42,070 bases of DNA from positions 1 through 42,070 of the forward strand of contig CACWPL010000026.1 in NCBI GenBank assembly GCA_902762785.1, given 5' to 3'. The notes beneath the pieces are model-generated. The model had not been told where the DNA came from, searched no databases, and saw nothing but the letters and a program-made list of their open reading frames with translations. The stretch is from an uncultured Ruminococcus sp. (GTDB taxonomy: Bacteria > Bacillota > Clostridia > Oscillospirales > Ruminococcaceae). The position numbers and the translations under genes were made by a program. Below are positions 1-42,070 of this stretch, in pieces (position 1 is the first letter of the stretch; each line of letters begins with the position of its first letter).

Positions 1-92
1 GACCCCTTGTAGACTACAAGGTCGATAGGTCCAAAGTGTAAGCATGGTGACATGTTTAGCTTGCGGATACTAATCGGTCGAGCACTTTTCCT
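1..92 (+). rRNA. 23S ribosomal RNA, 3' end (partial)
   Basis: The first bases match the conserved 3' end of bacterial 23S rRNA: the segment around GTAAGCATGGTGACATG and the terminal block ending near ACTAATCGGTCGAGCACTT. The rest lies beyond the left edge. The exact mature 3' end cannot be fixed by eye and is placed within a few bases of position 92. The gene is read in the same direction as the tRNA and 5S genes that follow, so this is the distal part of an rRNA operon. Confidence 0.93.
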
Positions 93-176
93 AAGCTTCA
101 TTAACGAAGCGTTCTTATGCAACGCAGTCCGCATGTTTCTGTTCTGTTTGAAAAGCAAAAAAATTTGAAAAAAGAC

Positions 177-205
177 TTGACAAACGCCACAAAATGTGGT
201 ATAAT
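177..205 (+). promoter_or_regulatory. Consensus sigma-A promoter inside the rRNA operon
   Basis: TTGACA (177-182) and TATAAT (200-205) are separated by exactly 17 bases, a perfect vegetative promoter. It lies between the 23S 3' end and tRNA-Lys. It would let the tRNA-Lys, tRNA-Glu, 5S and tRNA-Asn genes be transcribed independently of the upstream 16S-23S promoter. The rest of the 93-224 spacer is AT-rich and I see no gene in it. Confidence 0.85.
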
Positions 206-224
206 GATTAAGTCAATTGGACAT

Positions 225-300
225 GCACCATTAGCTCAGTTGGTAGAGCAACTGACTCTTAATCAGTGGGTCCTGGGTTCGAGTCCCCGATGGTGCACCA
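225..300 (+). tRNA. tRNA-Lys (anticodon CTT)
   Basis: A complete cloverleaf. The acceptor arm GCACCAT pairs with ATGGTGC, the D-arm is AGCTCAGTTGGTAGAGC, and the anticodon stem ACTGA/TCAGT encloses the loop CTCTTAA, which gives anticodon CTT. The T-arm is TGGGTTCGAGTCCC. The 3' CCA is encoded at 298-300. It starts about 20 bases after the -10 box at 200-205 and lies three bases before tRNA-Glu. Confidence 0.97.
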
Positions 301-303
301 AAC

Positions 304-375
304 GGCCCGTTGGTCAAGCGGTTAAGACTCCGCCCTCTCACGGCGGCAACACCAGTTCGAGTCTGGTACGGGTCA
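304..375 (+). tRNA. tRNA-Glu (anticodon CTC)
   Basis: The acceptor arm GGCCCGT pairs with ACGGGTC, including one G-U pair. The anticodon stem CCGCC/GGCGG encloses CTCTCAC, giving anticodon CTC for GAG codons. The T-arm is ACCAGTTCGAGTCTGGT. Unlike tRNA-Lys and tRNA-Asn in the same transcript, the 3' CCA is not encoded (TCT follows the discriminator base), so it must be added after transcription. Confidence 0.96.
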
Positions 376-413
376 TCTTCCTTCTCATCTTACCGAGGTG
401 GGAAGGAACAATA

Positions 414-531
<118 letters not shown>

Positions 532-536
532 TAGAT

Positions 537-612
537 TCCTCCTTAGCTCAGTCGGTAGAGCACTCGGCTGTTAACCGAGTTGTCATTGGTTCGAGTCCAA
601 TAGGGGGAGCCA
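537..612 (+). tRNA. tRNA-Asn (anticodon GTT)
   Basis: The acceptor arm TCCTCCT pairs with AGGGGGA, with one G-U wobble. The anticodon stem CTCGG/CCGAG encloses CTGTTAA, giving anticodon GTT. The T-arm is ATTGGTTCGAGTCCAAT. CCA is encoded at 610-612. It begins five bases after the 5S gene and is the last RNA gene before the terminator. Confidence 0.97.
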
Positions 613-616
613 TATG

Positions 617-650
617 AAAAGCCCGCGATCTTGCGGGCTTTTCTATTTTT
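617..650 (+). terminator. Intrinsic terminator of the rRNA/tRNA operon
   Basis: AAAAGCCCGC and GCGGGCTTTT form a perfect 10-bp stem with a six-base loop, followed by a T-rich tail. It sits directly after tRNA-Asn and closes the RNA operon. Confidence 0.93.
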
Positions 651-669
651 TATTTGCAGTGATGGATCG

Positions 670-698
670 GCGCCATACCGTAAGAAACGGTATGGCGC
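670..698. terminator. Perfect 12-bp hairpin between convergent units
   Basis: GCGCCATACCGT (670-681) and ACGGTATGGCGC (687-698) form a perfect stem around the loop AAGAA. It lies between the rRNA operon and the end of the minus-strand phosphatase gene. The flanking T tracts are weak on both strands, so its role as a bidirectional terminator is likely but not certain. Confidence 0.55.
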
Positions 699-715
699 TC
701 TTTGCATCGTTCCGG

Positions 716-1402
716 CTATTTCCCCAAGCGTCTGTTAGGGACCTCCTGAAGGTGATGGGTATCGTTGAAGGCACAGATCCGAAAGTTGGCGACGGCGCCG
801 TAGCGGTCATCGGTGCAGAGCTCGGTGATCGCTGTGTGGTCCGCGTTGGAGCCCTGCCAGAGGATCATGGGCGACATGTTCAAGAGATGCGCCGTGACCG
901 CGCACATCGCACCATAGTGGCAAAACAGCGCGATCGTGTCGCTGCAGGGCCGCTCGACGCGGTAGTGCCCGCTCTCGCGTACAAGACCGTAGCCTTCCAG
1001 GACCGCGTCGATGCCGGCATCGACGGCCTTGATCCTTGGCCCCATGCCGGCGGCCTGCATGGCGGGGTGCGTATACCATCCGTCACGCTCGAAGAGGAGC
1101 GGGATCTCCGTCCAGCGATCGGGGCGGATGTCCCAGACCGCCTCTCGGCGATGGGTCACAGGGTCCTCCCACATGAGGTCGAATTCGTGCAGCCAGTCGC
1201 AGACGGCCGCCTCCTGTCCGGGAAAACGCCGCAGCGTGGCGTCACAGGTCTCCCGCGCCCTGCCCATCGGCGAGACATAGAAGGCCGCGATGTCCTCCCC
1301 GGCCAGGCGCTCTGCGAGCAGCGCGGCCTGTTCATGGCCCTTTTCGGTCAGGCAGTCGAGATCGTAATCCGGCTCTCCGTGGCGTAGTATCAGTATCCGC
1401 AT
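716..1402 (-). CDS. Histidine phosphatase family protein
   Basis: A 228-residue protein opening with the phosphoglycerate-mutase-like signature LILRHGEP. The RHG histidine is the residue phosphorylated in this superfamily. SPMGRARETC supplies the second conserved arginine and HYGAMC the second catalytic histidine region. It is probably a cytosolic phosphatase on a small phosphorylated metabolite; the substrate cannot be read from sequence. An upstream ATG at 1414 is in frame, but it overlaps the ribosome site GGAGG, which sits five bases before the ATG at 1402, so 1402 is chosen. It is a single gene, transcribed toward the rRNA operon. Confidence 0.85.
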   Translation of the reverse strand: MRILILRHGEPDYDLDCLTEKGHEQAALLAERLAGEDIAAFYVSPMGRARETCDATLRRFPGQEAAVCDWLHEFDLMWEDPVTHRREAVWDIRPDRWTEIPLLFERDGWYTHPAMQAAGMGPRIKAVDAGIDAVLEGYGLVRESGHYRVERPCSDTIALFCHYGAMCAVTAHLLNMSPMILWQGSNADHTAITELCTDDRYGAVANFRICAFNDTHHLQEVPNRRLGK

Positions 1403-1648
1403 AGTTACCTCCATTATGTGATCGTTGTGTGGTGTGAGTCATTTTACACGGCCTTTTAGGGCTCGCTGCGTGTCTTCCGGTGCTGGAGATTCGGCGAGGG
1501 GGCCTTGTTCTGCTCGAAGCGCCTCCTGCCCATCTCCGACCAAGGATGCCAGCGCAATGATCCTTACTTATAACACCCTGAAAACGCCGAAAAGGTTGCA
1601 TCGGATCTGACGATGTCCGTCGTTTTCGCCTTTTGCCGTCATGGCTGA
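1403..1648. other. Intergenic region without a recognised gene
   Basis: This stretch separates the phosphatase from the divergent partner-switching module. I see no convincing coding sequence. CATAAT near 1412-1417 on the minus strand could be a -10 box for the phosphatase, but no good -35 accompanies it. Confidence 0.4.
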
Positions 1649-1677
1649 TTGACAAAACCGCAGATCCGTGTTATAAT
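1649..1677 (+). promoter_or_regulatory. Consensus sigma-A promoter for the partner-switching module
   Basis: TTGACA (1649-1654) and TATAAT (1672-1677) have a 17-base spacer, a perfect match. The first gene starts at 1723, after an AAAGGAG ribosome site at 1707-1713. This points to housekeeping transcription of the module. Confidence 0.88.
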
Positions 1678-1722
1678 GAACATGACGCATGTCTATCTCA
1701 TCCATGAAAGGAGTTTTTTTAT

Positions 1723-2019
1723 ATGAATATCATCAAAAAGGCCGAGGGCACGAAGCTGACCATCTCGATCGAGGGAAGACTGGACACCATGACCGCGCCG
1801 GAGCTCGAGCAGGTCGTGAAGACGTCGCTGGACGGGGTCGAGACCCTCGTATTCGATCTGAAGGCGCTGGAGTACATCTCCTCCGCCGGCCTGCGCGTCC
1901 TGCTGGCGGCGCAGAAGGTCATGAACAAGCAGGGCGACATGTCCGTGACCGGCTGCAGCGAGGACGTCATGGAGATCTTCGAGGTCACCGGCTTCTCGGA
2001 GATCCTGCACTTCGTATAA
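1723..2019 (+). CDS. STAS-domain anti-anti-sigma factor
   Basis: A 98-residue single STAS domain. In the SpoIIAA/RsbV family, the unphosphorylated protein binds an RsbW-type kinase and frees its sigma factor. The family phosphorylation loop is seen as YISSAGLRVL (51-60); Ser54 aligns with the SpoIIAA phosphoserine. The usual Asp before that serine is Ser here. The preceding LVFDLKALE strand is typical. It is the first gene of a four-gene run ending in a SpoIIE phosphatase that would dephosphorylate it. Length is normal for the family. Confidence 0.92.
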   Translation: MNIIKKAEGTKLTISIEGRLDTMTAPELEQVVKTSLDGVETLVFDLKALEYISSAGLRVLLAAQKVMNKQGDMSVTGCSEDVMEIFEVTGFSEILHFV

Positions 2020-2029
2020 GGAGGTCGGC

Positions 2030-2662
2030 ATGAGGACGAACGTGATCCCGGTCGCGAGCGACCTGAGTGCGAGAGCCGATGCACTGTTCGAGGCCGAGCG
2101 CTTTTCGGCCTATAACGGCCTGACCGGCAAGGATGCCATGCATGTCCGTCTCCTGACCGAGGAGACCATCAGCATGGTGGACGGCATCATGAAGGGCTTC
2201 CACGGCGGTCTGTGGCTCGAGAGCGAGCCGACGTCGACCGGTATCCTGTGCCGCATCTGCGTTGAGGCCGATGTCAATGTGAACGAGGGACAGGAGGAGA
2301 AGCTCCTGGACATCGCCACCTCGAAGAAGAACGAGGAGTCCGTCGGGATCCTCGGCAAGATCCGTCAGATCCTCCGCTGGACGCTCCAGCAGACCGATTC
2401 GGAGGCTAGCGCCATGACCGGCGCGGTCAGCCCGTGGTATGCGCTCGGCATCCAGCAGAACGCCTCTGCACAGGCCTATTGGTCGCTGCAGCAGTATTCG
2501 CAGCGCGTGCAGGAGGAGCAGCCGGACAGCGAGGCGTGGGACGAGCTGGAGAAGTCCATCATCGCCAAGCTCGCCGACGAGGTCAAGGTCGGCATCCGCA
2601 GCGAGCGTGCGGAGGTCATCATCGAGAAGTTCATACACACGAACATGAAGGGCTCCCACTGA
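2030..2662 (+). CDS. Unknown protein in the partner-switching operon
   Basis: A 210-residue soluble protein with no signal peptide or membrane segment. It starts ten bases after the STAS gene with a GGAGG site. The segment LLTEETISMVDGIM (about 42-55) faintly resembles the N-box helix of GHKL/RsbW ATPases, but no DxGxG or GxGxG motif follows, so at best it is a degenerate, non-catalytic relative. The second half is helical and rich in Gln and Glu. Its position between the STAS factor and the ATPase suggests a role in the same signalling circuit. I do not recognise a family. Confidence 0.75.
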   Translation: MRTNVIPVASDLSARADALFEAERFSAYNGLTGKDAMHVRLLTEETISMVDGIMKGFHGGLWLESEPTSTGILCRICVEADVNVNEGQEEKLLDIATSKKNEESVGILGKIRQILRWTLQQTDSEASAMTGAVSPWYALGIQQNASAQAYWSLQQYSQRVQEEQPDSEAWDELEKSIIAKLADEVKVGIRSERAEVIIEKFIHTNMKGSH

Positions 2663-2756
2663 TCGGGGCCATGTGACGCCGGCGGTACGGAGATGCTCTG
2701 TGCCGCCGCCCCAGTAGATAGGCGAATCGCGAGGATGCGCCGGAAATGAGGCTACT

Positions 2757-3176
2757 ATGGAAAAACTGTGTATCAAAGCCAAGCTCGAGAATCTGGTCGA
2801 TGTGACGGCTTTCGTGGAGTCCCAGCTCGAGACGTTGGATCTTCCCATGAAGACGCAGATGCAGATCGACCTTGCCGTAGAGGAGATCTTCGTCAACATC
2901 GCGAACTATGCCTATTCCCCCGAGGATGGGCTGGCGATCATCGAGGTGGAGCTGACGGAGGACCCGCGCGTCATCATCACCTTCATCGACAACGGCAAGC
3001 CCTTCGACCCGCTGGCGAAGGAGGACCCGGACATCACAAAAAGCGCAGAGGACCGCAAAGTCGGCGGCCTCGGGATCTTCATGGTCAAGAAGAGCATGGA
3101 CGATGTGTTCTACGAATATAAGGACGGACAGAACATCCTCCGGATCGAGAAGCGCCTCGGCGCGATCGAACGATGA
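2757..3176 (+). CDS. RsbW/SpoIIAB-like ATP-binding anti-sigma regulatory factor
   Basis: A 139-residue GHKL-fold ATPase. The N-box is VEEIFVNIANYAY (41-53) with Glu42/Glu43 and Asn47; the G1 box is DNGKPFDP (78-85); the G2 box is GGLGIFMVKK (103-112). Family members phosphorylate a STAS partner and hold a sigma factor or other target. The start follows a 94-base gap after the previous gene containing a small hairpin near 2681-2711. Its last codons overlap the phosphatase gene through ATGA, implying coupled translation. No sigma factor gene is nearby, so its target is unknown. Confidence 0.9.
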   Translation: MEKLCIKAKLENLVDVTAFVESQLETLDLPMKTQMQIDLAVEEIFVNIANYAYSPEDGLAIIEVELTEDPRVIITFIDNGKPFDPLAKEDPDITKSAEDRKVGGLGIFMVKKSMDDVFYEYKDGQNILRIEKRLGAIER

Positions 3177-5326
3177 AGGAGGTGCTCGGCATCCGCTTCG
3201 GCGGTCTGCAGCATAAGATCCTGAATCTGGTGATGTTCTTCCTGCTGGTGGTCATCGCACTGTCCGTCGGGAACACCTATCTCAGGAGCCGACAGCTCTC
3301 CAAGACCGTGGCAGAGGCACGCACAGAGCAGCAGGCGGCCATCTCGGACACCTCCATGCAGAACATGCGCCAGGTGCTCGAGAGCGCACTGGCGAAGTCG
3401 ACCGAGGACAGGGCCAACGCAGCCAATTCCGCCTTCGAGGACATCGAATGCCATATCCGTATGCTCCAGCGGCTCGCGCAGCATTATTTTGAAAAGGGGG
3501 ACGAGCTGCCCCCGGCGTCCTTCACGCTGCCCGACCTGTCAAAGGAGGGCATCGCCACCGCGCACGTCCTCCATGAGGAGGGCGTCGACTATACGCAGTC
3601 GACCTATCTGCCGATCGCCGCGCACATCAGCGAGGCGCTCGTGGCGACCTACGAGAGCTCGCCGCGCATCGGCGGCTGCTATATCGGTCTGGCGGACGGC
3701 ACCCACATCGGCGTGTCCGATCATCCCGCGGAATACTATGACGAGAACGGCGATCTCATCCCGTTCCCCGTCCGCGAACGCCCTTGGTACGTCGGGGCGG
3801 TGGCCGCCGGCGGGATCCATTACACCGACCTGGAGGCCGATCATTTCAACGGCTCGATCAGCATCACCTGCTCTGCGCCGGTCTATGTCGCCGACGAGCT
3901 GGTGGGCGTGGTCGGCATCGACATCGAGGATGTCTCGATGATGGATACCATGAACGGTTCGGTGGAGGAGGGCTTCGCTTTCATCGTCAACAAGGACGGC
4001 CATGTCGTCCTGGCGCCGGAGGAGAACGGTCTCTTCGAGGCCACGGGCGGCGAGACGGCAGAGGATCTGCGGCAGTCCGGGAACCGCGACCTGGGGAGCT
4101 TCGTGGCCGCGGCGCTCTCCGGCAAGACCGGCCTGACCTCCGTGATCGTGAACGATACGGAATACTACATGGCCGGTGCGCCGATCGACACGGTCGGCTG
4201 GGCGCTCATCGCAGTGGTGCCCAAGACGGTCATCCGCATGCCGGCCGAACAGATGATCGCGGCCTATGACGGCATCAATGAGAAGGCGAGCGCCGCCTTT
4301 GAAGACAGCATGCGGAAGAACACGCAGATCACGGTCCTGCTGGTGGTGGCGCTGCTGATCGTGAGCGCGGTGACGGCACTCTGGCTCTCGGGCAGGATCG
4401 TCCGTCCCGTGGAGGCCATGACCCAGGACATCGGTGAGGCGACCCGGCACGGCAAGCTCTTCGAGATGAAGTCCCTCTATAAGACGGGCGACGAGATCGA
4501 GGTGCTCGCGAGCGCCTTTGACGAGCTCTCCAAGGAGACCGGCCACTACATCGCCGAGCTGACCGCCGTGACCAAGGAGAACGAGCGTATCAGCACCGAG
4601 CTGGGACTCGCCCGGAAGATCCAGGCGGACATGCTCCCCAGCATCTTCCCGCCCTTCCCGGACCGCAAGGAGTTCGACATCTACGCGATGATGGACCCGG
4701 CCAAGGAGGTCGGCGGCGACTTCTACGACTTCTTCCTGATCGACGAGGATCATCTCGGCCTCGTCATGGCGGACGTGTCCGGCAAGGGCATCCCTGCGGC
4801 GCTCTTCATGATGATGTCGAAGATCCTCATCAGCAATTACGGTATGATGGGCAGCTCTCCTGCGAAGGTGCTCGAGCAGGCGAACGCGGCGATCTGCCAG
4901 AACAACGAGGAGGAGATGTTCGTCACGGCGTGGTTCGGCGTGCTGGAGATCTCCACCGGCAAGCTCACCGCTGCGAGCGCCGGCCACGAGTACCCGATCA
5001 TCTGCCATGCAGGCGGCAGGGTCGAGGTCTTCAAGGACCGCCACGGCTTCGTGCTCGGCGGCATGGAGGGGATGCGCTACAAGGAGTATGAGCTCCGGCT
5101 CGAGAAGGGCGATGCGCTCTTCCTCTACACGGACGGTCTCCCCGAGGCGACCGATGCACAGCTCGGGATGTTCGGGATCGACCGCGTCGTGGAGACGCTC
5201 GAGGCGGACCGGGACTGCGATGCCCAGACGATGCTCAAGCGCGTGCGCGCGGCCGTGGAGCAGTTCGTCGGCGAGGCCGATCAGTTCGACGACCTCACGA
5301 TGCTCTGTCTGCGCCTTCTCGGATGA
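3173..5326 (+). CDS. Membrane Cache-HAMP-SpoIIE protein phosphatase
   Basis: A 717-residue sensor phosphatase. The first membrane helix is at about 19-36 and the extracytoplasmic double-Cache domain at about 40-385, with the characteristic RERPWY at 201-206. The second helix is at about 386-406, HAMP at 407-460, and a PP2C-type SpoIIE domain at about 505-717. Metal-binding acids are visible in VGGDFYD (Asp516), MADVSGKG (Asp534), YTDGLPEA (Asp654) and DDLTM (Asp706/707). It should dephosphorylate the STAS factor encoded upstream when the outer domain senses a ligand. The start overlaps the ATPase stop. It closes the module. Confidence 0.93.
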   Translation: MKEVLGIRFGGLQHKILNLVMFFLLVVIALSVGNTYLRSRQLSKTVAEARTEQQAAISDTSMQNMRQVLESALAKSTEDRANAANSAFEDIECHIRMLQRLAQHYFEKGDELPPASFTLPDLSKEGIATAHVLHEEGVDYTQSTYLPIAAHISEALVATYESSPRIGGCYIGLADGTHIGVSDHPAEYYDENGDLIPFPVRERPWYVGAVAAGGIHYTDLEADHFNGSISITCSAPVYVADELVGVVGIDIEDVSMMDTMNGSVEEGFAFIVNKDGHVVLAPEENGLFEATGGETAEDLRQSGNRDLGSFVAAALSGKTGLTSVIVNDTEYYMAGAPIDTVGWALIAVVPKTVIRMPAEQMIAAYDGINEKASAAFEDSMRKNTQITVLLVVALLIVSAVTALWLSGRIVRPVEAMTQDIGEATRHGKLFEMKSLYKTGDEIEVLASAFDELSKETGHYIAELTAVTKENERISTELGLARKIQADMLPSIFPPFPDRKEFDIYAMMDPAKEVGGDFYDFFLIDEDHLGLVMADVSGKGIPAALFMMMSKILISNYGMMGSSPAKVLEQANAAICQNNEEEMFVTAWFGVLEISTGKLTAASAGHEYPIICHAGGRVEVFKDRHGFVLGGMEGMRYKEYELRLEKGDALFLYTDGLPEATDAQLGMFGIDRVVETLEADRDCDAQTMLKRVRAAVEQFVGEADQFDDLTMLCLRLLG

Positions 5327-5377
5327 AGCGGCACGAGACGCTATCATAAGGATAGCGTAGGAAAAGGAGGTAGTACG

Positions 5378-6043
5378 ATGGATTGGTCCATCCTAGGCGA
5401 TTCGATCAGCACCTACTATGACGCCGTGCCGGAGGGCTACCCGGTCTTCTACACGCGCGAGAACGCCATGTACAACGGCCTGACCGGCGTGCATGATCTT
5501 TGGTGGCATCGCGTGCTCACGGCGATGGGCGCGCAGGTGCTCGTCGATGCGGCTTTCTCGGGCGGGCATGTGTCGGGGGAGCAGTACCCGGCGGCGAATT
5601 CCTATGAAAGGATCCGGGCGCTGCGGACGGAGACGACCGTGCCAGACGGCATTTTGGTCTATCTCGGCCACAATGACTATGGCTTCGCCGACCCGCTCGA
5701 GTCGGGCGCGGCAGAGCCGGACGTGCGGTATTTTTACGATGCCTACAGGGTCATGCTGCGCCGTCTGCGGGAGACCTATCCGCACGCGCAGATCGTCTGC
5801 GGGACGCTGATGGCGACCTACATCGAGTTCCGCCCGGACTGGCATTTCGCGGAGCGGAACAAGGCCGGTGTCCCGTTCGCGGCGTTCAATGACGCCATCC
5901 GCCGCGCCTGCCGGGAGGAGGGCGTCACCCTCGCGGACATCGACGCCACCGGCGTCCGCACCGAGGTGCTCGACGGCTCCCACAGCACGCGCCGCGGCCA
6001 CATCCAGCTCGCCGATGCGTGGAAGCAGTGCCTCGGCCTGTGA
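5378..6043 (+). CDS. SGNH/GDSL-type hydrolase
   Basis: A 221-residue cytosolic esterase-like protein. Block I is ILGDSIST with nucleophile Ser9, block III is YLGHND with Asn99, and block V is DGSHSTRRGH with Asp199 and His202. These give the Ser-His-Asp set of SGNH hydrolases acting on acyl or acetyl esters. There is no signal peptide. A strong AAGGAGG site precedes the ATG. It lies 51 bases after the phosphatase and may be co-transcribed with it; the terminator at 6066-6110 ends this unit. The substrate is unknown. Confidence 0.88.
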   Translation: MDWSILGDSISTYYDAVPEGYPVFYTRENAMYNGLTGVHDLWWHRVLTAMGAQVLVDAAFSGGHVSGEQYPAANSYERIRALRTETTVPDGILVYLGHNDYGFADPLESGAAEPDVRYFYDAYRVMLRRLRETYPHAQIVCGTLMATYIEFRPDWHFAERNKAGVPFAAFNDAIRRACREEGVTLADIDATGVRTEVLDGSHSTRRGHIQLADAWKQCLGL

Positions 6044-6065
6044 GGACGCCTTGATCCAATATGAA

Positions 6066-6110
6066 ACGATGCCCCTGTGCGCGCTCCAACGCACAGGGGC
6101 ATCGTGTTTT
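6066..6110 (+). terminator. Intrinsic terminator, 16-bp perfect stem
   Basis: ACGATGCCCCTGTGCG (6066-6081) pairs perfectly with 6090-6105, followed by G and TTTT. It ends the SGNH hydrolase transcript and lies just before the end of the convergent acetyltransferase gene. Confidence 0.93.
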
Positions 6111-6122
6111 CATGCAGACACA

Positions 6123-6620
6123 TCAGGGACGCACGTCGTAACGATACATCACCTCTCTGACCGCCCTCCCGCCGATCGTGTCCTCCAGATAGACGTCAGC
6201 ACAGACAAAGCCGTTCTTCTCATAAAAACGCCGTGCGCGGGCATTCTCCTCCAAGACCCACAAAAGAATCTGGTCGTGGCCCATCTCGTGCAGCGCCTCG
6301 AGGCATGCTCTCAGCAGCGGCGCGCCATAGCCCTTCCCCATCGCGTCCGGCAAAAGGTAGATCGAGACGATCTCCCCATATCCGGGATACTGCGCCCATC
6401 GCGAGCGGCAAACGCTCGCCGTCCCGATGATCTGCCCGTGCGCGAGCAGGACGAGGCTGTGCATCCCGCCTTTTGTGACATGGGCCGCCCAGCGTCCATG
6501 GGGGATGCTGTCCAGGTATGTCTGCGGGATGATGCCGCGATAGGCGTATCGCCAGCTTTGCTCGTAGATGACGCTGATCGCGAGCGGATCGTCATGCGCG
6601 TTGACAGGTCGGATCTCCAT
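6123..6620 (-). CDS. GNAT-family N-acetyltransferase
   Basis: A 165-residue acyl-CoA-dependent acetyltransferase. It begins MEIRPVNAHD, shows the motif A region IVSIYLLPDAMGKGYGAPLL with the acetyl-CoA loop (M)GKGYG, and ends with the family pattern NARARRFYEKNGF. The start at 6620 is chosen because AGGAGG lies eight bases upstream. A longer in-frame extension to 6758 would run through the promoter and has no protein-like character. The substrate cannot be inferred. It is transcribed alone. Confidence 0.9.
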   Translation of the reverse strand: MEIRPVNAHDDPLAISVIYEQSWRYAYRGIIPQTYLDSIPHGRWAAHVTKGGMHSLVLLAHGQIIGTASVCRSRWAQYPGYGEIVSIYLLPDAMGKGYGAPLLRACLEALHEMGHDQILLWVLEENARARRFYEKNGFVCADVYLEDTIGGRAVREVMYRYDVRP

Positions 6621-6660
6621 GTGCGGCACCTCCTGTACGGTATTTGATATATTTGATACT

Positions 6661-6689
6661 ATTATAACACAGGCGCCCTGCCTCGTCAA
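6661..6689 (-). promoter_or_regulatory. Promoter of the GNAT gene
   Basis: On the minus strand, TTGACG (6689-6684) and TATAAT (6666-6661) are 17 bases apart. The start codon lies at 6620. The match supports the shorter protein start. Confidence 0.82.
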
Positions 6690-6817
6690 GCGGCGTCCCC
6701 ATGCAGAGGGAAGCACGATGTTAGTTATATGCAACAAATGGCGGAGACCGTCTATCATCCTTCGTCAAAAACGACCTTGCAAGTTAGCGTATGGTCATCA
6801 AATATAGCCTTTATCAC

Positions 6818-6834
6818 GAAAAAACGGTTTTTTC
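6818..6834. promoter_or_regulatory. Palindrome upstream of the iron-uptake promoter
   Basis: GAAAAAAC, a central G and GTTTTTTC form a perfect 17-base palindrome ending 11 bases before the -35 box of the FTR1 promoter. It could be an operator, an activator site or simply a bent A/T tract. It does not match a Fur or DtxR consensus that I can recognise. The rest of 6690-6817 is AT-rich and shows nothing else. Confidence 0.35.
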
Positions 6835-6845
6835 AAAAGATAGTA

Positions 6846-6874
6846 TTGACAAATGGAAAGACGAATGATATAAT
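6846..6874 (+). promoter_or_regulatory. Consensus sigma-A promoter of the iron-uptake locus
   Basis: TTGACA (6846-6851) and TATAAT (6869-6874) with a 17-base spacer. About 100 bases of leader precede the FTR1 gene. The leader holds a short inverted repeat, AGGCC and GGCCT, around 6889-6905. Such a strong core promoter on an iron gene would be expected to need repression, but no classical iron box is evident. Confidence 0.87.
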
Positions 6875-6973
6875 ATGAACTGCGAATGAGGCCGGAGGCG
6901 GCCTTATCCAATGCCTATCGGTTAGCTTTTGCACACTAAATAAGCAATGACGAACAGAAGGGAAGGATCCTAC

Positions 6974-8635
6974 ATGACAGCGGCGCGCTGCAAACGCCTG
7001 ACCGCACGCATCGCTCTGGTGCTGACGGCGTTTCTGATCTTCATGACCACGCTGACGGGCCTGCACGCCTTCGCGGCGAACGGCGAATACATCGCAACAT
7101 GGGCCGATTACAAGGACCAGGGCGGCAAGGCCGACACCTGGAACGACGTCGCGAACGCGATGGATGCCGTGTTCACGGCGGCGGACGAGCTCTATCAGGC
7201 CGGTGACGCGGAAGGGGCTTTCGATGCCGTCAACGCCGGCTATTACGGCTACTACGAGACCACCGGCTTCGAGCGCGTGGCGATGGGCTACATCGCCGGA
7301 TCGCGCAAGACCGAGGTCGAGCTGCAATTCAGCGCGACCAAGTCCGCCACCAAGGGCGGCACGACAGACGAGTTCTGGGAAGAGCTGAACACTCTGAGCC
7401 AGATGATCCACGAGGACGCCAACAAGCTCGACGGCGTCGGTGACACCGGCGAGAGCGGCCTGACCCGTGACGGCGAGACCGCTGACGCGGCGCCCGCCTC
7501 CGAGGCAGACGCCGAGACGGCTGCCGCAGACGAGGCCGCCGCAGAGACGACCTCCGTCACGCCCGGCGCGAATGCCGTGAGCGTGGGCGGCGGCGGCGGC
7601 GGATGGGTCACGTTCATGGCCTGCTTCGGCATCATCCTCCGCGAGGGCCTCGAGGCGATCCTGGTCGTGGGCGCGATCATCGCGTACCTCGTCAAGTCCG
7701 GCAACAAGGACAAGCTCAAGTATGTTTACATCGGCTGTGTGCTGGCGATCGCAGCGAGCTTCGTATGCGCATGGCTCCTCGACCTGCTCAAGCTGGCCAA
7801 CAGCGCCAACCAGGAGGTCATCGAGGGCATCACAGCACTGATCGCGGTCGTCGTCCTCTTCTACGTCAGCAACTGGATGGTCTCCAAGGCCGAGTCCGAG
7901 GCGTGGACGAAGTACATCGACGATCAGGTGAAGGTCTCTGCCGAGACGGGCAGCGTCTTCACGCTCGGCTTCACAGCGTTCCTGGCGGTGTTCCGTGAGG
8001 GCGCGGAGGTCATCCTCTTCTTCCAGCCGCTGCTCGGCGACGACAAGCGGATGGTCTGGGGCGGCTTCGCACTGGGCGCGGCCGTGCTGGCGGTCGTGTT
8101 CGTGCTGATCCGGTCCTTCAGCGTCAAGCTGCCGATCCGGCCGTTTTTCCTGGGCACGAGCATCCTCATGTTCATCATGTCCATCTCCTTCCTCGGCTCC
8201 GGCATCAAGGAGCTGATCGAGGGCGACGTCATCGGCATGACGAGCCCCGCATGGCTCTCCGCCCTCATCCCGACCAACAACGTCATGGACGTGCTGGGCA
8301 TCTTCCCCTGCTTCGAGACGCTGATCCCGCAGCTCATCCTGATCCTGATCACGGTGATGATCTTCGTGATGCAGGATTGGAGCACGAATCGCCGCGAGGC
8401 CGGTCTGCTGGCCATCGTGTTCGGCGGACTGGGACTGCATCAGTTCTACCTCGGCAAGTATGGCAAGGGCCTGCTCTGCGTGGTGTTCTGCTGGACGTTC
8501 ATCCCCGCCGTCATCGGCGTGGCACAGGGCATCCACTATCTGACCGAGACGGACGAGCAGTTCGAGGCAGAGCGCGCACCGAAGCCGAAGAAGGCCAAGG
8601 CGCCCAAGGCCAAGAAGGCCGCCGCCGCCAAGTAA
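6974..8635 (+). CDS. FTR1-family iron permease with C-terminal TM2 domain
   Basis: A 553-residue membrane protein. A signal peptide (about 1-36) is followed by an extracytoplasmic helical region and a Gly/Ala/Glu-rich linker to about 212. The FTR1 permease then carries the two iron-binding motifs REGLE (223-227) and REGAE (341-345). The last part, GGLGLHQFYLGKYGKG (about 483 onward), is a TM2 domain, followed by a Lys/Ala-rich tail. The start at 6974 is chosen for the GGAAGGA site; an ATG at 6947 lacks one. It should import iron across the membrane in concert with the P19-like lipoprotein and ABC genes downstream, as in Campylobacter P19 and E. coli FetMP loci. The TM2 fusion is unusual. Confidence 0.92.
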   Translation: MTAARCKRLTARIALVLTAFLIFMTTLTGLHAFAANGEYIATWADYKDQGGKADTWNDVANAMDAVFTAADELYQAGDAEGAFDAVNAGYYGYYETTGFERVAMGYIAGSRKTEVELQFSATKSATKGGTTDEFWEELNTLSQMIHEDANKLDGVGDTGESGLTRDGETADAAPASEADAETAAADEAAAETTSVTPGANAVSVGGGGGGWVTFMACFGIILREGLEAILVVGAIIAYLVKSGNKDKLKYVYIGCVLAIAASFVCAWLLDLLKLANSANQEVIEGITALIAVVVLFYVSNWMVSKAESEAWTKYIDDQVKVSAETGSVFTLGFTAFLAVFREGAEVILFFQPLLGDDKRMVWGGFALGAAVLAVVFVLIRSFSVKLPIRPFFLGTSILMFIMSISFLGSGIKELIEGDVIGMTSPAWLSALIPTNNVMDVLGIFPCFETLIPQLILILITVMIFVMQDWSTNRREAGLLAIVFGGLGLHQFYLGKYGKGLLCVVFCWTFIPAVIGVAQGIHYLTETDEQFEAERAPKPKKAKAPKAKKAAAAK

Positions 8636-8643
8636 GACACAAG

Positions 8644-8716
8644 TCTTTTATCGTCCCTGCGTTTGCGGGGGCGTGAGATAAAAGAACGGATCGACGCACG
8701 CTCAAGCGTGGATCCG
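8644..8716 (+). promoter_or_regulatory. Two consecutive hairpins between FTR1 and P19 genes
   Basis: The first hairpin pairs TCTTTTATC (8644-8652) with GATAAAAGA (8677-8685) around an inner GC stem. The second pairs CGGATC (8687-8692) with GATCCG (8711-8716) and CACGCT with AGCGTG inside. There is no T tail, so these look more like mRNA-processing or stability elements, or an attenuator, than a plain terminator. They may set the ratio of lipoprotein to permease. Confidence 0.5.
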
Positions 8717-8759
8717 GAAGGGTATTTTCTCTTTTCAAAATAACAAGGAGGTCACAACG

Positions 8760-9434
8760 ATGAAGAAGATCATTGGCATCTCGCTGATCGCTGCGATGGC
8801 GCTGTCCCTGACGGCCTGCGGCGGTTCGACGAGCAGCACTGCTGAGTCGGCGACGGATGCAGCTACCACCGCTGCTGAGAGCGCAGCCGACGAGTCCAAG
8901 GAGGAGGTCACCGCAGAGGTCAAGGAGGAGGCACAGGCTCCCGCCGTTGGCCAGGAGGAGGGCTTCACCGAGATCCCGATCTTTGAGGATCAGGAAGTCG
9001 GCTTCATGAACGTTTCTGCCGTATACTTCCAGCCGGTACCGATGTCCGGCGGCAACGAGAGCGTCGAGGACTTCGACCTGCACCTAGAGGCCGACATCTC
9101 CGCACTGGCCAACAAGCTGGGCTACGGCGTCGGCGACTGGGTACCGTACCTGACGGTAGACTATGATGTGATCGGCAGCGACGGCAACTCCGCAGCTTCC
9201 GGCACCTTCATGGAGATGAGCGCTTCCGACGGCCCGCACTACGGCGCGAACATCAAGCTGCCGGATGCGGATACCTACACCCTGAAGCTCACCATCCACA
9301 GCCCTGAGGAGAACGGCTATCTGCTGCACATCGACGAGGAGACCGGTCCTGGCGGTTCCTTCGATGAGTACTTTGCAGACGGCAACCTCACCGTTGAGGT
9401 CGGCGGCTGGGAGTACATCCCGCAGGAGTGGTAA
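8760..9434 (+). CDS. P19/Tp34-family iron-binding lipoprotein
   Basis: A 224-residue lipoprotein with a signal peptide and lipobox LTAC (Cys20), an Ala/Ser/Glu-rich linker to about 65, then the Fe_transp (P19/Tp34) beta-sandwich domain. By manual alignment to Campylobacter P19, the metal ligands are all kept: His108 and Glu110 in HLEAD, Met153, His160 in SDGPHYG, and His190 in LLHID. The family supplies iron to a partner FTR1 permease. Here the protein is lipid-anchored on the outer face of the membrane, as expected without a periplasm. It is placed directly after the FTR1 gene. Ribosome site: AAGGAGG. Confidence 0.92.
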   Translation: MKKIIGISLIAAMALSLTACGGSTSSTAESATDAATTAAESAADESKEEVTAEVKEEAQAPAVGQEEGFTEIPIFEDQEVGFMNVSAVYFQPVPMSGGNESVEDFDLHLEADISALANKLGYGVGDWVPYLTVDYDVIGSDGNSAASGTFMEMSASDGPHYGANIKLPDADTYTLKLTIHSPEENGYLLHIDEETGPGGSFDEYFADGNLTVEVGGWEYIPQEW

Positions 9435-9455
9435 GCTACTGCTAACAAGTGCGAT

Positions 9456-9480
9456 GCGCCGCGATCTCTCGCGGCGCTTT
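9456..9480 (+). terminator. Hairpin with short T tail after the P19 gene
   Basis: GCGCCGCGA (9456-9464) pairs with TCGCGGCGC (9469-9477), then TTTGT. The short tail suggests partial termination, leaving the lipoprotein mRNA more abundant than that of the downstream membrane genes. Confidence 0.6.
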
Positions 9481-9548
9481 GTGCGCTGTGAGATGTTTCC
9501 TATGGCAAAGAACGCGGTGGGCACCGCCGCGAAGGGAGGGTCAACATT

Positions 9549-10832
9549 TTGCTGAAATATTTTATCGACACGACACAAGCGCTCATCACCGCCGCGCTCA
9601 TCACCGGTCTGGTCTTCGGCTATGCGCGCGCGGCCTTCGGAAAGGCCGGGCGGTATACCGTGCTGATCGGCAGCCTCCTCGGCGTGCTCAGCGGCGGCGT
9701 GATGGCCTATCTCAAGAACGCGACCAAAAAGATCGACACCTCGATGTGGAACCTGCGGATCTTCTCCGTCTCGCTCGCGGTGCTGGTGCTGTTCCTCATC
9801 CTGTCCGCTGTGACGGCCGGGATGCGCAGCAAAAAGGGCAAGAAGGCGCCGCCCAAGGCGCTCTTCATCCTGGACGAGGCGCGGGCGGTCCTGCTGGCGG
9901 TCATCGTCTGCGGGACGCTGCTGTATGCGCTGCCGGACGTGTTCACCTATCCGTATTCCATTTTGCTCGTCGAGAAGTCCGTTTTGTCCACGACGTTCAT
10001 CGTCAAGGTGATCGGCATCCTCTTTGGCCTAGGTCTGGTCTTTTTGGCGGGACTGGCTGCGAACAGAGGCAGCGAGCGCCTTGGCCGCACGACGGCTTTC
10101 TGGGCGATGACAGCCGTGCTGGCCGTCAATGCCGCACGGCAGGTGACGGTATGCCTGCGCGTCATGCTGACCAAGCGCATGATCGCCTCGACGCCGACGC
10201 TCTTCAACATCGCGAAGAATGCCGCGAACCATGACACGCTGTTCATCTACCTGTCGCTGCTGGTGTGCCTGGTGGTCGCGGTGCTGCTCTGGGCACGCAC
10301 GTCCGTCATCAAGGAGCCCTACAGCAACCCCGCGGAGCACCGCAAGCTGCGCAAGAAGCGCCTGGTGAGCCGCCGCTGGGGCGTGGTGGCCGCGCTCTGC
10401 CTCGTCATGACGTTCATGGATATGACCGTGCTGAAAGCGGCGACCAACAAGACCGTGGAGCTCTCCCCCGTGGAGGACACGCGCTTCGACGACGAGAACG
10501 TCTATGTCACCTTTGAGCAGGTGGAGGACGGGCATCTGCATCGCTTCGCCTATGTGACCGAGAACGGCGTGCAGATCCGATTCATCGTCATCAAGAAGCC
10601 CAATTCCTCCTCCTACGGCATCGGCCTCGACGCCTGCGACATCTGCGGCGAGACGGGCTATTACGAGAAGGACGGCCAGGTGGTCTGCAAGCTCTGCGAC
10701 GTGGTCATGAACATCAACACCATCGGCTTCAAGGGCGGCTGCAACCCCATCGTCATCCCCTACACGATCGAGAACGGCAGCATCATCGTCCCGATCGAGG
10801 GACTGGTCGCCTACGAGCACGAGTTCAAGTAA
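9549..10832 (+). CDS. DUF2318-domain integral membrane protein of the iron-uptake system
   Basis: A 427-residue protein with several membrane helices in the first 250 residues and, after a last helix near 275-300, an exported C-terminal DUF2318 domain. This contains paired CxxC motifs, CDIC and CKLC about 18 residues apart, then FKGGCNPI, consistent with a metal or redox centre. In Campylobacter the corresponding gene sits between P19 and the ABC permeases, as here. The start is TTG at 9549 with a GGGAGGG site eight bases upstream; no better ATG exists. Function is inferred from the conserved neighbourhood. Confidence 0.85.
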   Translation: MLKYFIDTTQALITAALITGLVFGYARAAFGKAGRYTVLIGSLLGVLSGGVMAYLKNATKKIDTSMWNLRIFSVSLAVLVLFLILSAVTAGMRSKKGKKAPPKALFILDEARAVLLAVIVCGTLLYALPDVFTYPYSILLVEKSVLSTTFIVKVIGILFGLGLVFLAGLAANRGSERLGRTTAFWAMTAVLAVNAARQVTVCLRVMLTKRMIASTPTLFNIAKNAANHDTLFIYLSLLVCLVVAVLLWARTSVIKEPYSNPAEHRKLRKKRLVSRRWGVVAALCLVMTFMDMTVLKAATNKTVELSPVEDTRFDDENVYVTFEQVEDGHLHRFAYVTENGVQIRFIVIKKPNSSSYGIGLDACDICGETGYYEKDGQVVCKLCDVVMNINTIGFKGGCNPIVIPYTIENGSIIVPIEGLVAYEHEFK

Positions 10833-10842
10833 GGAGGGCGCT

Positions 10843-12135
10843 ATGTTTCTGCGAATGATCAAAGGGACACTGCTGCGGCAGTGGAAGAAGATGCTGATGA
10901 TCGCCTTCACCATCGCGCTCGGTTCCTCGCTCGCCACGGCCATGCTGGGCGTCATGCTCGATGTGGGCGACAAGGTGAACCAGGAGCTGAAGACCTACGG
11001 TGCGAACATCACCGTCGTGCCCAAGCGCGCCTCCGTCATCGGCGACCTCTATGAGCTGGAGGACGGCGGCACGTCCGGCGCCTACCTCAAGGAGGACGAG
11101 CTCGGCAAGATCAAGACGATCTTCTGGGCGTTCAACATCGTGGACTATGCCCCCTTCCTGAACGCCGCCGCCACCCTTGATGACGGCAGCGAGGTGACGG
11201 TCGTCGGGACATGGTTCGACCATCATATGGACCTCCCCACGGGCGAGCAGCTCGACGCCGGTGTCGTCAGCATGCGGAGCTGGTGGGAGATCGAGAGCGG
11301 CGCCTGGCTCGACGAGCAGGCGGGCGCCGATCCCGATGCAGCCATGGTCGGCACGGCGCTCGCGCAGCGCCTCGGCGTGACGGCGGGCGACACGATCCAC
11401 GTCACCGGCAGCACGTCTGACCGCACGCTCAAGGTCGTCGGTGTGTACGATGCGGGCGGAGATGAGGACGACCAGATCTACGTCCAGCTCGGCACCGCAC
11501 AGGCGCTCGACAGCCTCGAGGGCAGCATCGACAGCATCGAGGTCAGCGCTCTGACCACCCCGGACAACGAGCTGGCCGAGCGCGCCGCGAAGGACCCCTC
11601 GTCCCTGACGGTGAGCCAGTACGAGACCTGGTACTGCACGGCCTATGTCTCCTCGATCTGCTACCAGATCCAGGAGGTCATCACCGACTCGGTCGCGTCC
11701 CCGGTACGGCAGGTGGCCGATTCCGAGGGCGCCATCCTGGAGAAGACCCAGCTCCTCATGATCCTGATCACGATCCTGAGTCTGATCGGTGCGGCGCTGG
11801 GCATCTGCAACCTCGTCACCGCGAGCGTGATGGAGCGTGCCAGTGAGATCGGCCTGATGAAGGCCATCGGCGCGCAGAACGGCGCAGTCTCGGCGCTCGT
11901 CCTCACGGAGATCCTGATCACGGCCGTCATCGGCGGCGTGGCGGGCTTCTTCGCAGGATGGGGCTTCGCACAGATCATCGGCCACAGCGTTTTCGGCGCG
12001 GCCATCAACATCCGTCCCATGGTCATCCCGATCGTGGCGGTGCTGGTGGTGCTCGTGACGCTGATCGGCAGCATCCCCGCCATGCGGATGCTCCTCAGGC
12101 TCCGTCCTGCGGAGGTCCTCCACGGCGGGCACTAA
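10843..12135 (+). CDS. FtsX/MacB-type ABC transporter permease (first)
   Basis: A 430-residue permease with one N-terminal helix (about 18-38), a large extracytoplasmic domain (about 40-295) and three C-terminal helices from about 303, including the FtsX signature region ERASEIGLMKAIGA. It ends RLRPAEVLHGGH, typical of the family. The start has GGAGG eight bases upstream. With the next permease and ATPase it forms a heterodimeric ABC complex equivalent to the ABC part of Fet/P19 iron loci. What it moves, or whether it acts mechanically, is not known from sequence. Confidence 0.88.
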   Translation: MFLRMIKGTLLRQWKKMLMIAFTIALGSSLATAMLGVMLDVGDKVNQELKTYGANITVVPKRASVIGDLYELEDGGTSGAYLKEDELGKIKTIFWAFNIVDYAPFLNAAATLDDGSEVTVVGTWFDHHMDLPTGEQLDAGVVSMRSWWEIESGAWLDEQAGADPDAAMVGTALAQRLGVTAGDTIHVTGSTSDRTLKVVGVYDAGGDEDDQIYVQLGTAQALDSLEGSIDSIEVSALTTPDNELAERAAKDPSSLTVSQYETWYCTAYVSSICYQIQEVITDSVASPVRQVADSEGAILEKTQLLMILITILSLIGAALGICNLVTASVMERASEIGLMKAIGAQNGAVSALVLTEILITAVIGGVAGFFAGWGFAQIIGHSVFGAAINIRPMVIPIVAVLVVLVTLIGSIPAMRMLLRLRPAEVLHGGH

Positions 12136-12150
12136 AAGGAGGCGGTCACA

Positions 12151-13314
12151 ATGAAGAAAAGTACCATGTTCGTTCGGATGATCACCGCCTCGCTCATGCG
12201 GCGGCGCTCGCGCATGGTGGTGGCGCTCCTGTCCATCGCCATCGGCGCGACCGTCCTTTCGGGGCTCGTGACCATCTATTACGATGTCCCGCGGCAGATG
12301 GGCGCGCAGTTCCGTAACTACGGCGCCAACATGATCCTCACGCCCTCCGGCGACAGCATGACGCTCGACGATGTCGCTGCGGGTGCCGCCTGCATCCCGT
12401 CCGACCAGCTCGTCGGGATGACGCCCTACCGCTACGAGACCGTCCGCATCCGCGAGACCCCGGTCGTGGCGGCCGGTACCGACCTCGAGAGCGCCAAGAA
12501 GACGAGCCCCTTCTGGTCGGTGGAGGGCGAATGGCCCTCTGCGAACGGCGAGCTCCTGCTCGGCGCGGCCGTGGCGGAGCAGTATCGTCTCAAGGTCGGC
12601 GACACCATCGAGGTGACGTACACCCCCGAGGAGCTGGCCGACGCCTCCGCCGATCCCGCGACCGTGACGGCCGATGAGATGATCCTCTTCGATGTCACGG
12701 GCATCCTGGACACCGGCGGCTCCGAGGAGGATCACATCTACATGTACATGGCCGACCTCGAGACCCTGACCGGCACGGCCAACAAGGCCGATGTGGCGGA
12801 GCTGAGCGTCTCGGCCTCGGGCGACGTGCTCGCGGGCTATGTCGAGCGGGTGGCGCAGGGCAGCGATGCTGTGAGCGCGCGGCTCGTCAAGCGCGTGACC
12901 GCCTCGGAGGCGACCGTCCTCAGCAAGCTCCAGGCGCTCGTGCTCCTCGTGACGACCGTCGTCCTGGCGCTGACCATGATCTGCGTCGCCACGACCATGA
13001 CGGCCGTCGTGACCGAGCGCCGCAAGGAGATCGGCCTGCGCAAGGCCATCGGCGCTTCGGACAGCAGCATCATCAAGGAGTTCATGGGCGAGAGCATGCT
13101 CCTCGGACTCCTCGGCGGCGTGCTGGGGTCGATGCTGGGCTTCCTCTTCGCGCAGGAGGTCAGCGTCCATGTGTTCAGCAGCACCATCTCGTTCCGGCCG
13201 CTGCTGGTGCCGATCACGATCATCGTATCCATCGCCGTCACGGGACTCTCGAGCCTGCTGCCGATCCGCAGCGCGACCGAGGTCGACCCGGCGCTGGTAT
13301 TGAAAGGAGAATGA
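12151..13314 (+). CDS. FtsX/MacB-type ABC transporter permease (second)
   Basis: A 387-residue partner of the preceding permease with the same layout: an N-terminal helix, an outer domain opening with FRNYGANMILTPSG, and three C-terminal helices with ERRKEIGLRKAIGA. The two share the YGANI/M motif just after helix one, so they are diverged paralogues. Its stop overlaps the ribosome site and start of the ATPase gene, and the start follows AAAGGAGG. Confidence 0.88.
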   Translation: MKKSTMFVRMITASLMRRRSRMVVALLSIAIGATVLSGLVTIYYDVPRQMGAQFRNYGANMILTPSGDSMTLDDVAAGAACIPSDQLVGMTPYRYETVRIRETPVVAAGTDLESAKKTSPFWSVEGEWPSANGELLLGAAVAEQYRLKVGDTIEVTYTPEELADASADPATVTADEMILFDVTGILDTGGSEEDHIYMYMADLETLTGTANKADVAELSVSASGDVLAGYVERVAQGSDAVSARLVKRVTASEATVLSKLQALVLLVTTVVLALTMICVATTMTAVVTERRKEIGLRKAIGASDSSIIKEFMGESMLLGLLGGVLGSMLGFLFAQEVSVHVFSSTISFRPLLVPITIIVSIAVTGLSSLLPIRSATEVDPALVLKGE

Positions 13315-13316
13315 CC

Positions 13317-14012
13317 ATGAGCCTTCTGGAACTCAAGAACGTATACAAGATCTACGGCGAGCTGCACGCCCTCGACGACGTGAGCCTCAAGGTAGAGAAG
13401 GGGGAGTGGGTCTCCATCATGGGCCCCTCCGGCTCCGGCAAATCCACCATGATGAACATCATCGGCTGCATGGACAAGCCCTCCAAGGGCGAGGTCCTGC
13501 TCGACGGCGTGGACATCTCCAAGCAGAGCGCCAAGGAGCTGACCACGATCCGCCGCGACAAGATCGGCCTGATCTTCCAGCAGTTCCACCTGGTCAACTA
13601 CCTGACCGCGCTCGAGAACGTGATGCTCGCGCAGTATTACCACAGCCTCCCGGACGAGAAGGAGGCGCTCGAGGCGCTCGACCGTGTGGGACTGGCGGAC
13701 CGTGCGCGGCATCTGCCGAGCCAGCTCTCCGGCGGTGAGCAGCAGCGTGTCTGCGTGGCACGCGCGCTCATCAACTACCCCGAGATCATCCTCGCCGACG
13801 AGCCGACCGGCAACCTTGATGAGGCGAACGAGGCCATCGTCGTCGACCTGTTCCACAAGCTCCACAATGAGGGCACGACCCTGATCGTCGTCACCCACGA
13901 TCCGGAGGTCGCGGAGGTCGCCCAGCGCACGCTCGTGCTGCGCAGCGGCCGTCTCGCCAAGGAGGTCGTCAACCAGAACTTCACCGGCCAGATCCATTTT
14001 GACCGTTCGTGA
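13317..14012 (+). CDS. ABC transporter ATP-binding protein (MacB/LolD type)
   Basis: A 231-residue ATPase. Walker A is GPSGSGKST, the Q-loop is FQQFHLV, the signature is LSGGEQQR, Walker B is IILADEPTG, and the H-loop is VVTHD. The MacB/LolD subfamily partners FtsX-like permeases. ATG at 13317 is chosen over 13311 because GGAG at 13306-13309 would be too close to the latter. It is the last gene of the first half of the locus; a new promoter follows at once. Confidence 0.92.
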   Translation: MSLLELKNVYKIYGELHALDDVSLKVEKGEWVSIMGPSGSGKSTMMNIIGCMDKPSKGEVLLDGVDISKQSAKELTTIRRDKIGLIFQQFHLVNYLTALENVMLAQYYHSLPDEKEALEALDRVGLADRARHLPSQLSGGEQQRVCVARALINYPEIILADEPTGNLDEANEAIVVDLFHKLHNEGTTLIVVTHDPEVAEVAQRTLVLRSGRLAKEVVNQNFTGQIHFDRS

Positions 14013-14014
14013 GC

Positions 14015-14043
14015 TTGCATTTCGCGATCAAGTATGCTATAAT
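14015..14043 (+). promoter_or_regulatory. Internal promoter for the flavin/fumarate-reductase half
   Basis: TTGCAT (14015-14020) and TATAAT (14038-14043) are 17 bases apart, directly after the ATPase stop. It would give the genes from 14108 to 21124 their own transcript. Confidence 0.75.
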
Positions 14044-14050
14044 AAAAAAT

Positions 14051-14080
14051 GGCCGCGCTGTCCTGCGGGATGACGCGGCC
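14051..14080 (+). promoter_or_regulatory. Leader hairpin before the FMN-binding lipoprotein
   Basis: GGCCGCG (14051-14057) pairs with CGCGGCC (14074-14080), with a possible inner TCC/GGA stem. It lies at the very 5' end of the transcript expected from the internal promoter. It could protect the mRNA or act as a control element; no T tail follows. Confidence 0.45.
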
Positions 14081-14107
14081 TGTCCCCTAAAGGAAGGCGG
14101 ATCCAAG

Positions 14108-14560
14108 ATGACTAGGAACAAGACCCTTGCGCTCCTTACGGCCATCGGCCTGATCGGCGCATTTTGCACGGCCTGCGGCGAGAAGCATTACGCCGACGGC
14201 ACCTATAAGGCCCAGAGCGCGGAATATATCAATGATGAGGACGACTCCACCGCCGGCAACGGCTACGGCGTCGTGGAGCTGACGATCAGCGGCGGCGCCA
14301 TCACGGCCTGCACGTTCCACACCTACGAGCTCGACGGCACCCTCAAGGACGAGGAGTACGGCAAGGAGAACGGCGAGATCGCCAACCGCGATTTCTACAA
14401 CAAGGCGCAGAAGGCCAACGCCGCCTGCGAGAAGTACGCCGAGGCGCTCGTCAAGACGGGCAGCATCAAGGATGTCGATGCCATCAGCGGCGCGACCGTG
14501 AACTACAATGAGTTCGTCGAGGCCGTCGGCATCGCGCTCAAGGACGCGGAGACCGACTGA
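14108..14560 (+). CDS. FMN-binding domain lipoprotein-like protein
   Basis: A 150-residue exported protein. After an N-terminal signal (about 1-23, ending in a weak lipobox CTAC, Cys23) comes an FMN_bind domain: DGTYKAQS, GVVELTISGGAITAC and, near the end, the flavinylation motif DAISGAT (124-130). ApbE enzymes attach FMN to the final Thr of such motifs. The domain is known from RnfG, NqrC and PplA and carries electrons on the outer face of the membrane. No ApbE gene is in the window. It heads the second transcript, before a cytochrome b and fumarate-reductase subunits. Confidence 0.88.
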   Translation: MTRNKTLALLTAIGLIGAFCTACGEKHYADGTYKAQSAEYINDEDDSTAGNGYGVVELTISGGAITACTFHTYELDGTLKDEEYGKENGEIANRDFYNKAQKANAACEKYAEALVKTGSIKDVDAISGATVNYNEFVEAVGIALKDAETD

Positions 14561-14561
14561 C

Positions 14562-15068
14562 ATGAGCAAGCGCAGGATGCTCCGCCATATCCTCGCCGAC
14601 TTAGGAGTCGTGGCACTGGTGCTGGGCGTGCCGTTCTTCACCTCAGACTGGTTCCGTGCGAAGGTGACGGGCGCGGACGCTGTCTCCGGCGCGACCACCG
14701 TGATCGAGGCGCCCTCGGGGGACTATCTCGTCCTCCTGAACAACGATGCCCTCGAGGAGGACGCGTTCTGGGAGACCTTCTTCGTCGGCGATGAGGTCGG
14801 CTATTGCTTTGAGGACATCACCTGCATGATCGGCGCCGGCGATACCGGCGCGGCGGACATGGCGGCGAGCTTCTGCTCCCGTCTGCCCGAGGATCAGATG
14901 CGCGTGCGCGTCGAGGACATCACGCTCATGCTCTCGCGCGCGGACAGCGGCCGATTCCAGGTCATCCTCCTCTCCCAGGAGATGGCCGAGCGCACCGGCG
15001 CACTGTCCGCGGTCGAGCATGGCGCGAAGGCTGTGACATTCACAGGAAAGGACGGGGAGGTCCCGTGA
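14562..15068 (+). CDS. Membrane-anchored protein with a flavinylation-like motif
   Basis: A 168-residue protein with a single N-terminal membrane helix (about 11-28) and a small extracytoplasmic domain. Right after the helix stands DAVSGAT (39-45), the same Dxx(S/T)xA(T/S) pattern that ApbE modifies and that the preceding protein carries. No other part of the FMN_bind fold is obvious, so this may be a minimal flavin carrier or a decayed relative. The start one base after the previous stop and the GTGA overlap with the next gene imply tight coupling. The family is not recognised. Confidence 0.75.
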   Translation: MSKRRMLRHILADLGVVALVLGVPFFTSDWFRAKVTGADAVSGATTVIEAPSGDYLVLLNNDALEEDAFWETFFVGDEVGYCFEDITCMIGAGDTGAADMAASFCSRLPEDQMRVRVEDITLMLSRADSGRFQVILLSQEMAERTGALSAVEHGAKAVTFTGKDGEVP

Positions 15069-15616
15069 GAAAATGGAACGCCATCATCAGCATGACCGTG
15101 CTGGCGCTGTTCCTCGTCCACGCTGTCGTGGGCGGATTCCAGATCATCGGCGTGCTGCCCGGCGGGTCGCCGGTCATGAAGTGGCTTTCCTGGATCATGG
15201 CGGCGCTGATCGGCGTGCATGTGGTCATCGGCATCGTCCTGACCGTGCAGACCCTTCATGCCCAGCGCAAGGCCGGCGTCAGCTACCCCAAGGAGAACCG
15301 CCTCTTCTGGACCAGACGGCTCAGCGGCTTCGCGGTGATGCTCTTCATCGTGTGTCACCTGCTGATCTTCGCGGTGCAGCAGGGGGCGGACGGTACGGTG
15401 CGGCTCCATCCGTTCGGGGCGGCGGAGCTCGCGACCCAGCTCCTGCTCGTGGCATCGGTCGCCGTCCACGTCCTGACGAACATCAAGCCCCTGCTCATCG
15501 CCATGGGCGCGCGGGGGATGCGGGAGCTGTTCACGGACATCCTGCTCGTGCTGACGCTCCTGCTGCTGTTCATGGGCGCGGCGTTCGTGATCTATCTCAT
15601 CCGCTGGAACGTCTGA
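15065..15616 (+). CDS. Five-helix cytochrome b, fumarate reductase/SdhC-like membrane subunit
   Basis: A 183-residue protein with five predicted helices at about 5-28, 38-60, 85-105, 120-142 and 158-180. Histidines at 19, 52, 98 and 135 fall in or at the ends of successive helices, as in the dihaem SdhC/FrdC subunits of Bacillus and Wolinella. It would pass electrons between menaquinone and the FrdA/FrdB-like subunits encoded next, or to the outer flavoproteins encoded before it. It starts with GTG at 15065, overlapping the previous stop, with GGGAGG upstream. Confidence 0.8.
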   Translation: MRKWNAIISMTVLALFLVHAVVGGFQIIGVLPGGSPVMKWLSWIMAALIGVHVVIGIVLTVQTLHAQRKAGVSYPKENRLFWTRRLSGFAVMLFIVCHLLIFAVQQGADGTVRLHPFGAAELATQLLLVASVAVHVLTNIKPLLIAMGARGMRELFTDILLVLTLLLLFMGAAFVIYLIRWNV

Positions 15617-15630
15617 GCAAGGAGGTCGAC

Positions 15631-17214
15631 ATGCATCCTGTATACATCATCGGCGCGGGACTGGCGGGACTCTCGGCCGCGCTCACGCTCGCGGAGCAGG
15701 GACGGCCGAGCGTGCTCGTCTCGCTGCAGCCGTCCGAGCGGGCGCAGTCCGTGCTGGCGGAGGGCGGCATCAACGCCGCGCTCGATACCATGGGCGAGGG
15801 CGACACCGTGGAGGATCATTACAACGACACCCTCCGCGGCGGCGTCTGGCTCGCTGACCCGAACGCTGTCGCCGCGCTGACGGCGGGCGCGCCGGACGTG
15901 GTGCGGCGGCTCGCGGCGATGGGCGTCCCGTTCAACCGAGAGGACGGCCACATCGTCCAGCGCAATTTCGGCGGCCAAAAGCACAAGCGCACGGCCTACG
16001 CCCGCAGCTCCACCGGCAAGATCCTCATGAACGCCGTCATCGACGTGGTGCGGCGCCATGAGGCCGCGGGACTGGTCACGCGCCTGCCCCATCACGAGTG
16101 CCTCCGGCTGCTGACGGAGGAGGGACGCTGCATCGGCGTCCGCATCCGCGACACCTACACCGGCGCGATGACGGACGGCTTTGGCCGTGTCATCCTCTGC
16201 ACCGGCGGGCTCTGCGGCCTCTTCCCCGGCCACACCACCGGCACCACCCAGAACACCGGCGACGTCACCGCGATGGCCTTTTCCCTCGGCGCGGCGCTGG
16301 CCGGACTGGAGATGCTCCAGTACCACCCGACCACTGTCGGCATCGCGGGCAAGCGCTGTCTCGTCACCGAGGCGGCGCGCGGCGAGGGCGGGCGGCTCTG
16401 CATCCGCCGGGACGGGGCGCTGTGGTACTTCATGGAGGAAAAATACCCGGAGCTGAAAAATCTCATGCCGCGTGACGTGGTCGCAAGGGAGATGTACTTC
16501 GTCCGGCGCGACCTGGGCGGCAGCGTCCTCCTGGATATGACGTCCCTGCCCGAGGCGACGTGGGAGAACAAGCTCTCCGACCTGCGCGAGGAGCTGATGC
16601 ATTACCTCTCCCTCGACCCCAAAAAGGACCTGATCCCGGTCGAGGAGGGCATCCACTATTTCATGGGCGGCATCGACACCGACATCGGCCACCGCACGTC
16701 CCTCCCCGGCCTGTATGCCGCGGGGGAGTGCGCCTGTCAGTACCACGGGGCGAATCGTCTGGGGGGCAATTCCCTCCTGGGCGCGCTGTTCGGCGGACAG
16801 ACGGCCGCGCAGAGCGTGATGGGCGATGTCCATGATGATGACGACGTGCCGGCGCCGCGGCCTTTCACGGGCGAGGAGCCACTGGCTGCGCCGGTGTCGG
16901 CGGCTTTCGCGGAGGCCGTCTGCGAGATCTTGCTGGGCGGCATGGGCATCGTGCGCAGCGAGGCGGGACTGACGGCGGCACTGGACGCACTGTCCGCGCT
17001 GACGCCCGGGAACGCGCGGGAGCGCTGCCGTCTGCGTCTGGCAGAGGCGATGCTGACCGCCGCCCGCGCACGCCGCGAGAGCCGCGGGGCACATTACCGG
17101 GAGGACTGGCCGCAGACGGACGAGTCCTTTCGCAAGACGGCCGTCGCCGAGATGCAGGGGGACGCGGTGACGATCACGTTCCGCCCCCTGCCGGAGAGGA
17201 GGGAGACGTCATGA
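15631..17214 (+). CDS. Fumarate reductase/succinate dehydrogenase-like flavoprotein subunit
   Basis: A 527-residue flavoprotein with FAD-binding GAGLAGLSAAL (8-18). The active-site segments are kept: TEAARGEGG with the catalytic Arg, HYFMGGI, and HGANRLGGNSLL near GECACQ. The usual flavin-linking His of the S-H-T/S-V segment is replaced: SERAQSVLAEGG has Gln39, so FAD is probably not covalently bound. It is somewhat short for FrdA because of a reduced C-terminal domain. There is no signal peptide, so it acts on the cytosolic face. L-aspartate oxidase is a related alternative, but the adjoining cytochrome b and iron-sulfur genes favour a fumarate-reductase-type complex. Confidence 0.87.
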   Translation: MHPVYIIGAGLAGLSAALTLAEQGRPSVLVSLQPSERAQSVLAEGGINAALDTMGEGDTVEDHYNDTLRGGVWLADPNAVAALTAGAPDVVRRLAAMGVPFNREDGHIVQRNFGGQKHKRTAYARSSTGKILMNAVIDVVRRHEAAGLVTRLPHHECLRLLTEEGRCIGVRIRDTYTGAMTDGFGRVILCTGGLCGLFPGHTTGTTQNTGDVTAMAFSLGAALAGLEMLQYHPTTVGIAGKRCLVTEAARGEGGRLCIRRDGALWYFMEEKYPELKNLMPRDVVAREMYFVRRDLGGSVLLDMTSLPEATWENKLSDLREELMHYLSLDPKKDLIPVEEGIHYFMGGIDTDIGHRTSLPGLYAAGECACQYHGANRLGGNSLLGALFGGQTAAQSVMGDVHDDDDVPAPRPFTGEEPLAAPVSAAFAEAVCEILLGGMGIVRSEAGLTAALDALSALTPGNARERCRLRLAEAMLTAARARRESRGAHYREDWPQTDESFRKTAVAEMQGDAVTITFRPLPERRETS

Positions 17215-17930
17215 AGGTCCTGCTCGACATCCTGCGCCGTGAGAACGCCGAAGCGGCGCCGTGGCACCAGTGCATCCCCTTCGAGACGGCCGACACGAAC
17301 GCCACGGTCGCCTCGGCGCTCACGGCGATCAATGCCGATCCGTCCCTGCGCGACACGGAGGGACGCCCGGTGACGCCGATCCGATGGGAATGCTCGTGTC
17401 TGCAAAAGAAATGCGGCGCGTGCGCCATGCGGATCAATGGGGTCCCGCGGCTCGCCTGTGACGCGCAGCTCGCAGACCTGGGCGAGACCGTCCGGCTCGC
17501 GCCGCTGGGGAAGTTCCCGGTCGTGGCCGACCTCATGGTCGACCGCAGCGGGATGATGCAGCAGCTCCGCGACATGCGCCTCTGGCTCGAGACGGACGAG
17601 CCCGCCGCCGATCCCGATGCCCTCGCGGCATCCTACGAGGCCTCGCGCTGTCTGCAATGCGGGTGCTGTTTGGAGGTCTGTCCGAATTTTTATGTCGACG
17701 GCGATTTTTACGGCATGGCCGCCGCCGTCCCCGTCTCGCGGATCGTCGCCGAGGCGGACGAGGCACAGATGGCCGACCTGCGGCGGGCGTACCGTTCCCA
17801 TGTCTATGAGGGATGCGGCAAGTCACTGGCCTGCCGGGACATCTGCCCCGCCGGCATCGACATCGAGGGACTGCTCGTGCGCTCGAATGCCGCCGCCGTC
17901 TGGAAACGGCGCCGGAAGGGGCGCAAATGA
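17211..17930 (+). CDS. Fumarate reductase/succinate dehydrogenase-like iron-sulfur subunit
   Basis: A 239-residue protein of normal length for FrdB/SdhB. The N-terminal ferredoxin domain binds [2Fe-2S] through Cys63, Cys68, Cys71 and Cys83 (CSCLQKKCGACAM to LAC). The C-terminal domain has CLQCGCCLEVCP (Cys147, 150, 153, 157) and CGKSLACRDICP (Cys202, 208, 212) for the 4Fe and 3Fe centres. The start overlaps the flavoprotein stop through ATGA. It would wire the flavoprotein to the cytochrome b. Confidence 0.9.
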   Translation: MKVLLDILRRENAEAAPWHQCIPFETADTNATVASALTAINADPSLRDTEGRPVTPIRWECSCLQKKCGACAMRINGVPRLACDAQLADLGETVRLAPLGKFPVVADLMVDRSGMMQQLRDMRLWLETDEPAADPDALAASYEASRCLQCGCCLEVCPNFYVDGDFYGMAAAVPVSRIVAEADEAQMADLRRAYRSHVYEGCGKSLACRDICPAGIDIEGLLVRSNAAAVWKRRRKGRK

Positions 17931-18823
17931 AGTCGAAGCTCGCGGCCTGGATCGTCGGGATCATCGTGCTCGCGCTGCTGACGTGCGCGTCGTGGCGGTC
18001 GGGGCAGGCGTGGGCGGCACAGCGGCACTACGACCTCCCCTCGGAGCTGAGCCTCACGCTCTCGAATTCCGACCGCATCATCGCCCAGCTCCGTCATGCA
18101 CTGAAAAATCGGAGCTGGCGCGTGACACTGACCTTCCCGACCGAGCGAGAGGTCGACGACATGCCTGCGCTCGTCGCCGCGCTGATGGACTGCGCCGTCG
18201 CGGAGACGGACGACCCCTGTGAGGGGGACTACCTCCTCTACCAGTACGGCGGCTATGAGCTGCGCTACAGCCGGACGGACGGCGTCTACACCGTCAGCAT
18301 CCTCCCCGACTACTACACCACCGCCGAGGAGGAGGCCGCCGTCACGGAGGCACTGGCCGCGCTCCCGCCGCTCTATCCGCCCGATGCCGACGAGGCCGCC
18401 CGCGTCCGCGCGGTCTGCACGTTCATCTGTGACACGGCCGACTTCGACGTCGTCCACCGTGACCACCCGAATTGGCACATCAAGTCCACGGCCTACGGTG
18501 CCCTGATCCGCCGGAGCGCGGCCTGTCAGGGCTACGCCGTGCTGGCCTATCGGATGCTGCGCGAGGCCGGGATCGGCGCACGCGTCATCACCGGCACGGC
18601 CTACAACGAGACGACCGGCGCCGAGGAGCGCCATGCCTGGGATCTGGTGCAGATCGGCGGCTACTGGTACCACCTCGACCTGACCTGGATGGACCAGCAG
18701 GAGACGGAGGACTGGTACCTCAAGACCGACGCCGACTTCCCCTATCACCGCCGCGATCCGCAGTTCGCGGACGAGGCCTTCTATGCCGCCTACCCCATGG
18801 CGGACGACCCTATCTCCCCATGA
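17927..18823 (+). CDS. Membrane-anchored transglutaminase-like protein
   Basis: A 298-residue protein with an N-terminal membrane helix or uncleaved signal (about 6-28) and an outer transglutaminase-like cysteine-protease fold. The triad is visible as Cys200 in SAACQGYAVL, His236 in RHAWDLV and Asp251 in YHLDLTW. Such proteins cleave or cross-link peptides or may have lost activity; here the triad is intact. It starts by ATGA overlap with the iron-sulfur gene. A protease-like protein inside an iron/electron-transfer operon is unexpected, and its substrate may be one of the exported partners or the cell wall. Confidence 0.83.
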   Translation: MKSKLAAWIVGIIVLALLTCASWRSGQAWAAQRHYDLPSELSLTLSNSDRIIAQLRHALKNRSWRVTLTFPTEREVDDMPALVAALMDCAVAETDDPCEGDYLLYQYGGYELRYSRTDGVYTVSILPDYYTTAEEEAAVTEALAALPPLYPPDADEAARVRAVCTFICDTADFDVVHRDHPNWHIKSTAYGALIRRSAACQGYAVLAYRMLREAGIGARVITGTAYNETTGAEERHAWDLVQIGGYWYHLDLTWMDQQETEDWYLKTDADFPYHRRDPQFADEAFYAAYPMADDPISP

Positions 18824-18840
18824 CAGAAAGGATGATCTTG

Positions 18841-19257
18841 ATGAAGAAAAATACGGCTGCGATGATCGCCGACATCGTGCTCCTGGTGCTCTGCGCCGCA
18901 CTGATGCTGGGCGTGCGTCTCGTGTTCCACGCCTGCGGACCCAAGGAGGACGGGAGCTGGATGACCTGCCATTGGGCAGAGATGAGCGTGTTCGCCCTCT
19001 CGATCGCGATGACGGTCACGGCGCTCGCAAGGCTCCTCGTCCGTGACGAGGGGATGCGCCGCGGCATGGCGCTCGCGCTCGTGCCGTTCGCGGCGGCGGC
19101 GGCGGTGCTGCCGCAGGGCGTCATCCGTCTGTGCATGATGCAGGATATGCGCTGCCATGCGATGATGCGCCCGGCGGTGATCTTGTTCGCGGTGCTGATC
19201 GCGGCGGCGGCCGTCGTCTGCACAGTGCTGCGGCGCGGAGAGAAGGCGGCGCGATGA
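18841..19257 (+). CDS. DUF4418-family membrane protein
   Basis: A 138-residue protein with about four membrane helices. Cys and His cluster in FHACGPKEDGSWMTCHWAEM and RLCMMQDMRCHAMMRP, both apparently on the outer side, which could bind metal or haem. It resembles DUF4418 proteins, which in Clostridia often accompany an FtsX permease and ATPase, as here. Three in-frame ATGs exist (18820, 18832, 18841); 18841 has AAAGG nine bases upstream, while 18820 would overlap the previous stop. Confidence 0.78.
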   Translation: MKKNTAAMIADIVLLVLCAALMLGVRLVFHACGPKEDGSWMTCHWAEMSVFALSIAMTVTALARLLVRDEGMRRGMALALVPFAAAAAVLPQGVIRLCMMQDMRCHAMMRPAVILFAVLIAAAAVVCTVLRRGEKAAR

Positions 19258-20456
19258 AGCTGCATCTCCCCATCCGCGACCTCCTCGGCCGCCCCGGCCG
19301 GATGGCGCTCCTCGCGCTGCTGACGGCGCTCCTCGCACTGGCCGTGCTGGCGGGGACACTGATCGTCACGAGCCTGCGCACCGGGCTCGGCTCGCTGAGC
19401 GCGCGGCTCGGTGCGGACATCATGGTCGTCCCCTATGAGGCGACGACGCAGTCCGACCTCAAGAGCATCGTCCTCCAGGGCGCGACGGGCTATTTCTACA
19501 TGGACAGCGACCGCGCCGAAAAGATCATGGAGCGCGAGGGCATCGCCCGCTGCTCCACGCAGCTCTTCCTCGCCTCGGCGAGCGCGGGATGCTGCTCGGT
19601 GCCGGTGCAGATCATCGGCTTCGACCCGGAGACGGACTTCACCATCACCCCCTGGATCCGCCGCAGCGGCGGGGGCGAGCTGGGACTCATGGACGTGGTC
19701 GTCGGGAACGACCTGAACGCGTTCGTGGGCGATGTGCTGACGTTCTACGGGGTACAGTGCCATGTGGCCGCCAAGCTCGACAAGACCGGCACCTCCTTCG
19801 ACACGGCCGTCTTCGCCTCCACGGAGACGATCCAGGCGCTGATCGCGGCCTCGCTCGAGAAGGGGATGAACACCTTCGAGCACATCGACCCGGACAAGGT
19901 CGTCTCCTGCGTCCTCATCGACGTGGCGGACGGCTATGTGCCGGAGGAGGTCGCGGGGGACATCGACCTGCATGTCAAAAAGGTCCGCGCGATCCAGACC
20001 AAGGAGATGATGTCCGGGATCTCGGACAGTCTCACCGGCATGTCGGACATCATCGGCATCCTGATCGCGGCGGTCTGGGTGCTGGGCGCGGCGGTGCTGC
20101 TGGTGGCGTTCACCATGAGCGTGAACGCGCGGCGCAAGGAGTTCGCGGTGCTGCGGATCGTGGGCGCCTCAAGGGGGCGTCTGGCGTGGATCGTGCTGTG
20201 TGAGGCGCTGCTGACGGGGCTCGTCGGCGGCATCGCAGGTGCGGCGGCGGGGCTCGTGATCGTGCTGCCGTTCAGCAATGCCATCGGCGACTCGCTCGGG
20301 ATGCCCTTCCTGCTGCCCAGTGTCGGGACGATCGCGGTGTACACGGTGCTGGCCGTGGCCGCGGCGGCACTGACGGGCGCAGCGGCGGCGGGCGTCTCGG
20401 CGTGGCGCATCAGCCGAATCGACGCCGGCCTGATCGTAAGGGGGGACAACGGATGA
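19254..20456 (+). CDS. FtsX/MacB-type ABC transporter permease (third)
   Basis: A 400-residue permease with an N-terminal helix (about 17-40), an outer domain starting SARLGADIMVVPYEA, and three C-terminal helices with the FtsX region ARRKEFAVLRIVGA. It is coupled by ATGA to the DUF4418 gene and to the ATPase that follows, forming a second ABC unit in the same locus. Its outer domain contains the cysteines of SAGCCSVPV, absent from the two earlier permeases. Confidence 0.87.
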   Translation: MKLHLPIRDLLGRPGRMALLALLTALLALAVLAGTLIVTSLRTGLGSLSARLGADIMVVPYEATTQSDLKSIVLQGATGYFYMDSDRAEKIMEREGIARCSTQLFLASASAGCCSVPVQIIGFDPETDFTITPWIRRSGGGELGLMDVVVGNDLNAFVGDVLTFYGVQCHVAAKLDKTGTSFDTAVFASTETIQALIAASLEKGMNTFEHIDPDKVVSCVLIDVADGYVPEEVAGDIDLHVKKVRAIQTKEMMSGISDSLTGMSDIIGILIAAVWVLGAAVLLVAFTMSVNARRKEFAVLRIVGASRGRLAWIVLCEALLTGLVGGIAGAAAGLVIVLPFSNAIGDSLGMPFLLPSVGTIAVYTVLAVAAAALTGAAAAGVSAWRISRIDAGLIVRGDNG

Positions 20457-21124
20457 ATCTCATCGCCAAGGCCGTGCGCAAGGAGTTCCTGCGGGCGGCA
20501 CACGGGACGAACCGCTTCATCGCGGTACAGGACACGGACGTGACCCTCGCGGGCGGCACGCTCACCGTGCTGACCGGCCGCTCCGGCAGCGGCAAGACCA
20601 CGCTCCTGAACATGCTCGCCGGCCTCCTCACGCCGACGGCAGGGGAGGTGCTGCTCGACGAGACCTCGCTCTATGAGATGGACGACGGCGCGCTCTCCAA
20701 GCTCCGCGGCACGCGCTTCGGATGCATCCCGCAGGGGCAGACGGCGCTGCACAGCCTGACCGTGCGGGAGAACATCCTCCTGCCCTTCGCGCTCTGCGGG
20801 GGCAAGCCGGACGAGGCGCATCTCCAGTCGCTCTGCGAGACGCTGGGGATCGCGTCGCTCCTGGAGGCGCGTCCGGCGGAGCTGTCCGGCGGGGAGCTGC
20901 GCCGCGCGGCGATCGCGCGTGCGCTGGTGCATCGGCCGTCCGTGGTGCTCGCGGACGAGCCGACGGGCGACCTCGATGACGAGAACACGGCCACTGTGTT
21001 CCGCCTGCTCCGGGAGACGGCGCAGCAGGGCGCGGCCGTCCTCGTCGTGACCCACGAGACGGACGCCGCGCAGTATGCGGACGTCCTCCTGCGGATGGAC
21101 GCGGGCCGTCTCCTACAAGGATGA
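20453..21124 (+). CDS. ABC transporter ATP-binding protein (second unit)
   Basis: A 223-residue ATPase with Walker A GRSGSGKTT, Q-loop IPQGQTA, signature LSGGELRR, Walker B VVLADEPTG and H-loop VVTHE. It is MacB/LolD-like and paired with the overlapping permease gene. It is the last gene of the long locus; a 10-bp hairpin follows. Confidence 0.91.
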   Translation: MNLIAKAVRKEFLRAAHGTNRFIAVQDTDVTLAGGTLTVLTGRSGSGKTTLLNMLAGLLTPTAGEVLLDETSLYEMDDGALSKLRGTRFGCIPQGQTALHSLTVRENILLPFALCGGKPDEAHLQSLCETLGIASLLEARPAELSGGELRRAAIARALVHRPSVVLADEPTGDLDDENTATVFRLLRETAQQGAAVLVVTHETDAAQYADVLLRMDAGRLLQG

Positions 21125-21132
21125 TACCGAAG

Positions 21133-21165
21133 CTGCCTGCCGTGGATGAGGTCTGCGGCAGGCAG
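21133..21165 (+). terminator. Hairpin at the end of the iron/flavin locus
   Basis: CTGCCTGCCG (21133-21142) pairs perfectly with CGGCAGGCAG (21156-21165). The T tail is poor (TGTGCATCTTT), so termination is likely but may be incomplete. Nothing coding is seen from here to 21242. Confidence 0.6.
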
Positions 21166-21242
21166 TGTGCATCTTTGAGACCACGACTATCTCTCCTGCA
21201 CAAAAAAACAGGCATAACACTGTGAAAAACCGTTCAAAGCGC

Positions 21243-21272
21243 TTGACGATCGGGGCGGGGATGTGATACAAT
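21243..21272 (+). promoter_or_regulatory. Promoter upstream of the protease region
   Basis: TTGACG (21243-21248) and TACAAT (21267-21272) with an 18-base spacer. It would drive the small reading frame at 21329 and possibly the protease and ExbB/ExbD-like genes downstream. Confidence 0.7.
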
Positions 21273-21328
21273 AAAATAGGAGCGCTATCCGTTTCGGATG
21301 ACGCATCCCACAGGGCGGCGGAGAGCGG

Positions 21329-21637
21329 ATGTGCAATGCGTCCTGTGAAGAGAGAGACTATATTTTTGGCTTTGGATGGCCGGATACAGAGGACATCGAA
21401 GGTGGGTACCGGTACTGGTATCCTGCACTGTATCAGACACGGGACAGGATCCTGCCGTACCGGGAGGAAGGCATCTTCGGCAGCGGGATCACGTTCACGG
21501 TCTTGGGGGATCACACGATGTATGAAGGAACACCGGACGGCGTCCCGCAGGAGGCGGAGACGCTCTGGGCGGTCGCTGTGTGGAAAAGGTCGGATGCGCC
21601 CTACGCGTATGAGGTCGTGTCCTGGCTGACATGCTGA
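21329..21637 (+). CDS. Small unknown protein
   Basis: A 102-residue reading frame, aromatic and acidic, with protein-like composition (FGFGWPD, GYRYWYPALY, ETLWAVAVWKRSD). No signal peptide, membrane segment or family motif is seen. The start region has only a weak GGAGAGCGG site. It lies between a good promoter and the protease gene, so it may be a real small gene, a fragment of a lost gene, or a long leader. I do not recognise it. Confidence 0.45.
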   Translation: MCNASCEERDYIFGFGWPDTEDIEGGYRYWYPALYQTRDRILPYREEGIFGSGITFTVLGDHTMYEGTPDGVPQEAETLWAVAVWKRSDAPYAYEVVSWLTC

Positions 21638-21688
21638 CCGCCGCAGTCTGGCCGATCGCCCGCGCATGTGCGCAGCTAGGGAGGACAT

Positions 21689-24622
21689 ATGATGAAACAT
21701 CGACTGATAAAACGGATCATGGCCGTCCTGACGGCCTCCACGCTGATCCTGCCCGCCATCCCGGCGCAGACAGCGGTCGCAGAGGAGTCGCCGGACATCC
21801 TCGTGACCCTCGTAGACGGCGAGGCCTCGCCCTCCGGCGACCGCACCGTCACCGCCATCGACCCCGAGGGACGGGAGGTCGTCCCCGATCTCATCCCCGC
21901 CTACGGCGACCGGGCGCTCTCGCTCCCGTCGTCCTACGACCTGCGCGATGAGGACATCATCACCCCTGTCAAGGACCAGGGCAGCACCGGCACCTGCTGG
22001 GCCCATGCGGCCATCGCGTCCTCGGAATCCTCGATGATCCGGAAGGGCCTCGCCGACGCGAGCCTCGACCTCTCGGAGGCGCACCTGGTCTGGTTCGGCA
22101 ATTGCAGCTACAGCACCGACACGAACGATCCTCTCTACCTCGACGGCGAGAACGAGGGCACGGACGGCTATAAGACCGGCGGCAACTACCGCATCGCCAC
22201 GGCAACGCTCGCGGCCGGTGTCGGCGTGCAGCTCGAGGAGAACGAGCCCGCCGTCACGCAGAAGGCCTCGCTGCCGGAGTCGCACCGCTATGTCTCCTAT
22301 GGCCGTCTGCGCGAGGCGCTGACCTTCGCGGCCGCCGACCGTGACGCGATCAAGCTCACGCTCATGGAGACCGGCGCGATGAGCCTCTCCTACCAGGATT
22401 CCACGGACTACTATAATTCCAAGACCTACGCCCACTACTGCCCAGAGGCCGCCGACACCGACCATGCCGTCACGCTGATCGGATGGGACGACAGCTTCTC
22501 CCGCACGAACTTCAAGACCGCGCCCTCCTCGGACGGCGCATGGCTCTGCAAGAACAGCTGGGGCGACGATTGGGGCGACGGCGGCTATTTCTGGATCTCC
22601 TATGAGGACCAGAGCCTCGCCTATATCACCTCCTACGAGATCCAGGCGCCTGATCGGTATGCGTCCGTCTACCAGTACGACCACGCGTTCGCGAGGTATT
22701 TCACCAACCAGAGCACGGACTTCTACATGTGCGGCGCGAACGTGTTCACGGCCGAGAAGGACGAGAACGTCGCCGCCGTCTCCTTCCTGACGGCAGCGGC
22801 CGACACGGACGTCACCGTCTGCGTCTTCAATAACGTCCGCTCGACGCCGAACACGGGACGTCTCGTCTCGCAGCAGACGGTCCATTGCGCCTATGCCGGC
22901 TATCACACGGTCGACCTCCTCGAGCCTGCCGAGATCAAGTCCGGCACGAAGTTCGCGGTCGCGGTCGTGTTCCGTACCCTCGGTGCGGCCGGGGCGGTCT
23001 ACATCGACAGCCACCTCACCGGCGAGGGCGATTCCTATCTTGGCCACTATTACAGCAAGGGCAACTATTTCGCGTGGAGCGACATCTATAGCGGCGGCTA
23101 CGAGGCACCGGGCAATGTCTGCATCAAGGCCTTCACCCGTGACGGCCTTGCCCTGAGCAGCGAGATCTTCCCGGATGACGCCTTCCGCACCTATCTTGCG
23201 GAGAACTTCGACACGGACGGCGACCACCTCCTCTCCAAGGACGAGATCGCAGCCATCCAGACGGTCGATGTCACCGGGACAGCCGTCGCCTCGATCACCG
23301 GCATCGAGCATCTCACATCTATGACCACGCTCCGCTGCAGCGATACCGCGCTCCTTCAGGCGGACCTCGCCCCGGGGCAGTCGCTCAAGGCGCTCGAGTC
23401 AGAGGGCTGCGGCCGGACCTTCGCGACCTGCCGGGACGTGGCCTCGCTGGACGTGGACGTCAGCAAGATCCATGACATCAAGGGCGGCGTCATCCAGGAC
23501 GGCCACATCGTCCCGCTCGGCCCCACCGTCGTCTACACCTATGACACCGGCGCCGTCATCGGCAAGTCGCCGGCGTACCTGACCGTCACGCTCCTCTCGG
23601 AGACGGAGGAGGTCGTCCACGCGGACATGGACTATCAGGATGCGGACGGCACGCATCACAACGTCATTTGCAGCGACTGCGGCTATACCGTGGAGGAGGC
23701 ACATGTGTGGGTCGATTGGATCCCCACCATCGGCAGCGACCACATGCATTACTGCACGCTCTGCTACCATGAGGAGACCGAGCCGCATGTCTATGGCGAA
23801 TGGGTGAGCGCCGGTGCCGACGGCCACACCCATACCTGCGACATCTGCGGCGGTACGGAAGCCAAGGACCATGTCTTCGGTGACTGGAAGGATGCCGGTG
23901 ACGGCACCCATTCCCGCGCCTGCACCGACTGTGGTGAGACCGAGACGGCCGACCACCGCTATACCTACGAGAGCAACACCGACGGGACACATACCGCCGT
24001 CTGCATGGATTGCGGCGCCAAGGAGACGCTGCCCCATTCGTTCAGTGACTGGAAGGACAACAAGGACGGCACCCACTCCCGCACCTGCGCCGACTGCGGC
24101 GAGGTCGAGACGGTCGAGCACCGTCTGGGCGAGTACGCCGCCGGCTTCACGGGCATCCATTTCCAGATGTGTTCGGATTGCGGTGCCATCGTGACCGGCC
24201 CCCATCGCTTCGGCGACTATGTCGTAAACAAGGACGGCACCCACACGCACACCTGCCTCGACTGCGGTACGGCCGTGACCGAGGCGCACACCTTCGGCGA
24301 CTACACCGTCAATGCGGACGGCACGCATACCCATCAGTGTACCATCTGCGGCTTTGCGGAGACGTCCGACCATGACTACGGCGCCTATACCGCCCTTGCG
24401 GACGGCACGCACATCCGCACCTGCATGGAATGCGGCGACACGGAGGTCGAGGATCACATCTACGGTGCCTGGGTGGATCTGGAGAACGGCAAGCACATCC
24501 ACTTCTGCGACCTCTGCCACAGCACCGAGACCAAGCGCCACAGCTACGGCGGCTACACACCGAACGCCGACGGCACCCACTCTCACACCTGCCTCGACTG
24601 CGGCGCCGTGCAGACGGAGTAG
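21689..24622 (+). CDS. Secreted papain-like (C1A) cysteine protease with CxxC repeats, ends at an in-frame TAG
   Basis: The frame encodes 977 residues. A signal peptide spans about 1-31. A C1A peptidase domain at about 75-325 has Cys103 in GSTGTCWAH, a catalytic His in DHAVTLIGWD and NSWGDDWGDGGYFW. A lectin-like beta domain follows (about 325-480). EF-hand-like FDTDGDHLLSKDE leads an LRR-like stretch (about 490-565). Then come tandem CxxC repeats. The frame stops at TAG 24620-24622 in the middle of a repeat, and the same frame continues straight into a dockerin. The intact gene would reach 24895 (1,068 codons). The starts at 21689 and 21692 are equivalent; GGAGG is upstream. It is probably an extracellular protease attached to a scaffold if the stop is read through. 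Confidence 0.88.
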   Translation: MMKHRLIKRIMAVLTASTLILPAIPAQTAVAEESPDILVTLVDGEASPSGDRTVTAIDPEGREVVPDLIPAYGDRALSLPSSYDLRDEDIITPVKDQGSTGTCWAHAAIASSESSMIRKGLADASLDLSEAHLVWFGNCSYSTDTNDPLYLDGENEGTDGYKTGGNYRIATATLAAGVGVQLEENEPAVTQKASLPESHRYVSYGRLREALTFAAADRDAIKLTLMETGAMSLSYQDSTDYYNSKTYAHYCPEAADTDHAVTLIGWDDSFSRTNFKTAPSSDGAWLCKNSWGDDWGDGGYFWISYEDQSLAYITSYEIQAPDRYASVYQYDHAFARYFTNQSTDFYMCGANVFTAEKDENVAAVSFLTAAADTDVTVCVFNNVRSTPNTGRLVSQQTVHCAYAGYHTVDLLEPAEIKSGTKFAVAVVFRTLGAAGAVYIDSHLTGEGDSYLGHYYSKGNYFAWSDIYSGGYEAPGNVCIKAFTRDGLALSSEIFPDDAFRTYLAENFDTDGDHLLSKDEIAAIQTVDVTGTAVASITGIEHLTSMTTLRCSDTALLQADLAPGQSLKALESEGCGRTFATCRDVASLDVDVSKIHDIKGGVIQDGHIVPLGPTVVYTYDTGAVIGKSPAYLTVTLLSETEEVVHADMDYQDADGTHHNVICSDCGYTVEEAHVWVDWIPTIGSDHMHYCTLCYHEETEPHVYGEWVSAGADGHTHTCDICGGTEAKDHVFGDWKDAGDGTHSRACTDCGETETADHRYTYESNTDGTHTAVCMDCGAKETLPHSFSDWKDNKDGTHSRTCADCGEVETVEHRLGEYAAGFTGIHFQMCSDCGAIVTGPHRFGDYVVNKDGTHTHTCLDCGTAVTEAHTFGDYTVNADGTHTHQCTICGFAETSDHDYGAYTALADGTHIRTCMECGDTEVEDHIYGAWVDLENGKHIHFCDLCHSTETKRHSYGGYTPNADGTHSHTCLDCGAVQTE

Positions 24623-24705
24623 CATACCTTCGGGAGCTGGATGGACGACGGCATCGGCACGCGCACGCGGACGTGTAAGGACTGCGGATTCGTGGAGACG
24701 GACGT
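23669..24705 (+). repeat. Tandem 84-bp repeats coding 28-residue CxxC units
   Basis: About thirteen units of roughly 28 residues follow the pattern C-x-x-C-G-x-x-E-T-x-x-H-x-(F/Y)-G-x-(W/Y)…D-G-T-H. Each unit has one CxxC and two conserved His, so each could bind zinc or form a disulfide. The units are diverged at DNA level. The TAG at 24620 lies in the twelfth unit, at a variable position just before the conserved His. Confidence 0.85.
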
Positions 24706-24895
24706 CTACCGGATCATGGGCGATGTCGACTGCAACGGCAGCGTGGAGGTCACGGACATCATCCGCCTCCTGCGCTGGCTCCACGGCAACAAGGTGACGC
24801 TCACCGACCCCATCGCCGCGGACATGGATCAGAACGGCAGGATCGACATCTTTGATCTCGGTCTGCTGAGGCGGGCACTGCTGGGGAAAAAATAA
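24641..24895 (+). CDS. Dockerin module severed from the upstream protease
   Basis: It is in the same frame as the protease, beginning 18 bases after its TAG stop. It completes the last CxxC unit (CKDCGFVET) and then encodes a type I-like dockerin with two calcium loops, DVDCNGSVEVTDI and DMDQNGRIDIFDL, each followed by a helix. Translated alone from the internal ATG at 24641 it would be 84 residues without a signal peptide and without a visible ribosome site, so it is not a sensible independent gene. It is best read as the C-terminus of the protease gene, separated by a nonsense codon. Confidence 0.8.
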   Translation: MDDGIGTRTRTCKDCGFVETDVYRIMGDVDCNGSVEVTDIIRLLRWLHGNKVTLTDPIAADMDQNGRIDIFDLGLLRRALLGKK

Positions 24896-24919
24896 GGGTC
24901 CCGATCGGAGGAGATAACG

Positions 24920-25477
24920 ATGAGAGCATTGACCGATCCGCTCGTGTGGATCATCGTGGCGGCGGGTCTCGGCGATCTGCTGCTGGGATGGCGGATCTTG
25001 AAGCGGGCGCGCTGGATGAAGGATCAGCTCAGCCCCCGCGAGCGCCGCGCGAACCCCAAGGAGGGACGCCAGCGGCCGCTCACCGAGGCACAGATCCGGG
25101 AGCATGAGGACAGGATGGTGGATCTGCGCGGGGCGCTCGAGCTGCGGTATTCGCTGTTCGTGAACCTGACGTCGATCCTGCCGCTGCTGGGCATGCTCGG
25201 CACGGTCATCGCGCTGATCGGCATGTCCGGGAACATGGACGCGGCAGAGGTGCCGGTCGACCAGTTCTTCTCGGCGCTCTACACCACGGCGGCGGGCATC
25301 GTGTTCGCGGTGGCCAATAAGATGCTGGACTCGGTCGTTTCCGTCAAGGTCGCGGCCAATGCCAAGGAGGTCGACACGCTCGTCGAGCGCAACCACCGCC
25401 GGTTCTCTCATGAGGCGCATCGGCCGCGCCAGGGCCAGCCTGCCCAGATCCCGATGCAGGATGGGGAGCGGCCATGA
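24920..25477 (+). CDS. MotA/TolQ/ExbB-family proton channel protein
   Basis: A 185-residue protein with helices at about 8-24, 82-102 and 116-135. The family core is clear: ILPLLGMLGTVIALIGM and then FFSALYTTAAGIVFAVANKM. ExbB/TolQ proteins form a pentameric proton channel around ExbD/TolR helices and power movements in the envelope. It starts 24 bases after the dockerin stop with GGAGGAG and overlaps the next gene. In a Gram-positive cell without an outer membrane the driven partner is not obvious. Confidence 0.85.
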   Translation: MRALTDPLVWIIVAAGLGDLLLGWRILKRARWMKDQLSPRERRANPKEGRQRPLTEAQIREHEDRMVDLRGALELRYSLFVNLTSILPLLGMLGTVIALIGMSGNMDAAEVPVDQFFSALYTTAAGIVFAVANKMLDSVVSVKVAANAKEVDTLVERNHRRFSHEAHRPRQGQPAQIPMQDGERP

Positions 25478-26082
25478 AGCTGCGTGAGATCATCCTGGAC
25501 TTCACGTCTCTGCTGGACGTCATCCTGATCATCCTGTTCTGGTTCATTTTGCACTACCGTGCGCAGGCACAGCAGCAGATCACGAAGGCCGAGCAGAACG
25601 CCGCCCAGGCCGTGGCCGCCGCGACGGCCGAGCAGGAGGCCGCCGCCGCGCTGTCCCACGAGGCCGCGCTCGCACAGGCTGCCCTCGAGAACGACAGCGC
25701 CGTGCAGGCCGCGAACGCCGGGGCGATCCTGGAGTTCTCCCGCGGCGAGAGCCTGCGTCTGAGCCTCGTGATGGAGCACCCGGAGGGATGGCACCTCGAG
25801 GTGCGGCAGGGCGAGGACGACGTGCTCGGCGTCATCTCCGACCGCAATGCCCAGCGCATCGGCCTTGAGCTGACGGACATGATGGCCGCCGCCGGCTACG
25901 ACCCGCAGGCGACCGTGCTGTGCATCTTCGTCTACAATGCCGAGGCGGAGGGGTCGCGCGAGGCCTATCGCGAGGTGATCCGTGCGCTGCGCGAGGTGCA
26001 GGTCGGGAATCGCCATTTTTATTACACAGAAACGGACGTCTCCTCCCTGTTCGAGGATGACGGAGAGGAGGAGCTGCCATGA
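25474..26082 (+). CDS. ExbD/TolR-like membrane protein
   Basis: A 202-residue protein whose N-terminus DFTSLLDVILIILFWFI matches the ExbD/TolR helix; Asp15 aligns with the proton-carrying aspartate. A long Ala/Gln/Glu coiled-coil-like stretch (about 30-75) leads to an outer domain (about 80-190). It overlaps the ExbB-like gene by ATGA and the next gene likewise. It should form the rotor/stator unit with the upstream channel protein. The coiled coil is longer than in ordinary ExbD. Confidence 0.8.
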   Translation: MKLREIILDFTSLLDVILIILFWFILHYRAQAQQQITKAEQNAAQAVAAATAEQEAAAALSHEAALAQAALENDSAVQAANAGAILEFSRGESLRLSLVMEHPEGWHLEVRQGEDDVLGVISDRNAQRIGLELTDMMAAAGYDPQATVLCIFVYNAEAEGSREAYREVIRALREVQVGNRHFYYTETDVSSLFEDDGEEELP

Positions 26083-26534
26083 GTAGGACAGTCAAGGGCT
26101 ATGCCGCGAATCCCCTGATCGTAGGGGGCGTGTGCATCGTGGTCGGTGCCGCGATCGGCGCGGCGGGGATGTACGCCTTCATGAGCCAGATGCAGGGCGG
26201 TCTTGGGGACGGCAAGGAGCTCGCGCCCTTCGAGGAACGCACCATGACCGAGGCGACCACGGAGGAGACCGTCCTTGATACGACCGAGGAGGAGACCGCG
26301 CCCTTCACGATCGCCCCGCTCCTCGAGGACGTGGAGACCGTGACGATCACAGTGCGGGGCAAGCGCTACCTCTACGGCGGCGCGGCCTACAAGCTCGAGG
26401 AGCTGCGCGGCATCGTCCGCAATGCGAAGGATGTGACCGTCACCGTTCGTGACGAGCGCGCGTCCCTCAAGGCCTACGACAAGCTGATCGACATGCTCGA
26501 GGACGAGGACATCACCTTCGTCGAGGAGAACTGA
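26079..26534 (+). CDS. Second ExbD/TolR-like or partner membrane protein
   Basis: A 151-residue protein with one N-terminal helix (about 13-34), a Thr/Glu-rich linker (about 50-80) and a small outer domain (about 85-151) with the order TITVRGKRYLYGG, KLEELRGIV, VTVTVRDERASLKAYDKLID. This resembles the outer beta-alpha domain of ExbD/TolR, while the helix lacks the key Asp. It may be an accessory subunit that works with the preceding ExbD-like protein. It is the last gene of the operon, before a large hairpin. Confidence 0.7.
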   Translation: MSRTVKGYAANPLIVGGVCIVVGAAIGAAGMYAFMSQMQGGLGDGKELAPFEERTMTEATTEETVLDTTEEETAPFTIAPLLEDVETVTITVRGKRYLYGGAAYKLEELRGIVRNAKDVTVTVRDERASLKAYDKLIDMLEDEDITFVEEN

Positions 26535-26580
26535 TACGCACGACGCCGCCTCCGGTGCTCCGGGGGCGGCGTCGTGCGTA
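26535..26580. terminator. Large hairpin between convergent genes
   Basis: A perfect 16-bp stem (26535-26550 with 26565-26580), plus an inner CCGG/CCGG pairing. It sits between the end of the ExbD-like operon and the end of the minus-strand vWA gene and probably serves both directions. T tails are weak. Confidence 0.65.
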
Positions 26581-26585
26581 TGGAT

Positions 26586-27242
26586 TCACTTCTTGTTGCG
26601 GACGGCATTGTCCTCCTCGAGGGCCTCGGCCCAGGCACGGTCGATGGTCCTGCCCCCGCGGGCGGCGGAGATGGGGGCGGAGAGCATCTGGTAGAGCAGG
26701 TGCGTCCCGGCCTTGTCGCTGCGGTAGTTGGCGGTGCGCTCGGCGGAGATGCCGACCCGCGCGGCCGTGGCAGCGGCGTCGATGTTCGCGGCGACGAAGA
26801 GGAATTCCCATCCCTTCGCCTTCTTCTCCTCGATCAGGGACTTGATCTGGTCGTAGGTGTAGCGGTGGGAGGCGTTCTCCATGCCGTCGGTGGTGATGAC
26901 GAACATGGTGTGCGCGGGGACGTCCTCGGGGCGGGCGTACTTGTGGATGTTGGCGATGTGCCGCACGGCATCGCCCACGGCGTCGAGCAGGGCGGTGCAT
27001 CCCTGGGTGCGGTAGTCGTCCCGCGTGAGGGGCGCGACCTTGCCCAGCGGGACGCGGTCGTGGAGCACTGTGGACTCCGTGTGGAAGCTGACGGTGGAGA
27101 CGTAGCACGCGCCATCCTCCTGCTTCTGCTTCTCGATCATGGCGTTGAAGCCGCCGATGGTGTCATCGGTCAGGTCGTGCATAGAGCCGCTGGCGTCGAG
27201 GATGAAGACCAGCTCGGTGATGTCGTTCATGTTCTTGTTCAT
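26586..27242 (-). CDS. von Willebrand factor A-domain protein
   Basis: A 218-residue cytosolic protein made of one vWA domain. The metal-ion-dependent adhesion site is complete: DASGS (16-20), the Thr of GCTALLDAVG and the Asp of TTDGMEN. The domain mediates metal-dependent protein binding. There is no signal peptide. The start at 27242 has AAGGAGG seven bases upstream; a longer in-frame extension is low-complexity and lacks a ribosome site. It converges on the ExbB/ExbD-like operon; a functional link is possible but unproven. Confidence 0.87.
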   Translation of the reverse strand: MNKNMNDITELVFILDASGSMHDLTDDTIGGFNAMIEKQKQEDGACYVSTVSFHTESTVLHDRVPLGKVAPLTRDDYRTQGCTALLDAVGDAVRHIANIHKYARPEDVPAHTMFVITTDGMENASHRYTYDQIKSLIEEKKAKGWEFLFVAANIDAAATAARVGISAERTANYRSDKAGTHLLYQMLSAPISAARGGRTIDRAWAEALEEDNAVRNKK

Positions 27243-27355
27243 AATGTACCTCCTTATGTGTGGCGGGGATGTTCGTCCTTCGTTGTATCCAGTATAGCAC
27301 AGGAGGAGCCGAAAAAGGTCGCCCGGAAAGCGACATTTTCGGGACGCCGCCCGTC

Positions 27356-27384
27356 TTGACGATCGGGGGCGTTTTTGGTATAAT
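27356..27384 (+). promoter_or_regulatory. Consensus-like sigma-A promoter
   Basis: TTGACG (27356-27361) and TATAAT (27379-27384) with 17 bases between them drive the membrane protein gene at 27422, which has AGGAGG before its ATG. A minus-strand TATACT near 27290-27295 may serve the vWA gene, without a good -35. Confidence 0.82.
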
Positions 27385-27421
27385 AGAGGTACGTCATGAT
27401 AGGACATAGGAGGTCGATGAT

Positions 27422-27967
27422 ATGGATACGACGATACTGATATGGATCGCGCTGGTGCTGTTCAGCCTTTTCACGACCGGCAAGCTACTGGTCGGGATCG
27501 GGCAGAGCGCGTGGCACCTGCACAAGGCACGCACGTCCGGGGGGACGGTCATCCGCTGCAATAGCACGGTCTACAAGATGTGGATCTACCTGTTCGCGCT
27601 CGTCACGGAGGGCGGCCTGACGTTCTGGCTCACGACGATCGCGCTCCGGTTCCAAAGGCTGCCGGTGCTCTACCGCGTGCTGACGTGGACGGTCGTCGCC
27701 ACGACGGCGATCGACTTCATCATCCACGCCGTCGCGATATTCCGCGAAAAATATTGCTACCTGACGGACGAGGGGGTGCTCTGCTACATCAAGGTGTTCC
27801 CGTTCGCGAAGTGCCGATTCGGTTGGGAGGAGGCCGCCGATCCCGCGCGTCCCTCGGACACGCTCCATGTCTACCCGCCCAAGGAGAAGCTGCCCTTCAC
27901 GGTCGTCTTCCCCGACCAGATCGAGGAAGCGCACACCGTCGTCCAAACGAATCAGACCCAGCACTGA
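27422..27967 (+). CDS. Unknown small membrane protein
   Basis: A 181-residue protein with three predicted helices (about 5-27, 52-72, 85-108) and a C-terminal cytosolic domain of about 70 residues with strand-rich segments (YCYLTDEGVLCYIKVFPFAKCRFGW), reminiscent of small PH-like membrane domains. No catalytic motif is visible. It is a single gene with its own promoter and terminator. The function is not recognised. Confidence 0.75.
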   Translation: MDTTILIWIALVLFSLFTTGKLLVGIGQSAWHLHKARTSGGTVIRCNSTVYKMWIYLFALVTEGGLTFWLTTIALRFQRLPVLYRVLTWTVVATTAIDFIIHAVAIFREKYCYLTDEGVLCYIKVFPFAKCRFGWEEAADPARPSDTLHVYPPKEKLPFTVVFPDQIEEAHTVVQTNQTQH

Positions 27968-27978
27968 CGAAAGACAAG

Positions 27979-28010
27979 AACGCCCGAGGCAAGGCACCTC
28001 GGGCGTTTTC
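27979..28010. terminator. Intrinsic terminator, 11-bp stem
   Basis: AACGCCCGAGG (27979-27989) pairs with CCTCGGGCGTT (27997-28007), then TTC. It ends the membrane protein gene and, on the other strand, closely follows the end of the macrodomain gene, so it is probably bidirectional. Confidence 0.85.
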
Positions 28011-28017
28011 GCGTGAT

Positions 28018-29073
28018 TCAGAGCAGCGCCTGGTCGAAGGCGAAGAGGATCTCGTTGACCTCCATGACGTCATAGATCTCGTGGAGGATGCAGTATTCGA
28101 TGATGATGTCGAACGGCACGCTCTTCGAGAGCGCGAAGCCCGCCTTTTGCAGCAGGTCGCGCGTCCCGGCGAGGTCGAGCCGGAGGGCGATGGCCAGCGC
28201 GATGGCGGTGGTCTTCTTGGGACGGTAGTGGATGTCGCTGCGGATCTTCGAGAAGAGCTTGCGGTCCATGTTGGCGCGCTTGTAGCACTCGGAGTCCTTC
28301 ATGCCGCGCGCGTCGATCTCGCGCAGGACCATCTGGGAGAAGCTCTCGTCGATCTGGCCGAGCGCGGCGGAGAGGTCGGGCGGCGCCGCGGTGGCCGCAG
28401 CAGGCATCTCCTCCATGACGGCATCGTGGACGGGCGGCGGCGCCTTCTTGTCCTTCTTCTTCTGCGGCATCTGCATGAGCCCCATGCTCATGCTGTTCAT
28501 GCCGAAGATGCCGCGGCGTCGGGTGTCCTTCGCCTCCTGTTCGGCGACATAGGCGTCGTCGATGAGGGCGCGGATCTCGCGGAAGCGTTCCCTGCTGATG
28601 CGGAGCGCATCGCGGTCGAAGACGATCAGGTAGACGGTCATGTCCTCGTGCGTCTCCAGGAACGTGCGGATCGCCGTCTCCGCGACGGTGAGCGCCTCGG
28701 CCTTCGGGTAGCCGTAGATCCCCGAGGAGATCAGCGGGAACGCGACCGTCTCGCACCCGTTCTCCACGGCCAGACGCAGGCTCTCGGTGTAGCAGGAGGT
28801 CAGCGCCTCGCGTTCGCCGTGGCCGCCGCCCTGCCAGACGGGGCCGACCGTGTGGATGACGTGGCGGGCGGAGAGGTCGTAGCCGGCGGTGATCCGTGCC
28901 TCGCCGGTGGGACAACCGCCGATCCCGCGGCACTCCTCGAGCAGACGCGGCCCCGCGGCACGATGGATCGCGCCGTCCACGCCGCCGCCTCCGAGCAGCG
29001 AGCTGTTCGCGGCGTTGACGATGGCGTCGCAGGCCATCTTGGTGATGTCGTTGCGGATGATATAGAACGGCAT
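28018..29073 (-). CDS. Macrodomain protein with C-terminal helical domain
   Basis: A 351-residue cytosolic protein. The macrodomain (about 1-165) shows the ADP-ribose pocket: NDITKMACDAIVNAAN, GGGGVDGAIHRAAG and ISSGIYGYP. Such domains bind or hydrolyse ADP-ribose derivatives (O-acetyl-ADP-ribose or ADP-ribosylated proteins). A Met/Lys-rich linker leads to a helical C-terminal domain (about 240-351, SFSQMVLREIDARGMKDSECYKRANMDRK…) resembling a helix-turn-helix fold. The start at 29073 is chosen for GGGAGG six bases upstream; the promoter at 29103-29131 supports it. Confidence 0.9.
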   Translation of the reverse strand: MPFYIIRNDITKMACDAIVNAANSSLLGGGGVDGAIHRAAGPRLLEECRGIGGCPTGEARITAGYDLSARHVIHTVGPVWQGGGHGEREALTSCYTESLRLAVENGCETVAFPLISSGIYGYPKAEALTVAETAIRTFLETHEDMTVYLIVFDRDALRISRERFREIRALIDDAYVAEQEAKDTRRRGIFGMNSMSMGLMQMPQKKKDKKAPPPVHDAVMEEMPAAATAAPPDLSAALGQIDESFSQMVLREIDARGMKDSECYKRANMDRKLFSKIRSDIHYRPKKTTAIALAIALRLDLAGTRDLLQKAGFALSKSVPFDIIIEYCILHEIYDVMEVNEILFAFDQALL

Positions 29074-29102
29074 AACGGTCCCTCCCATGGGTCTTTTTTT
29101 AC

Positions 29103-29131
29103 ATGATACCATGTTTCACACAGAAAGTCAA
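29103..29131 (-). promoter_or_regulatory. Promoter of the macrodomain gene
   Basis: On the minus strand, TTGACT (29131-29126) and TATCAT (29108-29103) with a 17-base spacer. Its -35 box directly abuts the terminator stem of the preceding minus-strand operon. Confidence 0.78.
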
Positions 29132-29160
29132 ATGCCCCCGAGGCCGTTCCCCGGGGGCAT
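29132..29160 (-). terminator. Terminator of the dockerin operon
   Basis: ATGCCCCCG (29132-29140) pairs with CGGGGGCAT (29152-29160). In the minus direction the stem is followed by TTTGACTTT, so the tail doubles as the -35 region of the next gene's promoter. Confidence 0.8.
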
Positions 29161-29181
29161 CCTTTTCATAGGCAAAACAGA

Positions 29182-30108
29182 TCAGAGAAAGTCACGAATC
29201 GACAGCGTTTCCTCCGAAACGGCTCGTGCCGTCGAATAGATCAGGATGATGGAGGCATCGACCGCATTGATCGCACCGTCCGCATTGACGTCCGCACGGT
29301 CCTGCATCGTTCCGTCAAGCTCGTAGTTGCCATGTACAGCATAGTTGACCGAGGCGTTCAAAATGTCCGCCGCATCCCGTGCATCAGGTCCGTCCAGCCC
29401 ATCCACATCACCGACGGAGTCCCAGAGGTCCGTGGCTGTATAGGAGAGATCGGCTTCATCGACAGTGACCGTGATGGTCGGAAAGACAAGATCACACAAG
29501 GAAGACGTCTCGGCCCGCAGCGCTTCGGCGGCTGCCCGTGCGGCATCGAGCTGCGCGGCCCCTGTCAGCCCTGCCAGCCGTGCGATGGCATCGTCATAGC
29601 CAGCGCAGGCGGAGATGTCGACGGTCTCCCGTACCGAGTCCCCGGTCGGGAGGATGCCGATAAAGCCGCCGGCCCATTCGGCCGTACCGTCCGCAGACCG
29701 CGAGATGTAACAGATGCTGCGGATCCCCGGCTCGGTCAGATCGATTCGTCGGAGGGCGGTCCCGTCGAAGGGATCCTGAAGGTATCCCTCTTCGTCGCGT
29801 GTTTTTGTTGGACGCGTATCGACCACGAAATAGCGGTCATCCGTTTGGGTGTCCGGCAGTGCCGCTGTCCATTCCGCCGCAGTTTCCTCATAGATGATAC
29901 ATCCCGGGAAGAGCGAGGGATCAAGGCCATCCGCATCTGTGACGATCACGGCACCGTCCAGCCCCTGCCGCAGCGTGACCCCTGCCGTCCCATCCGGCAG
30001 CGTTGTCGTCGTCAGCTCATACGAGGGCATCGAGTCGATCCAATGACTGTCCTCTGCTACACCAGAAAGTGCCGTAATGCTTTGGAGGAAAAGCAGAAGC
30101 GACAGCAT
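29182..30108 (-). CDS. Dockerin-containing secreted protein, frame broken at its start
   Basis: The open frame encodes 308 residues from an internal ATG at 30108: a hydrophobic signal-like start (MLSLLLFLQSITAL), an outer domain of unknown type, and a C-terminal dockerin with loops DVDGLDGPDARDA and DVNADGAINAVDA. The natural start is probably the ATG at 30131, which has GGAGG seven bases upstream and overlaps the previous stop as ATGA. From there the frame is off by one: seven A follow the ATG, whereas eight would give the classical signal start MKKKTIIPMLSLLLFLQ. This may be a true frameshift, a sequencing error or a slippage switch. It is co-transcribed with the upstream dockerin gene. Confidence 0.75.
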   Translation of the reverse strand: MLSLLLFLQSITALSGVAEDSHWIDSMPSYELTTTTLPDGTAGVTLRQGLDGAVIVTDADGLDPSLFPGCIIYEETAAEWTAALPDTQTDDRYFVVDTRPTKTRDEEGYLQDPFDGTALRRIDLTEPGIRSICYISRSADGTAEWAGGFIGILPTGDSVRETVDISACAGYDDAIARLAGLTGAAQLDAARAAAEALRAETSSLCDLVFPTITVTVDEADLSYTATDLWDSVGDVDGLDGPDARDAADILNASVNYAVHGNYELDGTMQDRADVNADGAINAVDASIILIYSTARAVSEETLSIRDFL

Positions 30109-30127
30109 CGGAATGATCGTCTTTTTT

Positions 30128-30973
30128 TCATGACGATTCCTCCTTATTTTGTACGACTTGCTTGAGCAGCAGGAGCGCATCGGTCGTGGAGATGGTCCCG
30201 TCCGCATCGAGGTCGGCGGAGGCATAGCCGATGTCCGAGAGGGAGCTCGCCCCCAAGATCGACTTATTGAGCGCGATGCAGTCCATGATGTCGATGATGC
30301 CGTCATCGGTCGTGTCGCCGATGGTGAACAGCTCTGCCACTGGCATACAATGCGTTTTTCGCACAGCATAGGCATTGGCCACGCGCAGTACATCGGTCAG
30401 ATCCTCGCCGAGGAGCGCAGTCCCGCTGCCGATCCGCTCGGCAGAGCTGGCAGGGAAATAGAACCACATCTCCTGCGCCCCAAGATCGGGCCGCATGAAC
30501 GCTGTGTATTCTGCCGACCAGTGGATCGTGCGGGGGGCAGGCGAGATGATCTCATAACGCGAAGGGTCGCTGAGCGCCAAGGTCCATTGTCCCAGCTTGA
30601 CGATGTCGCCCACGGCGAAGGTCTCTTCATAGCCGATGGCCGCGAGCTGATCCGGCAGCAGCACAGAATCGGACTGGATAGAGTTCCCGTACATGTTCGG
30701 ATAGATTCGCATGACGTTGTACCGCAGCACATTACCGTCCGTATCGTACTGCACACCGTTTACGAGGATGAGCTGTTCATCGAGCGCGTCGGCATCCTCC
30801 TCGGAAATGTCACAGGGCGGCTTGTTGAGCGTGAAGCGCCCATTCTCCACGGAGAACAGATCAGAGGTGACAGAAAATGGCGTATAGGCCGCCGCCGGGA
30901 ACGCTGTCATCCCAAAAGTGAACAGCAATGCCGTCATACCAGCAGTGATCCTTTGGATGAGCTTTCTTTTCAT
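30128..30973 (-). CDS. Secreted dockerin-containing protein of unknown function
   Basis: A 281-residue protein with signal peptide MKRKLIQRITAGMTALLF…AFPAAAY (about 1-29), an outer domain of about 170 residues with no recognised catalytic motif, and a C-terminal dockerin (about 215-281) with loops DTTDDGIIDIMDC and DLDADGTISTTDA. The start at 30973 has AGGAGG upstream. It probably docks on a cohesin-bearing scaffold at the cell surface; no cohesin is in the window. It is the first gene of a two-gene minus-strand operon. Confidence 0.85.
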   Translation of the reverse strand: MKRKLIQRITAGMTALLFTFGMTAFPAAAYTPFSVTSDLFSVENGRFTLNKPPCDISEEDADALDEQLILVNGVQYDTDGNVLRYNVMRIYPNMYGNSIQSDSVLLPDQLAAIGYEETFAVGDIVKLGQWTLALSDPSRYEIISPAPRTIHWSAEYTAFMRPDLGAQEMWFYFPASSAERIGSGTALLGEDLTDVLRVANAYAVRKTHCMPVAELFTIGDTTDDGIIDIMDCIALNKSILGASSLSDIGYASADLDADGTISTTDALLLLKQVVQNKEESS

Positions 30974-31051
30974 AGGGTGCCCTCCTTTCGGAAAATAGGT
31001 GGTGATGGCCTGTGCGCTGATCGGCGGAAGAGTGCAGACTGCGAGCAGGGC

Positions 31052-31067
31052 AGTAATATGTATTACT
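31052..31067. promoter_or_regulatory. Perfect palindrome at the transcription start of the dockerin operon
   Basis: AGTAATA-TG-TATTACT is a 16-base perfect inverted repeat placed just downstream of the minus-strand -10 box, covering the expected transcription start. This is a classic repressor-operator position. The cognate regulator is not in the window. Confidence 0.6.
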
Positions 31068-31073
31068 AATATT

Positions 31074-31102
31074 ATTATAGCACTCCCTGCCGCCCATGTC
31101 AA
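31074..31102 (-). promoter_or_regulatory. Consensus sigma-A promoter of the dockerin operon
   Basis: On the minus strand, TTGACA (31102-31097) and TATAAT (31079-31074) with 17 bases between them, a perfect match. The leader runs about 95 bases to the ATG at 30973. Confidence 0.88.
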
Positions 31103-31202
31103 CCGCCAATATCACCAATTATTAACAGAAGTATTTGGACGGTCTGACAGTTCTCGGCGGGCGGTGCGGTAAAAAACGCAACAAACCGGGGAGTATCTGC
31201 AA

Positions 31203-31231
31203 TTGTGCAGGACGTGAAAATATGGTATAGT
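31203..31231 (+). promoter_or_regulatory. Promoter of the GH5 gene
   Basis: TTGTGC (31203-31208) and TATAGT (31226-31231) with a 17-base spacer, moderate match. It is divergent from the dockerin promoter about 100 bases away. The ATG lies at 31285, after the ribosome site AGGAGG at about 31272-31278. Confidence 0.65.
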
Positions 31232-31284
31232 AAAAATGGCAGAAACTTTGGTGCCGAGAAACAGAAACAGCAGGAGGCAGAAAC

Positions 31285-33108
31285 ATGAAGATGATCCAGA
31301 GGCTCTCCGCATTGATCCTTGCCGCGGCGATGGCGCTGACCGCCATGACCGGCTGCGGCAAGGGCGCGGCGGGCGATGCGTCCGGGACGGCCGGCGGGGC
31401 CGCGGACAGCACGGAAAACAAGAGCGCATCCTCCGCTGACGTCATCGCGATCGGCGACTTGGCCGAGACGCTTGGCGCAGGTTGGAACTATGGCAACACC
31501 CTCGAGGCCATCGCCGACGGCGTGGTCAGCGAGACCGCGTGGGGCAACCCCGCGGCCTCTCAGGAGATGATGGATGCCGTGGCGGCGGCGGGCTTCAAGA
31601 CCGTCCGCGTGCCGGTGTCGTGGATCGACAAGATCGACGATGCGAACGGCTACAAGGTCGATGAGGCATGGCTCTCCCGTGTGGAGGAGGTCGTGCAGTA
31701 TGCCTACAACGCGGGGCTGAACGTCATCATCAATGTCCATGGTGACGGCTACAACTCCATCCCCGGCGGCTGGCTCCTCGTCAATGGGGACGACCAGGAG
31801 GGCATCCGTGAGAAGTACAAGGCGCTCTGGACCCAGATCGCCGAGCGCTTCGCCGACTATGACGAGCACCTGATCTTCGAGGGCATGAACGAGGTCTTCG
31901 ACGGCGAGTACCACGACCCGCCCAAGGAATACTACGAGAACCTCAACGCCTTCGACCAGACCTTCGTGGACGCCGTCCGCGCGACCGGCGGCAACAACGG
32001 CCATCGCTGGCTCCTCGTGCCCGGCTGGAACACCGACATCGAGTATACCTGCGGGGACTATGGCTTCGAGCTCCCCGAGGACAAGAACACTGCCGGGGAG
32101 GGGCGCCTGATCCTCTCCGTGCATTACTATGCGCCCTGGGACTACGCCGGTGACGAGAACCAGCGTGTGTTCGCGTGGGGCGACAAGGGGCAGGAGCTGA
32201 TCGACGCCGGCATCGCCACTGCCAAGAATACGGCGAGCTACGGCGGTCAGGACGACCTCATCGAGCAGATGGACCGCCTCAAGACCCAGTTCGTCGACCA
32301 GGGCGTTCCGGTCATCATCGGCGAATACGGCTGCATCGACAAGAGCTTTGCGAATCTGGACGCCGCTGCGGCGATCGACCAGAACCGCGCCTATTTCGAC
32401 GGCTTCCTCGCCGGCACGGCCGCCGACCGCGGCATCACGCCGGTCTACTGGGACAATGGCTATAACGGCAACTACGGCTTTGCCCTCTTCGACCGCTCCA
32501 CCACGGAGCAGACCCATCCGAACATCATCGAGGCGATCGTGAAGGCCGTGGCTGAGAAGGATCCCACCGCCGGCATGGGCGAGGCCGTGGCCGTGGCCGA
32601 GCACGAGGCGAAGGATGCCATCCACGCCTACCTGGGCATCCAGACCAAGGTCTACACCTTCCGCAACGGCTACGACGACGGCACCTACGGCCACGATTCC
32701 GAGTGGTTCGATACCCTCATCAAGTGGGACGACACGGACGGCGACGGCCAGAGCGACATCGTCGACACCGGCGCGACCCTCCAGGATGCCGAGATCCGCG
32801 AGGACGGGACCTATACCGTCGGCGTCTCCGGCTACGACTTCTCCGCGGACAGCGACGGGCTCAACATGCTCTACGTCAGCACGGACTTCCCCTATACCGG
32901 GAAGATGCGCATCACGGACGTCACCCTGAAGATCGACGGCCAGGAGATCGCCATCGACAAGCCCATCATCAGCTCGGACGGCTCCGGCAATGTCTACATC
33001 GAGATCCTCAACGTCTACAATGAGATGGCCCCGAACCCGACCTTCGACCTCCCCAAGGAGAGCCTCGAGATCAGCTTCACCCTCGGGAACGTCAAGAGCG
33101 CGTTCTGA
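31285..33108 (+). CDS. Glycoside hydrolase family 5 lipoprotein (endoglucanase-like)
   Basis: A 607-residue membrane-anchored glycanase. The signal peptide has lipobox MTGC (Cys24), followed by a Gly/Ala/Ser-rich linker to about 55. The GH5 barrel (about 57-430) starts with GAGWNYGNTLEA and has INVHGDGY, the acid/base Glu203 in FEGMNEVF and the nucleophile Glu347 in IIGEYG. A C-terminal beta-rich domain (about 450-607) resembles a carbohydrate-binding module. It is lipid-tethered and carries no dockerin, unlike its secreted neighbours. It likely cuts beta-glucan, mannan or xyloglucan; the exact substrate cannot be told. The length is large for a single GH5 because of the extra domain. Confidence 0.92.
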   Translation: MKMIQRLSALILAAAMALTAMTGCGKGAAGDASGTAGGAADSTENKSASSADVIAIGDLAETLGAGWNYGNTLEAIADGVVSETAWGNPAASQEMMDAVAAAGFKTVRVPVSWIDKIDDANGYKVDEAWLSRVEEVVQYAYNAGLNVIINVHGDGYNSIPGGWLLVNGDDQEGIREKYKALWTQIAERFADYDEHLIFEGMNEVFDGEYHDPPKEYYENLNAFDQTFVDAVRATGGNNGHRWLLVPGWNTDIEYTCGDYGFELPEDKNTAGEGRLILSVHYYAPWDYAGDENQRVFAWGDKGQELIDAGIATAKNTASYGGQDDLIEQMDRLKTQFVDQGVPVIIGEYGCIDKSFANLDAAAAIDQNRAYFDGFLAGTAADRGITPVYWDNGYNGNYGFALFDRSTTEQTHPNIIEAIVKAVAEKDPTAGMGEAVAVAEHEAKDAIHAYLGIQTKVYTFRNGYDDGTYGHDSEWFDTLIKWDDTDGDGQSDIVDTGATLQDAEIREDGTYTVGVSGYDFSADSDGLNMLYVSTDFPYTGKMRITDVTLKIDGQEIAIDKPIISSDGSGNVYIEILNVYNEMAPNPTFDLPKESLEISFTLGNVKSAF

Positions 33109-33162
33109 TCGCGCGATAGCGAAGGAGATGCCCCCAGGGCAGTGCTGATACAAAAGTTTTTT

Positions 33163-33209
33163 CGCCATAGTATTTCCGATGCAAGGTCAGAAGTACTATG
33201 GCGTTTTTG
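33163..33209 (+). terminator. Terminator after the GH5 gene
   Basis: CGCCATAGTA (33163-33172) pairs with TACTATGGCG (33194-33203), followed by TTTTT. The T tail runs directly into a TTGACA box of the next gene's promoter. Confidence 0.88.
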
Positions 33210-33238
33210 TTGACAGTGCGGAGATAATGTGCGATGAT
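33210..33238 (+). promoter_or_regulatory. Probable promoter of the AT-rich gene
   Basis: TTGACA (33210-33215), 17 bases, then GATGAT (33233-33238). The -35 is perfect and the -10 is weak. Confidence 0.55.
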
Positions 33239-33276
33239 CGTTACGAACATAGATCGGGATGTATTGGAGTGATAAT

Positions 33277-33765
33277 ATGAAGAAAAGAACGATGATCTTG
33301 ATATTTGTAGCCATTGTTTCTTTTTTAGTTGTTATGTCAGATCTGTATTCTTTAAGAAAAGCGCTGTTTTTTCTTATTCTGATCATAATTGGTATCGTGT
33401 TTACTTCTCTGCCCTTGTTATATATAGGAAAAATGCTGAAACTTGACATAGAGATCATGAAAAATGGAGAAAAGCTAACAGGAAAATGTATCAGATATGA
33501 GCATGGTTCCCGCAGCAAATTTGGAGCATTAGTTGTTGAATTAGAGGATGATAATGGCAGGACAAGATATATAAAATATAATGCATTGAGCTTTCATTTT
33601 AAGTATCCATATGATATCACTGTTTACAGACTAAATGATTCAGATAATGATAGTAATCTTGGAATACTTACAATAGCAAGAGAATCCCTATATTTTCTTT
33701 TTTTCTTTTCGATATGGTCGATCTGTACAGTCGGAACGATACATTGGATCGTTGAGATCATATAA
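33277..33765 (+). CDS. AT-rich small membrane protein of unknown function
   Basis: A 162-residue protein with two N-terminal helices (about 5-22 and 28-48), a basic and polar middle domain (about 50-130, with GKCIRYEHGSRSKFGALVVELED) and a C-terminal helix (about 137-158). The layout resembles DUF3592-like membrane proteins, but I cannot confirm this. Codons end mostly in A or T, unlike every neighbour, pointing to recent acquisition. ATG at 33277 has GGAG seven bases upstream and is preferred to 33259. It has its own promoter and terminator. Confidence 0.8.
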   Translation: MKKRTMILIFVAIVSFLVVMSDLYSLRKALFFLILIIIGIVFTSLPLLYIGKMLKLDIEIMKNGEKLTGKCIRYEHGSRSKFGALVVELEDDNGRTRYIKYNALSFHFKYPYDITVYRLNDSDNDSNLGILTIARESLYFLFFFSIWSICTVGTIHWIVEII

Positions 33766-33823
33766 TACGGATAGTTTTTAAGGTATTGCAAATACTGATC
33801 TATCATAGTAACAATAAGTACAA

Positions 33824-33855
33824 TGCCCCTGAGTGCTTTGTAACACTCAGGGGCA
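33824..33855. terminator. Bidirectional terminator, 12-bp perfect stem
   Basis: TGCCCCTGAGTG (33824-33835) pairs with CACTCAGGGGCA (33844-33855). It lies between the AT-rich gene and the end of the minus-strand VirD4-like gene and probably ends both. Confidence 0.82.
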
Positions 33856-33903
33856 AAACTTTTATATAGGCATCTGCCTTACGGCAGAGGGGGCTTTGTG
33901 GCG

Positions 33904-35199
33904 TTAGAAGGGCAGCTCGGTCTCCTCGTCCTGCGTGGGGGCGGGCGGCGTGGTGTCGTAGGAGTAGGGACGGATGCGGTCGCCGATCACGGCGCGGCTG
34001 CCGCGGGAGATCAGGCACGCCTTGCCGACCGGCATGCAGAGGATCTTCTCGAGCGGCATATTGGCGTAGCTGGAGATGTACTCTGCCGTGCCGGGGTCAT
34101 GGCCGCCGAGGTAGAGGATGTGGTCGCAGTTGTTGACGATGGTGGTCGCGGCGGGCTTGTTGTACATCGCCTCGAGCTGGGTGAGGGACTGGAGGATCAC
34201 GCTCACCGAGATCTCGCGCGAACGGATGACAGAGATGACCTTGTCGAAGTCCGGGATGAAGGCGTTCGTGGCGAAATCGTCGAGGATGATCCGCACCGGC
34301 ACGCGCAGACGGCTGTCCGGCTGGCGGTCGGCCTCACGGCAGAGCGCCTGGATGGCCTGGGTGTAGAAGAGGTCGGCCATCTTGTCGAGGGTGCGGTCGG
34401 TGTCGCTGATGTTGAGGAAGAGCGCGATCTTGCGGCGGCCGAGATCCTCGAAGCGGAAGGTGCGCGGCGCGCCGAACATCTGCTTGGCCTCCTCGAAGTC
34501 GAAGACGTCGATCGCGGCGGAGATGAACTGCGTGATGCACGCCCACGTCTTCTCGGCGGCGATGACGTTCTTGAACATGCCGTACTTCTGCGCCACGAAG
34601 CTGTTCGGGCAGGCGAGCATGTACTCTTCAAGGAAGGGGATGACCGGGGCGCTGCTGTTCGCACGCTTGGAGTCGGTGTACTCATGCACCATGAGGCGGA
34701 AGAGCTCGGAGAGCGTGTTCAGATTCTGCTCCTCGGCGGGGAACACGTCCTTGATGTAGGCGATCAGACAGGCCGTGACCGTCCGGGCGGACTGCTCCCA
34801 GAAGGGCTCCTTGCTGTCGAGGCCGGTGACGATGGCGCGGGCGATGGTCATGACGTCCTGCTCGCGCAGACGGCCGGTGTGCTCGTTTCGGTCGATGTAG
34901 TCGAAGGGGTCGTAGGCATCGGAATCCTCGGGGTGGATGAAGTCCACCTTATGGATCTCGTAGCCGCGCGCGCGGAGCGAGGGGCCGAGGGTGCGCTGGA
35001 GGTTGCCCTTGGTGTCGGCCACGATGACGCTGCCGCGGCAGGTCATCAGGTTCGGGATGACGTAGCCGCCGGTCTTGCCAGCGCCGGTCGGGCCGATGAT
35101 CATGTCATTGTTGTTGAGCAGGGTGACGCGGGTGTCGTTCGAGACGGTCACACCGTCGATGAGGGGGCGGATGCCGCCGTAGAGAGAAGTGATGTCCAT
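33904..35199 (-). CDS. VirD4/TraG-like ATPase without membrane anchor
   Basis: A 431-residue protein of the type IV coupling-protein family. Walker A is GPTGAGKT (36-43) and Walker B is VRIILDDFA (302-310), preceded by NLMTCRGSVIVADTKGN; SVILQSLTQLEAMY is the typical sensor helix region. Coupling proteins pump DNA or protein into secretion channels. The usual N-terminal membrane helices are missing and the first residues lead straight into the ATPase. No relaxase, VirB4 or other transfer gene is in the window. Ribosome site: AAGGAG. It is the last gene of a three-gene operon with ClpP. Confidence 0.87.
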   Translation of the reverse strand: MDITSLYGGIRPLIDGVTVSNDTRVTLLNNNDMIIGPTGAGKTGGYVIPNLMTCRGSVIVADTKGNLQRTLGPSLRARGYEIHKVDFIHPEDSDAYDPFDYIDRNEHTGRLREQDVMTIARAIVTGLDSKEPFWEQSARTVTACLIAYIKDVFPAEEQNLNTLSELFRLMVHEYTDSKRANSSAPVIPFLEEYMLACPNSFVAQKYGMFKNVIAAEKTWACITQFISAAIDVFDFEEAKQMFGAPRTFRFEDLGRRKIALFLNISDTDRTLDKMADLFYTQAIQALCREADRQPDSRLRVPVRIILDDFATNAFIPDFDKVISVIRSREISVSVILQSLTQLEAMYNKPAATTIVNNCDHILYLGGHDPGTAEYISSYANMPLEKILCMPVGKACLISRGSRAVIGDRIRPYSYDTTPPAPTQDEETELPF

Positions 35200-35221
35200 C
35201 TGTTCGTCTCCTTTCTGAGGG

Positions 35222-35824
35222 TCAGACCTCAGGATGCGTGATGGCGTCGGCGCTTGCGATGATCCCCGTGGCGAGGCCGAAGGCGATGGCCTCCTGGGCG
35301 GGGAACCAGCTATCGAGCTTGGTCTTCTCGTAGATGCTGTCGAGGGGCTGGCCGGTGCGGTCGGCGATGATGGTGCAGAGGATGTCGCGGGTCTTCTTGA
35401 GCTCTGCGATCTCCTCCTCGATCTCGTCGGGCTTCTTGTGGCTGTAGTCCGCGTGGGAGTAGCTGGGGTCGTGGATCATGATCTGGCTGTGGGGGAGCAT
35501 GAGCCTCTCCTCGCCCGCGAGGAAGAGGATGGAGCCCATGCTCGCGGCCGTGCCGATGCAGACCGTGCGGACGGGCGCGCTGATGAGGCGGATGCAGTCG
35601 TAGACCGCAAGGCCGCTCATGACATCGCCGCCGGGGGAGTTGATGTAGAAGGTGATGGGCTTGCCGGGGGCATCGGCCTCGAGGTGCAGGAGCTGCTTGA
35701 TGAGCTCGCTGCTGGTCGCGGCATCGACAGCGGACGTGAGGAACACCACGCGGCGCATGAGGAAGGCGTCCTCGATCGGGATGGTCTGGATGCCCTTCGC
35801 GGTCTCCTTGATGATGAATGCCAT
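35222..35824 (-). CDS. ClpP-family serine protease
   Basis: A 200-residue protease with the complete triad: Ser95 in GTAASMGS, His118 in IMIHDPS and Asp171 in KLDSWFPAQEA. The oligomer-type fold INSPGGDVMSGLAVYD is also clear. ClpP normally forms a tetradecamer fed by an AAA+ unfoldase. There is no ClpX or ClpA here, and the sequence departs from housekeeping ClpP, with an altered N-terminal loop (TIPIEDAFLMRRVVFL). It is therefore probably a second, specialised ClpP, as often carried on mobile elements. It lies 22 bases before the VirD4-like gene in the same transcript. Confidence 0.9.
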   Translation of the reverse strand: MAFIIKETAKGIQTIPIEDAFLMRRVVFLTSAVDAATSSELIKQLLHLEADAPGKPITFYINSPGGDVMSGLAVYDCIRLISAPVRTVCIGTAASMGSILFLAGEERLMLPHSQIMIHDPSYSHADYSHKKPDEIEEEIAELKKTRDILCTIIADRTGQPLDSIYEKTKLDSWFPAQEAIAFGLATGIIASADAITHPEV

Positions 35825-35880
35825 GGCAGTCTCCTTTCAGGTGCGCCGGGGGAGCCGGCGGGTCGTGTAGACGTACTGCA

Positions 35881-35898
35881 TACCTATTATAATAGGTA
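35881..35898. promoter_or_regulatory. Perfect 18-bp palindrome upstream of the ClpP-like gene
   Basis: TACCTATTA-TAATAGGTA is an exact palindrome in the 85-base gap between the first gene of the operon and the ClpP-like gene. Its centre reads TATAAT on both strands, so it can be an operator overlapping a -10 box. The best minus-strand -35 candidate is poor. Confidence 0.55.
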
Positions 35899-35909
35899 TA
35901 GAGCGGTGG

Positions 35910-36905
35910 TCACTTGGCTGTGCGGGGCGGCGTGGGGCCGCCGAAGAGGGCGTCGAGCTCCTCGTCGGTGAGCATGTCATCGAAGAAGTCGACGTCGTCG
36001 TCCTCGAAGTCCTCGAGCTCGGTGAGATCATCGTCGGGCGGATCAAGGGGCATGTCGTCGAGGTCGTCGGGGAACAGCTCCTCTGCGGTCGGCACCAGCA
36101 CCTCGCGGTCGAAGAGGCCGGCGCGGGTGAGCCCATGCAGCGGCTCCACCAGCAGCATGTCCGTCAGCCAAGAGGCCTGGAACTCGGTGTCGTCGATCGT
36201 GTAGTCATCCGGGTGGATGAAGAGCTCCAGCGCCAGGAGGAGCGCCTGCCCGAGACTGATGAAGGCGGGATCCTGGGAGACACGGAGCGTGGCGCACCTC
36301 GGCCGGAGGGCGAGGAGCGGCTCGACTGCCTCGCGCCAGACATCGAAGCCGCCGGAGGGGTCGATCTGACAGAGGTAGGAGAAGTAGTCGGTGAGGGCGA
36401 TCTGTAGGAGGCCGCTCTGGATCTGGAGGGGCGAGAGGCAGCGGGAGCCGATGTGACGCATCTTGTCACGGATCGTCTCGATCGTGGGGGCCTGCGGCAG
36501 GGACGCAGTCTCATCGGACGGCTTGGAGGCGCCGTTCCCCTTGCTGCGCGGCAGGGAACGGATGGGCTGCGTGAAGTGATAGGGGAGCATGGTCAGGTGG
36601 AAGAAGGCGTCGGCGAAGCGGGTCTCATAGCCGGGGACGGCAGGGTCGGCGAAGTGGGAGTCCAGGCAGGTGAGGACGTCACCGGTGCGCAGGTCGCGCA
36701 GGTCACGCTGGCAGTCCGGCACAGCGAAGCCGAGCAGATCCTGCACGAGATCGGGCTTGGCGGCGTGCATCGTGGGGTGATAGAGCTGGGAGAGCGGCAT
36801 CCGTGCGAAGCTCGTGAGCACGGACTCGATCGCGGCGGGGTGGCGGATGAGGGGCCCGCTGCCGGCGGCGGCCTTCAGCTGGGCGAGATCCATCTTGTAG
36901 TCCAT
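35910..36905 (-). CDS. Unknown protein with highly acidic tail
   Basis: A 331-residue soluble protein, mostly helical, with no signal peptide. The last 60 residues are dominated by Asp and Glu (DDLDDMPLDPPDDD, FEDDDVDFFDDM). No known motif is visible. It starts with AAGGAG upstream and heads the operon that continues with ClpP and the VirD4-like ATPase. The acidic tail may act as a binding or targeting segment, for example for the protease, but that is speculation. Confidence 0.75.
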   Translation of the reverse strand: MDYKMDLAQLKAAAGSGPLIRHPAAIESVLTSFARMPLSQLYHPTMHAAKPDLVQDLLGFAVPDCQRDLRDLRTGDVLTCLDSHFADPAVPGYETRFADAFFHLTMLPYHFTQPIRSLPRSKGNGASKPSDETASLPQAPTIETIRDKMRHIGSRCLSPLQIQSGLLQIALTDYFSYLCQIDPSGGFDVWREAVEPLLALRPRCATLRVSQDPAFISLGQALLLALELFIHPDDYTIDDTEFQASWLTDMLLVEPLHGLTRAGLFDREVLVPTAEELFPDDLDDMPLDPPDDDLTELEDFEDDDVDFFDDMLTDEELDALFGGPTPPRTAK

Positions 36906-36953
36906 AGCGTGCGCTCCTTTCTATTTGGCGGGGTCGTTTTGTGTCGTGATACC

Positions 36954-36983
36954 ATGATACCACATTTTAGGAGGGCAAGTCAA
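36954..36983 (-). promoter_or_regulatory. Promoter of the ClpP/VirD4-like operon
   Basis: On the minus strand, TTGACT (36983-36978) and TATCAT (36959-36954) with an 18-base spacer. The first ATG is at 36905. Confidence 0.72.
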
Positions 36984-37208
36984 CGCTCGAGCGTCCCAGT
37001 GTCCCGCCGGGGGGACGATCACGCAAAAGGAGAGAGGGATGGCCGCACGGGCACGTCCGGCATTGCCATAGTTTGACATTAAAACGTCACGGAGATCTGT
37101 CACTTTTGATAGATAAAGTACCTAGAATGGCCAGTCTTAAACGTTTAATTGTCAATTGTGAACAGATCGTGTTCTGCATTTTCTATGTTTCAAATTTTGG
37201 GTAAACGC
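36984..37208. other. Intergenic region before the giant adhesin
   Basis: No gene is seen. The left part is GC-rich, the right part AT-rich. A short inverted repeat, GAACA (37160-37164) and TGTTC (37170-37174), may be a binding site; its spacing does not fit the LexA box. A lone TTGACA near 37075 has no matching -10. Confidence 0.4.
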
Positions 37209-37237
37209 TTGAAATGCGTGGCCCGATATGATATAAT
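37209..37237 (+). promoter_or_regulatory. Promoter of the giant surface protein
   Basis: TTGAAA (37209-37214) and TATAAT (37232-37237), 17-base spacer. A leader of about 85 bases with an imperfect CTATG…CATAG repeat precedes the ATG at 37330, which has AAAGGAAAAAGG upstream. Confidence 0.78.
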
Positions 37238-37329
37238 TTATATGATAGTATGCTAGGCTCGTGCGCTATGTCCTAGGATGCTGTCATAGGGATCACTTTA
37301 TAAAAATAATGAAGAAAGGAAAAAGGCCT

Positions 37330-40300
37330 ATGAAAACGAAAACCAAGGGCAAACGGGTCCTGAGTGCGGTCACGTCGGCGTTCATCGCGGCGACGTATGT
37401 GCTCTCAGCCGTTCCGCCTGCGCTGAACGCGGCAGATGAACTCGTACAGCCGATGGAAGCCTGGGGCACTTACGTTTCGGACGATGTCGTCAACGACGCT
37501 TCTGAGGACGGTCACGGCGGCCGCTATCCCGCGGTCCTGCTGGCTGGTAACAATGTTCTCGGTCCGGACGGCACACAGCTCGTTGTCAAGGACAATGCGG
37601 CGACCACGCTGCAGAACATCACGGATGCCTATGCGCTCGGTATCGCATCGCAGTTCTGCGTGTTCATCAATGACGATTTCAAAGTGACCAATGCGGACGC
37701 AGAGGGGCGTTTCGCAGTTGGCGGTAATGTCGACATTGCAACACCTGACTACAGCGGCGGTTCCAAGTATGCCATCGGTAAGGGCGACTACATCACGAAA
37801 AAGGACCTTCGCGATTTGATCGACAATAACGGCTTTGCTCATATCATCATGGGCGGCAAGCTCGTTGGCGGTAAGCTCGAGGATACCTACTACGACGCTG
37901 ACGGCGAGAAGAACACTGACACCCCCGGCAACAACAACAAGATCGTTGTCATCAACGAGAGCAATATAGACGTTGCCAGGGAACACCTTGACAAGATCAA
38001 CGCTTACAGTGATGGCAGTGCGATCGGTGACAGATGGCGTACGATCAGCCGCACGCAGGTCTATCCCGCAAAGGTGTTCGACTTCGATGAGCAGTTCGCG
38101 CTGCTCGAGAGCCGCAGCATCGTTCTGGAGGATAAGGCCAAGAAGGACGGCGTCAAGGTCACCTTCGCGACGGAGGAGTGGCATGGCGTCACCTACGATG
38201 TTGCCGTGTTCGATGCGAAGGGCAAGTCCGGTGATACCGTATACTTCTATGTAGATGAGGACGATCTTGACAAGTTCACCGATTCGACGATCATGTCGTT
38301 CGAGAACATCCCGGATCTGGCCACGCCCCGCACGGTCTATGCGACCGATGGTACCGCTGTCGCGTGGAAGACGGCGAACATCGTTGTTTCGATCCCTGCG
38401 ACCGGCGACTTCAAGCTGAAGAACTCCACCAAGGATGCCGGCGCTGCCTTCACGCGGATCAACGGCGAGTTCATCTCGAAGAATCCTGACCAGAATAAGG
38501 TAGAGTTCAATTACCTGAACAACCACGAGGGATGCACCAGCATCCTCTACAACATCCCGCATGCTGATACGGTACACATCGTCAACAACTTCCAGGGTAC
38601 TGTATTCGCACCGACGGCAGACGTTGTGGGAGACCAAGACGGACATCTGTCCGGCGCACTCGTGGCGCAGAGCTTCTTCGGCCCGACGGAGTTCGGTTTC
38701 CGTCCCTACGCGGGCGGCATCGAGATCCTCGGTCTGGAGTCGAGCTATTTCGTCAATGTCTCTAAGGTAGACGAGAACGGTGCGGCCCTCGCGGGCGCGA
38801 CCATGACCCTCTACCAGGCAGCGACCGATGAGCGCGGCAATGTCATCAAGGATGCGAATGGGGAGCCGACGCTGACCGCCGTTGCCTCGAACGTCACCGC
38901 TGACGACCTCACCAAGCTGAGCGTCCCGGGCGTTGGCGTTTACTGCATCAAGGAGTCCCAGCCGCCTGCCGGCTACTCGAAGACCGATACGGAGTATTGG
39001 TTCAAGGTAGAGGAAGGCGCCGAAGCGAGAGACGTGTATTACACGGTCCCGGTACCGAATCTCGTAACGGCAAATGTGTACACCACGGACGACCTGATCA
39101 GAGCAGATAATCCCATCACCGCTGACAGCACCGTATCGGACTACATCAACGCAGGCTATGTTCCCGCAGAGCGCACTAGCGTGGAATATCAGTTCTCGTT
39201 CGAGTTCACTGATCCGGTAGGCGTCAGCAACCTGATCTGGGGCGACCCGTCGTCGCCGCCGAGCTTCCAGATGCCGAAGCTGGAATTCACCAACTCCAGT
39301 GGCACGACGACGACGTTTGAGAACGTGGAGTGGGGCTCTGGTAACTACTGGCACGAGTTCAAGGGTCTGAACTGGACCGACAACGTCACCAAGATCGAGT
39401 TCACGCTGCTCGATACCGACCAACAGATCGACAATATGGGCGGTGGCAGACTGTTCGTCAACAACAGCTCCACCACGCTGACAGTAAATAAGGACGCGGC
39501 CAAGAGCACCGTCTCCATGATGCCGACCAAGTGGTACAAGGTCGCTGACAGCGGCGTGACCAAGACCGTCACCGCCTATGTCAACAATGAGGCGACACCG
39601 ACCACGGTCGAGGCCACCAGCACGCCGCAGCCCGATGCCAAGAACGATGTGGCTTACAAGCCTGTCATCGTGACCTACGGCGATGGCTGTGACCTGACCG
39701 CTTCTACCAGAGTGGAGAAGGACGTTCTCGACGTTCCCTCCAACCAGTACAAGATCGGCGACGACATCTACACCTTTGCTGTAGATGGCGGCGAGATCGA
39801 GCAGGTCTACAAGAACGGCGAGCGTGTCGACAACGACGGCTTCTCGCTCGTGCAGCTTCGCAGGGGCGAGGCCGGCACCCTGATCGACGAGTACGTCGTG
39901 ATGCGTGACGGCAAGAAGCTCAACCCGCTGATCGACCTGACCCCTGAGGAGGGCTACAAGTTCACCAACTCCAAGGCACTCTACATCAAGAAGGTCGGCG
40001 AGGAGGGCGAGCCCCTTGCAGGCGCGAACCTGACCATCACCAAGGTCAAGCTGACACCCAGTGCCAACCAGATGGCCTGGAATTTCTGGCGGTGGGTCGA
40101 TGTCGGCGAGACTGACGACAGCCTGAGCTATGACACCTCTGATACGGTCGACTTTGAACTGAGCCGCTCGGCAGAGGGCAAGATCGCAGATGGCGTCGTT
40201 GCCGTGATGCAGTTCGACGCGGACAGCAACACCGCGACCAATGTTTACCGCATCTCTGAGAACACCGCGCCGACTGGTTATCTCAAGACCAACGATACGG

Positions 40301-42070
40301 TACTGTTCTTCGTGATGGGTGGCTACCTCTATACCAGACAGGTCACCTCCGGTTACGGTGCTGCCGTAGTGCTCTACGACCGCAACGGCAACCTTGACCG
40401 CGGCTGGACCAAGAGCGCTGCCAAGATCGCAGACTCCGAGATCACGGAAAACACGATCCAGTTCAAGAACAGCAAGTCTGGCGATGTTCACCTCAATAAG
40501 GTGGACTTCGACAAGCGTGACAACCAGCTCACGATGAATGGCGAGAATGCGGTCGATGCGTCCCACAATGTAGCGGGCGCAAGGATGCAGCTCACCTTCG
40601 ATGCGCCGTTCAAGACTGGTGTGACGCTCAATAACGAGCGGAACCCTGTGACCGTAACGGGCGCGGCCGAGTCCAATGTCGATGTCACGACTGGCACGAT
40701 CACTTGGACGACGGGCACGACCAAGGTCAACATCGAGAACCTCCCCGACGGTACCTACACGCTCACCGAGCTCGAGGCACCTGTGGGCTACTGGCTGGTG
40801 AACCCCTACACCTTCTCCATCTATGATGGCGAGATCACGGAGGTCACCAAGGACAATGAGCGCGTCACCTCCAAGAGCAAGGATCCCGAGGACGAGGCGT
40901 CCAATGCGACTGTTACGGCAGTCGACCGCGACTTCACGTTCCTGATCGGTAAGCTCGCACCTGAGAAGACTGGTCCTGACAAGACTTGGGACAAGAGCAT
41001 CCAGGGCGCTGTGATGGAGCTCGAGCGCGTATCTGAGGGCGTCGATCTGAGCAAGATCGACCTCAAGGTACAGTATTACAATGGGCTGGGCGCCGGCGTC
41101 AGCACCGAGCTGAACGAGAACGTATTCACCCCCGACGAGCAGGATGAGAGACACATCCGCTGGACGACGCCTGACAGCGACAGCGGTAAGGTCGTATTCT
41201 GCGGCATGCAGCCCGGCGATTACGTCCTGCGCGAGATCCAGGCGCCTGAGGGCTATGCACTGGCTGAGCCGATCGAGTTCACGATCGCATATCTCCCCGG
41301 CAATGGCGGTCTGGCCATGACGACCAAGAACGGTGAGCCGGTAGCTCCGATCACCCAGGTCAACATGACCGACGAGCACATCTTCAAGGTCAGCAAGAAG
41401 GAGCTGACGGGCGAGGTCGATGAGGAAGGCAAGGCTGTCTACGCCGACATCCCGAAGAACGCGGATGAGACCGAGAACGCAGCGACCTTCGTTCTGACTG
41501 CACTGTCCGAAACTGACACGCTGATCGGCAAGACCATCGCTGGTGTGACGATCACCGAAGATACAGTGGGCTATGATGCAACCAACAAGTCCTACACCTT
41601 CACCGGCAACAACACTGAGATGATCGGTCTGCTCGAGGGCGGTTCCTACACCCTGAGAGAGACCATCGCACCGAACGGCTACGACATCGTCGAGAGCACG
41701 TTCGTATTCAGCATCGATTCCGGCCAGATCGTGGAGGATACGCAGACGACCACCGGCGAGTATGTCGTTTCCGAGGACGGCTCCACCGTTACGGTACTCG
41801 ATAAGCTCGCTGCAAACACCATCACCATCAGCAAGGAAGCCTTTGGCGGCGAGACCATCGCTGATGACAACAAGGCAGAGTTCAAGCTCACGTCCAAGAC
41901 TGAGGGCGTAGACCTCGGCGGCGTCACCATCAATGATGGCGAGGCGATCGCAGAGGGCGAGACCTCCGTTGCGTTCGATGGCAACACTGCCAAGTTCACC
42001 GGCCTGAAGGACGGTACCTACGAGCTCGAAGAGACCGTAGCGCCCAAGGGCTACACTGTCGTTTCCACCT
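37330..42070 (+). CDS. Giant surface adhesin: choice-of-anchor A domain plus SpaA/Cna-B repeats (partial, runs off the right edge)
   Basis: The frame is open for 1,580 codons with no stop before the edge. A signal peptide (about 1-36, ending near PPALNAADE) precedes a choice-of-anchor A domain (about 42-465: LGIASQFCVFI, EGRFAVGGNVDI, NNFQGTVFAPTADV, FRPYAGGIEI). At least six SpaA/Cna-B-like domains then begin near 474, 884, 1053, 1206, 1352 and 1497. Each opens with a Lys strand (VNVSKVD, YIKKVGE, HLNKVD…) and ends with an E-box such as IKESQPPAGY, LTELEAPVGY, LREIQAPEGY or LRETIAPNGY. In sortase-assembled pilins such Lys and Glu form isopeptide bonds. The C-terminal sorting signal and any sortase lie outside the window. 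Codon choice is less GC-biased than in the metabolic genes. Confidence 0.93.
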   Translation, partial: MKTKTKGKRVLSAVTSAFIAATYVLSAVPPALNAADELVQPMEAWGTYVSDDVVNDASEDGHGGRYPAVLLAGNNVLGPDGTQLVVKDNAATTLQNITDAYALGIASQFCVFINDDFKVTNADAEGRFAVGGNVDIATPDYSGGSKYAIGKGDYITKKDLRDLIDNNGFAHIIMGGKLVGGKLEDTYYDADGEKNTDTPGNNNKIVVINESNIDVAREHLDKINAYSDGSAIGDRWRTISRTQVYPAKVFDFDEQFALLESRSIVLEDKAKKDGVKVTFATEEWHGVTYDVAVFDAKGKSGDTVYFYVDEDDLDKFTDSTIMSFENIPDLATPRTVYATDGTAVAWKTANIVVSIPATGDFKLKNSTKDAGAAFTRINGEFISKNPDQNKVEFNYLNNHEGCTSILYNIPHADTVHIVNNFQGTVFAPTADVVGDQDGHLSGALVAQSFFGPTEFGFRPYAGGIEILGLESSYFVNVSKVDENGAALAGATMTLYQAATDERGNVIKDANGEPTLTAVASNVTADDLTKLSVPGVGVYCIKESQPPAGYSKTDTEYWFKVEEGAEARDVYYTVPVPNLVTANVYTTDDLIRADNPITADSTVSDYINAGYVPAERTSVEYQFSFEFTDPVGVSNLIWGDPSSPPSFQMPKLEFTNSSGTTTTFENVEWGSGNYWHEFKGLNWTDNVTKIEFTLLDTDQQIDNMGGGRLFVNNSSTTLTVNKDAAKSTVSMMPTKWYKVADSGVTKTVTAYVNNEATPTTVEATSTPQPDAKNDVAYKPVIVTYGDGCDLTASTRVEKDVLDVPSNQYKIGDDIYTFAVDGGEIEQVYKNGERVDNDGFSLVQLRRGEAGTLIDEYVVMRDGKKLNPLIDLTPEEGYKFTNSKALYIKKVGEEGEPLAGANLTITKVKLTPSANQMAWNFWRWVDVGETDDSLSYDTSDTVDFELSRSAEGKIADGVVAVMQFDADSNTATNVYRISENTAPTGYLKTNDTVLFFVMGGYLYTRQVTSGYGAAVVLYDRNGNLDRGWTKSAAKIADSEITENTIQFKNSKSGDVHLNKVDFDKRDNQLTMNGENAVDASHNVAGARMQLTFDAPFKTGVTLNNERNPVTVTGAAESNVDVTTGTITWTTGTTKVNIENLPDGTYTLTELEAPVGYWLVNPYTFSIYDGEITEVTKDNERVTSKSKDPEDEASNATVTAVDRDFTFLIGKLAPEKTGPDKTWDKSIQGAVMELERVSEGVDLSKIDLKVQYYNGLGAGVSTELNENVFTPDEQDERHIRWTTPDSDSGKVVFCGMQPGDYVLREIQAPEGYALAEPIEFTIAYLPGNGGLAMTTKNGEPVAPITQVNMTDEHIFKVSKKELTGEVDEEGKAVYADIPKNADETENAATFVLTALSETDTLIGKTIAGVTITEDTVGYDATNKSYTFTGNNTEMIGLLEGGSYTLRETIAPNGYDIVESTFVFSIDSGQIVEDTQTTTGEYVVSEDGSTVTVLDKLAANTITISKEAFGGETIADDNKAEFKLTSKTEGVDLGGVTINDGEAIAEGETSVAFDGNTAKFTGLKDGTYELEETVAPKGYTVVST

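What the first reader, a model, noticed from the sequence alone, without database searches (positions are those of the whole stretch)
6846..21165. Fet/P19-type iron uptake locus joined to a flavin, cytochrome b and fumarate-reductase module
Seen directly: FTR1, P19-like lipoprotein with all metal ligands, DUF2318, two FtsX permeases and an ATPase, followed colinearly by two proteins with flavinylation motifs, a five-helix cytochrome b, FrdA/FrdB-like subunits, a transglutaminase, DUF4418 and a second FtsX/ATPase pair. Known: P19/FetMP loci end with ABC genes and thioredoxin-like proteins. Inference: here electron supply to the outer face comes from a quinol/fumarate-reductase-type complex through covalently bound FMN, reducing Fe(III) or recharging the P19/DUF2318 proteins. 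Parts may be covered by surveys of flavinylated systems, but the full fifteen-gene combination looks unusual.
Basis: partly seen in the sequence, partly recalled or inferred. Interest (0 to 1): 0.88.

Follow-up and report, generated by a model that had tools for sequence, protein, structure and literature searches.

The report
Iron-uptake locus with built-in redox complex
A known bacterial iron-uptake gene set is here built together with a relative of respiratory complex II that appears to work without quinones, which gives a candidate for the missing electron link of this uptake system, although which way the electrons flow is not settled.

Summary
FTR1-P19-DUF2318-FtsX-FtsX-ATPase-FMN is a published Gram-positive iron locus. 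New is the four-gene module after it: a membrane-anchored DUF6921-like protein, a diheme cytochrome b, FrdA and FrdB. The union recurs: of the 80 closest FrdA loci kept, 59 are joined to the iron genes, 8 are cut by a contig end, and 13 stand alone (12 of those genomes carry P19 elsewhere). In a 148-genome family sample P19 was in 6 genomes and this FrdA in 5 of those 6. No quinone-type UbiA was recognised in 7 module genomes, so a quinol link is unlikely. An inverted repeat upstream of FTR1 (29 of 40 regions, not the window's) suggests a DtxR/MntR-type iron regulon. The module also sits beside a ZntA-like ATPase. New variant of a known kind; function and direction untested.

The parts
6846..6874 (+). 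sigma-70 promoter, TTGACA-17-TATAAT, 12 of 12
6921..6936 (.). degenerate copy (2 mismatches) of the operator-like repeat GTTAG-N6-CTAAC found upstream of FTR1 in relatives; another 2-mismatch copy at 6720
6947..8635 (+). FTR1 iron permease, two REXXE motifs, C-terminal TM2 domain
8760..9434 (+). P19/Tp34-like iron-binding lipoprotein
9431..9446 (.). operator-like site, 1 mismatch, at the P19 stop codon upstream of the DUF2318 gene; terminator-like hairpin 9467-9493 follows
9549..10832 (+). DUF2318 / FtrD-like membrane protein (FetA-like), CxxC-x13-CxxC-x14-C
10843..12135 (+). FtsX/MacB permease a (FetB-like)
12151..13314 (+). FtsX/MacB permease b (FetC-like)
13311..14012 (+). ABC ATPase a (FetD-like)
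14108..14560 (+). FMN1: lipoprotein with FMN_bind domain and DAISGAT motif (canonical motif in 53 of 53 extracted relatives)
14562..15068 (+). [not shown]
15065..15616 (+). diheme cytochrome b of the SdhC/FrdC kind, five helices, His19/52/98/135 in 75 of 75 rows
15631..17214 (+). FrdA-like flavoprotein; Gln39 at the covalent-FAD His position; His232, Glu247, Arg250, Arg281, His342, Arg376 and Phe113 kept
17211..17930 (+). FrdB-like iron-sulphur subunit; cysteine pattern as for three clusters (reading of the pattern recalled)
17927..18823 (+). transglutaminase-like protein
18820..19257 (+). DUF4418 membrane protein (start at 18820 or a little later)
19254..20456 (+). FtsX permease c
20453..21124 (+). 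ABC ATPase b

Best explanation
A P19/FTR1 iron-uptake locus has gained its own transmembrane electron conduit. FMN2, cytochrome b, FrdA and FrdB form a complex-II-like assembly that works without quinones: FAD and iron-sulphur clusters on the cytosolic side, two b hemes across the membrane, and covalent flavin (FMN1, perhaps FMN2) on the outer face, where P19, DUF2318 and FTR1 handle iron. It links the cytosolic fumarate/succinate couple to the redox step of iron import. Shown: gene content, conserved order, co-occurrence, residues, predicted folds. Inferred: that the parts form one chain, that the flavins are attached by ApbE, and that iron is the partner. Direction: I lean slightly towards inward flow with fumarate as sink (about 0.45), against outward flow for ferric reduction (about 0.4). 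The confidence given is for the direction-neutral statement.
Against: No biochemistry. The repeat (at most 1 mismatch, within 400 bases) precedes only 1 of 13 stand-alone modules, so those copies do not look regulated by it and may have a wider role. The window has only 2-mismatch copies before FTR1 (one 1-mismatch site at 9431), none at two of its three FeoA hits and two 2-mismatch matches at the third. A hairpin at 9467-9493 and a possible extended -10 before FMN1 mean that the genes need not be one transcript. FMN2's flavinylation is uncertain (canonical motif 12 of 57). P19-FMN loci of other families (5 of 5 such loci read) lack the module. The module also sits beside a ZntA-like ATPase, so iron need not be its only partner. 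Quinone could be scavenged, and the genomes are drafts. For the inward lean: a model for the C. jejuni system has the thioredoxin-like proteins relay reducing power (PMC10783030), and B. breve SifE is annotated as a possible ferric reductase.
Confidence: 0.6

Rival explanations
1. Outward version (first reader, without the quinol): the module takes electrons from cytosolic succinate or another donor, passes them through the hemes to FMN outside, and reduces Fe(III) for uptake. Membrane potential would help, as in other diheme succinate dehydrogenases.
For: Ferric reduction or reducing power is the published guess for these loci (PMC6083913, PMC8238504, PMC10783030; passages and one discussion section); B. 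breve SifE is called a possible ferric reductase. Membrane-potential-requiring succinate oxidation by diheme enzymes is documented (PMC10308238, passages).
Against: Gln39 in 80 of 80 FrdA rows; non-covalent homologues are stated to reduce fumarate only (PMC9557727, passage). Of 29 more distant SdhA-type loci looked at, 25 show His there, one (L158, read in L187) Gln, three were not read. C. jejuni FetE/FetF may act as oxidases in vivo (PMC10783030).
Confidence: 0.3
2. Ordinary fumarate reductase: FrdAB-cytochrome b is simply a fumarate reductase of the cell and lies beside the iron genes because iron-starved cells induce both, or by history.
For: Fumarate-site residues intact. Stand-alone copies mostly lack the repeat. 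In the window genome the only other hit (E up to 1e-10) is an L-aspartate-oxidase-like protein.
Against: Tight co-occurrence with P19; not found in 143 of 148 family genomes; no quinone prenyltransferase recognised to serve it; a P19 locus that keeps only FMN2 and cytochrome b.
Confidence: 0.2
3. General metal-redox module: FMN2/DUF6921-cytochrome b-FrdAB serves several metal transporters, iron import here and P1B-type efflux elsewhere, and is not specific to iron.
For: Gene run ArsR, ZntA-like ATPase, DUF6921, cytochrome b, FrdA, FrdB on one strand in L154 and L155; FrdA of L154 53% identical to the window's, also with Gln39.
Against: Only two such loci seen, nearly identical, in genomes assigned to different families, so perhaps one event or a binning error.
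Confidence: 0.25

Closest known systems
fetMP-fetABCDEF / P19 iron-uptake system (Campylobacter, E. coli)
   Same: FTR1, P19, DUF2318 protein, two FtsX permeases and ATPase in the same order
   Different: Thioredoxin-like FetE/FetF are replaced by FMN1, and a cytochrome b and FrdAB module is added; some Proteobacteria are said to have a cytochrome gene as eighth gene (PMC6083913, passage)
Gram-positive P19 clusters with an FMN-binding protein (PMC6083913; PMC8238504, 260 clusters); B. breve bfeUO-sifABCDE
   Same: An FMN-binding protein follows the ATPase
   Different: [quoted passage not shown] here one is encoded
Type-B complex II (B. subtilis SQR, W. succinogenes and D. gigas QFR)
   Same: FrdA/FrdB plus one five-helix diheme cytochrome b; catalytic residues
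   Different: No covalent-FAD histidine, no quinone prenyltransferase recognised, linked to extracytoplasmic flavin proteins and iron genes
DUF6921 (PF21914; PDB 3noh, RUMGNA_00914)
   Same: Fold of the soluble domain and, in L154/L155, the same four-gene order
   Different: The window protein scores below Pfam's cut-off; different neighbouring transporter

Membership tests
Fet/P19 iron-uptake locus | FTR1 permease with two REXXE motifs | tested here: met
Fet/P19 iron-uptake locus | P19 (PF10634), kin of solved P19 structures | tested here: met
   E 3.9e-45; P19, FtrA and Tp34-type chains matched; which residues are ligands is recalled
Fet/P19 iron-uptake locus | DUF2318 protein, two FtsX permeases and ATPase in this order | tested here: met
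Fet/P19 iron-uptake locus | induced by iron limitation | tested here: inconclusive
   Repeat in 29 of 40 upstream regions, only degenerate copies before FTR1 in the window; no expression data
Complex II, type B | FrdA/SdhA dicarboxylate site | tested here: met
   His232, Glu247, Arg250, Arg281, His342, Arg376 in 80 of 80 rows (window, 77 of the 80 loci, L014, L015); roles recalled
Complex II, type B | covalent FAD histidine | tested here: not met
   Gln39 in 80 of 80 rows; of 29 distant SdhA-type loci 25 have His, 1 Gln, 3 not read
Complex II, type B | five-helix diheme cytochrome b | tested here: met
   [not shown]
Complex II, type B | quinone as partner | tested here: inconclusive
   no quinone-type UbiA recognised in 7 module genomes, one of them (G019) with an unidentified sub-threshold hit; acidic residue at the aligned quinol-site column in 9 of 75; scavenging not excluded
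L-aspartate oxidase | Glu in place of Phe in the substrate loop | tested here: not met
   Phe113 in 80 of 80 rows; the genome's separate NadB-like protein has Glu; meaning of the position recalled
ApbE flavinylation substrate: FMN1 | FMN_bind domain and Dxx[ST]GA[ST] | tested here: met
   motif in 53 of 53 extracted relatives
ApbE flavinylation substrate: FMN2 | Dxx[ST]GA[ST] | tested here: inconclusive
   present in the window; 12 of 57 extracted relatives; Gly to Ala lowers flavinylation to about 50% in one model (PMC12052999, passage)
DUF6921 | Pfam PF21914 score and fold | tested here: inconclusive
   [not shown]

The most novel reading that the evidence does not exclude
The module is an oxygen-free counterpart of the yeast ferroxidase-permease pair: Fe(II) held by P19 is oxidised outside, the electrons pass through covalent FMN and two b hemes to FrdAB, and cytosolic fumarate is the terminal acceptor, so that FTR1 is fed Fe(III) in an anaerobe. 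DUF6921 proteins would then be the flavin-bearing subunits of a quinone-free class of complex II that serves metal transporters in general.
Probability: 0.2. Interest if true: 0.93.

Novelty: new variant of a known kind. Interest (0 to 1): 0.72.

Why it matters
[quoted passage not shown] This module is a concrete, conserved candidate for that missing part in one lineage, which includes a record titled Ruminococcus albus 8 (L073). It would also be a complex II relative that exchanges electrons with extracytoplasmic flavin instead of quinone, and it gives a working hypothesis for DUF6921, a domain with a structure but no stated function. The direction question can be tested directly and bears on whether FTR1-type uptake needs iron to be reduced or oxidised.

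Tried and rejected
Quinol as the electron source: disfavoured by the UbiA search. L-aspartate oxidase as the identity of FrdA: rejected by Phe113. Fur box upstream of FTR1: best matches hardly different from shuffles. Regulation of the stand-alone modules by the repeat: 1 of 13 with at most 1 mismatch; L074, L075 and L077 have 2-mismatch matches; 4 of 157 upstream regions in the same loci (L085's own included) have one at most 1 mismatch away. Recurrent neighbours of stand-alone modules: none clear. Exact repeat sites genome-wide: 1 place in the window genome, not at this locus (backwards control 0); 3 in G028 (control 2), of which one is about 30-40 bases before FTR1 by coordinates, one before a ZIP gene and one inside a large ORF; 4 in G912 (control 0), two at the P19 locus, one before flavodoxin, one some hundreds of bases before DUF3793. 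The careful FrdA tree did not finish, so the quick tree is used; the stand-alone label is also somewhat clustered on it (8 changes, shuffled mean 11.3). Foldseek alone gave the cytochrome only weak matches (best E 5.1e-03). In print: none of the papers listed by searches (0, 1, 22 with 20 listed, and 0), judged from listing, abstract or passages, describes the full combination; the library is open-licence PMC text, no supplements were read, and the supplement of PMC8238504 may list such clusters.

Rows dropped before counts: 80 of 309 confirmed FrdA relatives were kept by the tool; complete genes could be extracted for 77 FrdA, 74 cytochrome b, 57 FMN2 and 53 FMN1; 13 of 16 P19 genomes found were given to (G368, G826, G843 left out); L016 (G368) has only a fragmentary P19 match and is not counted.
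Full report
What is in the window. Fifteen + strand genes run from 6947 to 21124, several overlapping by four bases. The first seven, FTR1-P19-DUF2318-FtsX-FtsX-ATPase-FMN1, match the published P19/Fet locus. Liu et al. [quoted passage not shown] Meheust et al. [quoted passage not shown] In B. breve the homologous genes, the FMN gene sifE included, and apbE are needed when ferrous iron is chelated (PMC5449479, passages). The window's genome has one ApbE.

Is the union more than chance? A scan of the named species genomes (84,980 by the tool's description) with the FrdA alignment confirmed 309 relatives and kept the best 80, mostly records titled as MAGs or uncultured bacteria, with one titled Ruminococcus albus 8. 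Of the 80, 59 are joined to FTR1, P19, DUF2318, FtsX or FMN1; 8 are cut by a contig end with downstream genes of the locus present; 13 stand alone. Of 36 loci with wide flanks, 32 hold the first eleven genes and 26 all fifteen. Twelve of the 13 stand-alone genomes have P19 elsewhere; the one in L091 does not. L050's genome appears, by identical coordinates, to be G035 met earlier, and the genomes of L077 and L098 also hold a second, P19-linked copy (L125, L132). In two searches of 148 family genomes with the same handles, P19 was in 6 and this FrdA in 5, all five among the six; without regard to kinship the chance is about 1 in 10^8 (my arithmetic, not a call). Of 13 P19 genomes searched, 7 carry the module-type FrdA. 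In the quick FrdA tree, which holds 12 of the 13 stand-alone copies, the label changes 8 times, at least 7 forced by well-supported branches: the module left the locus repeatedly, yet P19 stayed in nearly every such genome. In L122 the P19 locus keeps FMN2 and cytochrome b while FrdAB sits elsewhere with a second cytochrome b (L059).

Limits of the union. P19-FMN loci of other families lack the module: L013 and L017-L020, 5 of 5 such loci read. G090 has P19 with no other gene of the locus found in the stretch read (L012). So the module is a lineage's addition, not a general need of the system.

Regulation. Upstream of FTR1 an inverted repeat GTTAG-N6-CTAAC occurs (at most 1 mismatch) in 29 of 40 regions (window and 39 loci; the window is not among the 29), against a mean of 0.45 and a maximum of 2 in 20 shuffles; other spacings reach at most 9. 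It also occurs in 10 of 17 further FTR1 upstream regions. In L098 the repeat precedes a DtxR/MntR-type repressor followed by FeoA, and a DUF3793 gene followed by a flavodoxin-like gene; L053 has kin of the latter two behind the same repeat (flavodoxin in L098 and L053 by eye). In two other genomes it lies before flavodoxin and a ZIP gene and near DUF3793. In the window it is degenerate before FTR1, with a 1-mismatch site at 9431, so for the window regulation is by analogy with its same-genus relative G028, whose exact site lies about 30-40 bases before FTR1 by coordinates. Against simple co-regulation: 12 of 13 stand-alone modules have no such site (at most 1 mismatch) within 400 bases, and the window has a hairpin after P19 and a possible internal promoter before FMN1.

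Quinone and direction. A UbiA search over 13 P19 genomes, whose control rang in 14 of 14 well-known genomes, gave one hit over threshold, in the window's genome; that protein's best NCBIfam model is decaprenyl-phosphate phosphoribosyltransferase (194.6 bits, just under that model's cut-off of 207), with quinone-type models far lower. G019 had one unidentified sub-threshold hit. So menaquinone synthesis is unlikely in the 7 module genomes, though they are drafts. A paper on complex II states that non-covalent homologues only reduce fumarate (PMC9557727, passage). With an intact fumarate site and Gln39, inward flow to fumarate is the simpler reading of the sequence. C. jejuni work concludes that the thioredoxin-like counterparts may act as oxidases, which fits, but the model in the same paper has them relay reducing power, which does not (PMC10783030, abstract and discussion read). 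Inward flow also works against the membrane potential, and ferric reduction is the usual guess for these loci. I keep both, nearly even.

Second setting of the module. A search of 291 class genomes for DUF6921 found 10 with a match and 5 over the cut-off. The two strong ones (L154, L155) are runs of ArsR, ZntA-like ATPase, DUF6921 (motif DAVTGAT), cytochrome b, FrdA and FrdB on one strand. FrdA of L154 is 53% identical to the window's and also has Gln39. The two loci are nearly identical, so this may be one event; the other eight matches were not followed.

Verdict. Observation confirmed; interpretation partly supported: link yes, quinol unlikely, direction open and perhaps reversed. New variant of a known kind.

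Noticed in passing
L154:3504-9610 and L155:100-5978: DUF6921-cytochrome b-FrdA-FrdB in one run of genes with a ZntA-like P1B ATPase and an ArsR regulator; suggests a metal-linked complex II class.
   Followed up: partly
upstream of FTR1 in 29 of 40 regions; L098 13365 and 15062; L138, L139, L140 at 1501: Inverted repeat GTTAG-N6-CTAAC near iron genes, flavodoxin, DUF3793, a DtxR/MntR-type repressor with FeoA, and a ZIP transporter: probable metal-repressor operator.
   Followed up: partly
L187:3780-6649: Another cytochrome b-FrdA-FrdB set with Gln at the FAD position, no FMN2 seen, near a ferredoxin-like and sulphite-reductase-like genes (by eye).
   Followed up: no
window 21689-24895: Papain-family protease with lectin-like domain and a dockerin-like small protein after it (by eye), downstream of the locus.
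   Followed up: no
L012 (G090:C13:3500-22500): P19 gene without FTR1 or the other Fet genes in the 19 kb read.
   Followed up: no
window 9431-9493: Operator-like site and strong hairpin between the P19 and DUF2318 genes; possible second transcription unit or attenuator.
   Followed up: no
window 14012-14108: TGCTATAAT-like extended -10 in the gap before FMN1; possible internal promoter (by eye).
   Followed up: no
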